From assembly GCF_024347415.1 (NCBI RefSeq), contig NZ_AP025477.1, positions 1,116,001 through 1,180,000 on the forward strand: 64,000 nt of DNA, in the 5' to 3' direction. The notes beneath the pieces were generated by a model. It saw only the letters and a list, made by a program, of their open reading frames with translations, made no database searches and was not told the origin of the DNA. The number at the start of each line of letters is the position of its first letter. Position 1 is the stretch's first letter. This document shows positions 1 through 64,000 of this stretch, one piece after another. The translations under genes were made by a program, and so were the position numbers. This DNA is from Vibrio crassostreae. Lineage in GTDB: Bacteria > Pseudomonadota > Gammaproteobacteria > Enterobacterales > Vibrionaceae.

Positions 1-984
1 GTGGTCGTGAATCAAGCACCACAGACCCACATCAAGGTGCCGCTGATCATGCGGTCTTTAGGTACTAAAAACATTCGCCTAATTAAACCATCCACACTTT
101 ATGATGGGCATTGGTTTGAACGTTTATTGACGCACTTAGAACAAACAGATCAAGACTTACACGGCACGCTTTTCCATTGTAATGAGAAACATGGCGGCCA
201 TGTTGGAGACGATAAAACCTTTGCTTATATTGTGCGTGAATACCCGCTGAGTTACTTCCAAGACAAAGCACTGGTGCCTGTGGCTGCGCTTGCCAGTCCA
301 ATGCCTGATGAACGTTTGTTCTTGGAACACCTCGCCGAGCAGTATTATCAGCAAAATACACTGACTTGGTTTAAAGATTACGTCGATCTGCTATGCAAAG
401 TGCACCTTACATTGTGGATTCGTTACGGTATTGCTTTGGAGTCTAACCAACAAAACGCCATCATTGCATTCAATGAGCAAGGCAAGATGACCTTAGCCAT
501 GAAAGACAACGATGCTGCGCGTATTTGGCCAGAGCGTTTCCAAACGTTTGAGCAACAATCGCCCGTAAAATGCGACCACCTTTTAGATCAACGCATCACT
601 GTAGACAACGAGCTTGCTCTTGGTCAGATGTTTACCACGATTACTTTGCAGTTAGACATTGCCGCGATTGTCGAAGCAATGGCGACGAAAGGAATCGCCA
701 CGTCAGCTTATCTGTATGAAATGGTCGCCAATAGCCTCTCCCAACAGCTTAGCCAGTTGGACAAACAAGGACACAACACCAAGCTCGCAAACGAGATGTT
801 GTTTGAGTCACCCAACTTATACGCTAAGTATCTATTGAGCTCGGGGAGCTTATTGTCTAAAGAGGCGTCTGGCGCAAGCGATATCAATAAATTTTATGGC
901 TTGTCAGCACCGAACTTTTTATTGCTCACCAGCGAAGAAGCACAACACACTTACCTTGAAAACATCAAGCAGAGTGTGAGTTAA
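1..984 (+). CDS. pvsB: PvsB, vibrioferrin NIS synthetase (C-terminal part, cut by window edge)
   Basis: This frame is open from the first base, so the gene is cut by the window edge and only the last 327 codons or fewer are visible. The protein resembles the C-terminal half of IucA/IucC-type siderophore synthetases, including the ferric-reductase-like tail. In the family these ATP-dependent enzymes join citrate-type carboxylates to amines or alcohols. In vibrioferrin assembly PvsB is the synthetase that adds the alanine/2-oxoglutarate unit to the citryl-ethanolamine piece. The order pvsB-pvsC-pvsD-pvsE that follows, with a gap of only 6 bp to the next gene, supports the name. The GTG at base 1 is probably an internal valine, not a start. 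Iron (Fur) control is expected, but the promoter lies outside the window. Confidence 0.85.
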   Translation: MVVNQAPQTHIKVPLIMRSLGTKNIRLIKPSTLYDGHWFERLLTHLEQTDQDLHGTLFHCNEKHGGHVGDDKTFAYIVREYPLSYFQDKALVPVAALASPMPDERLFLEHLAEQYYQQNTLTWFKDYVDLLCKVHLTLWIRYGIALESNQQNAIIAFNEQGKMTLAMKDNDAARIWPERFQTFEQQSPVKCDHLLDQRITVDNELALGQMFTTITLQLDIAAIVEAMATKGIATSAYLYEMVANSLSQQLSQLDKQGHNTKLANEMLFESPNLYAKYLLSSGSLLSKEASGASDINKFYGLSAPNFLLLTSEEAQHTYLENIKQSVS

Positions 985-990
985 CCCATC

Positions 991-2208
991 ATGACCAAAC
1001 TCATTTATTGTGTACTTTTAAGCCACTTTATCGCCGCGTTTGCAGCCTTAGGAATGCCGCTGTTTTTGCCAATGGTATTGCCAACACTGGATGCAAACAT
1101 TACTTCGGATTGGGCGGGGGTACTGTTCATTTTACCGACCTTTTGCACTGCCGTTGCGGCACGCTTTTGGGGGCAGTTTGCTGATAAATATGGCAGACGT
1201 CGCTCTCTATTACGGGCTCAACTCGGGCTTGCAGCAGGCTTCGCGCTGTGTGGCTTAGCCGATAATCTCTCAATGTTTGTGTTTGGTCTTATCATTCAAG
1301 GAACCTTTGGTGGCACCATGGCCGCCTCAAACAGCTACTTATCCAGCCAAATCAACGATGCGAAATCACTCGGTAAGTCACTCAATAAAACTCAGCTTTC
1401 TGCCCGTCTGGCGCTAATTATTGCTCCGATTGGGCTTGGCTGGAGTTTATCAGCAACAAACCCGCTGAACGCGTACCTGTGGCTGTCCGCTTTGCCGCTA
1501 TTCGCGCTAGTGATCACCTTAACATTACCCATTGATGACTTAGCGAAATCTAAGGGAATTGTAAAAGATCAGGCATCGAAGAAAGCTCAATGCAGCCAAG
1601 TCAATTCGTTAAATACGCTTTACTGGGTGTTTGGCGCGCAGTTCAGCTTTGCTTTCGCCATGGTCGTCACGTTCCCCTATTTCTCGCCTTATGTGCAGCA
1701 ATATGGCGTGACAAATCAAGCGTGGATTGGATTTCTATATGCCCTCCCACATGGTGTTTATCTGCTCTTTGCAGGGAAAGTTCATCTGTTCTCTGAATGG
1801 GTTGATCGCCACCAGCTTGAACACAATCAAGCGCAGCGTACTTTATGGCTAGGCTTTGGTTTGCTTTCACTCAGTGCAGCAATGCATCTCACGCCATATC
1901 AAGAAGTGTTGATTATTGCTCGTATTGTTTTCGGACTTGGCATGGTTTGCTGTTATCACGGCTTGCATCAAGCATTAGCAAACCAAATTGATCGACGACA
2001 AAGCGGCAAAGTATTTTCGCGCTTTGACGCTATGTCTAAATGGGGTGGCGTTGCGGCTGGATTGAGCGCGTCTTTCATATCAAGCCAGGGCTGGCTTAAG
2101 GTTCCTTTCATACTTTCTATGTTGGTCAGTGGCATTGCTGCTATCGCGCTGATCATCCATTCAAAATTTGGACATCAACATGTTACAGACTCAATTACCT
2201 CCAAGTGA
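991..2208 (+). CDS. pvsC: PvsC, MFS exporter of vibrioferrin
   Basis: A 405-residue, very hydrophobic protein with about 12 predicted membrane segments. It carries the major facilitator signature after helix 2 (DKYGRRRS, near residue 65). By family and by position between the two siderophore synthetases it is the inner-membrane exporter of newly made vibrioferrin. It starts 6 bp after pvsB, has only a weak ribosome site, and is probably translated by coupling. Its last 29 to 41 bases overlap pvsD. The assignment rests on operon order plus the MFS fold; substrate specificity is inferred from context. Confidence 0.85.
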   Translation: MTKLIYCVLLSHFIAAFAALGMPLFLPMVLPTLDANITSDWAGVLFILPTFCTAVAARFWGQFADKYGRRRSLLRAQLGLAAGFALCGLADNLSMFVFGLIIQGTFGGTMAASNSYLSSQINDAKSLGKSLNKTQLSARLALIIAPIGLGWSLSATNPLNAYLWLSALPLFALVITLTLPIDDLAKSKGIVKDQASKKAQCSQVNSLNTLYWVFGAQFSFAFAMVVTFPYFSPYVQQYGVTNQAWIGFLYALPHGVYLLFAGKVHLFSEWVDRHQLEHNQAQRTLWLGFGLLSLSAAMHLTPYQEVLIIARIVFGLGMVCCYHGLHQALANQIDRRQSGKVFSRFDAMSKWGGVAAGLSASFISSQGWLKVPFILSMLVSGIAAIALIIHSKFGHQHVTDSITSK

Positions 2209-4045
2209 ATATTCCGCTGAAGACCAAGTTCTTCAAAATTGTAAAAAAGTACTGCTAAATCGAGAAAAAGCCCAACTCAATACCATCATGGGCGTGGTGA
2301 ACTGTTACTTACGTGAATACGCGATACCCAATAAGCAGGTTGATTGGTACTACAGTTCGGCCTCTCTTCCTCAAACTTTGAAAAGAAACTACAACGCTCA
2401 CCAACGCGTGGCCATTCACCTACCTCATCAAGATCAACCTCAGAAAAATGGTCTGATGGTTTTACCCGTTGAGTACACCAGTAAACTGGGGAAAGTGAAG
2501 CTCAGTGATACACCTTGGGCTAAAATGCCCGGTGCAGCTTGGTGTAAGTTGGACGCAACGCAAACCCTGACGCTTCTACTCAGTTACCTAAAACAAGTGC
2601 TGACGATTCCATTCAATCACGAATTGATCGAGCAAATGGAAAACAGTTTGTTGATCACCGAGCAGTTCCTAAACTCTGACGGCTCTCCTCAGTATCACAA
2701 TGCGTTTATCGCATCAGAGCAATCGTTACTTTGGGGACATACTTTTCACCCAACGCCAAAGAGTCGATCAGGCGTAAGCATAGATGATCTGCTAGCGTGT
2801 TCCCCTGAAGTTGGCGCTAAGGTTCCTCTCTATTGGTTTAAGATCGACACAGAATTGCTTGATATCTTAAGTTCAGATGACCGAACTTCACCAACGACCA
2901 TGCTTGAACAACTTGCGCCAGACGAGAACAATTCAGCAACTACCATGCTTTACCCTTGCCACCCTTGGGAAAGTTACACACTTTTGCAAAACCCAGTGGT
3001 CAAAACGGCCATTGAACAAGGCAAAATCATCCCGCTTGGATTAGGTGGTGAAAAACTCTTACCCACCTCATCCGTGCGCACTCTGTATCACCCAGATATG
3101 GATTGGTTCGCTAAGTTCTCTATTAATGTACGTTTAACCAACTGCGTACGTAAAAACGCATGGTATGAGCTCGATAGTGCCGTTCAATTAACCTCGATTC
3201 TGCATCCAATCAAAGAAAGCGAACAGTTACGTAATCCAGTATTCAAGGTAATGACTGAACCTTACGCCACCACATTGAATCTAGAATCTGTGGCTGAACA
3301 AGAACATGCGGATGTTATTAAGGCTCGAGAATCATTTGGTATTTTATATCGAGAGAATTTCAGTTTAAGTGAAACCGATATTTTGCAACCAACGTTAGCG
3401 GGTGCGCTCTTTGCTTACGACAGTGACGGGAACAGTTGCATCGCCACTCAACTCAAACAAAAAGCGCAAACAACACAAAGCCAATATGCAAATATCGCCA
3501 CGCTGTGGTTTGAACGCTATCTGCATTGTTTGATTCCTGGTGTCTTTAACTACTACTTCAAACACGGAGTTGCGTTTGAACCTCACCTACAAAACACGCT
3601 GATTGGTTTTGAAAAAGACATGCCATGCTGTGTATGGATTCGAGACTTAGAAGGCACTAAGCTGCTACCCGAATTTTGGCCATCAGAGACACTTCAGCAA
3701 CTTTCAGAGCGTGCTCGTCAATCGGTGTACTACAGCCGTGAGCAAGGTTGGAACCGCATAGGTTACTGCACCTTCATTAACAATGTTAGTGAAGCTATTT
3801 TCTTTATCGCTGAGGGGGACTCGGCACTTGAGAATACGTTATGGGGAACTTTAAAAGACGCTATCGTCCGCTGGCAGTCGATCAATGGTCAGCAACCAGA
3901 ACTGATGGCATTGATTAACGATGGCCACTTCCCAAGTAAAAATAACTTCACAACCCGTTTGATGCAAAATGCCGATAAAGAGTCTGGGTACACACTAGTT
4001 GCTGCACCTTGGCCGACTCATAAAAGAGGAGCTCACCATGCTTAA
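2180..4045 (+). CDS. pvsD: PvsD, vibrioferrin NIS synthetase
   Basis: An IucA/IucC-family enzyme of 621 residues. Typical family segments are visible: HPWE near residue 258, then a TSSVRT-type nucleotide-binding stretch followed by KFSINVR. In the vibrioferrin pathway PvsD condenses citrate with L-serine. I chose the ATG at 2180; a TTG at 2168 in the same frame would add four residues, and neither has a clear Shine-Dalgarno, so translation is probably coupled to pvsC, which ends at 2208 inside this gene. The length matches full-length NIS synthetases. The end overlaps pvsE by 8 bp, so four pvs genes form one transcript. Confidence 0.88.
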   Translation: MLQTQLPPSEYSAEDQVLQNCKKVLLNREKAQLNTIMGVVNCYLREYAIPNKQVDWYYSSASLPQTLKRNYNAHQRVAIHLPHQDQPQKNGLMVLPVEYTSKLGKVKLSDTPWAKMPGAAWCKLDATQTLTLLLSYLKQVLTIPFNHELIEQMENSLLITEQFLNSDGSPQYHNAFIASEQSLLWGHTFHPTPKSRSGVSIDDLLACSPEVGAKVPLYWFKIDTELLDILSSDDRTSPTTMLEQLAPDENNSATTMLYPCHPWESYTLLQNPVVKTAIEQGKIIPLGLGGEKLLPTSSVRTLYHPDMDWFAKFSINVRLTNCVRKNAWYELDSAVQLTSILHPIKESEQLRNPVFKVMTEPYATTLNLESVAEQEHADVIKARESFGILYRENFSLSETDILQPTLAGALFAYDSDGNSCIATQLKQKAQTTQSQYANIATLWFERYLHCLIPGVFNYYFKHGVAFEPHLQNTLIGFEKDMPCCVWIRDLEGTKLLPEFWPSETLQQLSERARQSVYYSREQGWNRIGYCTFINNVSEAIFFIAEGDSALENTLWGTLKDAIVRWQSINGQQPELMALINDGHFPSKNNFTTRLMQNADKESGYTLVAAPWPTHKRGAHHA

Positions 4046-5240
4046 TTCGCCTCAACTTCCTGAGAACATCCATCAAGAAATCCACCAATTGGCCAAGCAA
4101 CAAACTCAACCATTATGTGCTTATCTTTATGATCTCGATGCATTGAAGCTGCACATTAAGCAGATGCGCCATGTATTACCAAAAAACGTAGAGCTATTTT
4201 ACGCAGCGAAAGCGAATCCTTCAGAACCAATATTACGCACTTTAGCTCCTTATGTTGATGGTTTCGAAGCGGCATCAGGCGGAGAGCTTACACACCTCTA
4301 CCAGCAACAACTCAATAAACCACTGATCTTTGGTGGTCCTGGGAAAATGCCAAGTGAATTAGAGCAAGCAATTGAACTCGATGTTGATGCGATTCATGTC
4401 GAGAGCCTCACTGAGCTACAACGCATTGGTGCTTTAACTCAGAGGTTGAATCGGCCTGCTTCGATCTTTTTGCGTATGAACATCGACATTGGTGACATCA
4501 CACTGAGCAAATTAGCCATGGGGGGAAAACCCACTCCATTTGGTTTAGATGAAAGTGAGTTAAACAACGCATTGATGTATTTGCGTGATTTCCCGTTAAT
4601 CAAACTGAAAGGATTTCACTTCCATTTGATGTCGCACCAACTTGAAGTCGGTCGACACTTAGCTTTGATGGAGCGTTATTTCCAAGTAGTGAAGGAGTGG
4701 AAAGAGAAATACTCACTTGAAGATCTTACGATCAACTTGGGTGGCGGTATGGGAATCAATTACCAAGATCAGGAGCAACATTTTCCATGGGTAGAGTTTT
4801 GTGACAAGTTAGAATTCTTGATCGCCAAAGAACAACTACAAGATTGGACACTGCGTTTTGAATGCGGGCGCTACATCTCAGCACCTTGTGGCTACTACGT
4901 GATGGAAGTGTTGGACATTAAACAAAACCTCGGTGAAAACTTTGTGATTGCTCGCGGAGGCACGCATCACTTCAGGACGCCCGCAGCACAAGGGCATGAT
5001 CACCCTTTTGTTATCATGAAAAATAAGCAGTCCCCTACTATTTCAAACCCGATAGACCAGACTAAACCCACGCTGGTTGGGCAGTTATGCACACCAAAAG
5101 ATGTCCTTGCACGGAATCAAAATATCGATCACATCGACATCGGCGATTATGTGGTGTTCACCTTAGCGGGGGCTTATGCTTGGAACATCTCGCATCAGAA
5201 TTTCTTAATGCATGAACCTCCGGTGTTTCATTATTTCTAA
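4038..5240 (+). CDS. pvsE: PvsE, PLP-dependent decarboxylase of vibrioferrin synthesis
   Basis: A 400-residue fold-type III PLP decarboxylase of the diaminopimelate/ornithine decarboxylase family. The Schiff-base lysine is in FYAAKANP (K58). The glycine-rich phosphate loop LGGGMG and the ECGRYIS motif follow in the expected order. In vibrioferrin synthesis PvsE removes the carboxyl group from O-citryl-serine, leaving the ethanolamine part. An AGAGGAG ribosome site sits just before the ATG at 4038, inside the end of pvsD, which decides the start; the frame is open further upstream but that would ignore this site. It is the last gene of the operon and is followed by a strong hairpin. Confidence 0.88.
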   Translation: MLNSPQLPENIHQEIHQLAKQQTQPLCAYLYDLDALKLHIKQMRHVLPKNVELFYAAKANPSEPILRTLAPYVDGFEAASGGELTHLYQQQLNKPLIFGGPGKMPSELEQAIELDVDAIHVESLTELQRIGALTQRLNRPASIFLRMNIDIGDITLSKLAMGGKPTPFGLDESELNNALMYLRDFPLIKLKGFHFHLMSHQLEVGRHLALMERYFQVVKEWKEKYSLEDLTINLGGGMGINYQDQEQHFPWVEFCDKLEFLIAKEQLQDWTLRFECGRYISAPCGYYVMEVLDIKQNLGENFVIARGGTHHFRTPAAQGHDHPFVIMKNKQSPTISNPIDQTKPTLVGQLCTPKDVLARNQNIDHIDIGDYVVFTLAGAYAWNISHQNFLMHEPPVFHYF

Positions 5241-5350
5241 CATCTCGCTGTGCTCTATGATTTTTAACTTACGGTTTGAGGTGAAACTCCATGGGGCTAG
5301 CTAAAACCACAAAATAGAAAAGGCACTAAATAAAAAGACACCAAATGAAA

Positions 5351-5386
5351 AAAGGCGTTAGTAAACTCAGGTCTACTAACGCCTTT
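5351..5386 (+). terminator. Rho-independent-type terminator of the pvs operon
   Basis: A 13-bp perfect stem (AAAGGCGTTAGTA pairing with TACTAACGCCTTT) around a 10-base loop, about 110 bp after pvsE. A near copy of the same hairpin lies at 9753-9788. Confidence 0.8.
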
Positions 5387-5532
5387 CTTATGTTTACCTT
5401 AATCCTATTACCAAACAACTACGGTGATTGAGTACTCGGCTCCCCACAGTGATCGCAATGCAGAACCAAACCGTAGTTAATTGAAATACAAGCACTTAGC
5501 ATTTTTCATCGACTACTTAGCGGGAGCAACAC

Positions 5533-5799
5533 ATGGACAACAGAATCACCATTTTAGAGTTTCTCAGAGTGTTCGAATGCATTCGCTCATCTGGCGAGCA
5601 ACTGAACAATAAATATCAAGCGGGCGAAATGACGGCTTGGCATGATTACGATGGTTACACCTGTTGGCTAAGTTACAAAGACGTAACCGTGACGCTGATG
5701 TTTCATGGCTCGCTAAAAATTGAGTACGACAACGCTGCAAACTATTCTGAATTCATCGAGCATTGTTTAGGTATGCTCGCCATTGAACCTTCTCCATAA
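5533..5799 (+). CDS. Hypothetical protein, 88 residues
   Basis: I do not recognise this family. The 88-residue protein is soluble and acidic, without a signal peptide or membrane segment. It has a helical N-terminus (ILEFLRVFECIRSSGEQL) followed by a segment rich in aromatic and beta-forming residues. The ATG at 5533 has a GGGAG ribosome site about 8 bases upstream. It lies 34 bp before the CIA30 gene on the same strand, so the two may be co-transcribed. Coding is supported by length, ribosome site and composition only. Confidence 0.6.
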   Translation: MDNRITILEFLRVFECIRSSGEQLNNKYQAGEMTAWHDYDGYTCWLSYKDVTVTLMFHGSLKIEYDNAANYSEFIEHCLGMLAIEPSP

Positions 5800-5833
5800 A
5801 ACGCGATCAGACTAACGGCTAACGGAGAAAATT

Positions 5834-6442
5834 ATGAACGAATCAATTTTTAAAACGCGTGCATTACGTAAGCAAGTAGCTCCTTTATGGCTAATGCTCA
5901 GCCTTTCTTTTTTATGGTCAGAAGCGTCAACAGCAGGAATAGAGATGATTGATTTCACGCAAGCGAACGAACATACAAATTGGACAGTGACCAACGACAA
6001 TGTGATGGGCGGTATCTCAACTGGTGGAGTTATTTATAGCGGTGGGATGAGTCAGTTCAAGGGAGAGCTTTCATTAGAGAACAATGGTGGCTTTAGCTCA
6101 ATCAACCGCTCGATTGAATCACTAAGATCTGAAGCAGACAACGTAGAACTGACGTTTGTGGGCGATGGCCGTACTTACCAATTAAGGTTCACCACATGGA
6201 AAGGCGGTTATCGAACCAACTACAAGCACAACTTTGAGACAATAAAAGGTGAACAACTCAAGAAAGTCTTCCAACTAAAGGATTTTCAAGCGGTGTTCAG
6301 AGGTCGATTACTCAGTGGTGCGCCAAGACTTGAAGCCCAAGACATCAAACAGATCGGCTTTTTGATTGCAGATAAACAACCTTTGCCCTTCGAGCTAAAC
6401 CTCATTCAGGTTCAATTCAAAACCTCGCAAGAAACGGAGTAA
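5834..6442 (+). CDS. CIA30-domain protein
   Basis: A 202-residue protein that reads as a CIA30 (complex I intermediate-associated protein 30) domain: a jelly-roll with the characteristic NDNVMGGIS start near residue 55, a GGFSSINR strand and a TYQLRFTTWKGGYR segment. A hydrophobic stretch at residues 15-32 (LWLMLSLSFLWSEAS) suggests a signal peptide, so it is probably periplasmic. Bacterial members are not known to assemble complex I; the fold is a carbohydrate-binding-like sandwich and the role is unknown. The ribosome site is CGGAGA before the ATG at 5834. A hairpin shared with the convergent gene follows. Confidence 0.75.
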   Translation: MNESIFKTRALRKQVAPLWLMLSLSFLWSEASTAGIEMIDFTQANEHTNWTVTNDNVMGGISTGGVIYSGGMSQFKGELSLENNGGFSSINRSIESLRSEADNVELTFVGDGRTYQLRFTTWKGGYRTNYKHNFETIKGEQLKKVFQLKDFQAVFRGRLLSGAPRLEAQDIKQIGFLIADKQPLPFELNLIQVQFKTSQETE

Positions 6443-6481
6443 AGCTTTGTTGGAATAAACACAGTAAATCACTTAATAAAA

Positions 6482-6527
6482 AAAGCCCCTGATACCTTAT
6501 CGATTCGCGATAGACATCAGTGGCTTT
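6482..6527. terminator. Bidirectional hairpin between convergent genes
   Basis: AAAGCCCCTGAT pairs with ATCAGTGGCTTT (one mismatch). It lies between the CIA30 gene and the convergent oxidoreductase gene and is flanked by an A run on the left, so it can serve the minus strand as well. Confidence 0.6.
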
Positions 6528-6595
6528 CTGTTCAAGCGTTCAAGCTATTCAAATAAGCAACGGCTCAAACCGTCAAAGTTCTAAATCATTAACGA

Positions 6596-7621
6596 TTAAT
6601 ATTTGATGGCTGTTTTACCAATCGACGCACTGCTTTCAATACGTTGGTGCGCATCCTTAATTGTATCCACATTAAAGCCATTTAGGGTCGTGGTAAGCGT
6701 AGACTTAATGCGGCCAGCATCAATCAGGTTCGCAGCTTGGAACAGGATATCTTGTTGTTTCTGAATATCGTCTGTGTTGAACAGTGAACGTGTAAACATC
6801 AGCTCCCACACAAATCCTGCAGACTTACCTTGTAGCGCTGATAAGTCAATCCCGCCATCGAACTCTACAATCGAACTGATCATACCTTGCGGTGCGATCA
6901 ACTCCACCATCGCGTCCCAGTGCCCTTTGGTATCAGCGACATTGAAGATGTAATCGACATGCTGGATACCTTGTTCGCGTACAGATTCAACCAAGTTACG
7001 GTGATTAACGACATGGTCAGCGCCCATATCCCTAACCCACTGTTCGGTTTCTGGTCTTGAAGCTGTCGCGATAACTTTCAGATTGGTCAATTGCTTAGCC
7101 AGTTGAATCGCAATTGAACCAACACCGCCCGCTCCACCAATGATCAGAATCGATTTTTTCTCTTCAGGACGAACACGCAGGCGGTCGAACAATGCTTCCC
7201 AAGCCGTAAGCGTTGCTAGTGGCATAACTGCTGCAGCTTCATCAGAAAGGCTCTTAGGCGCTTTAGCGGTAATACGGTAGTCCACAGCTTGGAATTCTGC
7301 GTTGGCACCCATACGTGTTACATCACCCGCATAGTACACACGGTCACCGACTTCGAAGCCTTCAACGTCAGCACCTTTACCAACAACTTCACCGACTGCG
7401 TCATAGCCCAGCACTTTTGGCTGTTCAAGAGTTTTGTCTTTGGCATTACGAATACGAATTTTGGCGTCAGCAGGGTTGATAGAAGTCGCGCTCACTTTTA
7501 CCAGCAAGTCATTATTTTTTAGTTCTGGCAGACTCGTTTCAAACTCAAATAAACTGTCTTGCTCTGTAATCGCAAGTGATTGAGTAAATCCGATAGCTTT
7601 CATTTTTGATGGTAGTGACAT
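6596..7621 (-). CDS. Zinc-binding alcohol dehydrogenase family protein (quinone oxidoreductase type)
   Basis: A 341-residue medium-chain dehydrogenase/reductase. The N-terminal GroES-like domain (residues about 30-125) is followed by a Rossmann domain with GGAGGVGS at 162-169, the NAD(P)-binding turn. The cysteines and histidines that bind catalytic zinc in true alcohol dehydrogenases are absent, so it is better seen as a quinone oxidoreductase/enoyl reductase-like enzyme of the adh_fam_1 group. The AAGGAG ribosome site fixes the start at 7621. An operator-like sequence 68-98 bp upstream is nearly identical to one in front of the betaine-binding-type gene, so the LysR protein at 8805 is the likely regulator. 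Substrate unknown. Confidence 0.82.
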   Translation of the reverse strand: MSLPSKMKAIGFTQSLAITEQDSLFEFETSLPELKNNDLLVKVSATSINPADAKIRIRNAKDKTLEQPKVLGYDAVGEVVGKGADVEGFEVGDRVYYAGDVTRMGANAEFQAVDYRITAKAPKSLSDEAAAVMPLATLTAWEALFDRLRVRPEEKKSILIIGGAGGVGSIAIQLAKQLTNLKVIATASRPETEQWVRDMGADHVVNHRNLVESVREQGIQHVDYIFNVADTKGHWDAMVELIAPQGMISSIVEFDGGIDLSALQGKSAGFVWELMFTRSLFNTDDIQKQQDILFQAANLIDAGRIKSTLTTTLNGFNVDTIKDAHQRIESSASIGKTAIKY

Positions 7622-7688
7622 GGTGCTTTCTCCTTAAATTAGATGAGTTAATCTTAAAGAGTTCTCACTCTAGATAAACAGCCTAATT

Positions 7689-7719
7689 TTTGAATTATTA
7701 TCAAATATTTTTTGACAAT
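7689..7719. promoter_or_regulatory. Operator-like sequence, copy 1 of 2
   Basis: TTTGA-N7-TCAAA followed by a third TTTTGA half-site, 68-98 bp upstream of the oxidoreductase start. The first 18 bases are identical to the copy at 8666-8697 and the remainder is close. Inverted half-sites of this size fit a LysR-type regulator. Confidence 0.55.
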
Positions 7720-7773
7720 CGTACTACTGCTGCGCAATACGACAATCTTATGGTCTTTTCAACGGCATAGCGG

Positions 7774-8559
7774 TTAAATAAAGCCTTTCTCAATCAACCA
7801 ATCACGCGTTACTTCATCTTGTGGTTTACCTTCACGGCAAACTTTGTAATCCAGTTCGGCAATAATATCGTTCGAGAAACGTAGGGAATCCAACGTCTTA
7901 ATCTGTTCTTCGCTTAACAAGTGTTTCTTGTCATCTCTTAGAAGCAGTACCGCTCTATCTACAATTCCAAGCAACCTCTTTGGATCTTTGAGCTCTCGAA
8001 TATCATAGCGATAGTGCAAAAACTGAGGCTTCCACAGCGGTACAACAACCCACTCTTTATTGGCCACTGCACTTTCAAAAGCATCAAAGCAATCAGCTTC
8101 GCTGCCAGAAAAAAACTCGTAACCCGAACCGCTCAGCCCATATTCTTTCATCATCTGGATAGAGAAGCGTGTGATACCAGCACCGGGGTTAATACCCTGA
8201 ATTTTGGCATTCATTTTATCTACGACTTCAGGCTTCAGTAGATCTGCGATTTCTGAAACTGCCTCTTCAGGCACATAATCAGGCACACCCCACAAAGCGT
8301 AAGGTTCATAATGAAGCCCAAGCTCGATAAGCGGCTCAACTTCTTCAACGCCAGCTTTGTAAATACCGTGACTTGATGGCAACCACGCAGAAGAAAGCAT
8401 ATCCACTTGGCCTGTTTTCAGCTTTTCAAAGTTCTCCTGATGTGGAGAGAAAATGCGCTCTACCTCAAAGCCCATGGCTTTCAATACATTGGCAACCAAT
8501 GATGCGGTCGTACGGTGGAACGACAAATCCGTTACACCCATTATGATTTTCTTAGTCAT
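7774..8559 (-). CDS. Glycine betaine ABC transporter-type substrate-binding protein without signal peptide
   Basis: A 261-residue OpuAC/ProX-type ligand-binding protein. The mature fold starts almost at residue 1 (KKIIMGVTDLSFH), there is no hydrophobic leader or lipobox, and no permease or ATPase gene lies nearby. Family members bind betaine, choline or related quaternary amines in an aromatic cage. Here the absence of an export signal suggests a cytoplasmic ligand-binding protein, not a transporter part; this is inference. The ribosome site AGGGGGACAAG precedes the ATG at 8559, so a longer N-terminus is unlikely. It is divergent from the LysR gene at 8805 and shares its intergenic operator-like sequence. 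Confidence 0.75.
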   Translation of the reverse strand: MTKKIIMGVTDLSFHRTTASLVANVLKAMGFEVERIFSPHQENFEKLKTGQVDMLSSAWLPSSHGIYKAGVEEVEPLIELGLHYEPYALWGVPDYVPEEAVSEIADLLKPEVVDKMNAKIQGINPGAGITRFSIQMMKEYGLSGSGYEFFSGSEADCFDAFESAVANKEWVVVPLWKPQFLHYRYDIRELKDPKRLLGIVDRAVLLLRDDKKHLLSEEQIKTLDSLRFSNDIIAELDYKVCREGKPQDEVTRDWLIEKGFI

Positions 8560-8665
8560 CTTGTCCCCCTAGATCGTAGGCTTCGTTCATGCAGTTTGTA
8601 CTGCGATACGTTGTTGGTATGAACACATAGTAGTTAGATCATTACTTACGAAAAACAGCTTTATA

Positions 8666-8697
8666 TTTGAATTATTATCAAATTAATTTTGAAAATT
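8666..8697. promoter_or_regulatory. Operator-like sequence, copy 2 of 2
   Basis: TTTGAATTATTATCAAAT followed by a TTTTGA half-site, in the divergent region between the betaine-binding-type gene (107-138 bp upstream of its start) and the LysR gene (108-139 bp upstream). Near-identical to 7689-7719. Position suits both autoregulation and control of the divergent gene. Confidence 0.6.
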
Positions 8698-8804
8698 GAG
8701 CATTTAAGGATAGCTTTGAATGAGTGCAACAGGATTAACCAACTTCGTGGTTAGACAATATTTCAATACAATGTTTAAAACCTTATCAAACACAGGTAGA
8801 TAAT

Positions 8805-9737
8805 ATGCTTCTGGAAGACTTACAGGTCATTTTAAAGGTAGCGGAGTTTCGTAGTATCACCGCAGCTGCAACTAACCTAGACATGCGAACAGCGACGGCA
8901 AGCGCTGCTGTAAAACGTGTGGAAGCCTCGTTAGGGGCTGAGTTATTTGTCAGAACCACTCGTCATCTAAGGCTCTCTTCTGCAGGCGAACGTTATCTAC
9001 CTGAATGTGAACAAGCTTTGAAGATGTTAGAGCAAGCAAAGCTCAACATGCGTGAAGAGCTAGGTATTTTGGATGGAGAAATCCGCATCGCGCTTTCTTC
9101 GGATTTAGGACGTAACCTCATCACTCCTTGGCTTGATGAATTTCTGCTTGAATACCCCAAGGCGACACTTCGCACCAGCATCAGCGATAGCAACATCGAC
9201 TTTTATCGTGATTCTGTTGATATGGCGCTGCGTTACGGCTCTCCGACCGACGCAAACATGTATGGTTTCAAGATCTGCGATGTACCGAGAATATTGTGTG
9301 CAGCCCCTGAATACTTGGCCGAGATGGGAACACCAAACCAGCCAAGCGACTTAGCTCAGCACAACGGTTTGCTTTATCAGTTGCATGATATATTGCAAGA
9401 CGAATGGATGTTTAACGACGGTAAGCAAGATCATAAAGTGAAGCTGAAAGGGAATCGCGCATCGAACGATGCTGACCTTGTAAGACGTTGGTGTATCGCA
9501 GGTAAAGGTGTGGCAATAAAGTCATGTTTAGATATGTCGAGCCATTTGCTTTCTGGCGAAGTGGTTAAAGTTATGCCTGAATTTAAGCCAACCCCAACCG
9601 AGCTGTGGTTAGTGTGCCCTAGTCGTCAGTCCATCACCCCGACCGTTCGCTTATTGAGAGATTTATTTCGCGAGAAAACCGCAGAGATCCTTTCTCAATT
9701 GAGCGAGCAAGGCATTATAGAAACTCAAAAGTCTTAA
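8805..9737 (+). CDS. LysR-family transcriptional regulator
   Basis: A 310-residue LysR regulator: winged helix-turn-helix at about residues 3-60 (ITAAATNLDMRTATASAAVKRVEASLGAELFVRTTR) and an effector-binding domain from about residue 88. It is divergent from the signal-less betaine-binding-type gene. The shared TTTGA-N7-TCAAA-N-TTTTGA sequence in front of that gene and of the oxidoreductase at 7621 makes those two its likely targets. The effector is unknown; a ligand of the binding protein would be an obvious candidate. It is followed by a strong hairpin terminator. Confidence 0.85.
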   Translation: MLLEDLQVILKVAEFRSITAAATNLDMRTATASAAVKRVEASLGAELFVRTTRHLRLSSAGERYLPECEQALKMLEQAKLNMREELGILDGEIRIALSSDLGRNLITPWLDEFLLEYPKATLRTSISDSNIDFYRDSVDMALRYGSPTDANMYGFKICDVPRILCAAPEYLAEMGTPNQPSDLAQHNGLLYQLHDILQDEWMFNDGKQDHKVKLKGNRASNDADLVRRWCIAGKGVAIKSCLDMSSHLLSGEVVKVMPEFKPTPTELWLVCPSRQSITPTVRLLRDLFREKTAEILSQLSEQGIIETQKS

Positions 9738-9752
9738 CGACCTAGAGATAAA

Positions 9753-9788
9753 AAAGGCGTTAGTGAGCTTTGATCCACTAACGCCTTT
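9753..9788 (+). terminator. Terminator after the LysR gene
   Basis: AAAGGCGTTAGTG pairs perfectly with CACTAACGCCTTT. It is almost the same hairpin as the one ending the pvs operon at 5351-5386. Confidence 0.75.
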
Positions 9789-9842
9789 AATCATTTGAAC
9801 ATCACACTGTATTAACGGATGTATCTACCTTAATACAAATGC

Positions 9843-10232
9843 TTAGTTTGACTCGTCTTCAACAACGTCACAATCAGCACAGCACTGAAGAGCGATTTCA
9901 TGCTCGAAAGTGATGGTGTCTTTGCCTTCTTCCAGTAGCTCTGCGATTTCATCCGCGACTTCTTTTTCATCATCCGCTTCGATGTCGCTTGCTAGCTCTT
10001 CTTCTGAATAACCGAAGAAGTTTAGTAATAGGTACTCACGAGCTTCATCTTTAGTACAAACCACGTTTGCTGAAAGATCTGGCGTAACCTCACCTTGTGC
10101 AAGAGTCGCTGTCAGTTGAGCGATAACATCCTCTTTCATCGCAAGCGTTAACCAACCAAGATCAGTACTTACCGTCGTTTTTTTACAGTCGAAGCAAGGC
10201 AGTTGGTGAAAGTAGTATTGAAAGCTAGTCAT
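9843..10232 (-). CDS. Hypothetical acidic protein with cysteine pairs
   Basis: A 129-residue acidic protein that I do not recognise as a named family. It has CFDCKK near the N-terminus and CCADC near the C-terminus, two cysteine pairs that could bind a metal, with a helical, glutamate-rich middle (SEEELASDIEADDEKEV). I placed the start at the ATG 10232 (MTSFQYYF), preceded by a purine-rich AAGAAG; an upstream ATG at 10286 would add 18 residues of less typical sequence. It is downstream of the BenE-type permease gene on the same strand but 170 bp away from it, so probably separate. Confidence 0.65.
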   Translation of the reverse strand: MTSFQYYFHQLPCFDCKKTTVSTDLGWLTLAMKEDVIAQLTATLAQGEVTPDLSANVVCTKDEAREYLLLNFFGYSEEELASDIEADDEKEVADEIAELLEEGKDTITFEHEIALQCCADCDVVEDESN

Positions 10233-10402
10233 AGGTAATTTCTTCTTTAAATGTTGTATAGCAAGATTATGCGCGTTTTGTAGCAAAATACTATCTCAAT
10301 CACAACCTGAGACTGATTCGATCTGAATATTTTTACCAAGTACAGAGCACCATGATGACTACTGATAAATTTAAGGCTTAGCTCACTTGGGAGATCATCT
10401 CA

Positions 10403-11596
10403 TTACGACGAAGTTTGCGAAGTGTTGTTGGCTCCACGCGATTTAGCTTTGTAATTATGTAACCAGCAACAAAATAACCCGATGCACAGCCCCCAAAATG
10501 CACTGCCGATCCCCAGTAAATTGGTGCCAGAAGCGGTGAATAGAAAAGTCAATAGAGCAGGCTCTCGATAGTGGTTGTCTGCCATCGAAACCGCTAAACA
10601 ATTCATCAATGTAGGCATCACAGCCAAACCCGCGACAGCTATCACAACCGCTGAGGGAACCGCGCTAAACAGCGACACAAATGACATCCCCATCACACCA
10701 GCTAACAGGTAAAATACACCCATCGAGACCCCAGCCATATAACGTGTTTTGGGGTCATCATCTGCATTGGGCCCCATGCAGATCGCTCCCGTAATTGCAG
10801 CAAGGTTATACGCAAAGCCACCAAGCGGGGCCAATAGTAACCCTGTCACACCAGTGGTAGTGATGATCTTAGATGAATCAACTTGGTATCCGTTCGCTTT
10901 TAGAACCGCAAATCCCGGTAAGTTCTGTGAAGCCATCGTCACTATAAACAATGGGATACCGACACTGAACAACGAAAAGAACTCAAAATCGGGCGTAATG
11001 AACACTGGGGTCGTTAATCCCATAGTCACCTGACTAACATCGAGTTTGCCAAACCCCACACACATAACCAGTGCGATGATGAAAATGCTTGGGATCAGTA
11101 AATTTCCTAACCGCGCTTTCGCCAGAATAAATACAGCGAGCATGACCGCAACTATCTGAACTTCTTCCATTAACGACGTAAATAAACCCAAACCAAACTG
11201 CAACAAAATCCCCGCCAGCATGGCAGATGCGATTGATGTTGGGATCTGTTTAAGTACCTTCTCAAAGATTCCCGCTAAGCCAACCAGCGTGATCAACATC
11301 GAACTGAACAAAAACACCGCAACCGCCTGATTCATTGTTAGCCCTTCCAAAGAAGTAATTAACAACGCTGCTCCGGGGGTCGACCAAGCTGTAACCACAG
11401 GTTTCTTGTAATAGAGCGAGAGCAATATCGTAGTGGCGCCCATGCCAATTCCCAACGCCCAAAACCATGACGCGACTTGCTCTTCAGTTGCTCCTGCACT
11501 CATTGCCGCTTGGAAAATGATCGCAGCAGCACTCGCATAACCGATGAAAACAGCAATAAAGCCGGTACTGACGTGAGAAAATTTTAGCTTAGTCAT
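10403..11596 (-). CDS. BenE-family membrane transporter
   Basis: A 397-residue polytopic membrane protein with about 12 hydrophobic segments. It matches the BenE (benzoate/proton symporter) family, including the N-terminal YASAAAIIFQAA helix and the GSAFWGLCIGL segment near the end. No benzoate catabolic genes lie nearby, so the true substrate is open. It is divergent from an XRE-cupin regulator, and the 101 bp between them hold two copies of a TGTGCG...TATAAC palindrome, which suggests direct control. The ribosome site AGGAAC is rather far (about 10 bases) from the ATG at 11596. Confidence 0.82.
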   Translation of the reverse strand: MTKLKFSHVSTGFIAVFIGYASAAAIIFQAAMSAGATEEQVASWFWALGIGMGATTILLSLYYKKPVVTAWSTPGAALLITSLEGLTMNQAVAVFLFSSMLITLVGLAGIFEKVLKQIPTSIASAMLAGILLQFGLGLFTSLMEEVQIVAVMLAVFILAKARLGNLLIPSIFIIALVMCVGFGKLDVSQVTMGLTTPVFITPDFEFFSLFSVGIPLFIVTMASQNLPGFAVLKANGYQVDSSKIITTTGVTGLLLAPLGGFAYNLAAITGAICMGPNADDDPKTRYMAGVSMGVFYLLAGVMGMSFVSLFSAVPSAVVIAVAGLAVMPTLMNCLAVSMADNHYREPALLTFLFTASGTNLLGIGSAFWGLCIGLFCCWLHNYKAKSRGANNTSQTSS

Positions 11597-11611
11597 GTTA
11601 ATTTGTTCCTG

Positions 11612-11665
11612 TGTGCGTTATAACGTCCATAGATTGAACTTAGCACCTGTGCGCTATAACGCACA
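11612..11665. promoter_or_regulatory. Paired palindromic operators between permease and XRE-cupin regulator
   Basis: TGTGCGTTATAACGTCCA at 11612-11629 and TGTGCGCTATAACGCACA at 11648-11665. The second has perfect 6-bp arms (TGTGCG/CGCACA). The centres are 36 bp apart, between three and four helical turns. They occupy most of the divergent promoter region and are probably bound by the product of the gene at 11698. Confidence 0.65.
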
Positions 11666-11697
11666 ACTGATTTTTTAAAAAAATTTGTAGAGAAAAG

Positions 11698-12264
11698 ATG
11701 CAAACAGAAATTAAAGTTGGCGTTAACTTGAAACGCCTTCGCCAAGAAAAAGGCTGGAGTTTAGACAAAACAGCGAAAGCAACAGGCGTAAGTAAGGCAA
11801 TGCTAGGACAAATTGAACGTGGAGAATCCAGCCCGACAGTCGCTAAGCTCTGGCAGATAGCTTCTGGGTTCGAGGTGTCACTTTCGAGTTTTATCGCTGC
11901 TAGTCCAAACAGTGAACTGACGAGCTTATTCAGAGATGCAAACGAACTAAGGCATGAGGAATACAACATTGGTTTTTTCGTCAGTTTGTTGTTTCCTTTT
12001 GAGGAAGTACTAGGGTTTGAGATATTCGAACTCACTCTGTCGCCCAACTATCAACATGAATCCGCCCCACATAACGCAGGCGTCACTGAGCACATCTTAT
12101 GTATTTCGGGAGAGATGGCCGTGCTGTTTGATGGTGAGTGGCAGACGTTAAGCGCAGGACAAGCCGTTCGCTTTAATGCTAACCAGAGCCATGGCTACAA
12201 AAATGTCGGTGAAGGAAATGCCGTATTTCATAATGTGATTCACTACCCTAACAACAAGCAATAG
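11698..12264 (+). CDS. XRE-family regulator with C-terminal cupin domain
   Basis: A 188-residue two-domain regulator: helix-turn-helix of the HipB/XRE type at residues 8-62 (GWSLDKTAKATGVSKAMLGQ) and a cupin ligand-binding barrel at about 105-185 (EHILCISGEMAVLFDGEW, then NQSHGYKN). Members of this architecture sense small metabolites and control neighbouring transport or catabolic genes. It is divergent from the BenE-type permease with two palindromes between them, so it most likely represses or activates that gene and itself. It runs towards the convergent cysteine-synthase-like gene. Confidence 0.85.
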   Translation: MQTEIKVGVNLKRLRQEKGWSLDKTAKATGVSKAMLGQIERGESSPTVAKLWQIASGFEVSLSSFIAASPNSELTSLFRDANELRHEEYNIGFFVSLLFPFEEVLGFEIFELTLSPNYQHESAPHNAGVTEHILCISGEMAVLFDGEWQTLSAGQAVRFNANQSHGYKNVGEGNAVFHNVIHYPNNKQ

Positions 12265-12342
12265 TGCCGGATTTGGCGATAACGTATGTATAGCGCTAAC
12301 GGATGAGTTGGCAGACCACTGGCTAGTATTCACTTAGAACGT

Positions 12343-13392
12343 TTATACGTTGACGACCATGCTGCCATCTTCCGCTTGATAACGAGCCCATAGTTGAGAA
12401 AGGTTTTCTTTATTAAGCTGTATCTCTTTTTCTTTCAGGAACGCTTCGTTGTGCAGCTTCGAATACGAACGCTCAGCGAGGTCACAGCTAAATGTAACGA
12501 TGGTTTTCCCTTTCCCCATTCTAGCCGCAGCGTATAGCGCACCTGCTACGTTCAGCGATGAACTGCTTCCTAGAAGAATACCGTCATGCTCCGCAACAAG
12601 TCGGGATATCGTCACCAAATCCTGATCGGGAAGCGTGATTGCACGATTGATTTTTGCCTGCCTGAAATTTTCAACCGTTCGCATGATCCCTATGCCTTCC
12701 GTGAACGAACTTCCCGTTGATTGATAGTGTCCATTACGTAAAAACGAATAAATTCCGGACCCATTTGGGTCAACTAACCAAGTTTCCAGATTGGGTTGCT
12801 GCTCAGATAGGTAGTGTGAGTTTCCGGCAATGGTTCCTCCTGTCCCAACCACTGAAACTAGAGCATCAATATTACCTTGTGTTTGCTGCCAGATCTCCGG
12901 TCCAGTATTTAAATAGTGCGCTCGATAATTACTGAGATTTTCGAACTGATCTGCCCACCAATAATTTTCATTTTCGACACCGATCCGCTTGGCCGTGTGG
13001 TAAAAGTGTTCAGGATTTGCAAAAGGACAAGGGTCGACCAATAACAATTCAGCGTTATAAAGCGAGATCATACGCTCTTTCTCTTGTGCCTGCCCTTTTG
13101 GCATCACCACCAACATTTTATAACCGAGGGATTTAGCCACTAGAGCAAGGCCGATTCCCGTGTTTCCCGCGGTACCTTCGACGATTGTCATTCCCGGCTT
13201 AAGTTTGCCAGCTTCTACTGCATCCTTAACAAGCTGAAGAGCTGCTCTATCTTTAATCGAACCACCCGGGTTCTGGTGTTCGCACTTAATAAGAATCTCA
13301 CAACCTGAAATCTCTGAAAGACTGTTGATTCTAACAAGATCGGTATCGCCAATGAGTTCACTGAGATTGTTTGCAATGTGGGTAGATGACAT
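12343..13392 (-). CDS. PLP-dependent cysteine synthase-family enzyme
   Basis: A 349-residue fold-type II PLP enzyme. The lysine that binds PLP is in NPGGSIKDRA (K47), the substrate loop reads GTAGNTG and the phosphate loop GTGGTI. Cysteine synthases usually carry TSGNTG in the substrate loop, so the serine-to-alanine change may alter substrate choice. There is also a C-terminal extension of about 25 residues relative to CysK. I chose the ATG at 13392 because of a TGGAG ribosome site; an upstream ATG at 13452 would add 20 residues without such a site. It could be a cysteine synthase, a cystathionine-beta-synthase-like enzyme or a related lyase. Confidence 0.78.
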   Translation of the reverse strand: MSSTHIANNLSELIGDTDLVRINSLSEISGCEILIKCEHQNPGGSIKDRAALQLVKDAVEAGKLKPGMTIVEGTAGNTGIGLALVAKSLGYKMLVVMPKGQAQEKERMISLYNAELLLVDPCPFANPEHFYHTAKRIGVENENYWWADQFENLSNYRAHYLNTGPEIWQQTQGNIDALVSVVGTGGTIAGNSHYLSEQQPNLETWLVDPNGSGIYSFLRNGHYQSTGSSFTEGIGIMRTVENFRQAKINRAITLPDQDLVTISRLVAEHDGILLGSSSSLNVAGALYAAARMGKGKTIVTFSCDLAERSYSKLHNEAFLKEKEIQLNKENLSQLWARYQAEDGSMVVNV

Positions 13393-13562
13393 CGCGACTC
13401 CATTTATTTGTTGAGGATAAGTTTGTTCATCGATTGGGTTGTCGATGATCATAAGCGTAGCTCTGAGGTCTGCTTAGTCAAGGAGTGGCGGAATTGAAAA
13501 GACTCTCTCTTTCAAAATAACAATTATAATTAGGGGTGATCGAATAGACTGAGGGTAAAAAA

Positions 13563-13778
13563 ATGTTTCTAAAAGAGAAAAAGAGCGGTGACCTCGTAGA
13601 TGTAACTGAAATGACCAAATTAACCAACTTATTTCAGGACAGTATCGAAGGTCGGTTTCAAGCTGGCGAAGAACAGCAAGACCCTGAGATGTTTAAAAAG
13701 TCCGAGCTGATGTTTATGTCAGGTGAAGAGTTACCTAGATGCTGGACTGATCCAAACTACCGCTCAAGGACTAAATAA
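13563..13778 (+). CDS. Small hypothetical protein, 71 residues
   Basis: A 71-residue soluble, charged protein without a signal peptide or membrane segment. A purine-rich GAGGGTAAA precedes the ATG at 13563. I do not recognise the family. The ending SGEELPRCWTDPNYRSRTK is compact and could be a conserved tail. It stands alone between the cysteine-synthase-like gene and the first ackA-like repeat. Confidence 0.55.
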   Translation: MFLKEKKSGDLVDVTEMTKLTNLFQDSIEGRFQAGEEQQDPEMFKKSELMFMSGEELPRCWTDPNYRSRTK

Positions 13779-13886
13779 CCTAAGCGATTCCGGTGCACCA
13801 GAAACTCTGTTCTAAAGGTGTTTGACAAGCGCCTTGTAGGCTATAGCCCCTGCTAAAACATTCAGACGCACCTTAACTAGATACCA

Positions 13887-13985
13887 AAAAGCGAGCCACT
13901 TGGGCTCGCTTTTCATTATCTGATTTTCTTAGAATCTATTACAGATAGTTCTACCAACGGTTAAATAATCACGAGCTCTCGTTGG
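13887..13985 (-). pseudogene. Degenerate copy of ackA 3' end plus its terminator (copy 1)
   Basis: The hairpin AAAAGCGAGCC/GGCTCGCTTTT (13887-13913) is the same as that after ackA at 27857-27883. The bases that follow (about 13938-13985) align with the last 14-15 codons of ackA at about 80 percent with one extra base, read on the minus strand. The copy now contains stop codons and cannot be translated as ackA. It forms the left boundary of accessory module A. The 13786-13886 stretch before it also holds the perfect palindrome GGCTATAGCC; I see no gene there. Confidence 0.75.
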
Positions 13986-14078
13986 CTAGCAAGCTATTAG
14001 AATCGCAACTACTAACACGGATTTGGACAAGTAATCGCTAGGTCGTGTTGGACAAATCGTTAAATAAGTTTAAATGCC

Positions 14079-15404
14079 TTAGTTAGACTTTTTAGTGTCT
14101 AGATGTCTTAGATCTTCAACTACTGGTTGGATCCTTACGTCATTTCCTCCTTTCCAGTTAGCTGCATATACTCGCATCCAGTTTTCACCTAGGAATAGAG
14201 AAACTTCATCTTTCGTCCAACCATGTGTTGTTTCCAAAGCATCGACCACGGCCCAAATATCGGCAGGATGCCCAGTCTCAGAGATGGATCCATACCCTAA
14301 TGCTGGTGGGTAGTTTTGTGGATTCGAGGAAATCATTGTAAGTGAATCTTTAAGGTTGTGTAGGTAATCAACAGCAACGGCGACATGACGCTTACCATCG
14401 ACACCAAGTTCACGCTCAATTAAATCAGAAATATAGACAATGTGTTCGGCAACTGATTCGCCCGATGCATCTGACTCCTTGTTCAGGAAGCCGCCAACAA
14501 AATTAACGCCTATTAGACCATCAGTCTTAGCGATCGCTAATATTGCTTCATCATTGATATTTCTAGAAATTGGCATGAGTGCAGCAGCATTTGAATGTGA
14601 AGCCACTACAGGGGTTGTAGAGTATTTAGCGATATCAATACATGTTTAGTTTGAGTCGTGCGAGCAATCCGGTACCACACCATTTTTGTTCATGTGCTTT
14701 AATGCGGCTAATCCTAATTTTGTCAGCCCCTCACCATTTCCTACGCCTCCCTTTACAGATTCACCAGAGCCAGAAAACTGATTGTTTTTATTGTAAGTGA
14801 ATGACATGAGCTTAACGTCTTGGCTAAATCGGTCAATATGAGTTATATCTTCACCCATGGGGGTGATTGCCTGAAAATTAAAGATAACTGAGGTGACACC
14901 TACAGCTTTGTTTGCCTCGATTTCTTCAACGGTTGTCACGTGTTTTTGGCCATGTTTTTCGGCCAAATATTTTTTTGTAGCAGGCACTCGATCATAAATT
15001 TCTTCGATGGTTTTATCGGTGCCATTTGATAGCGTGGTTGAATAAACATCGTAATCCTCCTTACCAGCAATCGCGAGCATATCAAACTGTTCAGCCGTCA
15101 TTGCAGGGAAGCCTTTCCCATCTGAACCAATCCCACCGACAGCAGTGCCATCGATAACAATGCGATCAGCATACTTTGCCTTATACTTTTTACGAAACTT
15201 AGCGCGCTCCTCGTCAGTGTATGGCGCAGCAGCATCCACTAAAATATCAATACGCTGCTTTATTTGATCGGCTGGTTTTACATTACCCTCGTGATCAAGC
15301 GCATTCCAATATTTAGCATTAATATCTTCAGAGAGTGTAACTTCAGAAGAAACCGCTCCAGTTGCTACGGTTAAACATGTGAGTGCCAGTATTGATTATT
15401 TCAT
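14079..15404 (-). pseudogene. Peptidase M19 (membrane dipeptidase-like) gene with two in-frame TAA codons
   Basis: Read on the minus strand from the ATG at 15404 (ribosome site AGGAAG), one frame runs to the stop at 14079 and encodes a secreted M19-type dipeptidase of about 440 residues, interrupted only by TAA at codon 3 (15396-15398) and TAA at 14646-14648. After the first stop a signal peptide is still readable (SILALTCLTVATGAVSS). After the second, the family segment PVVASHSNAAALMP continues in the same frame up to a normal C-terminus (LGENWMRVYAANW). No frameshift is needed. The HxD zinc motif usual near the N-terminus is replaced by DGTAVGG. The divergent AraC gene may be its former regulator. 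Confidence 0.8.
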
Positions 15405-15541
15405 ATGCGCTTCCTGATTAAAGTGAATCTAAATAGTAAACAGATTGTTATAGCCATCTTAATTTATTCATATCTGCAACTACTTACCTTTTTATGCAAA
15501 GGGAGTATATTATAAGAAATCACGTTAAGTTGGAGTTAAGA

Positions 15542-16537
15542 GTGATTCCATTAGTCAGTGCCCAATTAGTGAAAGCCATTTTGAGTGGTTATCAAAAAGT
15601 ACTCGGAAAGACAGTAGATATAGAAGCCTTTGGCCTTAGCTATCATATCTATGAACAAAACTCATATTACTTTCCGTCTAAACCACTCATCGTTTTTCTT
15701 AACTTCTTACACCATACTTTGAGCACAAAACAACTCGTTGATTTTTATACATATATAATCAATAACTTTGCTATTCCTCATTACTTGGCCCAGTGTTCGA
15801 GTAAGCCTACCAATGTAAGAGATTCTTTGCAGAAAATGATAAAGATTTCTCGGATACAAGCACCGTCCGCTCAGATTACGTTAGAAGAAAATAGCGACAT
15901 ATTTTGGCTAAAAAGAACCCAAGTGATCCATGGGTTGGATGACACACCCTCAGACTTTGTATTCGTTCTCTTTGTTCAGTTATGGATCAACACCATGTTG
16001 GGCAAGGCAGTGAAAATACATAAAATTCACACCCCTTCAAAGTCGCTATTTACACTTGGGGCATTAACAGTGACTAACCCTCAAACGGATATTCATTATC
16101 AAAAGGGGTTCACTAGCGTTGGCTTGTTAACTTCGTTATTAGAACGAGAAACGACCTTACCCAATGAGTATTTTGAAAATCTACAATCGAGATTAGAGCC
16201 GATTGATTTTTTAGATTCGGTCAAACATGCGATGGACAGTTATCTTGGAACTGAAAACTACAGTATTGATAGAATTGCCGGCGTGCTAGGTGTAAGCGTC
16301 CGTCAGTTTCAATACAATTTAGAAGCACATGGTGTTACGTATCAGAAGTTGAAAGATGAAGTGATACAACACAATGCGAAATGGCTAATACTACAGAATC
16401 AGTCGAATTTATCGACTATTGCGACACAACTTGGCTACTCTTCTATCACTCAGTTTTCGAGAAGCATTAAACGCATTACGGGCATGTCTCCACGCGCGTA
16501 CAAACAGCATTTGTTCAATGAACAACTTGGGAGCTAA
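15542..16537 (+). CDS. AraC-family transcriptional regulator
   Basis: A regulator of about 331 residues with an N-terminal arabinose-binding-type domain and a C-terminal AraC helix-turn-helix pair in the last 100 residues (IDRIAGVLGVSVRQFQYNL and LSTIATQLGYSSITQFSRSIKRITGMSPRAYKQH in outline). I prefer the GTG at 15542, which has GGAG five bases upstream; an ATG at 15494 in the same frame would add 16 residues but has no ribosome site. It is divergent from the broken peptidase gene and probably controlled it. It lies in module A between ackA-like repeats. Confidence 0.82.
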   Translation: MIPLVSAQLVKAILSGYQKVLGKTVDIEAFGLSYHIYEQNSYYFPSKPLIVFLNFLHHTLSTKQLVDFYTYIINNFAIPHYLAQCSSKPTNVRDSLQKMIKISRIQAPSAQITLEENSDIFWLKRTQVIHGLDDTPSDFVFVLFVQLWINTMLGKAVKIHKIHTPSKSLFTLGALTVTNPQTDIHYQKGFTSVGLLTSLLERETTLPNEYFENLQSRLEPIDFLDSVKHAMDSYLGTENYSIDRIAGVLGVSVRQFQYNLEAHGVTYQKLKDEVIQHNAKWLILQNQSNLSTIATQLGYSSITQFSRSIKRITGMSPRAYKQHLFNEQLGS

Positions 16538-16687
16538 GGGGCGAAAGAATACCGATGTTCGACTCTTCGATTTAGAGCCAAATCTTAGATACATGTATAT
16601 TCTCAGTTATCACTCAGAAGCGATAACTGTTTTGACTACCAGGTAAATATCTCTTATTGGCAATTTTGGCTTTGCTGTAGCGCCCCA

Positions 16688-17608
16688 TTAGAGAGAGTTT
16701 TTATCATCGTTGGATTTCTCATTCCCCTTAAAGTACTCAACCAGAAAATCAATAAAGGCACGTATTCGATAAGGTTGATATTCACCCGACTTATAGACCG
16801 CATGCATGGGTAAACTTGCCGCGGTGTAGTGCTCAAACAACGGCACCAATTGTTCATTTTCAAAGTACGGTTGAACCATCCAACTTGGTAATGCTCCAAT
16901 TCCATGTCCCGCTAATGCCATAGCCAACAGCATGTCTGAACTATCGCTTTTAAAGACTTCTTTCACCTTGACCTTTAGTTGTGGGGCCAACTCTTGTTCA
17001 AATACCCAAGTGTTTGATGGGGAGGAAAGAGAGTACGTAAGGCAATCATGATGTTTTAAGTCGCTAGTGAGTTTCGGGGTAGATCGGGTTCTCAAATAGT
17101 CTGGAGAAGCAAAATATACCAACTGGTTGTTAAACAAAAAACGGGCTTTGTAATCAGAATCTTCGAGGACAGAGACACGCATAGCGATGTCAATACCACT
17201 TTCAATAAGGTTAATTTGTTTTTCATTTACCGATAAATTGATCAATACCTTTGGATGCTTAGTCATAAACTGTCCAATAGGTTTAGCAAGCAATCGTGTC
17301 GCCATCGCACTCGGTACTGACAACGTTAGCTCTCCAACCACCTCGGAGAGTTCGCCTTTTAACTCCGCTTCTGTGGACTCCATTTCTTCTATGACTCGCT
17401 CACAATAAGCCAGATAGCTACAGCCCTGTTTTGTGAGTTCAATTCTTCGACTATTACGATAGAACAATGAAAAGCTGATATCACGCTCCAACCAGGCAAT
17501 TTTTTTGCTGATAGAACTTTGCGTGACGTTCATCTCATCGGCAACAGCCGTAAAGTTTCCTAAGTAAGCCGTCCGAATGAATACTCTCATGCAGTTGATC
17601 TTGTCCAT
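16688..17608 (-). CDS. LysR-family transcriptional regulator
   Basis: A 306-residue LysR regulator with the winged helix-turn-helix at residues 3-60 (FTAVADEMNVTQSSISKKIAWLE) and a substrate-binding domain of the type found in the CrgA/AaeR-like branch (residues about 90-290). It is divergent from the SDR gene at 17707 with 98 bp between the starts. That region contains ATTCC-N5-GGAAT near 17612 and ATGGAAT near 17664, possible half-sites. The likely role is control of the SDR and DoxX-like genes. The start at 17608 has GGA eight bases upstream. Confidence 0.83.
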   Translation of the reverse strand: MDKINCMRVFIRTAYLGNFTAVADEMNVTQSSISKKIAWLERDISFSLFYRNSRRIELTKQGCSYLAYCERVIEEMESTEAELKGELSEVVGELTLSVPSAMATRLLAKPIGQFMTKHPKVLINLSVNEKQINLIESGIDIAMRVSVLEDSDYKARFLFNNQLVYFASPDYLRTRSTPKLTSDLKHHDCLTYSLSSPSNTWVFEQELAPQLKVKVKEVFKSDSSDMLLAMALAGHGIGALPSWMVQPYFENEQLVPLFEHYTAASLPMHAVYKSGEYQPYRIRAFIDFLVEYFKGNEKSNDDKNSL

Positions 17609-17706
17609 TTGGATTCCATGTAGGAATGGGTGGTATACCGATTTTACTATTCAACACCCCTAAATGGAATGATTTAATAACGGCATCACACTAGAGGAGT
17701 CTATTA

Positions 17707-18606
17707 ATGAATACTAAATCACAACCCATTGCGATAGTTACAGGCGCTAACGGTGGCATTGGAAAAAATTACACTCGTATGATGCTCGACGATGGATATC
17801 AAGTAGTTATGGCTGTGCGTAATGCGTCCGCAGGAGAATTGGTACGTGAAGAACTGCTCAAATCTCATCCGGACGCTTTAATCGATGTGCTAACGGTGGA
17901 TATGAGTAGCCTATCGTCAATTAAGGCGTTTTCTAAACAGGTAACCCAAAAATATACTCGGATTGATGTACTCGCTCACAACGCGGGTGTCTACTTTTTT
18001 GATAACAAGCGTCGAGAATCTGAGGATAGAATCGAGCTAAATGTTGCGGTCCATGTTGTTGGCCCGTATGCGTTAACAATGCAGTTACTACCACTACTAA
18101 AAGAAACTCGTGACTCACGAGTGATCACCATGTGTTCTACTGAACATCACGGGGCTGAATTGGATCTTAGTGATCTTCAAATGGCGGAAGATTTTGAACA
18201 AAAGGGCAACACAATCGCTTACGCTCGTAGTAAATTTGCAGGGCTGGCACTGAGTCACGCGATGGGAAGACAATTTGCAAAAGACGGATTCAATATTAAG
18301 GTAATTGCGGCGCATCCAGGCGTTTCTATTACGGGTATTCAGCATAAGGGTAACCCTACATTTATGCAGCGTGTTGCCATTTGGGTATATGGTAAATTAT
18401 TCGCAGCAACCCCAGCAGAGGCAGCAAAGCCACTTTATTTAGCCTCAACAATTGGAAACATGGGAGAGTTTTACGGCCCCACAGGGTTTAAGGAAATGAA
18501 AGGTAAGGCAGGACTCGTTCATCCGGAACCAGAGGCTCTTGATGAACAAGTAGGGACGAGCCTCATACGTCAAATGGCTACACTCAGTGGCGCTAATAGT
18601 GAATGA
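17707..18606 (+). CDS. Short-chain dehydrogenase/reductase
   Basis: A 299-residue SDR with a Rossmann fold. The cofactor turn TGANGGIGKNY is at residues 13-23 and NAG in LAHNAGVYF near residue 95. The catalytic region reads CSTEHHG, then YARSKFAG, giving the YxxxK pair. It resembles the retinol dehydrogenase/WW-oxidoreductase-like SDRs; the real substrate is unknown. The ribosome site AGAGGAG precedes the ATG at 17707. The divergent LysR gene probably regulates it, and the DoxX-like gene 137 bp downstream may be in the same unit. Confidence 0.82.
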   Translation: MNTKSQPIAIVTGANGGIGKNYTRMMLDDGYQVVMAVRNASAGELVREELLKSHPDALIDVLTVDMSSLSSIKAFSKQVTQKYTRIDVLAHNAGVYFFDNKRRESEDRIELNVAVHVVGPYALTMQLLPLLKETRDSRVITMCSTEHHGAELDLSDLQMAEDFEQKGNTIAYARSKFAGLALSHAMGRQFAKDGFNIKVIAAHPGVSITGIQHKGNPTFMQRVAIWVYGKLFAATPAEAAKPLYLASTIGNMGEFYGPTGFKEMKGKAGLVHPEPEALDEQVGTSLIRQMATLSGANSE

Positions 18607-18743
18607 CTGTATGATCATCTTTACTAAGCGAAATAGACTCGTTCATGAAATAAAATCTGAATACTATTTCTAAATATACCGACCATTAAGATGGTATCGA
18701 ACAACGACCTAACTACCGTCACTGTTCGTTGAGAGGTTAAACA

Positions 18744-19103
18744 ATGTTATTTATTCAAGGGTTACTCATTGCGTTTTTCTTATTTGCAAGCTCAATCAAA
18801 ATCTTTGGTTGGCTAAATAAAATCTATGAACCACAATTAGCATTTTTCCGCCGCTACGGACTTAATCGTGCGGCGATGTTTGCGGTGGGAGTGGTTGAAG
18901 CAACAGGTGCGATAGTGATGTTAGCTGGTATGATTACTGAAGACTCATTGTTAAGCGCCGTTGGTGCAAGTTTCATTGCTTTTACTTCAGTAGGCGCAAT
19001 ATTCTTTCATTTCCGTTTTGACACTTGGAAAGATGCAATACCGTCGATAGTGACGCTTCTTCTTTCTGTTCTGATTTGGTCACCACAATTAGAGATGCTT
19101 TAA
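18744..19103 (+). CDS. DoxX-like membrane protein
   Basis: A 119-residue protein with four hydrophobic segments of the DoxX type (FASSIKIFGWLNK at the N-terminus, then VGVVEATGAIVMLAGM). Family members sit in the inner membrane; some are linked to thiosulfate:quinone oxidation or oxidative stress, but most have no known role. GAGAGG lies eight bases before the ATG at 18744. It ends 16 bp before the second copy of the ackA-type terminator, so it borrows that hairpin for transcription end and marks the right edge of module A. Confidence 0.75.
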   Translation: MLFIQGLLIAFFLFASSIKIFGWLNKIYEPQLAFFRRYGLNRAAMFAVGVVEATGAIVMLAGMITEDSLLSAVGASFIAFTSVGAIFFHFRFDTWKDAIPSIVTLLLSVLIWSPQLEML

Positions 19104-19118
19104 CCATACATATAAAAC

Positions 19119-19236
19119 AAAAAAGCGAGCCACTTGGGCTCGCTCTCAAATCATCTATATTTGCTTAAGCGGTTGCTTAGATTACAGAAGCTCTACCGAC
19201 TGTTGAGCAATAACGAACTCTTCGTTGGTTGGCAAT
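19119..19236 (-). pseudogene. Copy of ackA 3' end plus its terminator (copy 2)
   Basis: The hairpin GCGAGCC/GGCTCGC at 19125-19143 matches the ackA terminator. On the minus strand 19182-19232 still reads PTNEEFVIAQQSVELL followed by TAA, exactly the last 16 residues of AckA. Against ackA, 66 of 72 bases agree, and the three differences inside the codons are all synonymous. Homology stops just upstream of the PT codons. This is not a drifting dead copy but looks like the end of another functional ackA allele. The rest of 19237-19415 shows no gene. Confidence 0.85.
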
Positions 19237-19415
19237 CTAATAATACTGCTTTCACATATTCCACTACCATTCAATATTTTACCAAGCTAGCTGCAACATA
19301 GCCAAAAGCGTTCAAATGCACATTCCACACCATGTTTCAAATCTTGTAAAATTATCTCAGTTGATGACTAAATATAGACATAGCTGCCAATAATTTAAAA
19401 AGGATAAGTACCCTA

Positions 19416-20135
19416 CTAATTAAAGCGGTAGTAGAAGCCTAAAATTGCATCATAACTTGCGTCATTTTCCATATCTTTAAGCATTAGGTAAGGCTCTAAA
19501 CCTGACTCCCCCATGTATCCAACATAAAACTCATGGCTCACAAGATAGTTATCTGACACTAAATGACCAGCTTTAACGACATCTCTCGTTATATCATTTT
19601 GAGCGTAATTTAGGCCGGTGCGGTACACCAAATTGAGGTTTTTTATAGGTTGATAAACAAATTTCGCTCGCGCCCGGTACATGCCGATAATGGTCTCGTT
19701 GACCACGTCTTGCGTTGCCATTAAATCAAAAGTTGTCATAAAGTTTGGTAGAACAAGATAGTTAAAAGTTGCGCCACCCCAAATTGCGCCAGCCTCCGTC
19801 TTAAAATCATCTGAAATGCCCAACTGCTTCGCAATAGCAGCATAGTTGTCACCCATAGATTCATACGCTAGACCGAAATCAAACTCTGCGCTCATTTTCT
19901 CAGACAAAGGCATACGATACTTACCGTAAGCCGTTGCGAGGTTGTACTCTAACCCTGCAGTCTCTTTGTTGCCTTCAACACTAAAAATACCTGCAACAGA
20001 ATCCGTCATTTTCACTTCGGTCTCTAACTTGTAAATATCTCGGTTGACACCACTTTCAAGTCGAATGTAATCCGCCGCTGCAACTTGGAAAGAGAGTCCT
20101 AGAGCTGCGCACATCATCGTTTTTGTTAGTTTCAT
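19416..20135 (-). CDS. Outer-membrane beta-barrel protein
   Basis: A 239-residue protein with a signal peptide (MKLTKTMMCAALGLSFQVAAA) and alternating hydrophobic strands that end in FYYRFN, an outer-membrane barrel ending. It resembles small substrate-specific porins such as the KdgM type, but I cannot confirm the family. The ATG at 20135 is preferred because the signal peptide begins there; an upstream in-frame ATG at 20186 would add 17 residues before it. It lies 87 bp after the sulfatase gene on the same strand and may be the last gene of the maturase-sulfatase unit, giving uptake of sulfated oligosaccharides or release products. Confidence 0.7.
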   Translation of the reverse strand: MKLTKTMMCAALGLSFQVAAADYIRLESGVNRDIYKLETEVKMTDSVAGIFSVEGNKETAGLEYNLATAYGKYRMPLSEKMSAEFDFGLAYESMGDNYAAIAKQLGISDDFKTEAGAIWGGATFNYLVLPNFMTTFDLMATQDVVNETIIGMYRARAKFVYQPIKNLNLVYRTGLNYAQNDITRDVVKAGHLVSDNYLVSHEFYVGYMGESGLEPYLMLKDMENDASYDAILGFYYRFN

Positions 20136-20222
20136 CTGCTTTATTCTTAATATTTGAATATCATTATGGACATGACCGCTACCCACTAGCGGTCATGGAA
20201 GTTAAAAAGGTGGTCAGCTTCG

Positions 20223-21668
20223 TTACTTCTTGGCGTTATAACCTTTGAAGTCAGCGCCAGTTGGGATGTTCGGGTACTGGTGCATTGAACGAGCAGTTTC
20301 AGCGATGATCTTGCCAATCGGCTGTACTAGCCATGAGTGTTGGTAACCTTCATTGGCCCAGATTTCGTATTGTTCACCCGGATCACGCTCAAGATCGTAA
20401 ATCAAAGGAAAGGTAAGCGTTTCAAATCGGCCATGGGTCTCATAGGCAACTTTGAAATGCATCTTGTAGTTGTTCCATTTCACCGCAAATAACTCATCGT
20501 TCACGTACGTCAGAACATAGTTGCGGTTAGATTTATCGCTGTTACCTAAAATAAAGTCACTTTGATCGATCGAGTCGATAGGACGATCGGTTGGGATTTT
20601 GTCTTCATTACCAGTCAAATGCGCTAGGGTGCTGAACCAATCCAGATCAGAAATAATCTCATCGGTTACCTGCCCTGCCTCAACTTTGTTGCCGTAACGC
20701 ACTACCGCCGGAGTACGCATTCCCCCTTCAAAAGCGGTACTTAAACCACCTCGCCATGGGCCATTGCTGCCTAAAGGCTCTTCACCTGGTTTTAAGATAT
20801 TGCCTTCAACAATGTTGCCTGAGCCGTTATCGCCAGCAATGATGACGATGGTGTTATCTAACTGGCCACTTTGCTTTAAAGCCGTCATCAAACGACCGAT
20901 ATTATGATCGAGTTCAAGTTGAGTATCGGCATAAGTACCTTGTTTCGACTTACCTTTAAACTCATCCGACACGGTGTATGGCGAATGGAAAGTAGTGAAG
21001 CCAACATAGGTATAGAAAGGTTTGTCTTGGCTGATACTTTGGTTGATGAACTCAATGGTTTTATCCACCAGCTCTGCATCCATTCCCTTTTTGGTGTCTA
21101 GATTAAACTCTTTCACTTTTTCAGGCTTGCCTCCTTTGACACCTTGCCAAATGTAAGGAATCTCAGCGACACTTGAGTCGAAGTCTTTACTACTGGTGTA
21201 ACCAGCCTCATCCGAGCCACCTCGGTAGCCGTACCAATCGTCATAACCTTGGTCGATTGGTAAGCGACCATCGACAGAGCCGATGTGCCACTTGCCATAC
21301 AAAGCCGTTTTGTAACCATCGTCACTGAGCATTTCTGCAATGGTGTATTCCCAAGGAGCTAGGCCATCAGCCACACCTTTTAGAATTGGCACCTTGTACG
21401 TACCTGAACGAATCGGAAGACGCCCCGTGTGCATTGCAGCTCGGCTTGGCGTACATTGGTTTTGAACGTTGTAGTTGAGAAAGCGGATTCCCTCTTCTGC
21501 CACTTTATCAATCTCTGGGGTTGGGATTTGACCGCCTTGGCTAGAGATATCGCCCCAGCCCCAGTTATCTACCATTAAGAACATTACGTTTGGCTTTTCA
21601 GCAGCTTGGGCGGTATGAGCGACACCAAGCGCCCCCGCAACCGAGAGTGCAACTAATTTTTTACGCAT
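20223..21668 (-). CDS. Secreted Cys-type sulfatase
   Basis: A 481-residue sulfatase with a signal peptide (residues 1-23). The activation motif is C72-T-P-S-R followed by AAMHTGR, the cysteine form whose C72 is converted to formylglycine. Metal-site segments are VDNWGWGD near residues 33-40 and AGDNGSGN near 310. The second sulfatase at 26265 is a paralogue with the same DNWGWGD and NVQNQCTP segments. The maturase gene lies only 19 bp upstream, so both are made together. It probably removes sulfate from a polysaccharide or aryl ester in the periplasm; the exact substrate cannot be read from the sequence. Ribosome site AAAGGTAGAG. Confidence 0.88.
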   Translation of the reverse strand: MRKKLVALSVAGALGVAHTAQAAEKPNVMFLMVDNWGWGDISSQGGQIPTPEIDKVAEEGIRFLNYNVQNQCTPSRAAMHTGRLPIRSGTYKVPILKGVADGLAPWEYTIAEMLSDDGYKTALYGKWHIGSVDGRLPIDQGYDDWYGYRGGSDEAGYTSSKDFDSSVAEIPYIWQGVKGGKPEKVKEFNLDTKKGMDAELVDKTIEFINQSISQDKPFYTYVGFTTFHSPYTVSDEFKGKSKQGTYADTQLELDHNIGRLMTALKQSGQLDNTIVIIAGDNGSGNIVEGNILKPGEEPLGSNGPWRGGLSTAFEGGMRTPAVVRYGNKVEAGQVTDEIISDLDWFSTLAHLTGNEDKIPTDRPIDSIDQSDFILGNSDKSNRNYVLTYVNDELFAVKWNNYKMHFKVAYETHGRFETLTFPLIYDLERDPGEQYEIWANEGYQHSWLVQPIGKIIAETARSMHQYPNIPTGADFKGYNAKK

Positions 21669-21687
21669 AGAGCTCTACCTTTCTAAT

Positions 21688-22953
21688 TTAAGATTTATTT
21701 GTTTTAAATTGACCGTGTTTCACTGGAAGCGAGTTAACTCGCAGAAGATGGGCGAGTTTCTCGTCAATATGGCGGAAAAAGTCGTACCACCCTTCACACA
21801 AATAGTTGTGGCCACGCTCGCCTGATGAAGACGAAATAATGCGATTTTTTGGACACTCACCAAAGCATGCAAATTGATAAGGGCATGCTCGGCATTGAGC
21901 TGTTAACGACTTGCTTTTGGCATAACCAAAGGCTTGCTGAACAGCACTAAACGCCATCTCATCGAGTGATGATTGGTGAATATTTCCTGCTAAGTAATCT
22001 GGATAAACAAAGTGGTCACAGCGGTAAACATCCCCGTTGGGCTCGATGGCTAAACCTTTGCCACACATCTCACCTAGGGTGCAGAGCGGGTTATGCTCTC
22101 CCATCCAAGTAGCAAACAGCGCCTCAAAATACTGCACATGAACACGGCCAACATCATAGCGATACCACTCATCAAAGACCGTTTTTAAGAACGATCCCCA
22201 ATCTTTGGCTTCAACAGACCAATGCTCGACAATTGAGTCTGGGTGAGATGGCGATAAGCGAGGGTCGCCTTGCATACATTGGCTTGCTTGTGGTGATTGT
22301 GTACGAAACGTTTTGGGTTCAACAATTGGGATAAACTGAATCAGTGGCGATTGCACCACATCACGCAGAAAGCGATACACTTCAAGCGACGATTGGCTCG
22401 TCAGGCGATTCACGCAGGTTAAAGTGCAAAATGAAACTTCATGTTTTTTAAGGAGTTCAATTGCTCCCATGACTTGCTGCCAAGTGCCTCGGCCTGCGCG
22501 ATTGGTACGATAGGTATTGTGTAGCATCTCGTCACCATCAATACTGATGCCAACAAGAAACTGATGTTTTGCTAAAAATTGACACCACTCATCGTTAAGT
22601 AGAGTGCCATTAGTTTGCAGGTCGTTCAGGACCTCTACATCTTTAGGACAATACTTTTTCTGTAATCGAACAACTGTACGGAAGTAGTCCAAACCCAACA
22701 TTGTTGGTTCTCCTCCCTGCCATGAAAAATTAACTTGAGGAGCATTATGAGCTGCAAAATATTGCTTGATGTAGGCTTCTAGGCTTTCTTCATTCATTTG
22801 TTCGCATGCACCAAGGCGATCCGCCAGCAATTCTTCTTTACTGAGGTAATAACAATATTGACAATCAAGATTGCACTTTGCCCCAATAGGTTTCGCCATG
22901 ACATGCATATTTTTCTTTACTTTTTTATTAAAACACTGAGTGGTTAAAATCAT
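21688..22953 (-). CDS. Anaerobic sulfatase-maturating enzyme (radical SAM, SPASM)
   Basis: A 421-residue radical SAM protein. The cluster motif is C27-N-L-D-C31-Q-Y-C34, followed by GGEPTML, which binds S-adenosylmethionine. The C-terminal SPASM region has CTLGEMCGKG, CDHFVYP and CRACPYQFACFGEC, giving ligands for two further iron-sulfur clusters. The family converts the active-site cysteine or serine of sulfatases to formylglycine in the cytoplasm without oxygen. Its targets should be the two Cys-type sulfatases here. The start at 22953 is uncertain; an internal ATG 15 codons later (MHVMAKP) fits the family start better, with no strong ribosome site for either. Confidence 0.88.
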   Translation of the reverse strand: MILTTQCFNKKVKKNMHVMAKPIGAKCNLDCQYCYYLSKEELLADRLGACEQMNEESLEAYIKQYFAAHNAPQVNFSWQGGEPTMLGLDYFRTVVRLQKKYCPKDVEVLNDLQTNGTLLNDEWCQFLAKHQFLVGISIDGDEMLHNTYRTNRAGRGTWQQVMGAIELLKKHEVSFCTLTCVNRLTSQSSLEVYRFLRDVVQSPLIQFIPIVEPKTFRTQSPQASQCMQGDPRLSPSHPDSIVEHWSVEAKDWGSFLKTVFDEWYRYDVGRVHVQYFEALFATWMGEHNPLCTLGEMCGKGLAIEPNGDVYRCDHFVYPDYLAGNIHQSSLDEMAFSAVQQAFGYAKSKSLTAQCRACPYQFACFGECPKNRIISSSSGERGHNYLCEGWYDFFRHIDEKLAHLLRVNSLPVKHGQFKTNKS

Positions 22954-23117
22954 ATTTTTCGCCTTAGCTATATTTAAACAGCCCTATATATTTTCAAGTA
23001 AGAAGTACGAACAGATATATCTTGGCGGAAATAATACATATATATAAGGAAAAACTGATTTTCCCCTCAGGCAAATTAGCTCTGATAATATTCTATTAAA
23101 TTCGTTGGAGTATATTT

Positions 23118-23507
23118 ATGAAAAAAACGCTCTTAGTAGCAGGAATAGTAGTTGCGTATGTAGGAATGGGAATGTTGGTCTGCCCGTTTGAATTTTTTGA
23201 CTTTAATTCAGGCGTACCTTTCACGTACTCTGTAGATAGGGCTAGTGAGTTTAGAGGAGTAGGCGCATTCATCTTGCTTTGCGGCCTATTTATCACTTTT
23301 GGAGCCATACTGAACAAACAATTAAACAATATGTATTTATTGTCCTTAGCAATTTACGCCAGTTTTTCGTCAGGTCGAATCACAAGCTTAATTATTGATG
23401 GCATTCCAAACCAAACCATCTCCCTTATTTTAGGCATCGAAGTCGTTATATTCATTGCATGCTTAATTAGTTTTTTAAAACACCGAACAACCAATAAACC
23501 TATTTAA
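23118..23507 (+). CDS. Small membrane protein, DUF4345-like
   Basis: A 129-residue protein with four hydrophobic segments (about residues 4-22, 50-66, 70-90, 98-118). The segment RASEFRGVGAFILLCGLF between helices is like that of the DUF4345 family, whose function is unknown. GGAG lies eight bases before the ATG at 23118. It is divergent from the maturase and 51 bp upstream of the CydA-like gene, so the two are probably co-transcribed. The stretch 22954-23117 between the divergent genes is AT-rich; I see no FNR-type box in it. Confidence 0.65.
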   Translation: MKKTLLVAGIVVAYVGMGMLVCPFEFFDFNSGVPFTYSVDRASEFRGVGAFILLCGLFITFGAILNKQLNNMYLLSLAIYASFSSGRITSLIIDGIPNQTISLILGIEVVIFIACLISFLKHRTTNKPI

Positions 23508-23558
23508 TTATTTTCTAATTAAATAACCCCCCAATAATTATCTCTATAGGTATTGAAG

Positions 23559-25091
23559 ATGGACTATATCGATCTTGTCGATAATGCTCGTTTAGAATTT
23601 GCATTTAGTATGACGTCCCACCATGTGTGGGTGCCCATTTATCTAGGTGCCGCTTTAGTCGCAGCAATCCTCGAAACACTTTATGTAACAACAGGTCGTA
23701 TCGACTACAAAACATCCTCTATGTACATCAGTAAAATGCTGTTGCCGACTTTTATCGTAATTATATTTTTGGGTATTGCCACTCCCCCATTTTCTGATGA
23801 TTGGACAGTATGGTGGAGTTACGTCAAGGTACTTGACCCAGAAGACCTCACAGGTCGAATTCCTTCGACTTTAATTGTTGTCACTCTGATTGCGTTTATT
23901 ACCAGCCAAGCAGGGTGGAAGCGACTACCACCTAAAATTCATGTTATTGCAACTTGGATCTTACCTTTAATGCCTGCAATAGCGGAATCTTCTGCTATTG
24001 CAGTTAATGGTTGGATGCACGCACCTCATACCACATCATCATTTGATTTGGATACCTTGATGTATGTTCGTGACAGCTTCTCCGCTTACTTCTTCCAACC
24101 AATGACTGCCTTACGCTTTGCACATAACTTTGCAGCAACTTACATTGTCGGTATTGCTGCCGTGTTAAGTATGAGCTGCTACTTTTTGCTGCGTAACAAA
24201 CATGCGTTCTTCGTTCAAAAAACGGTACTTATCGCCTCTGTCAGCGGTTTGCTCCTTTCTCTGTTTTTAGCCGTAGCCGGGGATGAACAAGGTAGAGCGG
24301 TAGCAGAAACTCAGCCAATGAAACTGGCCCAGCTTGAAGCTCTGTGGGAAACAGATGCAGACCCACACTTGGTTCTATTTGCCATTCCTGATATGAAAGA
24401 GATGACGAACAAGTACGAGATTTCCGTACCCTACATTCTTGGCTTTCTATTAGGTAGCGATGACGAAAACCCTATTAAAGGCATTAAACAGCTACTAGAA
24501 GAAAACGAACAACGAGTGCGTAGCGGTATGATCGCCTACCAAGCCATGCAGGAATACCAACAAGACCGCGCCAATCAAGAAGCTGAGCATCGCCTGCTTG
24601 CGCATCATAAAGATCTTGGCTTTGCTTACCTATTGGGTAAATACACCGATGACATTTTGTCTGCAACCGATGCGGATATTAAAAATGCCGCCAAAGACAC
24701 CATGACGAACGTCACTTTCTTGTTCTTTAGCTTCCGCATTATGGTTGGCTTGGGGATTCTGCTGACAGGTGTATTTGCTTACTGGTCAGTGAAGAGCTAC
24801 AAAAACTCGCTTGATACCGCTTCACCTTGGATGATTAAGTTCTCAATGCTTGCGCTTCCAATGGCGTTAGTAGCTTATTTGGTCGGCTGGGCGCTGTCAG
24901 AGGTGGGACGCCAACCTTGGATCATTTATGAAGTTTTACCGACCTTTACTGGTGGGGGCGACTATCAAAACGGCCAGTCGGCAGGCTTCCCTATGGACAC
25001 ACTCGTTATGATCACAGCAGTGCTGTTCTCAAGCCTGAGCCTCTATATTGCATGGTTGATTCGCCGTGGCCCACAACTGACTAACAAGTAA
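23559..25091 (+). CDS. Lone CydA-like protein (cytochrome bd oxidase subunit I paralogue) without cydB
   Basis: A 510-residue protein collinear with E. coli CydA, including a long quinol loop and GRQPW at 450-454. With the start at ATG 23559, the haem b558 ligands are kept (H189, M395), as are the N-terminal haem histidine (H21, matching H19), the quinol-site pair K255/E260 and E458 (matching E445). However, the segment that should carry E74, E99 and E107 is strongly changed (ATPPFSDDW... then DPEDLTGRIPSTL) and I find no equivalent of these glutamates; E99 is a ligand of a high-spin haem in E. coli. No cydB follows: only a 29-residue CydX-like peptide and a terminator. It may be a quinol-oxidising haem protein with altered or no oxygen chemistry. 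A TTG at 23553 is an alternative start. Confidence 0.82.
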   Translation: MDYIDLVDNARLEFAFSMTSHHVWVPIYLGAALVAAILETLYVTTGRIDYKTSSMYISKMLLPTFIVIIFLGIATPPFSDDWTVWWSYVKVLDPEDLTGRIPSTLIVVTLIAFITSQAGWKRLPPKIHVIATWILPLMPAIAESSAIAVNGWMHAPHTTSSFDLDTLMYVRDSFSAYFFQPMTALRFAHNFAATYIVGIAAVLSMSCYFLLRNKHAFFVQKTVLIASVSGLLLSLFLAVAGDEQGRAVAETQPMKLAQLEALWETDADPHLVLFAIPDMKEMTNKYEISVPYILGFLLGSDDENPIKGIKQLLEENEQRVRSGMIAYQAMQEYQQDRANQEAEHRLLAHHKDLGFAYLLGKYTDDILSATDADIKNAAKDTMTNVTFLFFSFRIMVGLGILLTGVFAYWSVKSYKNSLDTASPWMIKFSMLALPMALVAYLVGWALSEVGRQPWIIYEVLPTFTGGGDYQNGQSAGFPMDTLVMITAVLFSSLSLYIAWLIRRGPQLTNK

Positions 25092-25100
25092 GGATTCATT

Positions 25101-25190
25101 ATGATTTGGTACATTGCGTTTTATACCACGCTGATTGTCTCGGTCGTGCTGATCGCCAAAATAGATAAGCGCCACAACGAGCAAGATTGA
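25101..25190 (+). CDS. CydX-like 29-residue membrane peptide
   Basis: A short gene 9 bp after the CydA-like gene, with AAGGA six bases before its ATG. The product begins MIWYIAFYTT, has one membrane helix (about residues 4-19) and a charged tail (KIDKRHNEQD). This is the layout of CydX/YbgT peptides, which start MWYF and stabilise the haems of bd oxidase by packing on CydA. Its presence shows the locus kept the small subunit while lacking subunit II. Coding is supported by the ribosome site, spacing and the terminator just after; the family call is by resemblance of a very short sequence. Confidence 0.68.
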   Translation: MIWYIAFYTTLIVSVVLIAKIDKRHNEQD

Positions 25191-25197
25191 TAACAAA

Positions 25198-25229
25198 AAG
25201 GCCAAGCATTCACCCTGTCGTTTGGCCTT
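25198..25229 (+). terminator. Terminator of the CydA-like unit
   Basis: AAGGCCAA pairs with TTGGCCTT around a 16-base loop, 8 bp after the CydX-like gene. It closes the unit and shows that no cydB belongs to this transcript. Confidence 0.7.
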
Positions 25230-25324
25230 ATTCGATCAATACTGCTTATAATTGACGTACGATAATCTTTGATATTTAGGATGGCTGTAAAATACCAACC
25301 ATCACTTTTACTTGTTGAGCTATC

Positions 25325-26221
25325 ATGCTGAGTATCAATTTTGATCTAAACCTAATCCGAGTGTTCCTGACTATCGCTGAAACTCAAAACATCAGTGCAG
25401 CAGCAAAACGATTAGGGAAAACACCCAGTGCCTTATCAAAAAGCTTACAAAAGCTACGCGATGAAACGGGCGATCAACTATTTATTCGCAGATCCTCCGG
25501 CCTCTCACCAACACCGTATGCGGTGATGCTAGAACGAAAGCTCAAAGCGGTACGAAGTGATATTCAAATAGCCTTTGCCAATGAGAAATTTGAGCCTAAA
25601 GATTTTCAGGGTGAGATCGTGATTGCTATCAATGCGGCTCTACAAGACATTTTTCAACCACACTTAATGCAAATGTTGGCATCTCACGCCCCTAAAGCAA
25701 CCTTCAGTTTCATTAATCGCCAAGCGTCAACTTATCAAGACTTACTTGCTGAAAAAGTGCACGTTGCAGTTGGTTTTTGGAGTGATGTTTGCTCAAAGGA
25801 AATCAAACAAAAGGTGATTGGTGAGAACCGATTTTCTTTGTATGCAAGAAAAGAGCACCCTGCGACCACCCTCGAAGAAGCGTTACGTTCCCCATTAGCC
25901 ATACTACGTGTCAATGGATGGAACTCGGAATACATTAACTTCTCTCAGCACTTAACGCGTGAAGGTCTTGCTCATCATATTCAATTTAAGTTTGAAGATC
26001 TTAACGCTTTCTTAAGCTGCATAGAAAATACCAATTGCGTAACCCCACTTCCATACTTTCCGAAATTAGAAGAGTTTAAGCGCTTCGCTCTTGATAAGTT
26101 CGAATGCGACATCAAACTCGTTGCTTGCCACCCATCAAGCCACCGCGATGCAGCACTTAATCAATGGTTAGTTAAAACCATTGAGAAAGCGTACAAAGCA
26201 AACATAGAGTTAACAAAATAA
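25325..26221 (+). CDS. LysR-family transcriptional regulator
   Basis: A 298-residue LysR protein with the helix-turn-helix in the first 60 residues (LIRVFLTIAETQNISAAAKRLGKTPSALSKSLQKL) and an effector domain after about residue 90. It lies inside module B, downstream of the CydA-like unit and convergent with the second sulfatase gene. By location it is the best candidate for the regulator of the sulfatase and CydA-like genes, but no operator is evident. TGAG precedes the ATG at 25325. Confidence 0.82.
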   Translation: MLSINFDLNLIRVFLTIAETQNISAAAKRLGKTPSALSKSLQKLRDETGDQLFIRRSSGLSPTPYAVMLERKLKAVRSDIQIAFANEKFEPKDFQGEIVIAINAALQDIFQPHLMQMLASHAPKATFSFINRQASTYQDLLAEKVHVAVGFWSDVCSKEIKQKVIGENRFSLYARKEHPATTLEEALRSPLAILRVNGWNSEYINFSQHLTREGLAHHIQFKFEDLNAFLSCIENTNCVTPLPYFPKLEEFKRFALDKFECDIKLVACHPSSHRDAALNQWLVKTIEKAYKANIELTK

Positions 26222-26228
26222 ACACAAA

Positions 26229-26246
26229 AAGGGAGTAAACTCCCTT
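26229..26246. terminator. Hairpin between LysR gene and convergent sulfatase
   Basis: AAGGGAGT and ACTCCCTT with a very short loop, preceded by A-rich and followed by AT-rich sequence. It can act in both directions for the two convergent genes. Confidence 0.6.
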
Positions 26247-26264
26247 AAATATATTTGTTATTCG

Positions 26265-27689
26265 CTAGTCGTAACCCTTAAATTCTTCACCTGGCTGAAT
26301 GTTTCGGTATTGATGCATGCTGGCCTTTAAATCTGCGATTCTTTTCATGACCGGATCAAATATCCACGTATGTGAGTAACCCTCGTTACCTAGTAATTCA
26401 TAGGCTTCTTTAGGGTCGTTTTTAATATCAAAGACTTGTGGGAAAGTGAACTTCTCTATTCGAGAGTGCGTTGATTCTGCCGCCATAAAGTGCATTTTGA
26501 AGTTTCGCCACTTAACAGCAAACAACTCATCACCGACAAAAACAACAAAGTGATCACGATTAGATTTCGGTTTACCTAAGAAGAAGTCCTTCTGGTCAAC
26601 ACCATCAATTGGTCGGTCTTTTGGTACTAGATCCGCAGCTCCGGCAAAGCTTGCAATCGTTGTGTACATATCAATATCACCAACGATCTCATCAGAGACA
26701 CGACCAGCTTCGATTTTGCCTGGGAATCGAATCATAGCTGGAGTTCGTAATCCTCCCTCATAAGCCGTACTTAAACCACCCCGCCATGGACCATTTGAAC
26801 CGCCTCCTCCGATTTCACCTGCAGCAAGCGCAGATCCCTGCGGAAAGTTACCAGCACCATTGTCACCACTCAAAATAACAAGGGTATTCTCCTCAATACC
26901 AGCTTTTCTAATTGCATCTAAAATTAGGCCTATGTTGTAATCCACCTCCATTTGAGTATCAGCATAGATGCCCGCTTTAGATTTGTTCTTAAAGTCATCA
27001 TGTACTGTAAATGGGGGATGGAAATGTGTGAAACCCACGTAGGTAAAGAATGGCTTACCTGACTTCGCCTTCTCTTGAATATGGGCAATAGAGCGTTCAG
27101 TAATCTCTCTATCTAATATCACCTTCGCTGGAATATCGAAAAGTTTAACCTTGTCAGCAGGTTTCCCTTTTACCCCCTCCCAAATATAAGGTGTTTCAGC
27201 GAATTCGGGATCCCATTGGGGGGTTGAGGTATAAGATGCTGCGTTAGTCCCTTCATTCGTTCCCCAGAAGTAGTCATAGCCTTGATAATTTGGAAGTTTT
27301 TCAATACTAGCACCGACATGCCACTTACCAAATAATGCCGTACTGTAGCCTGCGTCAGAAAGAAGTTCTGGTAGTGTATACTCCCATTGTGCAAGGCCGT
27401 CAGGTTCCCCTGGAGCAGGCACTTTTTGATTCCCCGTCCGGATCGGCAATCGACCTGTATGCAGCGCAGAGCGAGTTGGAGTACATTGATTCTGTACATT
27501 AAAGTTGGTTAGCCTAAGACCTTCTTTAGCAAAGTCATCTATGGTTGGCGTCTGTATTGTACTTCCCTGCACACTTAAATCACCCCATCCCCAGTTATCA
27601 ACCAGTAGATAAACAATATTCGGCTTTTCCGCAGCCGTAGTGGCGCTAGATAACGATATTGCACTTACTAACAAAACTTGTTTAAACAT
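26265..27689 (-). CDS. Secreted Cys-type sulfatase (second copy)
   Basis: A 474-residue sulfatase with a signal peptide (MFKQVLLVSAISLSSATTAA). The activation motif is CTPTR followed by SALHTGR, again the cysteine form. Segments VDNWGWGD, NVQNQCTP, GLSTAYEGGLRTPA and DPVMKRIAD are shared in outline with the sulfatase at 20223, so the two are paralogues that have diverged. It stands apart from the maturase (which is about 3.3 kb away) but should depend on it. The ATG at 27689 starts the signal peptide and has GAGAGG just before it; an ATG at 27701 is an alternative. Substrate unknown. Confidence 0.87.
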   Translation of the reverse strand: MFKQVLLVSAISLSSATTAAEKPNIVYLLVDNWGWGDLSVQGSTIQTPTIDDFAKEGLRLTNFNVQNQCTPTRSALHTGRLPIRTGNQKVPAPGEPDGLAQWEYTLPELLSDAGYSTALFGKWHVGASIEKLPNYQGYDYFWGTNEGTNAASYTSTPQWDPEFAETPYIWEGVKGKPADKVKLFDIPAKVILDREITERSIAHIQEKAKSGKPFFTYVGFTHFHPPFTVHDDFKNKSKAGIYADTQMEVDYNIGLILDAIRKAGIEENTLVILSGDNGAGNFPQGSALAAGEIGGGGSNGPWRGGLSTAYEGGLRTPAMIRFPGKIEAGRVSDEIVGDIDMYTTIASFAGAADLVPKDRPIDGVDQKDFFLGKPKSNRDHFVVFVGDELFAVKWRNFKMHFMAAESTHSRIEKFTFPQVFDIKNDPKEAYELLGNEGYSHTWIFDPVMKRIADLKASMHQYRNIQPGEEFKGYD

Positions 27690-27784
27690 TTTCCTCTCCA
27701 TTTAAGTCCATTTAAATCAAAAGTTTGGGCAGTATCCACTTACTTATAAACGCCCTTATTTATATATACACGCAATATCATAAA

Positions 27785-27850
27785 CTGGCCACTTTCGATG
27801 CACTGGTTGATCGCCGCAACATCACCAAGGTTGCTATACCTAAATCATAG
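27785..27850 (+). other. Possible gene tail (21 codons) in front of the ackA terminator
   Basis: On the plus strand the frame reads LATFDALVDRRNITKVAIPKS followed by TAG, directly before the ackA-type hairpin. It looks like the C-terminus of a protein, not random AT-rich spacer, and could be what is left of the original gene convergent with ackA. The frame upstream (27720-27780) is AT-rich and unlike coding sequence. I do not recognise the protein. Confidence 0.3.
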
Positions 27851-27856
27851 CAACAA

Positions 27857-27883
27857 AAAAGCGAGCCACATGGGCTCGCTTTT
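27857..27883. terminator. ackA terminator (master copy of the repeated hairpin)
   Basis: AAAAGCGAGCC pairs with GGCTCGCTTTT around a five-base loop, 36 bp downstream of the ackA stop on the minus strand, where it is followed by a T run. Near-identical hairpins occur at 13887-13913 and 19119-19146. The inverted pair GTTGCTAT/ATAGCAAC lies just left of it (27830-27853). Confidence 0.8.
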
Positions 27884-27918
27884 GAATTTTTATGCTTTTG
27901 CTTAAGCAGTTATTTAGA

Positions 27919-29112
27919 TTACAGAAGTTCTACCGACTGTTGAGCAATCACGAACTCTTCATTGGTTGGGATAACCATTGCTACAGCGTCTAGCATTTCA
28001 GACTTCGCGATGATGCCTTCAGCACCAAAGCGAGCCGCTTCGTTACCCGCTACATCTTCAACAAAACCTAAAATCTTAAGGTTGCTTAGGATCTCACGAC
28101 GAATTGGTAGAGAGTTCTCACCGATACCGCCAGTGAAGATGATTCCGTCTAAAGAATCTAACGTTGCAAGGTAAGAAGCAATGTATTTTGATACGCGGTA
28201 AGTAAACACCTCAAATGCTAACTTAGCACCTTCATGACCCTCTTCCATTGCTTCTAAAATGCCACGAGCATCGCTCGTAAGACCAGACACGCCTAGGAAG
28301 CCAGACTCCTTGTTAAGAGAGTTGAAGACTTGCTCTTGCGACCAACCTTTCTTAAGTAGGTACTCGATGATGCCTGGGTCTAGGTCACCACAACGTGTGC
28401 CCATCATAAGGCCAGAAAGCGGTGTGAAGCCCATTGATGTATCAACACTGTTACCGTCTTTGATAGCACATACAGACGCACCGTTACCTAGGTGAACAGA
28501 GATGAAACTCGCTTCTTCAACTGGTTTGTTTACCATCTTCGCAGCTTCACGACTAACAAAGTAGTGGCTCGTACCGTGGAAACCGTAACGACGAACACCA
28601 AAGTCTGTGTATAGTTCTTTTGCGATTGCACCAGTGAATGCACGTTGTGGCATTGTTTGGTGGAAAGCCGTATCAAATACAGCAAATTGAGGTAGAGAAG
28701 GGAAAGCTTCAATCGCAGCACGAATGCCGATAGCACCTGCAGGGTTATGAAGTGGAGCTAGGTCAGATAGACTTTCAATTTCGTTCGTTACTTCTTCAGT
28801 AATACGAACGGTTTGAGTGAACTTCTCACCGCCGTGAACGATACGGTGACCGATAGCAACGATATCAGCAGTGAAGCCTAGATCTTCCATCAGGCCAACT
28901 AGTTTGCCAATGGCAATTTTGTGGTGGTTACCCTCACCTTGAATGGCAATTTCAGTTTTCTCGCCTTGATATTTCCAGCTCATGCGAGCATCTTCAAGAC
29001 CAAAACACTCCCCTAGGCCACTCAATACTGCTTCACCAGAAACAGAATCAATGACAGCAAATTTTAGGGATGAACTACCCGAGTTAATAACCAGAACAAA
29101 CGAATTAGACAT
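27919..29112 (-). CDS. ackA: Acetate kinase
   Basis: A 397-residue acetate kinase of normal length. The N-terminal phosphate-binding motif VLVINSGSSSLKF is at residues 6-18, then HRIVHGGEKF near 110, DTAFHQTMP near 148 and GFHGTSH near 178, all classic positions. It interconverts acetyl phosphate plus ADP with acetate plus ATP in the cytoplasm. In many gamma-proteobacteria pta follows ackA; here it is replaced by the accessory block, so this is an orphan, possibly the second acetate kinase gene of the genome. Its last 16 codons plus terminator are repeated twice downstream (19119-19236, 13887-13985). A weak AGGA site precedes the start. Confidence 0.95.
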   Translation of the reverse strand: MSNSFVLVINSGSSSLKFAVIDSVSGEAVLSGLGECFGLEDARMSWKYQGEKTEIAIQGEGNHHKIAIGKLVGLMEDLGFTADIVAIGHRIVHGGEKFTQTVRITEEVTNEIESLSDLAPLHNPAGAIGIRAAIEAFPSLPQFAVFDTAFHQTMPQRAFTGAIAKELYTDFGVRRYGFHGTSHYFVSREAAKMVNKPVEEASFISVHLGNGASVCAIKDGNSVDTSMGFTPLSGLMMGTRCGDLDPGIIEYLLKKGWSQEQVFNSLNKESGFLGVSGLTSDARGILEAMEEGHEGAKLAFEVFTYRVSKYIASYLATLDSLDGIIFTGGIGENSLPIRREILSNLKILGFVEDVAGNEAARFGAEGIIAKSEMLDAVAMVIPTNEEFVIAQQSVELL

Positions 29113-29750
29113 TGGATATGGATCCTGTTTCAGTACGAATTGGATGAAGTATTTACTTCAATTTTAGTTAAGCCCATTATTCAATAATTTTTGAATCTTT
29201 CAACTTTTGTTTTGAAAAAATCACTAAATGAACACAATTAAGTTGATCTTAGTCATTAAACCATTTATTTCGAGAGCGAAATTAAAAAATAGTTGAATAA
29301 GAAAGTTAGCGAACAGGTGACGCAAACGAATGCTCACGTTATTTTTAACTTGATTGAGTTAATTAGAGCGACTCGAACAGATGCAGTCAATCCGCCTAGA
29401 AAACAACCGCCCTTCCCTTTCGTCTGCTTATCATTACCGATAACTTTTTACTCGATTTCTCAGTGCTTACATCAAAAATATCACAGGTGTGTTGAGAATA
29501 ATGAACGACAGAGCCGATCTTCTTTTGATTGCCTTCGAGCACAACGGTTCGAATATGCGCATGTAACGTCGCTTAGATAGCCTTCACTCTTTATTTCGGC
29601 ATCTTGTAGCACATTCTTTTGGTAAAGGCTTAGAACGCGATACAGCTAATTTATTGGCACTCAGATAAGTTATAGGCGTAAAGCTTAGTTGAAGTAAGCT
29701 GACTACGTATATCGAGCCAACAAAGGCTTAAGTTCAAATAGCAGGCACAA
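29113..29750. other. Long intergenic region upstream of ackA
   Basis: About 640 bp without a convincing gene. An open frame at 29293-29580 starts with TTG, has no ribosome site and its product resembles no family I know. The left end should hold the ackA promoter and leader. A regulatory RNA or leader in this region is possible but I see no strong fold apart from the deaD terminator at its right end. Confidence 0.4.
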
Positions 29751-29751
29751 A

Positions 29752-29776
29752 AAAGCCGAGCATTACGCTCGGCTTT
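29752..29776 (-). terminator. deaD terminator
   Basis: AAAGCCGAG pairs with CTCGGCTTT; on the minus strand the stem is followed by TTTTTT, 43 bp after the deaD stop. Confidence 0.8.
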
Positions 29777-29818
29777 GAAATTCAGTGTCTAGACTAAAGA
29801 GTCTAAGCGACAGGTTGA

Positions 29819-31795
29819 TTAACCTTCGTTGCGCTCTGGACGACGACCACGGTTACCACCGCCATTGCCGTTACCATGGCCACGTTCGCCACGGAAGTTA
29901 CCACGGTGATCGCCACCACGGTTACGGTCGAAACGACGCTCGCCATCACGGCCGCCTTCACGGTTACCATCGCGTGCACCATCACGGTTGCCACGGTATC
30001 CACCACGACCGCCTTCACGGTTGCCACCTTCGCGGTTACCATCACGGTTACCACGGTAGCCGCCACCATCACGACCGCCACGACCGCCGCCACGGTTGCC
30101 ATCACGACCGCCGCCGCCACGACGAGGCTCACGGAAGTCGTTGAAATCAACAACAACAGCGCCAGCTTCTTTTTGACGAATACGTAGTTTGCTTAGCTTA
30201 CCCGCAGTTTCAGAGTTCATTGCTTTTGGCAGTTGAACGTAAGTAGAACCTTGGTCTAGCTTGATAGCACCGATAGAGCCTTTAGTTAGGCCAAGTTCGT
30301 TTGCTAGTGCGCCAACGATGTCTTTAACCTGAACGCCTTGCTCACGGCCAACTTGTAGTTGGTAAGTATCCCAATCTTGCGTATTGAAGTTGCGATCGCC
30401 ACGACCATTTTCACGGTCTTCACGACGCTCTTTGCGACGGTTTTTGTCACGCTCAATAGCAGCGATCATTGGGTCTTCGCCAACGTAGAATAGTGGGCTC
30501 TTACCTTGCTGACGCTTAAGAAGCATTGCAGCTAGAGTAGCAGCATCAACTTCTAGAGACTCTTGAAGTGTAGAGATAAGACCTGCAAAGTTTTCTAGAG
30601 CTTTGCTTTCTTTCTCTGTTTCAAGTTCAGCGCCAAGCTTAGCAACACGTGCAGCAGCAACTTGGTCACGTAGAGGAAGTTGAATTTCTTCCATAGATGA
30701 CTTAGTTACGCGCTCGATTGTACGAAGCATGCGAATTTGGTTAGTGCGAACTAGTAGGATCGCTTTACCTTTACGTCCAGCACGGCCAGTACGACCAATA
30801 CGGTGGATGTAAGATTCAACATCGAATGGGATGTCGTAGTTAAATACGTGAGTGATACGTGGAACATCAAGACCACGTGCTACAACGTCAGTTGCAACTA
30901 GAATGTCGATAACACCTTGTTTGATGTGATCAACAGTGCGCTCACGTAGAGACTGAGGAATATCACCGTGCAGTGCAGCAGCTTTGAAGCCACGTGCAGA
31001 TAGCCAATCAGCTAGACGCTCAGTATCTTGACGAGTACGTACGAATACGATTGACGCGTCAGTTTCTTCAGTTTCTAGAAGACGAGACATTGCTTCGTCT
31101 TTTTCTACGCCTTTAACAACCCAGAAGTTCTGCGCTACTTTATCAACTGTGTGGTTAGTACCAGCAACGTCAACTTTAGCCGGGTTACGTAGGTAACGGT
31201 CAACAATAGTCTTAACCATTGGAGGCATAGTTGCAGAGAAAAGTACACGTTGTGCAGATTCTGGAGCTTGCTCTAGGATCCAAGTAACGTCATCTACGAA
31301 GCCCATTTTTAGCATTTCATCTGCTTCATCAAGAACAAATGTGTGTGCTTCATCTAGGTGTAGACGGTCACGAGTTAGTAAGTCTTTAACACGACCTGGA
31401 GTACCAACAACAATGTGAGCACCGCGGCTTAGAGCACGCATTTGGTCAACAATTGAAGCACCACCGTAGATTTCAATAACCTTAAGACCTTTGATATCAC
31501 GGCCAAGGTTTTTGATTTCCGCAGCAACTTGGATCGCTAGCTCACGAGTAGGAGCCATAATGATTGCTTGTGGTTTGTGTTGGTTTAGGTTGATTTTGTT
31601 AAGTAAAGGCAGAGAGAATGCTGCTGTTTTACCAGTACCAGTCTGTGCTTTACCTAGTGCGTCACGGCCTTCAAGAAGAAGAGGAATAGCTGCTGCTTGG
31701 ATTGGAGTCGGAGAAACGAAACCCATGCTATCAAGAGCTGAAAGAATGTTATCGTTTAGGGCTAATTCATTAAATTGAATTACAGATTCGGACAT
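29819..31795 (-). CDS. deaD: DEAD-box RNA helicase DeaD/CsdA with RGG-rich tail
   Basis: A 658-residue DEAD-box helicase. Motif I AQTGTGKT is at residues 50-57, followed by PTRELA, VLDEADEM, SAT and HRIGRTGRAGRKG. The DbpA-type RNA-binding domain (about 480-550) precedes a tail of about 95 residues made of GNRDGNREGG-type glycine, arginine and asparagine repeats, which should bind RNA. The protein unwinds RNA during ribosome assembly and mRNA decay, mainly in the cold. I set the start at ATG 31795 (MSESVIQF), where homologues begin; the frame runs 28 codons further upstream. Divergent from rnb across a 392-bp region, which includes a long leader. Confidence 0.93.
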   Translation of the reverse strand: MSESVIQFNELALNDNILSALDSMGFVSPTPIQAAAIPLLLEGRDALGKAQTGTGKTAAFSLPLLNKINLNQHKPQAIIMAPTRELAIQVAAEIKNLGRDIKGLKVIEIYGGASIVDQMRALSRGAHIVVGTPGRVKDLLTRDRLHLDEAHTFVLDEADEMLKMGFVDDVTWILEQAPESAQRVLFSATMPPMVKTIVDRYLRNPAKVDVAGTNHTVDKVAQNFWVVKGVEKDEAMSRLLETEETDASIVFVRTRQDTERLADWLSARGFKAAALHGDIPQSLRERTVDHIKQGVIDILVATDVVARGLDVPRITHVFNYDIPFDVESYIHRIGRTGRAGRKGKAILLVRTNQIRMLRTIERVTKSSMEEIQLPLRDQVAAARVAKLGAELETEKESKALENFAGLISTLQESLEVDAATLAAMLLKRQQGKSPLFYVGEDPMIAAIERDKNRRKERREDRENGRGDRNFNTQDWDTYQLQVGREQGVQVKDIVGALANELGLTKGSIGAIKLDQGSTYVQLPKAMNSETAGKLSKLRIRQKEAGAVVVDFNDFREPRRGGGGRDGNRGGGRGGRDGGGYRGNRDGNREGGNREGGRGGYRGNRDGARDGNREGGRDGERRFDRNRGGDHRGNFRGERGHGNGNGGGNRGRRPERNEG

Positions 31796-32187
31796 TGGGA
31801 TCCCACTATATATAAGTAAACAAAAGGTCCCGGGAGCTCTATCAATTCCAATACTGATCCAATCAGATACTGATTCCATTCAGAGTTACGAAGCAGTAAT
31901 AAAACACTTCAAGCCATTAGGGACGTCTAAGGGAGGCGGATTATTCCCTAAATGCATAAAAAAAGCCAGAAAAAATTGAAATACATCACATATTTTTCGG
32001 TTTTCTATCAATACTGGCTATCATATCGTCAAAACTTGATGGATATCTCGTCAAGGCAATAGAGTTCGACCAAATTGGTAGGGTTAAATAAGAGGGCAAT
32101 TAATTTACGCTCACTTCGGCTTTAAGTAGTAATCGGGCCTCGCAATGATTATAGTGTGCTCAATTGTTCTCGTTAGATAAAAGTAAG
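31796..32187. other. Divergent deaD/rnb promoter region
   Basis: 392 bp between the two starts. It contains an A- and T-rich middle (about 31960-32030) bounded by AGCCAG and CTGGCT, which can pair over a large loop, and AGGGA/TCCCT near 31930-31950. Long leaders are known for cold-induced deaD mRNAs, so the region probably folds in the deaD transcript. No gene seen. Confidence 0.4.
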
Positions 32188-34194
32188 ATGTTTCAAGATA
32201 ATCCTCTACTCGCTCAGCTCAAGCAGCAAATCCAAGAAACCCTCCCTAAAAAGGAAGGTACTATCAAAGCCACTGAAAAAGGTTTTGGTTTTCTCGAAGT
32301 TGATAGCAAAACAAGCTTCTTTATCCCGCCTCCGTACATGAAAAAATGTGTTCACGGTGACAAGGTGATTGCCATCATTCGCACCGAGAAAGAGCGCGAA
32401 GTAGCAGAGCCTGAGGAATTGGTTGAACAAGGTCTTACTCGCTTTATTGCGCGAGTTAAGCTTTTCAAAGGCCGATTGAACGTTGTTCCTGATCACCCGC
32501 AACTGAAAAAACTGCAACTTAAAGCGAAAGCAAAGAAGGGCCTGAACCCTGAAACGCTTAAAGAAGGTGACTGGGTTGTTGCTCATATCGTTCAACACCC
32601 ATTAAAAGGTGACAATGGCTTCTTGGCTCAGATCTCTGAGAAAATCACAGACGCTGACGACAAGATTGCACCTTGGTGGGTAACGCTGGCACAAAACGAC
32701 CTTCCAAACAGCGAACCTGAAGGCATCGACAACTGGCTAATCAACGATGACGCCGATCTTGAACGTGTAGACATGACGCACGTCCCTTTTGTGACTATCG
32801 ATGGCGAAAGCACAAAAGATATGGATGATGCGCTTTACGCGAAGAAGAAAGAGAACGGTGATTTTGAACTGACTATAGCGATTGCCGACCCTACGGCTTA
32901 CATCTCTCCTGATGATGCGATGGATAAAGTGGCTCGTGAGCGTGGTTTCACGATTTACCTCCCGGGTCGTAACATCCCAATGTTGCCTCGCGACCTTGCA
33001 GACAACTTGTGTTCACTGATCGAGAATGAAGTTCGTCCTGCACTTTGCTGCACAGTAACGGTATCTAAAGATGGCGTTATCGGTGATGACATTAACTTCT
33101 TCGCTGCGAACATCAAATCTCATGCTCGTCTTGCTTACGATAACGTATCAGACTGGCTAGAAACAGGTGCATCAGAGAAATGGCAACCATCAGAAGAGAT
33201 TGCTGCGATTGTTTCTGACCTTCACCAATTCGCTCAAGCACGTTCAGCATGGCGCTCAGCAAACGCTGTTGTATTCCCAGATCGCCCTGACTACCGCTTT
33301 GAACTTAGCGAAGATAACGATGTTGTCGCTATCCACGCTGACATGCGTCGTAGCGCAAACAAACTGGTTGAAGAATCAATGATCAGCGCGAACATCTGTG
33401 CGGGCCGAGTACTCAAAGAAAGCTTCAACCAAGGTGTGTTTAACTGCCACTCTGGTTTCAAGGCTGAGAAAGTATCTGACGTTCTTGAACTGGTAAACCC
33501 GCAAGCGGAAACACCGTTCACTGAAGAGCAAATCGTTTCTCTAGAAGGCTTTGCTACTCTGCGTCGTTGGTTGGGCTCTTTAGACAACAGCTACTACGAC
33601 AACCGTATTCGTAAATTCCAAGCGTACAGCGAGATCAGCAATGAGCCAGCACCACACTACGCGATGGGTTTAGATATTTACGCAACTTGGACTTCTCCAA
33701 TTCGTAAATACGGCGACATGATTAACCACCGTATGCTAAAAGCGCACATCCTAGGTAAAGCGCCAATTCAAACACCAGATGAAACCATTGGTGATGAACT
33801 TGCCCTACACCGCCGTCACCACGGTATGGCTGAGCGTAATGTTGGCGATTGGTTGTATGCTCGTACTCTAGCGAATGCTCCAGCGGAAGAAACTCGCTTC
33901 CAAGCAGAGATCTTCGATATTAACCGTGCAGGTATGCGTGTACGTTTACTTGAAAATGGTGCTGCTGCATTTATCCCTGGTTCTCTCATTCTTGATAATA
34001 AAGAAAGAATAGAGTGCAACGGAGATATGGGTACTGTATCTATCGATAAAGAAATGGTATACAAACTGGGAGACGTTTTAGAAGTAGTTCTCTCCGAAGT
34101 TAATCAGGAAAACCGCAACTTAGTAGCAAAACCTACTCAAGTATTTGCGGACTTGCCTAGCGAGCCTGAAACGACAAACGAAACTGAAGCTTAA
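32188..34194 (+). CDS. rnb: Exoribonuclease II
   Basis: A 668-residue RNB-family ribonuclease: two N-terminal cold-shock domains (about 25-170), the RNB catalytic domain with the metal aspartates in [11 protein letters not shown] (D205, D211, D213, D214) and a C-terminal S1 domain (about 570-640). It degrades single-stranded RNA from the 3' end. I placed the start at ATG 32188 (MFQDNPLL, as in homologues) with AAGTAAG upstream; a TTG at 32164 is in frame. The ending [14 protein letters not shown] is a short acidic extension. It is divergent from deaD, so two RNA-decay genes share one intergenic region. Confidence 0.95.
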
Positions 34195-34201
34195 AACCTT
34201 T

Positions 34202-34253
34202 AAAGGTTAGGCTTGTAAGGTTAGAGCTTTCAAGGTTAAAAGCTTCAAAGGTT
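34202..34253 (+). repeat. Four AAGGTT units between rnb and its terminator
   Basis: AAGGTT occurs at about 34203, 34217, 34232 and 34248, spaced 14-16 bp, within imperfect repeats of the form AAGGTTAGAGCTTTC. Looks like a decayed short tandem repeat. Confidence 0.5.
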
Positions 34254-34260
34254 CACTTCT

Positions 34261-34288
34261 AAAGGCGCTAATTATTAGCGCCTTTTTT
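34261..34288 (+). terminator. rnb terminator
   Basis: AAAGGCGCTAAT pairs with ATTAGCGCCTTT and is followed by T residues. Confidence 0.85.
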
Positions 34289-34366
34289 GTAAATGTCTCA
34301 TGCTTAAACAATACTTAAAAAAAACAATCAATAAGCAATCAATTTACAACGTCAAAGAAGCTCACT

Positions 34367-35197
34367 ATGTCATCAATCACAGTTACTCAGTTCAGAAACT
34401 TCATTCCCAGGAGACGAGAACGTTATCCTGCCTCTAAAAACGGTATCTTTATGGTATCGAAAGGCAGCATTTCTTTTGTGTTACCCAATGGTACTCAAGC
34501 CTCGTTGCAAGCCGGAGATTTCACCCTTTACAATTCTGGTCAGATTAAAGACATCACGGTTAACACTGAAAATGGCGAATTCAGCGCAACCTGCTTAGAT
34601 TTTGATTTGGCTATCTTTCAGAAGTTCATTAATCAGTTCAGCGATTTAGAATCCACTCGTATCCCAGACAAGTACATTAAGTTCAATCAAACGGATACTG
34701 AGCTCTGTCAGTTGAAAGATCTCATCATGTCACTCGCCAACTCTTCTTCTCAGAATGACTACGCACTCACTCAATTAGGCTTAAGTTTACTGTCACTGAT
34801 GGTCGAGCAATATCCTGCTCTTTTGGTCATCATTGCTCGAGCTTCGAGATTAACCGTGACGCAAAAAGTCATTCACTACATCGAACAAAACATAGAAAAC
34901 AATATCTCTTTAGACACGCTGGCGAGTTACATGGGAATGTCGCCAGCAACGCTTAAACGTCGTTTGTCTGCTGAAGACCTTTCGTTTTCGAATCTATTGA
35001 AGATCAAGCGAATTGCCCACGCCGCTACGCAATTAAGAACGTCAGATAAGTCGATCACTCAAATTGCTTATGAATCTGGCTTTAAAAGTGCCGCTCACTT
35101 CAGTACTGCCTTTAAAACCTATCACGGAAAAACGCCAAAAGACTTCCGTTCGTTAATCGCACGAGCGCAACAACAAGGCATTAAACCGCCCGTCTAA
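34367..35197 (+). CDS. AraC-family transcriptional regulator
   Basis: A 276-residue regulator. The N-terminal half is a cupin-like sensing domain (GIFMVSKGSISFVLPNG, then LQAGDFTLYNSG). The C-terminal AraC double helix-turn-helix is at about 165-265 (ISLDTLASYMGMSPATLKRRL and ITQIAYESGFKSAAHFSTAFKTYHGKTPKDFR in outline). The size and arrangement are like the GadX/ToxT-type branch. No divergent target gene adjoins it, so targets are unknown. A purine-rich AAGAAG precedes the ATG at 34367. Confidence 0.85.
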   Translation: MSSITVTQFRNFIPRRRERYPASKNGIFMVSKGSISFVLPNGTQASLQAGDFTLYNSGQIKDITVNTENGEFSATCLDFDLAIFQKFINQFSDLESTRIPDKYIKFNQTDTELCQLKDLIMSLANSSSQNDYALTQLGLSLLSLMVEQYPALLVIIARASRLTVTQKVIHYIEQNIENNISLDTLASYMGMSPATLKRRLSAEDLSFSNLLKIKRIAHAATQLRTSDKSITQIAYESGFKSAAHFSTAFKTYHGKTPKDFRSLIARAQQQGIKPPV

Positions 35198-35296
35198 TGT
35201 GTAGGGAAACAAGTTAATAAGGCGCAAGTGGTAAAGCTTTGGCGTTGCGCCATCTAACTATGATGATCTAGCCACCGGCGACGTTAAGGTGATCGG

Positions 35297-35659
35297 TTAT
35301 GACCAAAAATATGACTTAGGATCTTTTTCTATTTCAGCCAGAATAGCATCAAGATCCTTCGATTTAGGAAGGTAGGGATAAGGTCCCCAATTGACGGAGT
35401 CAGTTTCGGTATCGTCTTCAAGTGGCACCATCACCAACCAACAAGATAACGATTCATCAAAGGTCACGCAGGCTATCTCGTTTGTATAATCGCTATGAGA
35501 TGAGTCGAGCAGGTAATGCGCCTGAGAAAACAGCACACCACCCTCACACTCTTCATATAGGGATTTGCCTAGCTCGACAGGTAAACTGCGATTTCGAGAT
35601 GTACAGAGCCTCTCAGCCCCAATTAAAAGACGATTCAGTTCGATATGAATGACGGACAT
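35297..35659 (-). CDS. Hypothetical protein, 120 residues
   Basis: A 120-residue soluble protein that I do not recognise. It opens MSVIHIELNRLLIGAERLC, carries an acidic middle (PLEDDTETDSVNWGPYPYLP) and ends DPKSYFWS. The ribosome site AAGGGGTG just before the ATG at 35659 makes it a real gene. It stands alone, convergent with the AraC gene and divergent from the PstS-like gene. Confidence 0.6.
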   Translation of the reverse strand: MSVIHIELNRLLIGAERLCTSRNRSLPVELGKSLYEECEGGVLFSQAHYLLDSSHSDYTNEIACVTFDESLSCWLVMVPLEDDTETDSVNWGPYPYLPKSKDLDAILAEIEKDPKSYFWS

Positions 35660-35912
35660 AACACCCCTTGTAACTTCATAGAAACTTCTAAGTAGTGAAT
35701 TCCTCTACTTAGCTTAGGACTCAACAAACATTTTAGCGAACAAGCGCAAACAAAATACCCGCCCTGCTCCCAGAAACGAATCCTGCTTTCGTAAACCCAG
35801 AAAACTCTCACTCATCAAGCTAACAGCTATAAATCAAGCGTATAGAATTTCACAAAAGTGTCATATAACCGACCTATCATATGCGGCAAATGTTATTAAC
35901 TAGGAGTTGTTT

Positions 35913-36728
35913 ATGTTACGAGTCGCGCTTGCCTCTCTTTTATCCTTAGCCCTGTCTTCTCATGCTGCTTTTGCACAAGAAACCACTATTTCGGGCTCCA
36001 CTTCAGTATCACGAGTGATGGATGTATTAGCTGAGGAGTACAACAAGACTCACCCTGATAACTACATTGCCGTTCAGGGCATTGGTTCTACCGCGGGTAT
36101 TACCATGGTTAATAAAGGTGTCTCTGATATCGGTATGAGCTCACGTTATTTGACCGACCGCGAACAGAACGACAAGCTGAAAGTGTTCCCGATTGCTTTT
36201 GATGGCCTAGCCGTCGTAACCAACCGTTCGAACGGTGTAAGTAACGTCACTCGCGAACAGTTATTTGATATCTACAAGGGCAAAATCACAAACTGGAAAG
36301 CAATAGGTGGTGCAGACCAGCCTATCGCAGTGGTGACTCGCGAAGCGTCTTCTGGTTCACGCTACAGCTTCGAAAGCTTGCTTGGTTTAACGAAAATCAT
36401 TAATGACCGTCTAGTGTCTGACATCAACCCAAATAACTTGGTTGTAAACAGCAATAGTATGGTTAAAACGATAGTTAACCATAACCCGCACGCGATTGGT
36501 TTTATCTCTGTTGGTTCGATCGACCGTTCGATTAAAGCAATTACATTTGAAGGCGTGGAGCCAACATCTAAAAACATTGCCAACCACAGCTATGAACTGG
36601 CTCGCCCATTCTTATTACTGCATAAGACAGACTCTGTTTCTGACGAGAGCAAAGACTTCATCAAGTTCGTGAAATCCAAACAAGGCCAAGACCTTATTGA
36701 GGAATACGGCTACACTCGCATTAAATAA
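35913..36728 (+). CDS. PstS-like phosphate-binding protein, orphan
   Basis: A 271-residue periplasmic binding protein of the PstS type: signal peptide ending SHAAFA, then TTISGSTSVSR, VQGIGSTAG and TREASSGSRYSFE, the segments that cradle phosphate. It is shorter than canonical PstS and no pstCAB genes adjoin it. It may serve a transporter encoded elsewhere or act as a scavenging/sensory protein. I chose the ATG at 35913, which has TAGGAG upstream, over a TTG at 35907. A strong terminator follows at once, so it is a single-gene unit. Phosphate control is plausible but no Pho box was identified. Confidence 0.8.
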   Translation: MLRVALASLLSLALSSHAAFAQETTISGSTSVSRVMDVLAEEYNKTHPDNYIAVQGIGSTAGITMVNKGVSDIGMSSRYLTDREQNDKLKVFPIAFDGLAVVTNRSNGVSNVTREQLFDIYKGKITNWKAIGGADQPIAVVTREASSGSRYSFESLLGLTKIINDRLVSDINPNNLVVNSNSMVKTIVNHNPHAIGFISVGSIDRSIKAITFEGVEPTSKNIANHSYELARPFLLLHKTDSVSDESKDFIKFVKSKQGQDLIEEYGYTRIK

Positions 36729-36754
36729 GTAGGATAGTTTTATCTAATGTAAAC

Positions 36755-36787
36755 AAAAAGAGAGAGCACTATGCTCTCTCTTTTTTT
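36755..36787 (+). terminator. Terminator of the PstS-like gene
   Basis: AAAAAGAGAGAGCA pairs with TGCTCTCTCTTTTT around a three-base loop with a T run; may also serve the convergent MaoC gene. Confidence 0.85.
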
Positions 36788-36819
36788 GAATCTTTATAAA
36801 TCGCTTCTTTACAAACCAC

Positions 36820-37506
36820 TTAGAAGTGAAGTTGAATCACCGAAACGATAACAGCACCAGGACGGCGAATACCTTCTATTTCTACGCGGATTTCGCGCTC
36901 TATCTCTAGGCCTTTCTTGATTGGCGTTACTTTTGTTAGCGTACTTTTAGCACGAACGTTACTGCCCGATTTTACAGGATATGGAAAGCGTACTTGGTTA
37001 AGACCAATGTTTACAACCATCTTCGCTGTTGGGAATTGAGACTTGTCAGGATCAACGCTGTCAGTCAATCGAGGAAGCAGAGATAAAGTCAAAAAACCAT
37101 GTGCGATGGTTGTTTTGAACGGAGAGTCTGTTTCCGCTTTTTCAGGCTCGGTGTGGATCCACTGCATATCTTCAGTCACAAGGCCGAACTGGTTGATACG
37201 GTCTTGACTTACATTGATCCAGTCGCCAGTATGAATGACTTCACCGATCTGCTGATTAAGCTCATCAAACACAAGTTGTGCTTCTGGCTTAAGTACGATC
37301 GGTTGCTCCACCGGCATCTCTGGTGCATCTTCATTGACAGCAGGTTTGTGGTGATCACGAACCCACGCAAAGAAATGACTATTTTGCGTGCGATTAAGAA
37401 AGTCGCCCCAGTAATCTCTAAGAGCTGGAGACATCCATTGCATAAACTCTGAGTGTTGCGAAGACACGCTATCGCCTCGGTGTTTAAATAAATCAATGAC
37501 CTTCAT
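36820..37506 (-). CDS. MaoC-family (R)-specific enoyl hydratase-like protein
   Basis: A 228-residue protein. The C-terminal 150 residues form a hot-dog fold of the MaoC type, with the hydratase segment beginning at IGEVIHTGDWINVSQDRINQFGLVTEDMQWIH and the conserved AHGFLTLSLLP. The first 80 residues are an extra helical part (LRDYWGDFLNRTQNSHFF), as seen in some Vibrio homologues. Such enzymes hydrate enoyl-CoA to (R)-3-hydroxyacyl-CoA; the extension may place the protein on another complex. TGAGG before the ATG at 37506 decides the start; an upstream in-frame codon would add six residues. Confidence 0.8.
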   Translation of the reverse strand: MKVIDLFKHRGDSVSSQHSEFMQWMSPALRDYWGDFLNRTQNSHFFAWVRDHHKPAVNEDAPEMPVEQPIVLKPEAQLVFDELNQQIGEVIHTGDWINVSQDRINQFGLVTEDMQWIHTEPEKAETDSPFKTTIAHGFLTLSLLPRLTDSVDPDKSQFPTAKMVVNIGLNQVRFPYPVKSGSNVRAKSTLTKVTPIKKGLEIEREIRVEIEGIRRPGAVIVSVIQLHF

Positions 37507-37741
37507 AAGAACCTCAATGCACAAGAAATTTCAATATAACTTCGTAATTTTGAAACACTTCACACTATTGTGCAAATGTTTTCGAGCATACACCCGTTAG
37601 CTGAACCTTTCTATTTTCATAATAAACAGACACTTACCAATAAAACATCATTTTATTACAAAACTCAAATTAGAGTGTTAGCTCTATCACATAATAAACA
37701 TTTGATTATATAAATAGCGTTTTTATTCATAAGTGGAATAA
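37507..37741. other. AT-rich intergenic region upstream of the MaoC gene
   Basis: About 235 bp of AT-rich sequence between the MaoC gene start and the RND terminator. It should carry the maoC promoter. I see no open frame or strong fold in it. Confidence 0.4.
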
Positions 37742-37770
37742 AAAAAGGCTTAGCGCGATGCTAAGCCTCA
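37742..37770 (-). terminator. Terminator of the RND efflux operon
   Basis: GGCTTAGC pairs with GCTAAGCC; on the minus strand the stem is followed by TTTTTT. It lies about 90 bp after the RND permease stop. Confidence 0.8.
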
Positions 37771-37855
37771 GTTTTTATAAGGGATTAATTTTCACAAGGA
37801 ATTCGTTTGGGGCTTACTTTTACAAGAAAGCCACCTCCCCAGAAATTAACTTATC

Positions 37856-40800
37856 CTATTCGTCATCCAGTGGAATCAGTTTGGTATTACCACCGTGCGC
37901 CTTCTCACGCTTGCGTTGCACGAATGCATAGAAGCCAGGGATTAGGAACGTACCCGCCAGTAACACACATAGCAGACCACCAATCAATGAAATACCCAGA
38001 GAGTTTTGACTCACATGACCTGCGCCCGCAGCGAAGATAAGCGGGAAAATACCCAAGATAAACGACCAAGACGTCATGTTCACAGCACGGAAACGTAGCG
38101 TACCGCCCTTCACTGCCGCATCTTCGATTGGTGCGTCTTTCTCTTCACGCTCAACTTTCGCGAATTCTACAATCAAGATTGCGTTCTTCGCGGCCAAGGC
38201 TATCAAGAGAACTAAACCAATCTGTGCATATAGGTTCAGCGGTGTGCCTGTTAGGTTCAACGCCAAGAAGGAACCTAAGGTTGCGACCGGTACTACTAAG
38301 ATAATCGCAATCGGTATGGTCCAACTCTCGTATTGAGCCACCATGAACAAGTAGATGAAGATTAGTGCCAATGCGAACGCGAAGATCGCTTGATTACCTG
38401 CGAGTACTTCTTGGTAAGCCATGCCTGTCCATTCGTACTGGTAGCCCTGAGGCAGCACGTCAGCCGCGACACGTTCCATTGCCGCAATCGCATCACCACT
38501 TGAGTAACCCGGAGCAGGTTGGCCTTGGATCACTGCACTGCGGTACATGTTGTAACGCCATGCTACATCTGGTTCGAAGATCTGATCGTAAGTCACTAAT
38601 GTACTTAGCGGGATCATCTCACCATTAGACGAACGCACGTGGAATCGTTGTAGATCATCCATGCTGCTACGGTGTTCGCTGTCTGCTTGCATGGTTACGC
38701 GGAAGTTCTTACCAAACATGGTGAAATCATTCACGTACAACGAACCAAGGTTGCCTTGTAGTGTTTGGAAGATTTCCGACAACGGAATTCCAAGTTGTTG
38801 CGCTTTCTCACGATCAATGTCGACATAGTAGTGCGGCACATTTGCACGGAAGGTACTGAATGTGTGTGAAATCTCAGGCTGCTTGGTCGCCTCTGCAATC
38901 ACGTCATTCATAACCATCGCTAGGTCAGTACGGCTACGGCCTAATGTATCTTCAAGAACAAACTCAAAACCAGACGCTGCACCCATACCCGGAACTGCTG
39001 GAGGTCCCATTGCAAATACAATCGCTTGAGGCAGTTCTGTTGCTGCTCGACCATTAATACGCTGAGAAATAGCTTGCGCCGAATGCTGACCGTCCAGTGC
39101 GTTACGCATATCCCAATCGTGGAGTTTGATGAACATCGACGCACCATTCGATGCAGAAGCGCCCGTCATGAATGCGTAGCCGTTGACCAGCGTCACGCCA
39201 TCAACACCCGGCTCTTGCTCAACCATCTCTAATAATTGCTTAGTCACATCCTCGGTACGAGACAGTGATGCCGCATCAGGAAGCTGCACATTGACCAGCA
39301 AGATGCCCTTATCTTCTTGAGGTACAAACGCCGTAGACGTGGTTTTCGCGAAGTAAGTTACCGCTGCTAGTGCCACAACAAAGAAGGTAAATAGTAGAAC
39401 GCCCTTTTTCACAAGGAAGCCTGCAATTTGACCGTATTTGTTGGTTACTGATTCAAGACCACGGTTAAACGCTTGGTACCAACGTGCTGTGTTACCACCG
39501 CCCTGTTTAAGAACCAGTGAACACAATGCTGGTGACAACGTTAGTGCGTTAATCGAAGAGATAACAACGGCGATACAAATAGTCAGGGCGAACTGACGAT
39601 ACATGATGCCGGTAATACCTGGCAGCATCGCTACTGGGATGAATACCGCAAGTAGAACCAAGGTAGACGTAACGATCGGACCGGTTACTTCTTTCATCGC
39701 GATAAGCGTGGCTTTACGCGGTGAAATCGTTGGATCTTTGGCCATCGTGGTATCAACGTTCTCGATAACCAAGATCGCATCATCTACTACAATACCAATC
39801 GCCAATATCAAACCGAACAAGGTTACCGTATTGATGGTAAAACCCGTCATCTGCATGATGGCAAACGTACCGATCAAAGATACTGGAATCGCGACTACAG
39901 GAATCAAGGTTGCACGTGCACTACCCAAGAACAAGTAGGTAACTGCAATAACCAGCAAAATAGCTTCGATTAGCGTTTTTACTACGCCTTTGATCGACTC
40001 TGCAACGAAGAGTGTGGTGTCATAACTCGCTTCATAAGCAACGCCTTCAGGGAAGTTCTTGCTTAGGTTGTCGAGCATCGCCATGACCGCTTTACCACTT
40101 TCCAGCGCGTTAGCGTCTGACTGAAGTGACAGCGTTACGATTGAAGCGTCTTGACCACGGTATTTGCCATTACCATCGTAGAACTTTTTACCAAGCTCAA
40201 CACGTGCAATGTCTTTTAGGTAAACCGTTGAACCGTCTTGATTTGCACGAAGCACAACATTTTCAAACTCATCAGCCGTTTCTAGTCGACCTTTTGTTAC
40301 CAAGTTGAACTGTACCTCTTGTGCGTCGTTATAAGGTGCTGCTCCAATACGACCTGCAGCAACTTGAACGTTCTGCTCCGCCAACGCGCGATTCACGTCA
40401 GAGGTAGTTATATTCAGGTTAGCCATTTTCTCAGGATCTAACCAAACACGCATCGCGTATTCACCACCACCCAACACGTTAACTTCACTAATGCCCTTTA
40501 CACGAGCCAATTGGTCTTTAATGTTTAAGTTCACGTAGTTGATCAGGAATTGATCGTCGTACTCACCGTTTGGCGAGTAGAAGTTCAATACCATCAAAAG
40601 GTCAGGTGAACGCTTTTTAACGGTGACGCCCACCATTCTAACTTCCTGAGGAAGCTTTGATTCGATTTGAGCAACTCGGTTCTGAACGTTGACCTGAGCC
40701 ATATCTGGATCAGTTCCAACATCAAAGGTCACATTAAGGTTGTAGGAACCATCATTAGCACTCTTAGAAGACATGTAAATCATATCTTCAACGCCGTTAA

Positions 40801-41008
40801 CCGACGTTTCTATGGGGTCGGCTATCGCCTGCTCTACTACTTCAGCACTTGCACCAGTATAGAACGCGGTAACACTAACAGAAGGCGGACTAATTTTTGG
40901 ATATTCCGCCACTGGCAAGATAGCGAGAGATATAGCCCCCGCCAGCGTTAAAATTATGGATATTACAAGGGCAAACTTAGGCCTTTGAATAAAGAAACGA
41001 CTCAACAT
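37856..41008 (-). CDS. RND multidrug efflux permease (HAE1 type)
   Basis: A 1050-residue AcrB/MexF-like permease with 12 membrane helices and two large periplasmic loops. The proton-relay aspartates are in [10 protein letters not shown] (near residue 405), the relay lysine in [10 protein letters not shown], and the N-terminal [13 protein letters not shown] is typical. It pumps drugs, bile-type detergents or dyes from the periplasm through an outer-membrane channel that is not encoded here (TolC presumably). It forms an operon with the adaptor gene 11 bp upstream. It resembles the Vibrio Vme/Vex pumps; I cannot tell which one. Confidence 0.92.
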
Positions 41009-41019
41009 AAATAAGCCCC

Positions 41020-42156
41020 TTACTCAGGTTGTTCAGCAGTAGGTTGAATGCGAACAGACATACCATTACGCACACGCTGTAAGCCTTGAGTGATAACTGC
41101 GTCATCCTTCTCTAGTCCAGAGTGAACAATCACACCACCTTCAACTTGTCTACCCATCTCGATGTTTCTACGTTCAGCGACAGGCGCACTCTCGCCTTCA
41201 ACCAAAACCATCACAAAGTCACCTTCAAGGTCAGTTTGAACCGCGCGGCGCGGGATAGTCACAACATCAATAGATTGCTTCTCTCTTAGGTCCACACGAA
41301 CGTGCTGGCCCGGAAGTAGTTGCTGATCTGGATTATCGGCAATCGCACGCATTGCGATTGTGCCTGTATTAAGATTGATTCGGTTACCTAAGAAATCCAG
41401 TTGGCCTAGGTGTTCGAATACTTCACCATTCTCAAGCATGATCTGAACTTCAACACGATCAGAATCACTGCTGCCGTCACCTTCAATGCGGTCCATACCT
41501 AACTCAATACGCTCACGCTCACTGATACTAAACGACGCATGGATTGGGTCTAGGCTAACCAAAGTTGTCAACACACCTGAAGACGGTGAAACTAGGTCAC
41601 CTTTACTTACTTTCGTGTCACTGATTCTTCCAGAGAAAGGCGCGATGATTTTGGTATGAGAAAGCTGAACATTGGCGGCATTTAGCTGTGCTTGGCTTGC
41701 TTCAAGCTGTGCTTGCGAACCTAATAAGTTTGCCGTCAATGCATCAAACTCCGACTGCGAAATACTGCCCTTTGGAAGCAGGTTCTTACCGCGGTTAAAA
41801 TCAAGTTCGGCTTTTTTAAGGTTGGCATTCGCTTGAGCAACAGCCGCTTTCGCGCTTGCTACTTCTGCTTCAAATGAAGATGGTTCAATGGAGTAAAGTA
41901 ACTGGCCCTTTTCGACCATTTGACCTTCATTGAAATGACGGCTTTGTAAATAGCCTGAAACTTGCGCTGTGATAGCCGTGTCTTCAACGGCTTCAATACG
42001 ACCGATGTACGACTTACTTTGTTGGTGAGAAACAACGCTAACATCCTGTACAGCTACGAGAGGTAAAGGCGCTTGCTTAGTATTTTGAGCATCTTGCCCA
42101 CATCCAGCAAGAATAAGAGAGCTTGCAAGAGCCGTAAGGATTAACTTTTTACGCAT
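41020..42156 (-). CDS. RND efflux periplasmic adaptor lipoprotein
   Basis: A 378-residue membrane fusion protein. A lipoprotein signal ends in LILAGC (Cys about residue 18). Then come a lipoyl half-motif near 60-80 ([22 protein letters not shown]), an alpha-hairpin coiled coil (about 95-165, rich in [16 protein letters not shown]) and the second lipoyl and beta-barrel parts. It links the RND permease to TolC. The ATG at 42156 begins the signal peptide, so the 31 codons of open frame before it are not used. The gene runs into the permease gene with an 11-bp gap. Confidence 0.9.
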
Positions 42157-42354
42157 GGTTATACCGTCACTTATGAGAAATTGAACAGCATAAAAGTTAC
42201 GTAACACAATTGCTTCAAATGTCCGAGGAATATCAATTATAACTCGCAAAAGTGTATCAATATGTTAATTGAAACCAAGTGCTTATAAAGTCATTACAAA
42301 CACGCTACAATTCCTAAGTAAATCAATCTCTCAGCTTTTGTTCTCTATGGATAT

Positions 42355-42380
42355 TGTCTAACATAATGTATTGTCAGACA
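42355..42380. promoter_or_regulatory. Imperfect palindrome between efflux operon and dCMP deaminase gene
   Basis: TGTCTAAC and GTCAGACA (7 of 8 positions paired) with a 10-base spacer, about 35 bp before the deaminase start. Could be an operator; no regulator gene adjoins it. Confidence 0.3.
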
Positions 42381-42415
42381 GATAAGCATTCACATTTAAT
42401 TGTTAAGGAATTCTC

Positions 42416-42859
42416 ATGATTTCAAAATGGGCTAAACGTTTCTATCAAATGGCGGAATTGGTCGGTTCTTGGAGTAAAGATCCTTCAACTCAAGTCGGCG
42501 CCGTAATCACTAAGCACAACCGTATTGTTTCCGTTGGTTTTAATGGCTACCCACATGGCGTGTCTGATAGTGCGGATACTGATGACAGAGAAATGAAGTA
42601 CCTCAAGACGCTTCACGCTGAAGAAAATGCAATTTTATTCGCCAAGCGTGATTTGGACAGTTGTGAAATCTGGGTAACTCACTTCCCTTGTCCAAACTGC
42701 GCAGCGAAAATCATCCAAACCGGTATTTCTGCGGTTCACTGCCCAGAGCAAAGTGAAGACTTCCTTTCTCGCTGGGGCGACAAGATTAAAGTTAGCCAAG
42801 ATATGTTTGAGCAAGCGGGTGTACAAGTGGATTGGTTACCACTCGCTGATCTAGACTAA
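42416..42859 (+). CDS. dCMP deaminase family protein
   Basis: A 147-residue zinc-dependent deoxycytidylate deaminase. The zinc-binding and catalytic motif H67-A-E69-E and the pair C92-P-N-C95 are intact, as is the early DPSTQVGAVI segment. dCMP deaminases convert dCMP to dUMP for dTMP synthesis; related ComEB proteins share the fold. The protein is cytoplasmic. It is divergent from the RND operon and ends before a strong terminator shared with the convergent MscS gene. No ribosome site closer than AAGGAA (eight bases upstream). Confidence 0.88.
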   Translation: MISKWAKRFYQMAELVGSWSKDPSTQVGAVITKHNRIVSVGFNGYPHGVSDSADTDDREMKYLKTLHAEENAILFAKRDLDSCEIWVTHFPCPNCAAKIIQTGISAVHCPEQSEDFLSRWGDKIKVSQDMFEQAGVQVDWLPLADLD

Positions 42860-42885
42860 TCTCAGAAATAGATAACAAGAACAAA

Positions 42886-42922
42886 AAAGCCGAGAGTCGA
42901 TATTATCGCTCTCGGCTTTCTT
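42886..42922. terminator. Bidirectional terminator, dCMP deaminase / MscS
   Basis: AAAGCCGAGAG pairs with CTCTCGGCTTT, with A-run on the left and T-run on the right, between convergent genes. Confidence 0.85.
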
Positions 42923-42949
42923 TTGTTTAGGACTCAGCGGACTGCAGAA

Positions 42950-43792
42950 TTAAGTGCTGGCAGGAAACGCTTCAGCGTATGCTTCCATAAAGTCTTTGCG
43001 AATGTCTTGCTCTAAATGAATCGCTTTTTCGGTCGGGCAGAAAATCATAAAATGTACTTCTTGCTCACCCGTCGAACTGCTCGTGATATGGATGTGAGGC
43101 TCAGAACCCGGTAAGTCAACGCCAGCGTGCTTTTCGATCACGCCGTTGTAACGGCGGGCAACATCGATAAACTCTTCGCAATGCTCTTCAATTTTTACAA
43201 TAAGACTCGGAACCATAGGGTATAGGTTTACAAAGTCTTTCACCGTCACAAAAAAGTTATGATAAACATAGCGCTTCATGAAGTTTAGGTTCTTTACCGG
43301 ATAAGTGAAGAACATGCTGTTGGGCAGCGTGGCAGTCTTGCCAGTGAAGTGATACTGCCCATGATACAAATCGATTTCTTGTATCACAGTCGCCATCAAA
43401 TTGTGCTCAATCACCTCACCGCTGATTTTACCCACCTCAATCCAGTCACCAATTCTAAATGAGCGAGAACTCGCACGTTGAATAGAACCAGTGAAACACA
43501 AAATGATCTCTTTAGACGCAACGACGATAGCAACAGCAATAGCCGTAACTGACAGTGCAAATTCGCTGATTTCGGATTTCCACAACACAAATAACGTCAC
43601 AACAATAATCGCAAACGTGCCGTTTTTGGTTCGTGACATCCAGTTACGTTGGTCTTCGCTAAGGAAAGCAACATCACCTCTTATTTGAGACAAGGTGATT
43701 CGGCGAATGATTAAGATAATAGTGATAATCAACGCACTAAAAATAAACTTATGAGCGAGTAGAAAATCAATTACTTGCCACAACTTTTCCAT
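42950..43792 (-). CDS. Mechanosensitive ion channel family protein (MscS type)
   Basis: A 280-residue MscS-family protein with an N-terminal membrane helix (about 12-30), two more hydrophobic segments (55-75, 80-100) and the beta domain beginning SRSFRIGDWIEVGKISGEVIEHNLMATVI. The pore helix lacks the long AxxGxA pattern of E. coli MscS and the protein is in the range of MscM/YbdG-type channels. It would open under osmotic down-shock in the inner membrane. AAGGAATAAG precedes the ATG at 43792. It follows the DM13 and pepT genes on the same strand but is set apart by hairpins. Confidence 0.82.
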   Translation of the reverse strand: MEKLWQVIDFLLAHKFIFSALIITIILIIRRITLSQIRGDVAFLSEDQRNWMSRTKNGTFAIIVVTLFVLWKSEISEFALSVTAIAVAIVVASKEIILCFTGSIQRASSRSFRIGDWIEVGKISGEVIEHNLMATVIQEIDLYHGQYHFTGKTATLPNSMFFTYPVKNLNFMKRYVYHNFFVTVKDFVNLYPMVPSLIVKIEEHCEEFIDVARRYNGVIEKHAGVDLPGSEPHIHITSSSTGEQEVHFMIFCPTEKAIHLEQDIRKDFMEAYAEAFPAST

Positions 43793-43808
43793 TACTTATT
43801 CCTTAGCA

Positions 43809-43845
43809 TTACAACAGTTAGCTTTACAACGGTTAGCTTTACAAG
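43809..43845. repeat. Short tandem repeat, 15-bp unit
   Basis: TTACAACAGTTAGCT, then TTACAACGGTTAGCT, then a partial third unit TTACAAG. Lies in the leader of the MscS gene. Confidence 0.65.
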
Positions 43846-43873
43846 AAAGCCGCTAATATCAGTGCTATGAAAA

Positions 43874-43894
43874 AGCGCTCAACTCCTGAGCGCT
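43874..43894 (-). terminator. Terminator of the DM13 gene
   Basis: AGCGCTCA pairs with TGAGCGCT; on the minus strand it is followed by TTTTT, 35 bp after the DM13 gene. Confidence 0.65.
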
Positions 43895-43928
43895 CGTGTT
43901 CATTCTGATATTAACCTAGCTAAGGCTA

Positions 43929-44396
43929 TCATTTTATCTTGGCTGAAGTAATAAATTGACCAAAAGTTTCACACCAAATCACAACGGTATTAAATCGATT
44001 AAGATCAGTGCCTTCGGGAAGAGCAACCATAAAACGGTCGAATGTTTTGACATCTCCGACTCTCAGTAACTCGTTCTTGCTGTCATTGAAAGCTTGCTCG
44101 GTTTCAATAAACTTAGGCGAGAGGTAAACCTTGTAATCAGGTCCCGGCGCCAACTCACCTTCAAAAGCTATCGCACTTTCAGACACAGAAACGATGCCCT
44201 CGCCCCAATGTAAGAAATCACTGTCTTGGCGATCTTTGCTGAACTTGCCGGTATAAATAGCCTGTTGTGAGACCGCTTCAACTGAACTCGAAGATGGGGA
44301 ATCAGGTTCAATCAAGATAGGTAATGAATAGACACCAAGCCCAAAACCAAAAGCACCCACGGCTATGTGGGTGCAAAGTAAAACTAACTTTTTCAT
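43929..44396 (-). CDS. DM13-domain protein, membrane-anchored
   Basis: A 155-residue protein with an N-terminal signal or anchor (KLVLLCTHIAVGAFGFGLGVY) and a C-terminal DM13 domain (about residues 48-155: GEGIVSVSESAIAFEGELAPGPDYKVYLSP, then FNTVVIWCETFGQFITSAKI). The single conserved cysteine in VIWC is a hallmark of the domain, which is proposed to take part in electron transfer or hydroxylation. GGGGAG sits six bases before the ATG at 44396. It faces the periplasm. Its partner is not evident: neighbours pepT and the MscS gene have separate terminators. Confidence 0.8.
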   Translation of the reverse strand: MKKLVLLCTHIAVGAFGFGLGVYSLPILIEPDSPSSSSVEAVSQQAIYTGKFSKDRQDSDFLHWGEGIVSVSESAIAFEGELAPGPDYKVYLSPKFIETEQAFNDSKNELLRVGDVKTFDRFMVALPEGTDLNRFNTVVIWCETFGQFITSAKIK

Positions 44397-44418
44397 CGCG
44401 TACTCCCCTATGCTTAAA

Positions 44419-44440
44419 GAGAGTATTATTGAATACTCTC
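44419..44440 (-). terminator. Hairpin after pepT
   Basis: GAGAGTAT pairs with ATACTCTC around six bases; on the minus strand a short T run follows. It is also the start of the DM13 gene leader. Confidence 0.55.
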
Positions 44441-44472
44441 AAAAATACAAAGAGATATAACGCTCTGATGTT

Positions 44473-45705
44473 CTATTTTTGGTAATGCGTCGCTGTACGT
44501 TGAGACAATTCGACAATCACTTTTACCGCTTGCTCCATGCCTTGAATGGTAATGAACTCATGAATACCGTGGAAGTTGTAGCCACCAGTAAAGATATTCG
44601 GACATGGTAGCCCCATGAAAGATAAGCGAGCACCATCTGTACCACCTCGGATAGGCTTGATCATTGGCTCAACATCGCACTCAATCATCGCTTGCTTTGC
44701 TAATTCAATAATATGTTGATGCGGTTCAACCATCTCCTTCATGTTGAAGTAGCTATCAGTTAACACCAACTCAACACGGCCTTTCTCAAGACGCTCATTC
44801 AACTCATCTACTTTCTGTTGCATGAATGCCTTACGCGCTTCTACACCTTCACGTTCAAAATCACGGATGATGTAACCCAATTCAGAGCGAGCTACACCCA
44901 TTTCAGCCGACTTCAGGTGGTAAAAGCCTTCATAACCTTCTGTGCACTCTGGTGTTTCTTGCGCAGGCATCATCAATTGGAATTGCGCCGCAATGTTCAT
45001 CGAGTTCACCATTTTACCTTTTGCAGTGCCCGGGTGAACGTTGACGCCATGGCAAATAACGTCAGCACTTGTGGCATTGAAGTTCTCAAATTCCAACTCC
45101 CCTACTGGACCACCATCGATGGTGTACGCCCACTCGGCACCAAACTTTTCAACGTCAAACAGGTTCGCACCGCGGCCAATCTCTTCATCCGGAGTGAAAC
45201 CAATGCAGATGTCGCCGTGTTTGATGTATGGATTCGCTCTCAGGTAAGCAATCGCGCTGATGATTTCAGCGATGCCCGCTTTGTTGTCGGCACCAAGCAA
45301 AGTCGTGCCGTCAGTCGTAATAAGGTCGTGACCATGTAAAGAATCAAGGTCTGGGTATTGGCTTGGGCTCAAACTCTCGCCACTTTCACCTAATTCAATC
45401 GTTCCACCTCGGTAATCTTTAATCACTTGTGGTTTCACGTTGGTACCTGATGCGTCAGGAGCGGTATCCATGTGTGCGACAAAGCCAATCGCAGGTACTG
45501 GGTAGTCGACGTTCGACGGCAGTTTCGCCATCAAATATCCATTTTCATCTAAAGAGACATCAACTAACTCTAATGCGATCAATTCTGACTTTAAGGCTTC
45601 AGCAAAGGTGATTTGACCCGGTGAACTTGGGCATTGCTGGTTAGAAGGATCGGATTTGGTATCAAAAGTAACGTAATTCAGAAAACGTTCTACTAGCTTT
45701 TCCAT
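44473..45705 (-). CDS. pepT: Peptidase T (tripeptide aminopeptidase)
   Basis: A 410-residue M20-family metallopeptidase of exact PepT length. Metal and catalytic residues are visible: AHMDTAPD (H78, D80), [13 protein letters not shown] with the bridging aspartate near residue 140, PDEEIGRGA with the catalytic glutamate pair near 173, the dimer domain [13 protein letters not shown], and [11 protein letters not shown] with the last histidine in NFHGIHEF. It removes the N-terminal residue of tripeptides in the cytoplasm. The ATG at 45705 has a purine-rich TGAGATG upstream. It is the first gene of the run pepT, DM13 and MscS. Confidence 0.95.
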
Positions 45706-45737
45706 AATTCATCTCACCATGGATTAAGTAATTAATT

Positions 45738-45803
45738 TACTGACTTAATATGTAATATAGATAAGTAATTTATTGTTAGAGAATTACCTATGCTAAGTCA
45801 GTA
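45738..45803. repeat. Inverted repeat upstream of pepT
   Basis: TACTGACTTA and TAAGTCAGTA, a 10-bp perfect pair about 46 bp apart; the next bases (ATGTAAT and ATTAC) also pair partly. Position 33 bp upstream of the pepT start suggests a regulatory fold or protein site. The rest of 45804-46055 shows no gene. Confidence 0.45.
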
Positions 45804-46055
45804 GCGAGGTTTTTCATCTTACGCCCCTGACCATCTATGTAATTGCTCTAAATCATTATTGTGCGAAATTAGATGAGCTTCCTATACTTATAAACAGAGG
45901 GTTTCGTCAGTTCCAATATTGCATACGGATGATAAGCGATCGCTTTGTACGCATTCTACGCCCTCCACTCTCAGCCTAAAAAAAGTACAAAGTGGATGAT
46001 GATCACAATTTATCTCAGATGCAGAATCTGTCATACGTTACACGGAGATACAGTT

Positions 46056-46199
46056 ATGACGATTAATAAATATTTCATTTTCTCTCCTCAAGCCTCTGAG
46101 GAAACACTTCAACCAGTATTAACTGAGAAAGAAGTTCAAAGGCAGGAAGCTCTAAAACAGGCGCAGACCCAGGGTGGGTTTGATACAAACGCAGCCTAG
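46056..46199 (+). CDS. Small conserved-looking protein, 47 residues
   Basis: A 47-residue hydrophilic protein (MTINKYFIFSPQ... ending GGFDTNAA). The ATG at 46056 has GGAGA seven bases upstream, which argues for this start over the longer open frame from 45945. A clear hairpin terminator follows 37 bp after the stop, so it is a separate transcript. I do not recognise the family; the middle is a glutamine/glutamate-rich helix (EKEVQRQEALKQAQTQ). Confidence 0.6.
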   Translation: MTINKYFIFSPQASEETLQPVLTEKEVQRQEALKQAQTQGGFDTNAA

Positions 46200-46236
46200 T
46201 AACTGAATGGTTCTCTAGTGCCATTAAGACCCCTAT

Positions 46237-46272
46237 AAAAAAGCTCTACTCACTATCCGGTAGAGCTTTTTT
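46237..46272 (+). terminator. Terminator after the 47-residue protein gene
   Basis: AAAAGCTCTAC pairs with GTAGAGCTTTT followed by T residues. The 270 bp from here to the tas start show no further gene. Confidence 0.85.
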
Positions 46273-46543
46273 ATTTCTAAGGCAGTATTCGTTACTCGGC
46301 ATTCAAATGCGCTAAAACTGTCGTTACATTACCTTTTCCATTCATCCTTTCTTGCATATCATTTTCACAACTAACGCTTGCTGTCCACAGCGCTTAGAAA
46401 TGACTCATTAAAGTTCCCCAAGCCATACCTTGTCGTGCCATTTTGTGCTAATAATTCATATTCGTTTTCATTCATCACTCGCCCTTTTTTCAAATACTTT
46501 TATGCGAGTACCAGAGAACTTAACCACAGGAATCCCGAATTCA

Positions 46544-47596
46544 ATGGAATATTCAAAACTAGGAAGTAGTCAAATTCCCGTTTCCCGAATCTGTCTTGGT
46601 AGCATGACTTGGGGGCTGCAAAATACGCAACAGCAAGCCGACCAACAGATCGAATACGCACTAAGCCAAGGTATTAACTTTATTGATACGGCAGAAATGT
46701 ACGCGGTTCCGCCTTCTCCAGATACCTACGGCAAAACAGAAGCAATTATCGGCAACTGGTTGTCTCGTAATCCGCAACGCCGCCAAGAGTTAATCATTGC
46801 GAGTAAAATAGCAGGGCCAGGGCTACCTTGGGTTCGAGATGGTGGCCCGATAACGGGTGAAGCCGTGATCGCCGCAGTTGATGCGTCATTACAACGCCTA
46901 CAAACAGACTATATCGACCTTTACCAACTTCACTGGCCAAATCGCACCACACCCCACTTTGGCAAGCATTTCCCTAATCACATTCGATTCAGCGATATCG
47001 ACCGAAAGCAGCATGAAGCTGAGATGTTAGAAATCCTCCAAGCACTGGCAAGCTGTATTAAAGCCGGCAAAATCCGCCACGTTGGTCTATCCGATGACAG
47101 CACTTGGGGCATTAACACTTACCTCAAGTTAGCCGAGAAGCATGACTTACCACGAATGGTTTCGATTCAAAATGAATTTAGCCTACTGCACGCAAAAGAC
47201 TGGCCATATCTGATTGAAAACTGCGTGCATGAAGACGTCGCTTACTTACCGTGGTCACCTTTGGCGGCCGGTATGCTTAGTGGCAAATACATTGATGGCG
47301 CAAGGCCGGAAGGCAGCCGTTGGACTTACATGCAGCGCAAAGGCATTTTCCGTGATACTGAATTGGCTAATGAAGCAGTTAAAGGCTACGTAGAAGTGGC
47401 AAACGCTCATGGATTCACGCCGAGTCAGCTCGCCTTAGCATGGTGTAACCAAGTGGATGGCGTTACCTCAACCATCATTGGTGCAACTACTATGGAGCAG
47501 CTAAAAGAGAACGTAGCCGCATTCAGCAAACCGCTGTCAGAAGAGATCCTGACTGATATCAATACCGTCTTTAAGCGCTATCCTGTGCCGTATTGA
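46544..47596 (+). CDS. tas: Aldo/keto reductase, Tas-type
   Basis: A 350-residue NADP(H)-dependent aldo/keto reductase collinear with E. coli Tas, including MEYSKLGSSQIPVSRICLGSMTWG at the start, AEMYAVPP with the catalytic tyrosine near 55, ASKIAGPG with the catalytic lysine near 85, LHWPNR, and SIQNEFSLL. Tas can restore tyrosine prototrophy in E. coli by an unclear activity. I chose the ATG at 46544 because homologues start there; AGGAA is 12 bases upstream, which is rather far. The open frame extends 38 codons further upstream without a ribosome site. Confidence 0.88.
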   Translation: MEYSKLGSSQIPVSRICLGSMTWGLQNTQQQADQQIEYALSQGINFIDTAEMYAVPPSPDTYGKTEAIIGNWLSRNPQRRQELIIASKIAGPGLPWVRDGGPITGEAVIAAVDASLQRLQTDYIDLYQLHWPNRTTPHFGKHFPNHIRFSDIDRKQHEAEMLEILQALASCIKAGKIRHVGLSDDSTWGINTYLKLAEKHDLPRMVSIQNEFSLLHAKDWPYLIENCVHEDVAYLPWSPLAAGMLSGKYIDGARPEGSRWTYMQRKGIFRDTELANEAVKGYVEVANAHGFTPSQLALAWCNQVDGVTSTIIGATTMEQLKENVAAFSKPLSEEILTDINTVFKRYPVPY

Positions 47597-47646
47597 TCTT
47601 TGGTTGAGCTTTACCAGCTCTGTTCAGCTTGAGTAAATCCTATAAG

Positions 47647-47673
47647 AGCGCGCTATTTAGTGCGCTTTTCTTT
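47647..47673 (+). terminator. tas terminator
   Basis: AGCGCGCT and AGTGCGCT (one mismatch) form a hairpin followed by TTTCTTTTTT. Confidence 0.75.
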
Positions 47674-47780
47674 TTTATGTGGGTCGCTTTTGCTTTTTAT
47701 ATGGATCGCATTGAGTCATCACGCTTTTGGTTATCTAACCTTTGCTCTATAATGCGCGGGCTTATATCTAGGATAAAAAC

Positions 47781-48515
47781 ATGATTTCAAAAAACCAATT
47801 AAAACTCCTTCGTGCTTTGGGCCAAAAGAAACAACGTAAAGCCCACGGCCTGTTTCTAGTTCAAGGTGAAAAGAACGTTCTTGAGCTGTTCAATAGTGAC
47901 TTAGTCGTGAAGAACGTCTTTGCTACCGCTGATTTCTTATCTGAAAATCACGCTTCACTGATTGAGTTTGATTGTGTTGAAGCCTCGCAGGATGATCTAA
48001 CCAAAGCGAGCACTTTGGTGAGTAACAACGCAGCGATTGCGGTTGTTGAGATCCCAACGTTTGAACTACCAGAAGCAACAGGACTGATGATTGCGCTTGA
48101 TGGCGTTTCAGACCCTGGCAACCTAGGTACGATTATTCGCGTAGCAGACTGGTATGGTATCAAGCATATTGTCGCGAGCAGTGATTGCGCAGACCCATAC
48201 AACCCTAAAACGATCAGCGCGACTATGGGTAGCTTTGGCCGAGTACACGTAAGCCAAACGGACTTACCTGCTTACTTAGAACAAGCGAACCTGCCGGTTT
48301 ACGGCGCGTTTTTAGAAGGTGAAAGTGTTCATAAGACTGATTTCACTGCCAACGGCATTTTGCTGATGGGTAGCGAGTCTCACGGTATTCGTGAACATGC
48401 GGCTAAATACGTGACAGATAAGATTACGATTCCAGCATTCGGTGGCGCAGAGTCTTTGAACGTTGCAATGGCGACTGGCATCATTCTCGACAACATGCGT
48501 CGTCAGCATAGCTAA
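47781..48515 (+). CDS. RNA 2'-O-methyltransferase, TrmH/SpoU family
   Basis: A 244-residue SPOUT methyltransferase. The N-terminal substrate-binding domain (1-85, with KAHGLFLVQGEKNV) is followed by the knotted domain carrying motif 1 DPGNLGTIIRVADW (about 113-126), motif 2 LMGSESHGI (about 195) and motif 3 IPAFGGAESLNVAMATGIIL (about 215). This class includes RlmB, TrmH and the YsgA-type proteins; I cannot say which RNA is modified. It is convergent with fdxA, separated by an inverted repeat element. Confidence 0.88.
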   Translation: MISKNQLKLLRALGQKKQRKAHGLFLVQGEKNVLELFNSDLVVKNVFATADFLSENHASLIEFDCVEASQDDLTKASTLVSNNAAIAVVEIPTFELPEATGLMIALDGVSDPGNLGTIIRVADWYGIKHIVASSDCADPYNPKTISATMGSFGRVHVSQTDLPAYLEQANLPVYGAFLEGESVHKTDFTANGILLMGSESHGIREHAAKYVTDKITIPAFGGAESLNVAMATGIILDNMRRQHS

Positions 48516-48562
48516 TCAATTCAAGATTAAACAGCTAGTTAGAATTAGCGGATACAAAGAGC

Positions 48563-48677
48563 AAGATTCCCTATCTTGCTCGTCCCTCGCAGTAGGGAAT
48601 GACGTAAAAAGAGACCCGAGGCAAAGTTTAATACAGCCGTCATCCTCAAGAAGGAGGGACGACTGAGTTGGGGATCT
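48563..48677. repeat. Inverted REP/BIME-like element between convergent genes
   Basis: Left arm 48563-48604 and right arm 48638-48677 are inverted versions of the same sequence: AAGAT(T/C)CCC...TCGTCCCTC...GACG on the left and the reverse complement on the right. Each arm can fold by itself (AGCAAGAT/ATCTTGCT at 48560-48580; TCCCT/AGGGA). Such elements occur many times in genomes, often between convergent genes as here. Confidence 0.7.
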
Positions 48678-48709
48678 TTTTTGGGGAAGGTTTAGTTCAA
48701 GTAACAGAA

Positions 48710-49033
48710 TTACTTTTCTAGCATTGCCAACTTGTCCGACACACCATTCCACTTTTCAGCGTCATCCATTGGTGCTTTTACTTCCGTTTGCACAGGCCAA
48801 ATCTCAGCGAGCTCGGCATTCACTTCAATAAAGATCTTTTGATCTTCTGGCAGTTCATCTTCTTGGAAGATCGCTTGAGCGTCGCATTCAGGTACACACA
48901 AACCACAATCAATACATTCGATTGGGTTGATTACCATGAAATTCGGGCCTTCATGGAACGCATCTGCGGGGCATACCGCCACACAGTCTGTGTATTTACA
49001 TTGAATACAATTATCGCCTACGACAAATGCCAT
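48710..49033 (-). CDS. fdxA: 7Fe-8S ferredoxin FdxA
   Basis: A 107-residue seven-iron ferredoxin. Cluster ligands are C9, C12, C17, C21, then C40, C43, C46, C50, in the CxxC(4)CxxxC pattern for a 3Fe-4S cluster plus a 4Fe-4S cluster. The acidic C-terminal extension is typical of FdxA. It is a soluble electron carrier; its redox partner is not shown here. The ATG at 49033 has only a weak AGAG site. It is the first gene of its unit and lies divergent from the FAD enzyme gene. Confidence 0.92.
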
Positions 49034-49288
49034 GATGCTCTGCTCTATAAGTTAGTCAAAATTGAAGAATGGAGGATAATACTCATCCCAAGGCAAAATT
49101 CAACATCATACGGCTCTAATATCGTGTCTATTTGCTCCATGTTTCCAAATTAGTATGACAGATAAATCAATTTCTCGTAAAATGCGCGCCATTGTGAGCT
49201 TATCGTTTCTTGGAGCATCAGCGTTTTCATCAAACTCTGTACTAATAAACGATCTAGCTAAGACACCTATAAAAAACGAGACATCGAA

Positions 49289-50920
49289 ATGATACGTTTA
49301 ACCGAAATTAAACTCCCACTAGACCATGAAGAGTCTGCTATTCAAGACGCTATTGAAGCGAAACTTGGTATTAACTCTGATCAGGTACTCTCTTTTAATA
49401 TCTTTAAACGTGGCTACGATGCTCGTAAGAAATCAAAGATCTTACTTATCTACACGCTTGATGTTCTCGTTGAAAACGAAGCTGAGTTGTTAGAACAATT
49501 CATCAGCGACCCGCACGTCAAAGTGACTCCTGATATGGAGTACAAGTTTGTTGCTAAAGCGGTTGAGAACCAAACTGAGCGCCCTGTGGTTATCGGTTTT
49601 GGCCCTTGTGGTCTGTTCGCTGGCCTAGTACTTGCTCAAATGGGCTTCAACCCAATCATTGTTGAGCGTGGTAAAGAAGTTCGCGAACGTACGAAAGATA
49701 CCTTTGGTTTCTGGCGTAAGCGCACTCTAAACACTGAATCAAACGTGCAGTTTGGTGAAGGCGGCGCAGGTACCTTCTCTGACGGTAAGCTATACAGCCA
49801 AGTGAAAGATCCAAAACACTACGGCCGTAAAGTAATCGAAGAGTTCGTTGCTGCGGGTGCACCAGAAGAGATCCTATACGTAAGTAAGCCGCACATCGGT
49901 ACTTTTAAACTGGTTACCATGATCGAAAAAATGCGTGCTTCTATCATCGAACTAGGTGGCGAAATCCGTTTCAGCACTCGTGTTGACGACGTTCACATGG
50001 AAGATGGTCAAATCACTGGCCTAACGCTTTCTAACGGTGAAGAGATCAAATCTCGTCACGTGGTACTGGCTGTTGGCCACAGTGCTCGTGACACGTTTGA
50101 AATGCTGTACGATCGTGGCGTTTACATGGAAGCGAAGCCTTTCTCTGTTGGTTTCCGTATCGAACACAAGCAATCGATGATCGATGAAGCTCGTTTCGGT
50201 AAGAACGCAGGCAACCCAATCCTAGGTGCTGCGGACTACAAACTCGTTCACCACTGTAAGAATGGCCGTACTGTATACAGCTTCTGTATGTGCCCAGGCG
50301 GTACTGTAGTAGCTGCAACATCTGAAGAAGGTCGCGTAGTAACTAACGGCATGAGCCAATACTCTCGTGCAGAACGTAACGCAAACAGCGCAATCGTTGT
50401 AGGTATCGACCCAGAACGTGATTACCCAGGTGATGCACTGGCTGGTATCCGTTTACAGCGAGAACTAGAAAGCGGTGCTTATGTTCTTGGTGGCGAAAAC
50501 TACGATGCACCAGCACAGAAAATCGGTGACTTCCTGAAAGGTCGCGATCCAAGTGCAATCGGTGAAGTACAACCGTCTTTCACGCCGGGTATCCACCTAA
50601 CAGACATTTCAAAAGCGCTGCCTGATTTTGCTATCGAAGCGATTCGTGAAGCAATCCCAGCGTTCGAGAAGAAGATCAAAGGTTTCTCTACGCCAGACGG
50701 CCTACTAACCGGTGTTGAGACTCGTACCTCTTCTCCTGTATGCATCAAACGTGGCAAAGACTTCCAAAGCATCAACTTAAAGGGCTTCTTCCCTGCAGGT
50801 GAAGGTGCGGGCTACGCAGGCGGTATCCTTTCTGCTGGTATTGATGGGATTAAGGCTGCAGAAGCGCTAGCACTATCAATGGTAGAGCAGAACCAAGCTG
50901 AGAAGATTGAGATCGCATAG
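49289..50920 (+). CDS. FAD-dependent oxidoreductase (uncharacterised dehydrogenase family)
   Basis: A 543-residue flavoprotein. Residues 1-90 form an extra N-terminal domain; FAD binds at VVIGFGPCGLFAGLVLAQMGF (about 98) and the second dinucleotide motif is near AVGHSARDTFEML. The ends PAGEGAGYAGGILSAGIDG (about 515) is the FAD-closing motif. This is the COG2509-type family, common in gamma-proteobacteria and without an agreed activity. Divergent fdxA could be an electron partner, but this is only a positional hint. The protein is cytoplasmic. A purine-rich CATCGAA precedes the ATG at 49289. Confidence 0.85.
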   Translation: MIRLTEIKLPLDHEESAIQDAIEAKLGINSDQVLSFNIFKRGYDARKKSKILLIYTLDVLVENEAELLEQFISDPHVKVTPDMEYKFVAKAVENQTERPVVIGFGPCGLFAGLVLAQMGFNPIIVERGKEVRERTKDTFGFWRKRTLNTESNVQFGEGGAGTFSDGKLYSQVKDPKHYGRKVIEEFVAAGAPEEILYVSKPHIGTFKLVTMIEKMRASIIELGGEIRFSTRVDDVHMEDGQITGLTLSNGEEIKSRHVVLAVGHSARDTFEMLYDRGVYMEAKPFSVGFRIEHKQSMIDEARFGKNAGNPILGAADYKLVHHCKNGRTVYSFCMCPGGTVVAATSEEGRVVTNGMSQYSRAERNANSAIVVGIDPERDYPGDALAGIRLQRELESGAYVLGGENYDAPAQKIGDFLKGRDPSAIGEVQPSFTPGIHLTDISKALPDFAIEAIREAIPAFEKKIKGFSTPDGLLTGVETRTSSPVCIKRGKDFQSINLKGFFPAGEGAGYAGGILSAGIDGIKAAEALALSMVEQNQAEKIEIA

Positions 50921-50983
50921 GCTCTTGGTTTATTTATCTAAATTGGTTTGTATATCTAAATCAGATAACAGCTAGCAAATATC

Positions 50984-51009
50984 AAAAAGGGCTCAATGAG
51001 CCCTTTTTT
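50984..51009. terminator. Bidirectional terminator, FAD enzyme / bluB
   Basis: AAAAAGGGCTCA pairs with TGAGCCCTTTTTT between convergent genes. Confidence 0.85.
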
Positions 51010-51052
51010 AGATCTTGATACTAGCCATCGAGATTAATGCCGGTAGATGCAA

Positions 51053-51721
51053 TTACTCTTCGTTTGACTTGATTTGCTCTGAATTCCACTTCCCTTCATG
51101 AATCGCTGAATTCACATCTCTTCTTGGTAGCCAACCCATAGTTTCTAGTTCGGGCTTGTCTTTGAAGTGATCAACGTAGCCGATACATAAATACGCCACG
51201 ATATCGATGTTTTCTGGGATATCTAATGCATCTCTCAGTGTTGAGTCGTGCAGGATACTCACCCAACCTAGTCCTAGGTTTTCAGCTCTTGCCGCGAGCC
51301 ACAGATTTTGAACGGCACACACGGTACTGTACAGATCCATTTCTTGTTTAATAGTTCTGCCGAGCACGGCCTTTCCGGTTCGATTACGGTCGCAAGTCAC
51401 GCAGATACCGATAGGCGACTCAACAATACCTTCAAGCTTTAGACGCTTATACATCGCCTGCTTTTCATCAGTGAACATTTCCGCTGATTCGGCATGAGCT
51501 TGATTAAAACCCGCTTTGATTTGTTGCTTGGTTTCGATATCACGGACAACGACAAAATCCCAAGGCTGCATAAAGCCAACACTGGGAGCATGGTGCGCTG
51601 CGGTTAGCACACGCATCAAAACGTCTTCTGGGATCTCATCAGGAAGAAACTGACCACGAACATCTCGGCGAGAAAAAATCGTTTTATATACTGCATCGCG
51701 TTCATTCGGCGTAATTTCCAT
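51053..51721 (-). CDS. bluB: 5,6-Dimethylbenzimidazole synthase
   Basis: A 222-residue nitroreductase-fold protein with the BluB signatures RRDVRGQFLPD (15-28), AAHHAPSVGFMQPWDF (about 42-58), and CVTCDRNRTGKAVLGRT followed by EMDLYSTVCAVQNLWLAARAE. BluB cleaves reduced FMN to give the lower ligand of vitamin B12. No other cobalamin gene adjoins it. The upstream 180 bp are too short and too plain for a cobalamin riboswitch. AGGGATGT precedes the ATG at 51721. Convergent with the FAD enzyme gene. Confidence 0.9.
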   Translation of the reverse strand: MEITPNERDAVYKTIFSRRDVRGQFLPDEIPEDVLMRVLTAAHHAPSVGFMQPWDFVVVRDIETKQQIKAGFNQAHAESAEMFTDEKQAMYKRLKLEGIVESPIGICVTCDRNRTGKAVLGRTIKQEMDLYSTVCAVQNLWLAARAENLGLGWVSILHDSTLRDALDIPENIDIVAYLCIGYVDHFKDKPELETMGWLPRRDVNSAIHEGKWNSEQIKSNEE

Positions 51722-51743
51722 ACATCCCTGTCTTATCGTCGTC

Positions 51744-51775
51744 TTATTGAGCCAGTATTATTGAGCCAGTATTAT
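51744..51775. repeat. Perfect tandem repeat, 14-bp unit
   Basis: TTATTGAGCCAGTA occurs twice head to tail (51744-51757, 51758-51771), then a partial TTAT. In the bluB leader. Confidence 0.75.
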
Positions 51776-51902
51776 CCAACTAAAGTGTCTATGTTACTAG
51801 CAGTACACAAGCAACATGGTAGAATGCCGCCATTAATCTTATCCTTGTATAAGATTGTTAAACCTTTCCATCGCTATTTAGCCAAATCATACCGAGAAAC
51901 TT

Positions 51903-53108
51903 ATGCCATTTTCCAAGCTTGGATTAAGCTCACCTATTGTTAAAGCCGTTGCAAAACAAGGCTATGAAAAGCCAACCTCTATTCAAGAAAAAGCAATTCC
52001 GATTGTACTTTCTGGTAAGAACCTTATTGCGGCAGCACAAACGGGTACAGGTAAAACTGCGAGCTTTGTTCTCCCTATCTTAGAAATGCTAAGCAAAGGT
52101 GAAACGCAGCGTAAAAAACGTATTCGCGCCGTGATTCTTACACCGACTCGTGAGCTGGCTGTTCAGGTTGAACAGAACATCACTAAGTACGCTAAGTTCC
52201 TAAACCTAACTTCATTAGCGATGTACGGTGGCGTGTCTTACCAACATCAAAAAGATCGTCTGATTGAAGGTGTTGATATTCTGGTTGCAACTCCAGGTCG
52301 TTTGATCGACATGTACGGACAACGTGCCGTTCACTTTGATGAAGTTGAAGTATTGGTTCTTGATGAAGCAGACCGCATGCTAGACATGGGTTTCATTGAA
52401 GACATCAACAAGATCATTGCGCGTTTACCACAAGACATCCAAAACCTACTGTTCTCGGCAACGCTTTCAACGCCAGTTCGTGCGCTAGCGAAAAGTGCTA
52501 TCAGTGAAGCGGAAGAGATTTCAATTGCGAAAACTGACGCGTCTAAAGCGAACATTGAGCAATGGTTGGTAACGGTAGATAAAGACCGTAAGTCAGCACT
52601 ATTGAGCCACATGATTACCGAAGGTAATTGGGATCAAGCGCTTATCTTTATCGAAACTAAACATGGCGCGGCTAAGTTAGTGGCTCAACTTGAAAAGCGT
52701 GGCATTCAGGCAGAAGCTTTCCACAGTGGACGCAGCCAAGCGATCCGTGAAAAGATCTTGGCTGACTTCAAGAAAGGTCGTCTAAAGTACTTGGTAGCGA
52801 CTGGCGTTGCTGCTCGTGGTATCGATATCGACAACCTAAGCCGCGTGGTAAACTACGACATGCCTTTCCCTGCTGATGACTATGTTCACCGTATTGGTCG
52901 TACAGGCCGTGCTGATGCGTCTGGCGAAGCGATCTCTTTCCTATCGAAAGATAACTTCAAGAACCTGTGCATTATTGAAAAGCGTCTCGGTCACTTGATT
53001 GAACGTCGCGTTGTTGAAGGTTTCGAACCACGCAAAGAAGTACCAATTTCAGTATTGAACTTCGTTCCTAAGAAGAAAAGAGAACAGCAAGAGAAAGAAG
53101 GCAAGTAA
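51903..53108 (+). CDS. rhlE: DEAD-box RNA helicase RhlE-type
   Basis: A 401-residue helicase with AAQTGTGKTASF (motif I, near 45), PTRELAVQ, VLDEADRMLDMGF, FSATLS and VHRIGRTGRADASGE. It ends at about residue 400 with a short basic tail (KKKREQQEKEGK), shorter than E. coli RhlE. It helps ribosome assembly or RNA decay in the cytoplasm. This is the second of three DEAD-box genes in 29 kb (with deaD and dbpA). The ATG at 51903 is preceded by GAGAAAC. Confidence 0.88.
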   Translation: MPFSKLGLSSPIVKAVAKQGYEKPTSIQEKAIPIVLSGKNLIAAAQTGTGKTASFVLPILEMLSKGETQRKKRIRAVILTPTRELAVQVEQNITKYAKFLNLTSLAMYGGVSYQHQKDRLIEGVDILVATPGRLIDMYGQRAVHFDEVEVLVLDEADRMLDMGFIEDINKIIARLPQDIQNLLFSATLSTPVRALAKSAISEAEEISIAKTDASKANIEQWLVTVDKDRKSALLSHMITEGNWDQALIFIETKHGAAKLVAQLEKRGIQAEAFHSGRSQAIREKILADFKKGRLKYLVATGVAARGIDIDNLSRVVNYDMPFPADDYVHRIGRTGRADASGEAISFLSKDNFKNLCIIEKRLGHLIERRVVEGFEPRKEVPISVLNFVPKKKREQQEKEGK

Positions 53109-53157
53109 CTATCAAAGCTTAACTAGCAGCGATAACGTGTTAGCCGGCGTATTACTT

Positions 53158-53184
53158 AAACGAAGCCCTCTGTGGCTTCGTTTT
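53158..53184 (+). terminator. rhlE terminator
   Basis: AAACGAAGCC and GGCTTCGTTTT with a six-base loop, 50 bp after rhlE. Confidence 0.85.
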
Positions 53185-53219
53185 GTTCTTTGATACACAG
53201 ATAAAACAGAGGTATTGAG

Positions 53220-53621
53220 ATGATTACTCCTATCGCAACGAGATTAACCCGAGGCCAAGACCTAAAGCTTGAGATCCAGAGGCTAGTGACAGCACACAAT
53301 ATCTCCGCGGGCTCTATTGCGTCTTGTGTAGGATGTGTTTCTCAACTCAATATTCGCTTAGCTAATGCCAACAACACCAAGCTAGTTCAAGCTCCGTTCG
53401 AAATCGTATCTGTGATGGCAACGTTAACGCCTAACCATCAGCACGTTCATATATCCGTTGCTGATGAGAATGGCGATGTGATTGGCGGGCATCTGCTGGA
53501 GGGAACGATTATCGCCACCACCGCTGAGTTGATTATTCACCGTTACGATACTTTGACCTTCAACAGAGAGCATGATGATACGACGGGTTACACTGAGCTC
53601 ACTATTAGCAGTAACACATAA
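53220..53621 (+). CDS. PPC (DUF296) domain protein
   Basis: A 133-residue protein consisting of one PPC/DUF296 domain, the fold found in plant AT-hook proteins and in many short bacterial proteins. Signatures are LTRGQDLKLEIQRL near residue 10, SIASCVGCVSQLNIRLA near 30, and HVHISVADENGDVIGGHLLEGTII (about 77-100) with the histidines. The role in bacteria is not known; it is often called a DNA-binding protein, with little proof. AGAGGTA is the ribosome site. It lies 70 bp upstream of the exonuclease gene on the same strand and may be in one unit. Confidence 0.8.
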   Translation: MITPIATRLTRGQDLKLEIQRLVTAHNISAGSIASCVGCVSQLNIRLANANNTKLVQAPFEIVSVMATLTPNHQHVHISVADENGDVIGGHLLEGTIIATTAELIIHRYDTLTFNREHDDTTGYTELTISSNT

Positions 53622-53691
53622 TAGCTTCACCTATAGCAGAACCAAACGCCTCATATAAAACGATACCACCCAATAGCAATTAGGAAACACG

Positions 53692-54315
53692 ATGGCTACA
53701 CACTCCGCAGACTCCGTTATCGTTCTCGATTTCGAAACCACAGGCTTATCACCAAATATGGGTGACCGAGCGATTGAAATCGGTGCGGTGAAACTCGTTA
53801 ATGGCGAAGTCGTCGACACCTTCCAACAACTCATGAACCCAGGGTTTCGTGTCAGTGGATTCATTGAAGGCTATACCGGAATCAGTAACCGCATGTTAAG
53901 CACAGCGGCCAGTTGCAGTGAAGTGATGAATGAATTTGCAGACTTCATTCAAGACAGCCAACTTGTCGCTCACAATGCCTCATTTGATAAACGCTTTCTT
54001 GATGCAGAGTTAGATAACATTGGTCGTGATTACAATGGACAATTTGCCTGCTCAATGCTGATTGCTCGCCGCCTAATCCAAGACGCACCGACTCATAAGC
54101 TAGGCGACCTTGTGCGTTTCAAGAATATCGACAACGACGGCACCTTCCACAGAGCGTTAGCCGATTCAGAGATGACAGCACGTTTATGGTTATTGATGAT
54201 TGATGAACTGCAAAGCGACCACGGTATTCAGCAACCAAGCTTTCAACTGATGCAAAAAATATCGAAGACAGCGAAAGGCTCTATTCCAAAGTTGCTGATG
54301 AGTAATCGAGGTTAA
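53692..54315 (+). CDS. DnaQ-family 3'-5' exonuclease
   Basis: A 207-residue DEDDh exonuclease. Motif ExoI is VLDFETTGL (D13, E15), ExoII is VAHNASFDKRF, and ExoIII is HRALADSEMTARL with the catalytic histidine and aspartate. The family proofreads DNA or removes nucleotides from RNA ends; a lone 200-residue member could act in repair or RNA turnover. TAGGAAACAC is the ribosome site. The 3' end is followed by a weak hairpin and then by the IS insertion 124 bp downstream. Confidence 0.85.
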   Translation: MATHSADSVIVLDFETTGLSPNMGDRAIEIGAVKLVNGEVVDTFQQLMNPGFRVSGFIEGYTGISNRMLSTAASCSEVMNEFADFIQDSQLVAHNASFDKRFLDAELDNIGRDYNGQFACSMLIARRLIQDAPTHKLGDLVRFKNIDNDGTFHRALADSEMTARLWLLMIDELQSDHGIQQPSFQLMQKISKTAKGSIPKLLMSNRG

Positions 54316-54342
54316 GTGCATTCGGAATAATTAGAATAAGTG

Positions 54343-54376
54343 AAGGCTGCTCTATATTTCTAGAATAGCCTTTTCT
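54343..54376. terminator. Hairpin downstream of the exonuclease gene
   Basis: AAGGCT pairs with AGCCTT with additional pairs CTCTA/TAGAAT-like inside; followed by TTTTCTTTTA on the plus strand and preceded by A-rich sequence. Confidence 0.5.
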
Positions 54377-54429
54377 TTTATTAGCAAGGCATACTTGCGC
54401 CCTACTCTTGCAAAGTCATCAAAGTTGAC

Positions 54430-54438
54430 TCAAGGCTC
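54430..54438. repeat. Target-site duplication, left copy
   Basis: TCAAGGCTC directly in front of the IS left end, identical to 55493-55501. Confidence 0.85.
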
Positions 54439-55492
54439 GGCTTTGTTGCGTAATTCAATGGAACTAAATCCAGAGCCTACGATCTGATCAGTTACATCCA
54501 CTATCTCTCGTAGCCTCATGCCTAAACCTCTTTACAAAACAACCAACTGGAAGCAATACAACCAATCACTCATTAATCGAGGCTCTCTGACCTTTTGGAT
54601 TGATGAAGAGGCGATAAGCGGGTGGGCGCAAAGCAAACAGAATAAGCGCGGGAGGCCACGTCGATTCAGTGACTTAGCTATCACGACAGCGCTCATGGTA
54701 AAACGAGTTTTTTCTATGCCACTGAGAGCGCTGCAAGGATTTATCGACTCGGTATTTAGACTTGCCCATGTTCCATTGAGTTGTCCACATTACACCTGCA
54801 TCAGTCGTAGAGCCAAGCAAGTTGAGGTCTCATTTAAGAGTAAAACGAGAGGAGCGATACAGCACTTAGCCATTGATGCGACTGGCCTTAAGGTTTATGG
54901 CGAAGGTGAATGGAAAGTCAAAAAACACGGGGCAGATGGCAAGCGGAGAGTTTGGCGAAAGCTGCATATTGCAGTCGATACAAGCACTCACGAGATCATT
55001 GCAGCCGAGCTAAGTTTATCGACGGTTACAGATGGAGAGGTCCTCCCGAATTTACTGAAACAAACACGCCGAAGTATCCTTGAGGTGTCTGGTGATGGCG
55101 CTTACGACACGAGAGCGTGTCACGCTGCTATTAAGATTAAGCGAGCCGTTGCGCTTATTCCCCCAAGAGAAGGGGCAGCCTTCTGGGAGCGCGGTCATCC
55201 TCGAAATCTCGCAGTGGGTTGCCAGAAGTTATACGGCTCAAATAAGTATTGGAAAGAGCGGTATGGATACCACAGACGTTCACTCTCAGAAACCGCGATG
55301 TATCGAGTTAAACAGTTACTAGGAGGACGATTGAGCTTAAGAAATTACAATGCGCAGGTGGGTGAGACTTACGCGATGATAAAAGCGTTGAACAAGCTCA
55401 CTGGGTTAGGGATGCCTGAAACTTGTCGTATTGACTAAGAAATACCCGAAACGGGGTAGCTCTATCTTTAAATATAATTACGCAACAAAGCC
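54439..55492 (+). mobile_element. IS5-family insertion sequence (IS903-like), 1054 bp
   Basis: Ends are a perfect 17-bp inverted repeat, GGCTTTGTTGCGTAATT at 54439-54455 and its reverse complement at 55476-55492. It is flanked by a 9-bp direct repeat TCAAGGCTC (54430-54438, 55493-55501), the duplication length of the IS903 group. It contains one full transposase gene. The exact duplications indicate a recent insertion. It landed in the last codons of the lipoprotein gene on the minus strand. Confidence 0.92.
54518..55438 (+). CDS. IS5-family transposase
   Basis: A 306-residue DDE transposase filling most of the IS. The N-terminal part reads FWIDEEAISGWAQSKQNKRGRPRRFSDLAI, as in IS903-type elements. 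The catalytic acids are in LAIDATGLKVYG, EVSGDGAYDTRACH and RRSLSETAMYRVKQLLGG, the last being the YREK-type signature with its glutamate. The gene is complete and without frameshift, so the element is probably active. It starts 79 bp inside the left terminal repeat. Confidence 0.93.
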   Translation: MPKPLYKTTNWKQYNQSLINRGSLTFWIDEEAISGWAQSKQNKRGRPRRFSDLAITTALMVKRVFSMPLRALQGFIDSVFRLAHVPLSCPHYTCISRRAKQVEVSFKSKTRGAIQHLAIDATGLKVYGEGEWKVKKHGADGKRRVWRKLHIAVDTSTHEIIAAELSLSTVTDGEVLPNLLKQTRRSILEVSGDGAYDTRACHAAIKIKRAVALIPPREGAAFWERGHPRNLAVGCQKLYGSNKYWKERYGYHRRSLSETAMYRVKQLLGGRLSLRNYNAQVGETYAMIKALNKLTGLGMPETCRID

Positions 55493-56301
55493 TCAAGGCT
55501 CTCTAATTCATTCATGAAATAAGACCATTGCTTATCACTACTTACCGATGCGATATCCACTAAAAACTTGGCGGATGTCTGCATATTCTTGTTGAGTTGA
55601 GATTCCAAACCGTCAGGGTAATAAGACTCATTGTTCAAAAGCAACTTCATAATAATCGGCTGAGCGATATGTAAGTCACTCTTCTTTTCCATAAGTATCG
55701 TAAGATCTTGGTAGGTATTATTTTGATATTCTCGCCAACTAGCGTTGGTATTTACCCACTCTTGAGACCAAGTATATATAATCTGTTTTTGTTCTTTCGA
55801 TACCGATCCTAGCCATCGCTCTAGTCTCTCTTCTATCCGATTTCGATATCGCTCTCTGGAATCTTCGTCATTCAACGACAATCTTTCTTCGTAATAGTCT
55901 TGCTGCTTTTCTCTAAAGTTTTTTAAGAATTCACTATCTTGCTTAGGGCTAAGTTGCATACTTAACGCGTACACATCGGGTGCAAACTTATTAACGATCG
56001 CACGAATATGATTTTTAATTTGCTCACTTTGGTCGACGATAAAGGCAGAGTTCATATCAGGACGAGTAATACTTTGAATCGCTTCTAATTGCGAAATGTA
56101 CAAGGGGAGTTGAGTTTCTTTATGCCAGGCTTGCAATGAGTCTAGACGGGCTTCTAGCTCAGACTCTTGACTATTGGATAACGAAACAAAGTCTTCGATA
56201 TAACTGACCGCAAACCAACTGATATTGTTATAGGCGAATTTCGTCCCACACCCAGCAAATAGGAAGCACACCAATAACATTAACCAACGACATTTTCTCA
56301 T
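55468..56301 (-). CDS. DUF6279-like lipoprotein, C-terminus replaced by an IS
   Basis: A 277-residue lipoprotein with the lipobox LFAGC (Cys about 19), then a long helical region rich in charged residues (NSQESELEARLDSLQAWHKET, KQDSEFLKNFREKQQDYYEERLS). It resembles the DUF6279 family of unknown function. The IS inserted after ELESLE: the gene now ends with ALLRNYI and the stop at 55468 inside the IS end. Removing the IS and one duplication, the native end would read STLMTLQE with a TAG at 54402. The change affects only the last eight residues, so function may survive. Native transcription stops are cut off. Confidence 0.8.
   Translation of the reverse strand: MRKCRWLMLLVCFLFAGCGTKFAYNNISWFAVSYIEDFVSLSNSQESELEARLDSLQAWHKETQLPLYISQLEAIQSITRPDMNSAFIVDQSEQIKNHIRAIVNKFAPDVYALSMQLSPKQDSEFLKNFREKQQDYYEERLSLNDEDSRERYRNRIEERLERWLGSVSKEQKQIIYTWSQEWVNTNASWREYQNNTYQDLTILMEKKSDLHIAQPIIMKLLLNNESYYPDGLESQLNKNMQTSAKFLVDIASVSSDKQWSYFMNELESLEALLRNYI
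55493..55501. repeat. Target-site duplication, right copy
   Basis: TCAAGGCTC directly after the IS right end, identical to 54430-54438. Confidence 0.85.
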
Positions 56302-56584
56302 TACACCCTCTCACAACCCTTTACTGATCAGCGAACCTGTAAACAGATTTATCAGATTCACCCTTGATCTTATAACATTAGCTATAAAAGCAGCTGATCG
56401 TAAAAACTTTCAGATAAATTGAGACTTCACCTTGCTAAACCGTCTATTTAGGCAAATGATTAAACTAAAAATAATTAACGGCAGTGATGTAACTTGATTT
56501 TTATTACTCATTTGACGCAATACGAACCCTATAAAAGAAACGGGTTAGCGTATTTTCAAATGATTGATATTTGGGAGGCAAGCT

Positions 56585-56758
56585 ATGGCCGCTATTCCTG
56601 AGTACCCAAGCGATTTAGAATATGAGCTTTGTTATTTTGATGATGGTTCAATAACCACAATCACGATATTCGTTCACAATCGACAGGAAGCGATGAATTG
56701 GTATGTTAGCGAAGGAAAACATATCAACGATCTTTATTCGATAAGACCCGATGAATAA
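56585..56758 (+). CDS. Small hypothetical protein, 57 residues
   Basis: A 57-residue protein with a strong GGGAGG ribosome site six bases before the ATG at 56585, which decides this start over an upstream TTG in the same frame. The protein is mixed alpha/beta (YELCYFDDGSITTITIFVHN) and acidic. I do not recognise it. It stands alone between the lipoprotein gene and dbpA. The 283 bp upstream show no other gene. Confidence 0.65.
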   Translation: MAAIPEYPSDLEYELCYFDDGSITTITIFVHNRQEAMNWYVSEGKHINDLYSIRPDE

Positions 56759-56898
56759 TGCTTTGATATAGAGGACTAGATCGACGAACCTAAGAGAAGA
56801 AACTTGAGTAACATTTTGTAGAACACCCTTTACTGCAATGCCATGAATTAGCAATGTCATTAATTAGACATATCACAGCAAAGGGCTTCAGTCTCGAA

Positions 56899-58278
56899 TT
56901 ACTTCAGGATTCGGGCGCGGAATTGACGACCCTTCATTTTACCTGATTCGATCTTGTTCAGTGCTTTCTTAGCTACAGAGCGTTCTACAGCAACGTAAGC
57001 GCGCATTGCGAACAAGTTGATCTTACCTACTGATTTACCATCAATACCACCTTGACCAGTCAATGCACCAAGAATATCACCTGCACGAAGCTTAGCTTTC
57101 TTACCGCCATCAATCTGAATGGTTACCATGTTTGAGTAGTACGGCTTAGCAATGGGTTTTGCTGGAAGCTCAGATGGCACAATCGGCATATCCATGTACT
57201 CATCAATTTGAGCAACACGGTACATCTCTTTCTCACTAAAGAAGCTGATAGCAACGCCCTTGCTTCCTGCACGGCCAGTACGACCAATGCGGTGTACGTG
57301 AACTTCAGGGTCACGAGACAATTCAAAGTTGAATACAGCATCTAGGTTATCAACATCAAGACCACGAGCCGCAACGTCTGTCGCCACTAGAATCGAGATG
57401 GTTTTATTTGAGAACTGAACCAAAGCTTGGTCACGTTCACGCTGTTCCATGTCGCCATGAAGTTCGATAACACTGAAACCACGGTGGCTTAGCTCATCGT
57501 TTACGTTCTGCACTTCTTTCTTAGTGTTACAGAACACAACCGCAGATTCCGGTTGGTGATGAAGTAGCAGCAACTCTAGAGCATCATCACGAGCTTCAGA
57601 ACCTTCTAGCTTGTAGAAGTGTTGCTGGATGCTTGAGTGGTCATGCGTTGACTCAACCTTCACCATTTCTGGGTTGCGCATAATGCGGTCTGCAACAGAT
57701 TTGATCTGTTTAGGGAAAGTTGCACTGAATAGCAGAGTTTGGCGTTCTTTTGGCGCCGCTTCAATCACTGCGTCCAAAGCGTCTTGAAAACCCATCTCTA
57801 GCATGCGATCCGCTTCATCTAACACAAGTGTGTTCAGCTCAGACAGGTCAATACGGCCTTTCTCTAGGTGGTCAAGAATACGACCAGGAGTGCCCACAAG
57901 AATGTGTGCGCCATGCTCTAATGAACCAATCTGTGGGCCCATTGGCATACCGCCACATAGTGTCAGCACTTTAATATTGTGAATACCACGAGCAAGAGTA
58001 CGGATCTCTTTTGCTACTTGGTCTGCAAGCTCACGAGTCGGACATAACACTAAAGACTGAACACGGAAACGCTTAACGCGTAGGTTCTGCAGCACGCCTA
58101 AACCAAAAGCAGCTGTTTTACCTGAACCCGTTTTACCCTGACCGATAACGTCCTTGCCATTTAGGATAGTAGGAAGACTTAACGCTTGGATCGGCGTCAT
58201 TTCAGTATAACCAAGAGAATCTAACGTATTTAGAAGCTCTGGTTTAAGGGCGATTGAAGAGAATTTTGAAGTGCTCAA
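56899..58278 (-). CDS. dbpA: ATP-dependent RNA helicase DbpA
   Basis: A 459-residue DEAD-box helicase with GQGKTGSGKTAAF (motif I), PTRELADQ, VLDEADRMLEMGFQ, FSATFP, VHRIGRTGRAGSKG, and a C-terminal RNA-binding domain (MVTIQIDGGKKAKLRAGDILGALTG...) that in DbpA recognises hairpin 92 of 23S rRNA. It acts in large-subunit assembly. The visible start is a TTG at 58278 with GGA eight bases upstream. The gene ends at 56899 convergent with the small gene at 56585. Confidence 0.92.
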   Translation of the reverse strand: MSTSKFSSIALKPELLNTLDSLGYTEMTPIQALSLPTILNGKDVIGQGKTGSGKTAAFGLGVLQNLRVKRFRVQSLVLCPTRELADQVAKEIRTLARGIHNIKVLTLCGGMPMGPQIGSLEHGAHILVGTPGRILDHLEKGRIDLSELNTLVLDEADRMLEMGFQDALDAVIEAAPKERQTLLFSATFPKQIKSVADRIMRNPEMVKVESTHDHSSIQQHFYKLEGSEARDDALELLLLHHQPESAVVFCNTKKEVQNVNDELSHRGFSVIELHGDMEQRERDQALVQFSNKTISILVATDVAARGLDVDNLDAVFNFELSRDPEVHVHRIGRTGRAGSKGVAISFFSEKEMYRVAQIDEYMDMPIVPSELPAKPIAKPYYSNMVTIQIDGGKKAKLRAGDILGALTGQGGIDGKSVGKINLFAMRAYVAVERSVAKKALNKIESGKMKGRQFRARILK

Positions 58279-58380
58279 TGGAAATATCCAACTGGTGAAA
58301 AACAGAGTGCATTATGAGTGTTTTTGAAAATTATTCCACCTTAATCACAGTTTTGCAGAAATAGGTTAGGCGAACACAAA

Positions 58381-58405
58381 AAAGCCAGCTTTCTTAGCTG
58401 GCTTT
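58381..58405 (-). terminator. ydhF terminator
   Basis: AAAGCCAGCT and AGCTGGCTTT with a five-base loop; on the minus strand a T run follows. Confidence 0.85.
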
Positions 58406-58426
58406 CGCTTCTATATGAATTGCTTT

Positions 58427-59335
58427 CTATGGCACACCGTGACCTTTAGATGCAACCCATACGCGGTACCACTGCTCGCGAGTCAGTTCAATTTTCAGTG
58501 CATCAACAGCTGTCTTAACGCGCTCAATCTTACCAGAGCCAATAATGGCCATTGGGTTAGACGGTAAACGGCGTACCCATGCGTAGATCACTTGATCAAT
58601 GCTGTCGGCACCCACTTCTTTGCGAATCGCTTCGAGTTCATCACGAACGCGAATCGCTTGTGCTGAATCGCCACTAAAGATGCTACCGCCGCCGAGACAA
58701 GACCACGCCATTGGGCGAATGCGGTTCATCTGTAGTTGATCTAAGGTGCCATCATGGGCAACTTCGAAGTTCAGTGGGTTAATTTCAACTTGGTTGGTAA
58801 CTAATGGCTTACCAAGGCGAGATTGAAGCAATTCAAACTGACGCGGTGTGAAGTTAGAAACACCAAAGTGCTTAACTTTACCGACCTTATGTAGCTCTGC
58901 GAACGCTTCAGCTACTTCATCCGCATCCATCAGTACATCTGGACGGTGAATAAGCAATACATCGAGTTCGGCAACACCTAAACGCTCTAGCGAGTTATTT
59001 ACTGATTGGTAAATGTGGTGTGCGCTGGTGTCATAGTGATTGATCTTACGATCAGGAGTGTGGTCACCACATAAGTTGATATCGCACTTGGTGACAATTT
59101 GAATATCATCACGAAGGCTTGGCTCAAGTGCTAATGCTTCACCAAACAACTTTTCACATTGGTAGTTACCGTAGATATCCGCGTGATCAACAGTTGTGAT
59201 GCCAAGATCAATGTGCTGCTTAAGGAAAGTCAGGCGTTGTTTCGGGGTCATGCCCCATTCAGCTGTACGCCAGTATCCTTGCACCAACTCAGAAAGTTCT
59301 GGGCCTTGTGGCGCTGTCGTTACTCTTGCAACCAT
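58427..59335 (-). CDS. ydhF: Aldo/keto reductase, YdhF-type
   Basis: A 302-residue aldo/keto reductase collinear with E. coli YdhF (GYWRTAEWGMTPKQRL at the start, DHADIYGNYQCEKLFGEAL with the catalytic tyrosine near 54, VTKCDINLCG with the lysine near 85, LLIHRPDVLMDADEVAEAF, and AIIGSGKIERV). Its substrate is unknown. AAGGAGA precedes the ATG at 59335. It is upstream of dbpA on the same strand but has its own terminator. Confidence 0.88.
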   Translation of the reverse strand: MVARVTTAPQGPELSELVQGYWRTAEWGMTPKQRLTFLKQHIDLGITTVDHADIYGNYQCEKLFGEALALEPSLRDDIQIVTKCDINLCGDHTPDRKINHYDTSAHHIYQSVNNSLERLGVAELDVLLIHRPDVLMDADEVAEAFAELHKVGKVKHFGVSNFTPRQFELLQSRLGKPLVTNQVEINPLNFEVAHDGTLDQLQMNRIRPMAWSCLGGGSIFSGDSAQAIRVRDELEAIRKEVGADSIDQVIYAWVRRLPSNPMAIIGSGKIERVKTAVDALKIELTREQWYRVWVASKGHGVP

Positions 59336-59552
59336 GGGTTGTCTCCTTTATCAATACTGAACGTATCCTAAGCTCGTTTTACCGAAGGCTCAACGTATAA
59401 CAAATGGCAAAAGTAAACGCTTGCCAAAAATGTGAGAGCCACAGAAAAACGAACACTTAAATGAATAATAACTTGCTGTCTGCCCGTGAACCGTTATTCC
59501 AAACGGCTTGTTCTCTCTAATGAATTACGAAAGCATCTATAAATTTGAGCAA

Positions 59553-60140
59553 TTAAAAGCGATTTAGTTCAACCGTTAAGTTATCACCATCACTCTGTAA
59601 CTGAACCCAAGGAGAAGACGAACTAGCAGATGATGAGTTAGGAACGTTCCATAAACTCACTTGATCAGATGAATGGTGTGGTGCATTAATAAATTCTACG
59701 AGCTGCTTATCTACCTCATCAAAACCAACGCCCTCACGTTTTGCGTGTTCGAGTTGAGCGACGACATCGAACTCATCTTCCCCAATACGGATTGAACTCA
59801 GAGCAAAGCCATCTTGACGAAGGTAAGCCTGAAGCTTGGTATAACTTAAGTTCGAATATGGCAAGCTTAAGCGAACCACTTCAATACTTGATTCACCTAG
59901 CTCCAGTTCAACATAAACATCCAGATCGTAATATTTGGTTTGGTCACTGCACAGCAGAGTACCTTCTACATCACCACAATCCATAAGATCGACATCGTTG
60001 ATATAGTTTTGAGAACTTGGTTGATCTGAACTTGTGTTGAATACCGTTCGCAGCCACCAGCTTTCGGTTGCTTGCGCAGAAAATACAATGGCATTCAAAA
60101 CCAATAAAAAAGGTAGGATTAAGACAGGAAGAGTTCTCAT
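59553..60140 (-). CDS. Hypothetical periplasmic protein, 195 residues
   Basis: A 195-residue protein with a signal peptide (MRTLPVLILPFLLVLNAIVFSAQA) and a mature acidic, mainly beta part (ELELGESSIEVVRLSLPY). Two cysteines (MDCGDVEGTLLCSD) could form a disulfide. I do not recognise the family. Serine-rich SSSASSSS near residue 170 looks like a linker. It is divergent from the M3 peptidase region and has only a weak ribosome site. The 217 bp downstream to ydhF show no gene. Confidence 0.6.
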   Translation of the reverse strand: MRTLPVLILPFLLVLNAIVFSAQATESWWLRTVFNTSSDQPSSQNYINDVDLMDCGDVEGTLLCSDQTKYYDLDVYVELELGESSIEVVRLSLPYSNLSYTKLQAYLRQDGFALSSIRIGEDEFDVVAQLEHAKREGVGFDEVDKQLVEFINAPHHSSDQVSLWNVPNSSSASSSSPWVQLQSDGDNLTVELNRF

Positions 60141-60225
60141 TAATTGTGCTTATTTCGTGCGGCATGAAGCGTTCATTATACGTGACCAATCAACAAACAA
60201 ACGCCTGACCGACAAATTTTAGGCG

Positions 60226-60249
60226 AAAAAAAACGGGCATACATGCCCG
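60226..60249 (-). terminator. Terminator of the gene remnant at 60352-60510
   Basis: CGGGCAT and ATGCCCG form a hairpin; on the minus strand the stem is followed by eight T residues. It has no intact gene upstream on that strand, only the fragment. Confidence 0.75.
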
Positions 60250-60351
60250 CTAGATAAATTCTATCGCCGAATAACGTAATCCGTCACGTTGAGAACCATT
60301 ACGGGACTAACAGTACCATCCCGACGATTCACGTACAACACATCATACTGA

Positions 60352-60510
60352 TTATTTATAGCCACCTTCTATTACAGGCTCTTCAAGTGATAGTCTTACT
60401 TTATTACGTTGAATGGCTTCTGGCGGCAAACTGATGAAGCCGTATTGGTTCAACACGCTTTGATAGCCATGTGACTTACATTCCGTTATATGTAATGTCA
60501 CAAAATACAT
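60352..60510 (-). pseudogene. Gene remnant, C-terminal fragment resembling a PstS-type protein
   Basis: On the minus strand a 53-codon open frame reads in part SHGYQSVLNQYGFISLPPEA and then IQRNKVRLSLEE, with a stop at 60352 and a terminator 100 bp later. Sequence of this kind is usual at the C-terminus of phosphate-binding PstS-type proteins, but a short piece cannot prove the family. An in-frame TGA lies just upstream of its only ATG and no ribosome site is present. It looks like a gene whose 5' part was lost where the M3 peptidase promoter now lies. The remainder of 60141-60562 shows no gene. Confidence 0.5.
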
Positions 60511-60562
60511 CTTGTGAATGTGTCATAATCTTGAAATTACTGGTTAATCTTCAAGGAATGTC

Positions 60563-62410
60563 ATGACTGCAACGAACTATCTCAACCAATTGAATCAAAA
60601 GTATCTTGCGACTCATAAAGCGAAAGAGGACTTCTTTTGGGATACCTATATGGGCATCAGTGACGATCATGATGGTTCAACCCTAGCGCAAACCCAGTGG
60701 ACCGAGTTTTTAAGTTCAGCTGAACAGATTGCGGCAATCGAAGCTCAATTAGGTACCATCGACCAGATTCAAGATCCTCAAGAAAAAGAAAGCACATTAG
60801 CAGGGCTAAATGGTTGGCTAGCTACGTTCAAATCGCACACTATTGAATCTCAACAATCACAAGCGCTAAAAGCAGACCTCATCAAGTTTGAAGCCGAACT
60901 GTTTGAGAAAAAACAAAATCACGTAATGACTTACGTAAATGAAACGGGTGATGAAACAGAAGGTTCGTTGCCCGTTCTCGGCTCAACAGTTCGAACCAAT
61001 AGTAATGAAAAGGTAAGACTTTCTGCACACCAAACATTGCTCGATTTAGAACAGTGGTTGCTGGTGAATGGCTTCATTGAGCTCATCAAAAAGCGTAACC
61101 AATTTGCTCAGTCACTGGGTTATAAAACCTTTTTTGATTACTCAGTCGTTAAAACCGAGCAGATGACAACAGAGCAACTGTTTACGATCCTGGACGACTT
61201 CGACGTACGTACGCGCGATAGCCATCAACAAAGTCTAACGAACTTAGCTAAGCAGAAAGGTGAAAGTGCACTGCAAGCTCATAACTTTACCTACTCTTTT
61301 GCTGGTGACGTTATGAATGACTTAGACCCTTATGTTCCCTTCTCAAAATCACTGAGACGCTGGATAGAATCTTTTGGTCGCCTCAACATCGAATACTCTC
61401 AAGCGACATTGAAATTGGATTTGCTTGATCGTAAAGGAAAGTATCCTAATGGCTTCTGTCATGGGCCAATCCCTTCTTTCTACGACCAAGGCGCTTGGGT
61501 TGCGGCTCAAGTTAACTTCACGAGCAACGCTAAGCCCGATCAAGTAGGCAGTGGTTATGATGGGATTAATACCTTGTTTCACGAAGGTGGACACGCAGCG
61601 CATTTTGCTAATGTAAAAATGAACGCGCCTTGTTTCTCTCAAGAGTTTGCCCCCACCTCGATGGCTTACGCTGAAACTCAATCTATGTTCTGTGACAGCT
61701 TGTTGAACGACGCCGATTGGTTAAAACAGTACGCGCTCAATTCAGAAGGCCAACCTGTGCCAGACGAATTGATTAAAGCGATTATTGATAACAAACAACC
61801 GTTTAGAGCCTATCAAGAGCGCAGTATTCTTGTAGTCCCTTACTTTGAGCGAGCACTGTACGAGCTAGCAGATAAGGATCTAACACCTGAAAAGATCACG
61901 GCACTTGCACGTAGCAGTGAAAAAGCAATTCTTGGATTGGCTTGCAGCCCTCGCCCACTGATGGCGATCCCACATCTATTGTCAGATGAAGCATCTTGTT
62001 CATATCAAGGTTACCTATTGGCTCACATGGCGGTGTATCAAACTCGTGCTTATTTCACCGACAAGTTTGGTTACTTAACGGATAACCCAGAGATCGGGCC
62101 TTTGTTAGCGAAACACTATTGGCATAAAGGCAATAGCGTGAACCATAACGGAACAATAGAAAGCCTTACCGGGGAAGGCTTCAATGCCAAATACCTTGCA
62201 GATGAATGTAATTTATCACCAGAACAAGCTTGGGCGATTGAGGAGCAAAAAATCAAACAACTGTCGACAAGAGAACGTGCGCCAGTCACTGATTTAAATG
62301 CGAAGATATCGATCGTCGATGGAGCAACCGAGTTGGCGAATAATGACAAATCAAACCATAAAATGTGTGATGAGTTTGAGCACTTCATCGTTGGAAAATA
62401 CGGTCGATAG
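60563..62410 (+). CDS. M3-family metallopeptidase (oligoendopeptidase type)
   Basis: A 615-residue zinc peptidase. The zinc motif is H340-E-G-G-H344 in TLFHEGGHAAHF, with the third ligand in the SMAYAETQSM segment about 28 residues later. A large helical N-terminal part surrounds the active site, as in thimet/PepF enzymes. It probably degrades short peptides in the cytoplasm, since no signal peptide is visible. AAGGAATGTC before the ATG at 60563 decides the start. It is followed by a perfect hairpin. Confidence 0.87.
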   Translation: MTATNYLNQLNQKYLATHKAKEDFFWDTYMGISDDHDGSTLAQTQWTEFLSSAEQIAAIEAQLGTIDQIQDPQEKESTLAGLNGWLATFKSHTIESQQSQALKADLIKFEAELFEKKQNHVMTYVNETGDETEGSLPVLGSTVRTNSNEKVRLSAHQTLLDLEQWLLVNGFIELIKKRNQFAQSLGYKTFFDYSVVKTEQMTTEQLFTILDDFDVRTRDSHQQSLTNLAKQKGESALQAHNFTYSFAGDVMNDLDPYVPFSKSLRRWIESFGRLNIEYSQATLKLDLLDRKGKYPNGFCHGPIPSFYDQGAWVAAQVNFTSNAKPDQVGSGYDGINTLFHEGGHAAHFANVKMNAPCFSQEFAPTSMAYAETQSMFCDSLLNDADWLKQYALNSEGQPVPDELIKAIIDNKQPFRAYQERSILVVPYFERALYELADKDLTPEKITALARSSEKAILGLACSPRPLMAIPHLLSDEASCSYQGYLLAHMAVYQTRAYFTDKFGYLTDNPEIGPLLAKHYWHKGNSVNHNGTIESLTGEGFNAKYLADECNLSPEQAWAIEEQKIKQLSTRERAPVTDLNAKISIVDGATELANNDKSNHKMCDEFEHFIVGKYGR

Positions 62411-62435
62411 ATTGAATTTTAATACTAGTGAAAAA

Positions 62436-62470
62436 GGCAAAAATGAGTAGTGACATAACTCATTTTTGCC
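62436..62470 (+). terminator. Terminator after the M3 peptidase gene
   Basis: GGCAAAAATGAGT pairs perfectly with ACTCATTTTTGCC around nine bases. The T run is inside the stem, so efficiency is uncertain. Confidence 0.65.
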
Positions 62471-62626
62471 CCATTACGAGTTACGGGTATAGTTAGGCAT
62501 TTTGCTGGTAGCTGAATTTCCCACAAATAATGCTAATGTGATAACTATTAATTTGGGGGCTCTAGAGAGCGATACTACAATAAAGCGAAGTAAACTGATT
62601 TGTAGATGGAAAGCGGTAGGAACTCA

Positions 62627-63436
62627 ATGACTCGAGATGATTTTTCCAATGAATTAAAAAGGCTTCGTGAAGAGCAAGGCTTGTCACAAGAAGAGCTAGC
62701 AACCTTACTTGCCCATTCCCATCGAGCCTTTGAGGGAGTGAATCAAGTAATGATAAGCAAATGGGAAAGGGGAGAAACCAAAACAAGTTTACTGAGACGT
62801 TTGGGCATTGCCAATTATTTTGCCCAAGTGTATGAGTTTGATGCGAAAGAAGTAGACGTAATTTCACCTTCAGTTAAGTTGAGTGAAATTCCAGTGAATC
62901 AAGATATATCTTATAGTTACGTAATCGACAATGTCGTTAATTACACAGTCAAATCGATTCCTAGCGAGTTATGGACTGATATATTATCGGTTCACTCAAA
63001 GCTCTATTCGCTAGACTTTTTGAAATTTTATAACGCTGACCACCTCTCCGTTGATAACCTCGTCATTCTCTGCTTTTACTGCAAAGGGTTAATGGTGGGT
63101 CATATCGTTTATGATAATCAGACGGATATGCTGCTAAGTGTTGGCTCGATCAGCTTATCGATTAGAAAACAGGTACTTCAATATTTCGCTGATAATATAA
63201 AAAAACCTTCATTCGTTATTCCAGTGCACGACCCCGCGATGGCACAATTTTTATACGATTTATACTTGACGCCTAAGCGTTCTATGTTTGGTTTGTTTCT
63301 TTTTAGGGTTGATCCACTGCCGCTCGTTAATAACCCTTTTTATCAAAATATGTCGGCCGACCGTGATCAGTCATTTAAATACTTTAGCTACTATAGCCAA
63401 AAGATGAAAAAGAAAAGTATCGAGTTCACTGTGTAA
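62627..63436 (+). CDS. XRE-family regulator with uncharacterised C-terminal domain
   Basis: A 269-residue protein. Residues 2-70 form a helix-turn-helix of the XRE type (LKRLREEQGLSQEELATLLAHS, then VNQVMISKWERGETKTS). The loop between helices is lengthened by SHRAFEGVN. The remaining 190 residues are a mixed fold with no family I recognise (SELWTDILSVHSKLYSLDFLKFYN, VILCFYCKGLMVGHIVYDNQ), perhaps a sensing domain with an acyltransferase-like look. TAGGA before the ATG at 62627 decides the start; an ATG at 62606 is in frame but weaker. Targets are unknown. Confidence 0.72.
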   Translation: MTRDDFSNELKRLREEQGLSQEELATLLAHSHRAFEGVNQVMISKWERGETKTSLLRRLGIANYFAQVYEFDAKEVDVISPSVKLSEIPVNQDISYSYVIDNVVNYTVKSIPSELWTDILSVHSKLYSLDFLKFYNADHLSVDNLVILCFYCKGLMVGHIVYDNQTDMLLSVGSISLSIRKQVLQYFADNIKKPSFVIPVHDPAMAQFLYDLYLTPKRSMFGLFLFRVDPLPLVNNPFYQNMSADRDQSFKYFSYYSQKMKKKSIEFTV

Positions 63437-63563
63437 TTTGCCAATTGATCGCGCGATATGCCATTTGTGTTTATTTGACGGATAAACAGTATAGAGCCTG
63501 ATGTTGTTTCCTTGTAAATTGCTCTTCTAGACTCTTTTATTCATTTAGTAACAGGTAATTCCA

Positions 63564-63965
63564 ATGTTCAAAAATCACACCAATCTACTGTTATCTTTAC
63601 CATTATTTTTCTTCCCACTTGCAGCATTTGCCTCTGATTGTTCAGAAAAAGTGGGCTGTGATAAAAAGGCATGTGAAATTCAGCACAAAATGGAGATTGC
63701 AAAAATTAATGGACACACAGAGAAACTTGATGGATTGAGTGATGCGTTAGAGCAAGTAAATATGTTCTGTAGCAATGATGATCTTAAAGATGAGCTAACA
63801 GAAAAAATTGAAGACTCTCAAGATGAAATTCTAGAGTATCGTTCAGACCTTAGTGAGGCCGAAACTTATCAAGAAGAAGATAAAATAGCTAAGTACAAAA
63901 TAAAGATTGAAGAAGAACAGCGTAAAATTGAACATTTTGAAAAGGAATTATCGCTACTTCCATAG
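63564..63965 (+). CDS. DUF1090-family periplasmic protein
   Basis: A 133-residue protein with a signal peptide (SLPLFFFPLAAFAS) and the DUF1090 layout: CSEKVGCDKKACEIQHKMEIAKINGH, which contains three cysteines, then a long helical coiled coil (LTEKIEDSQDEILEYRSDLSEAE). E. coli YqjC belongs to the same family; the function is unknown. It is likely periplasmic. ACAGGTAA is a weak ribosome site. Nothing else follows up to the window end. Confidence 0.82.
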   Translation: MFKNHTNLLLSLPLFFFPLAAFASDCSEKVGCDKKACEIQHKMEIAKINGHTEKLDGLSDALEQVNMFCSNDDLKDELTEKIEDSQDEILEYRSDLSEAETYQEEDKIAKYKIKIEEEQRKIEHFEKELSLLP

Positions 63966-64000
63966 CATTTCTGGTAATGGATATCCGTGTACAACGTAAT

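Follow-up and report, generated by a model that had tools for sequence, protein, structure and literature searches.

How does the 3' end of one gene come to stand three times in a single stretch of DNA? In the window (the whole 64,000-nt stretch of Vibrio crassostreae DNA analysed here), the end of the acetate kinase gene ackA-2 and its terminator recur twice downstream of the intact gene. An earlier note, made from the letters alone, held that the three copies divide an accessory region in two, and that serial insertion downstream of ackA, with regeneration of its end, had produced them. Placement of both copies and the intact end by blastn within the window confirms the arrangement: the three tails lie in direct orientation and bound two accessory modules (Table 1). 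The locus is very probably a composite island whose two elements, neither with a recombinase, were inserted successively, in the manner of a large serine recombinase (LSR), at a site formed by the last 17 codons of ackA-2. The gene lies on contig C2; contig C1 has another ackA (54% identity). A tRNA was discarded as the insertion target: the window has none.

Table 1. Features of the ackA-2 locus in window coordinates
Feature	Position	Strand	Remark
ackA-2 (acetate kinase), insertion target	27919..29112	-	Pfam Acetate_kinase, E 1e-147
Target-site half staying with the gene	27970..27990	-	
Last 17 codons of ackA-2 including stop, the segment swapped by islands	27919-27969	-	
Proximal attachment site (ackA end and terminator)	27852..27969	-	boundary near 27969/27970
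Element 2, 8.7 kb	19233..27969	.	boundaries from tail matches and junction reading
Spacer AGATTG and weak half-site of element 2	19233..19260	-	
Copy 2, displaced ackA 3' end and terminator; middle attachment site	19116..19232	-	
Element 1, 5.2 kb	13990..19232	.	
Spacer AGCTTG and element half-site TGTTAGTAGTTGCGATTCTAAT	13990..14017	-	
Copy 1, displaced ackA end and terminator; distal attachment site	about 13883..13989	-	
Far-side backbone: benE, cupin regulator, PLP-dependent enzyme	10403..13452		adjoins ackA in the empty-site genome G017

Copy 2 matches the ackA 3' region at 103/119 positions (87%, E 4e-34, 19116-19232) and keeps 16 codons and the stop; at three codons it departs from ackA (AAT/AAC, GTG/GTT and GAA/GAG), each time synonymously, as previously claimed. 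Copy 1 is indeed the more decayed, with 81/107 matches (76%, E 2e-12, 13883-13979) and a broken reading frame. That displaced ends were once working gene ends is borne out across the genus, where 35 of the 48 tails at junctions, that of copy 2 included, can still be read through to an intact stop. Of the proposal that copy 2 was the original or an imported ackA end, the preserved frame stands, but its source is weakly resolved: the best match is the G005 end (87.9%), and the window's own ackA end reaches 86.6%. The repeat is truly an ackA end; each copy, however, is only the gene-side half of an attachment site, with an element half-site on its other side. On the gene, 27970..27990 and the CC side form a near inverted repeat, CAATGGTT-ATCCC-AACCAATG (a dyad recognized by eye, and imperfect in the other species compared).

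An uninterrupted site exists in G017, to which the window's left flank and copy 1 align at 716 of 815 positions (34 gap positions). A survey of 227 genomes of the genus, one per species, finds at least 48 ackA-tail junctions in 34 of them. The typical junction reads as a half-site like TACTAAT, six variable bases and the ackA tail, with TACTAAT exact before the six bases in 26/48 and within one mismatch in 38/48; in 12 of the 48 the tail has no CC start at the anchored place (decay or a shifted anchor). Places where the junction was unreadable are left out of the 48 (G024 at 10756, G032 at 10930 and 9444, L143 at 6669, L155 at 8999, L158 at 3498 and 11845). At least two extra tails, the mark of a composite island, occur in G000, G024, G032, G035, G101, G158, G187, G192 and G204, and species with no module, one and several all exist (compared as one genome per species, not as strains). 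The empty site and the 48 junctions uphold serial insertion with regeneration of the 3' end.

In the window the half-site beside copy 1 is clear (13996-14017, two mismatches to TGTTAGTAGRTGCGATACTAAT) and that beside copy 2 weak. Exact matches to the element half-site occur in three stretches of the genome collection and in none of the viral collection. With up to three mismatches it is found in 36/227 genomes, a setting at which a backwards control pattern also gives 16 matches; with up to two it is found in 20 places, of which 18 are recorded ackA junctions and two (G034, G115) lie elsewhere, which disposes of the half-site as a generally dispersed sequence. Nor is it diverged ackA, to which it has no homology when aligned by eye. 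Whether the 118-nt tail itself is an ordinary dispersed repeat, the outcome that the earlier note had named as fatal to its proposal, was followed in 61 genomes: weaker matches outside ackA are mostly just its 32-nt terminator part, but there are exceptions, namely six draft assemblies (G002, G024, G198, G199, G204 and G241) with tail contigs that carry no ackA in the stretch fetched, and G084, which has two tail copies away from its own ackA.

The boundary between island and tail is sharp. In two species, G113 and G187, the island ends are identical at 702 of 712 positions through CCAACCAA and at 68/93 thereafter; G026/G192 and G010/G158 (the latter with a common island end of only about 26 nt) likewise combine the same island end with different tails, and in all three pairs the first difference falls within 12 nt past the boundary. 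The attachment site is thus fixed, with hybrid half-sites at both ends and switches within about 12 nt in the informative pairs. These pairs speak against RecA-dependent homologous recombination of imported DNA over the ~100-bp ackA tail, a route by natural transformation that would dispense with a site-specific enzyme. Vibrio is naturally competent, the tails supply homology, the window genome has no LSR, and the outer edge at CC would look alike wherever within the tail a crossover sat. The most similar island ends also tend to come without a switch at the boundary: among the 25 closest pairs only two join an identical end to an 80% tail, and in many the tail similarity equals or exceeds that of the end. 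Against this stand the three pairs just described and the LSR that adjoins ackA in 11 of 11 relatives, on which account we regard RecA as quite improbable as the agent of insertion. DNA uptake as the driver is not supported; RecA may still swap modules once they are established.

The search for integrases near other ackA loci, which the earlier note had recommended, leads directly to this enzyme. Every close member of one LSR family in the genus (11 of 11) directly adjoins ackA on its downstream side and reads in the same direction (match-to-match gap 66-297 nt), and all 11 are open frames of 598-636 aa with YSRVS. In the three scanned for domains, the LSR is the first gene after ackA and its Resolvase, Recombinase and zinc-ribbon domains all exceed Pfam cut-offs. 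Weaker matches number 30 in the genus, with none of the 19 fetched beside ackA; among 295 genomes of the order only two match at E 1e-80, both of the window's own genus. In the open-licence literature no paper among the matches listed ties ackA to islands or to serine recombinases. The position of the relatives' gene points to the LSR as the probable integration enzyme of the Vibrio-group islands. Five islands with LSR types L239, L240, L243, L247 and L248 have TGCGATACTA(A)T at the junction and three with other LSR types do not (eight LSR islands with the junction read), a pairing of half-site and LSR type that may be confounded in composite islands.

The preferred mechanism, LSR-type serial insertion, would run as follows. 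The LSR would recombine two sites, one on the element (often like TGTTAGTAGRTGCGATACTAAT-N6-CC...) and one in ackA (...ATGGTTATC-CC...). The element would bring a terminator and a replacement for the remainder of ackA; each insertion would in this way restore a complete gene and displace the former end to the far side, where it becomes a further copy. By comparison with relatives, the window's proximal site would have arrived with element 2. Differing ackA ends on like bodies are observed in LSR islands: in G026/G128, G136/G195 and G017/G010 the ackA bodies are 94-96% identical and the last 17 codons 69-78%. Conversely, G026/G113 and G187/G192 share nearly the same new end despite differing bodies, and such differences as these ends have lie chiefly in the 9 nt that follow CC. 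LSR islands replace the last ackA codons, sometimes with a change of the protein. The exchange is clear for LSR islands and two LSR-less pairs (G101/G227 and G128/G195) and not in general, because in 48 like-body pairs the last 17 codons are no more divergent (mismatch 0.05-0.14) than the preceding codons (0.09-0.14).

An encoded LSR accompanies the ackA site in the 11 relatives and not in the window. Element 2 holds two sulfatases, a radical SAM/SPASM protein, DUF4345, cytochrome bd subunit I, a LysR regulator and one family-less protein; element 1 holds an M19 dipeptidase (in two ORFs), AraC-type and LysR-type regulators, a short-chain dehydrogenase and a DoxX-like protein. The earlier statement that no integrase is present in either module holds: a Pfam scan of 13 ORFs from the two modules finds no recombinase family, and a search of the window genome for this LSR gives nothing at E 1e-30. 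Close-family LSRs are likewise missing from 26 of the 34 junction genomes. The search for LSR remnants in 69 stretches gave only the known one in L166 and, upstream of ackA in G035, a weak resolvase match. The lack of an LSR in the window genome and of a remnant in the LSR-less islands searched weighs against the model; the window modules would have entered either by an LSR that worked in trans or by one that was lost later. That LSR-less modules are simply decayed LSR islands, and not a separate non-autonomous class, competes with movement in trans and not with LSR insertion as such. It is a possibility to be taken seriously, though we lean somewhat away from it: the M19 gene of element 1 is split and copy 1 has lost its reading frame, but a conserved stretch of ~145 nt after the ackA stop gives way to unrelated cargo, 271 of 329 aligned right-end pairs end within less than 100 nt (54 at 100-199, 4 beyond 200), an 844-bp single-gene element exists, and remnants are as scarce as just described.

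A tyrosine recombinase or integron-like system has also to be considered as the mover of cargo modules. One element (L155, in G101) has a 193-aa tyrosine recombinase beside its junction, and a dispersed repeat stands at many cargo ends and, elsewhere, also beside such recombinases. Yet the L155 recombinase, the one candidate inside the islands, has lost its C-terminus and its closest relatives lie elsewhere, so it was set aside; its relatives are found in 17/34 junction genomes as against 96/227 overall. A PF00589 search of eight genomes (in G036 no island was read) gave no match inside the island stretches of the other seven, where an integron would have an IntI-type integrase beside its array; in G032 the same contig has a match, some 9-11 kb past the last tail. 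In two ORF sets (101 and 76, together 177 of the 196 that reach 70 aa) PF00589 does not figure among the families represented twice or more, and therefore occurs at most once per set. The inner repeat, examined for a folded attC site, yielded no pairs (RNAalifold, 19 sequences). The idea is scarcely credible. A two-tier platform at ackA-2 is doubtful. In it, an LSR specific for ackA would mobilize in trans a set of recombinase-less cassettes with conserved frame ends, and inner cargo would change hands independently, at CTGACTYATTTNTGYCC boundaries associated with small tyrosine recombinases; if true, it would mean a genus-wide cassette pool built without an integron.

LSR-type insertion at ackA-2 would give a Gram-negative genus a composite island system resembling that of staphylococci, one that targets a metabolic gene and has a serine recombinase family to itself. 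Among the cargo are metabolic genes and candidates for anti-phage function, and the acetate kinase C-terminus would be repeatedly rewritten by a mobile element. The system also offers an LSR family whose natural site is defined, and movement of recombinase-less islands in trans becomes testable.

Among known systems, the strand-biased circularizing integrative elements, as outlined in part of PMC10214605, share the Vibrio host and a 6-bp junction spacer; their target spacer lies next to motif C, whereas at ackA two species have the same spacer attached to the same end of the element. These elements use intA/tfp/intB/srap; at ackA, neither the window modules nor the island stretches read in seven genomes contain a tyrosine recombinase. 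The PLE islands of Vibrio cholerae are also Vibrio islands with an LSR, Int, which excises them and whose assay partner site is an attC of the V. cholerae repeat (VCR); the portion of PMC6002521 consulted does not mention replacement of an ackA end. The Enterococcus cassette chromosome, with an LSR (ccrAB-Ent), the 3' region of rlmH as its site and very variable cargo, differs in target and enzyme set, and tandem cassettes with multiple ccrAB genes were not directly observed, according to the part of PMC6222049 at hand. By analogy, the ackA-targeting island works like staphylococcal SCC/SCCmec at rlmH (orfX), which moves by Ccr large serine recombinases and, in the available portions of PMC3900703 and PMC6222049, includes composite islands and ccr-less pseudo-elements: common to both are insertion at the 3' end of a conserved gene, several copies of the site and recombinase-less members, with the role of the LSR at ackA a probable one. 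Unlike SCC, it resides in a Gram-negative host, targets ackA-2 and not rlmH, has just one LSR gene, immediately behind the target, and brings about 17 codons and a terminator, so that the C-terminus of the protein can change.

Aligned within the window, the 3' end of the acetate kinase gene ackA (ackA-2) with its terminator is indeed found three times (see table), as the earlier note had claimed. Copy 2 differs from ackA by three codon changes, all synonymous, and copy 1 is the more decayed, its frame lost and its identity lower. The segments between copies hold accessory genes, as proposed, and the suspected absence of an integrase from both is borne out by a family scan, which gave zero recombinase matches among the module proteins scanned. 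The window genome has two ackA genes: the one in the window on contig C2 and a second, 54% identical, on contig C1.

Features of the ackA region and of related loci (window positions unless a contig or locus is named)
Feature	Position	Description
Intact ackA end	27852-27969	
Copy 2	19116-19232	87% to ackA end over 119 nt, E 4e-34
Copy 1	13883-13979 (in alignment)	76% to ackA end over 107 nt, E 2e-12
Element 1 (5.2 kb)	13990-19232	M19 dipeptidase in two ORFs, AraC-type and LysR-type regulators, short-chain dehydrogenase, DoxX-like
Split M19 dipeptidase gene, element 1	14079-15239	two ORFs
Element 2 (8.7 kb)	19233-27969	sulfatases, radical SAM, DUF4345, cytochrome bd subunit I, LysR
Two sulfatases, element 2	20223-21668; 26265-27701	53% identical to each other; flank the radical SAM, DUF4345, cytochrome bd subunit I and LysR genes
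Smallest module (genome G238)	L146:2280-3124	one 182-aa gene in 844 bp at ackA
80-nt repeat (genome G000)	C2:230889-230967; C2:237370-237447; C1:1925798-1941956; and others	
Tyrosine recombinase, ~200 aa	L155:12169-12750; L181-L209	beside or inside the 80-nt repeat

An empty site is preserved in genome G017, in the order benE, cupin regulator, PLP enzyme, ~500 bp, ackA. The window's left flank and copy 1 match it at 716 of 815 aligned positions, with 34 gap positions; on the ackA side, the alignment to G017 starts at the tail and continues from there. Since both flanks align, the segment from ~13.99 to 27.97 kb is an insert within the ackA end.

Such junctions recur in the genus. A sequence model matches 212 of 227 genus genomes, mostly through the intact ackA tail alone; the best-scoring cases fetched yielded 48 junctions in 34 genomes, a lower bound, and two more genomes (G169, G228) were added through their large serine recombinase (LSR) rather than the model. 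In ackA sense, a junction reads half-site, six variable bases, CCAACCAAYGAAGA, remainder of ackA. The half-site TACTAAT is exact in 26 of the 48, a number that rises to 38 when one mismatch is allowed; TGCGATACTAAT is present with at most two mismatches in 28, and other half-site types occur at some. The displaced tail keeps the correct open frame in 35/48. Genome G084 has two ackA-tail junctions away from ackA (L159, L160), with 4.1 kb in common at 98.6%.

The first gene after ackA in G010, G026 and G136 encodes an LSR (Resolvase, Recombinase and zinc-ribbon domains; 39-40% identity in two comparisons). At E 1e-30, a search of the 227 genomes with these three found matches in 36 genomes; 11 of the matches count as close members (>700 bits) and 30 are weaker. 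Each of the 11 close members sits immediately downstream of ackA in the same orientation (match-to-match gap 66-297 nt; in G130 the ackA match is split in two), and each is an open frame, 598-636 aa long, that contains YSRVS, the stops counted in the G228 and G241 matches leaving both frames unbroken. No ackA was found within ~1.5 kb on each side of the 19 weaker matches fetched (of 30). The window genome has no LSR match at E 1e-30; order-wide, 2 of 295 genomes had a match at E 1e-80, and these two belong to the window genus. The LSR islands, measured from ackA up to their first junction, span ~6 kb (G136), 8 (G228), 14 (G169), 18 (G010), 31 (G026), 52 (G113), 54 (G192) and 58 (G187). A relaxase domain of the MobA/VirD2 type is also present in G026.

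Pairs of islands locate the exchange. G113 and G187, which have the same island end, are identical at 702/712 positions through CCAACCAA and then at 68/93; their longer common stretches are 94-98% identical. G026 and G192 also have an island end in common, including what we take to be a mobile group II intron; the group-II-intron-like end stands at the same position in L105 (G026) and L154 (G192), 98.7% identical over 1.76 kb. The common end of G010 and G158 is just ~26 nt. An identical end with a different tail is seen in 2 of the 25 most similar island-end pairs, the others being uninformative or having tails as similar as their ends. On the gene side, ackA bodies of G026/G128, G136/G195 and G017/G010 are 94-96% identical and their last 17 codons 69-78%; conversely, G026/G113 and G187/G192 have nearly the same new ackA end on differing bodies. 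Because small differences fall within the first 9 nt after CC in these last two pairs, the crossover is at or just inside CC. Counting against general exchange, the last 17 codons of 48 like-body pairs are no more divergent than the preceding ones; most LSR-less exchanges thus left no trace in the protein.

Most likely, the LSR, as presumed catalyst, recombines a site on the element with the ackA site, the join falling at CC. The incoming element would supply new last codons and a new terminator, and the old end would shift to its far side. Repeated insertion would build an array with the oldest copy farthest from ackA, an order that agrees with the decay of the window copies. Direction control of the recombination and movement in trans are things we infer. 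The copy 1 half-site is of the type found with the LSRs of G026, G113, G169, G187 and G192.

A close-family LSR is absent from 26 of the 34 junction genomes, some of whose assemblies are drafts. LSR remnants were not found in the LSR-less islands searched. The modules fit a non-autonomous class, though they may instead be decayed LSR islands. Among 329 aligned pairs from 56 right ends, similarity stops less than 100 nt past the ackA stop in 271, at 100-199 nt in 54 and beyond 200 in 4; the part in common starts with the terminator, continues over TTTTATATGTTGG and ACCATCRC and stops at CTGACTYATTTNTGCCCC, beyond which the sequences are unrelated. The cargo scan covered 177 of 196 ORFs (at least 70 aa). 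In the 101-ORF set, which includes LSR island L166, the families listed (the 25 commonest) include LysR regulators, transporters and oxidoreductases, together with candidate anti-phage proteins, e.g., QatA, QatB, QatC and QatD.

A repeat of 80 nt, TTTGCAATACCTGAAGTTATCCG...GCTAATTTAGCAAAGTCACTGACTCATTTTTGTCCAAAAACGTGTTAG, is dispersed in the genus, often a little after unrelated genes, and stands at many cargo ends: it has 18 matches in the window genome and occurs in 22 of 31 genomes searched, including all 19 of the window genus. It also adjoins small tyrosine recombinases, a family of which has a member after the same host gene in six fetched loci. On a bold reading, the repeat could be the signature of another exchange system, interior to the first.

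As far as the excerpted account in PMC10214605 describes SE elements (strand-biased circularizing integrative elements), the ackA islands differ from them. By analogy, the ackA system appears to work like the SCC and ECC islands, which sit at rlmH with Ccr recombinases, as these are presented in excerpts of PMC3900703 and PMC6222049. The ackA islands are nevertheless kept apart from SCC/ECC: their target is ackA, not rlmH.
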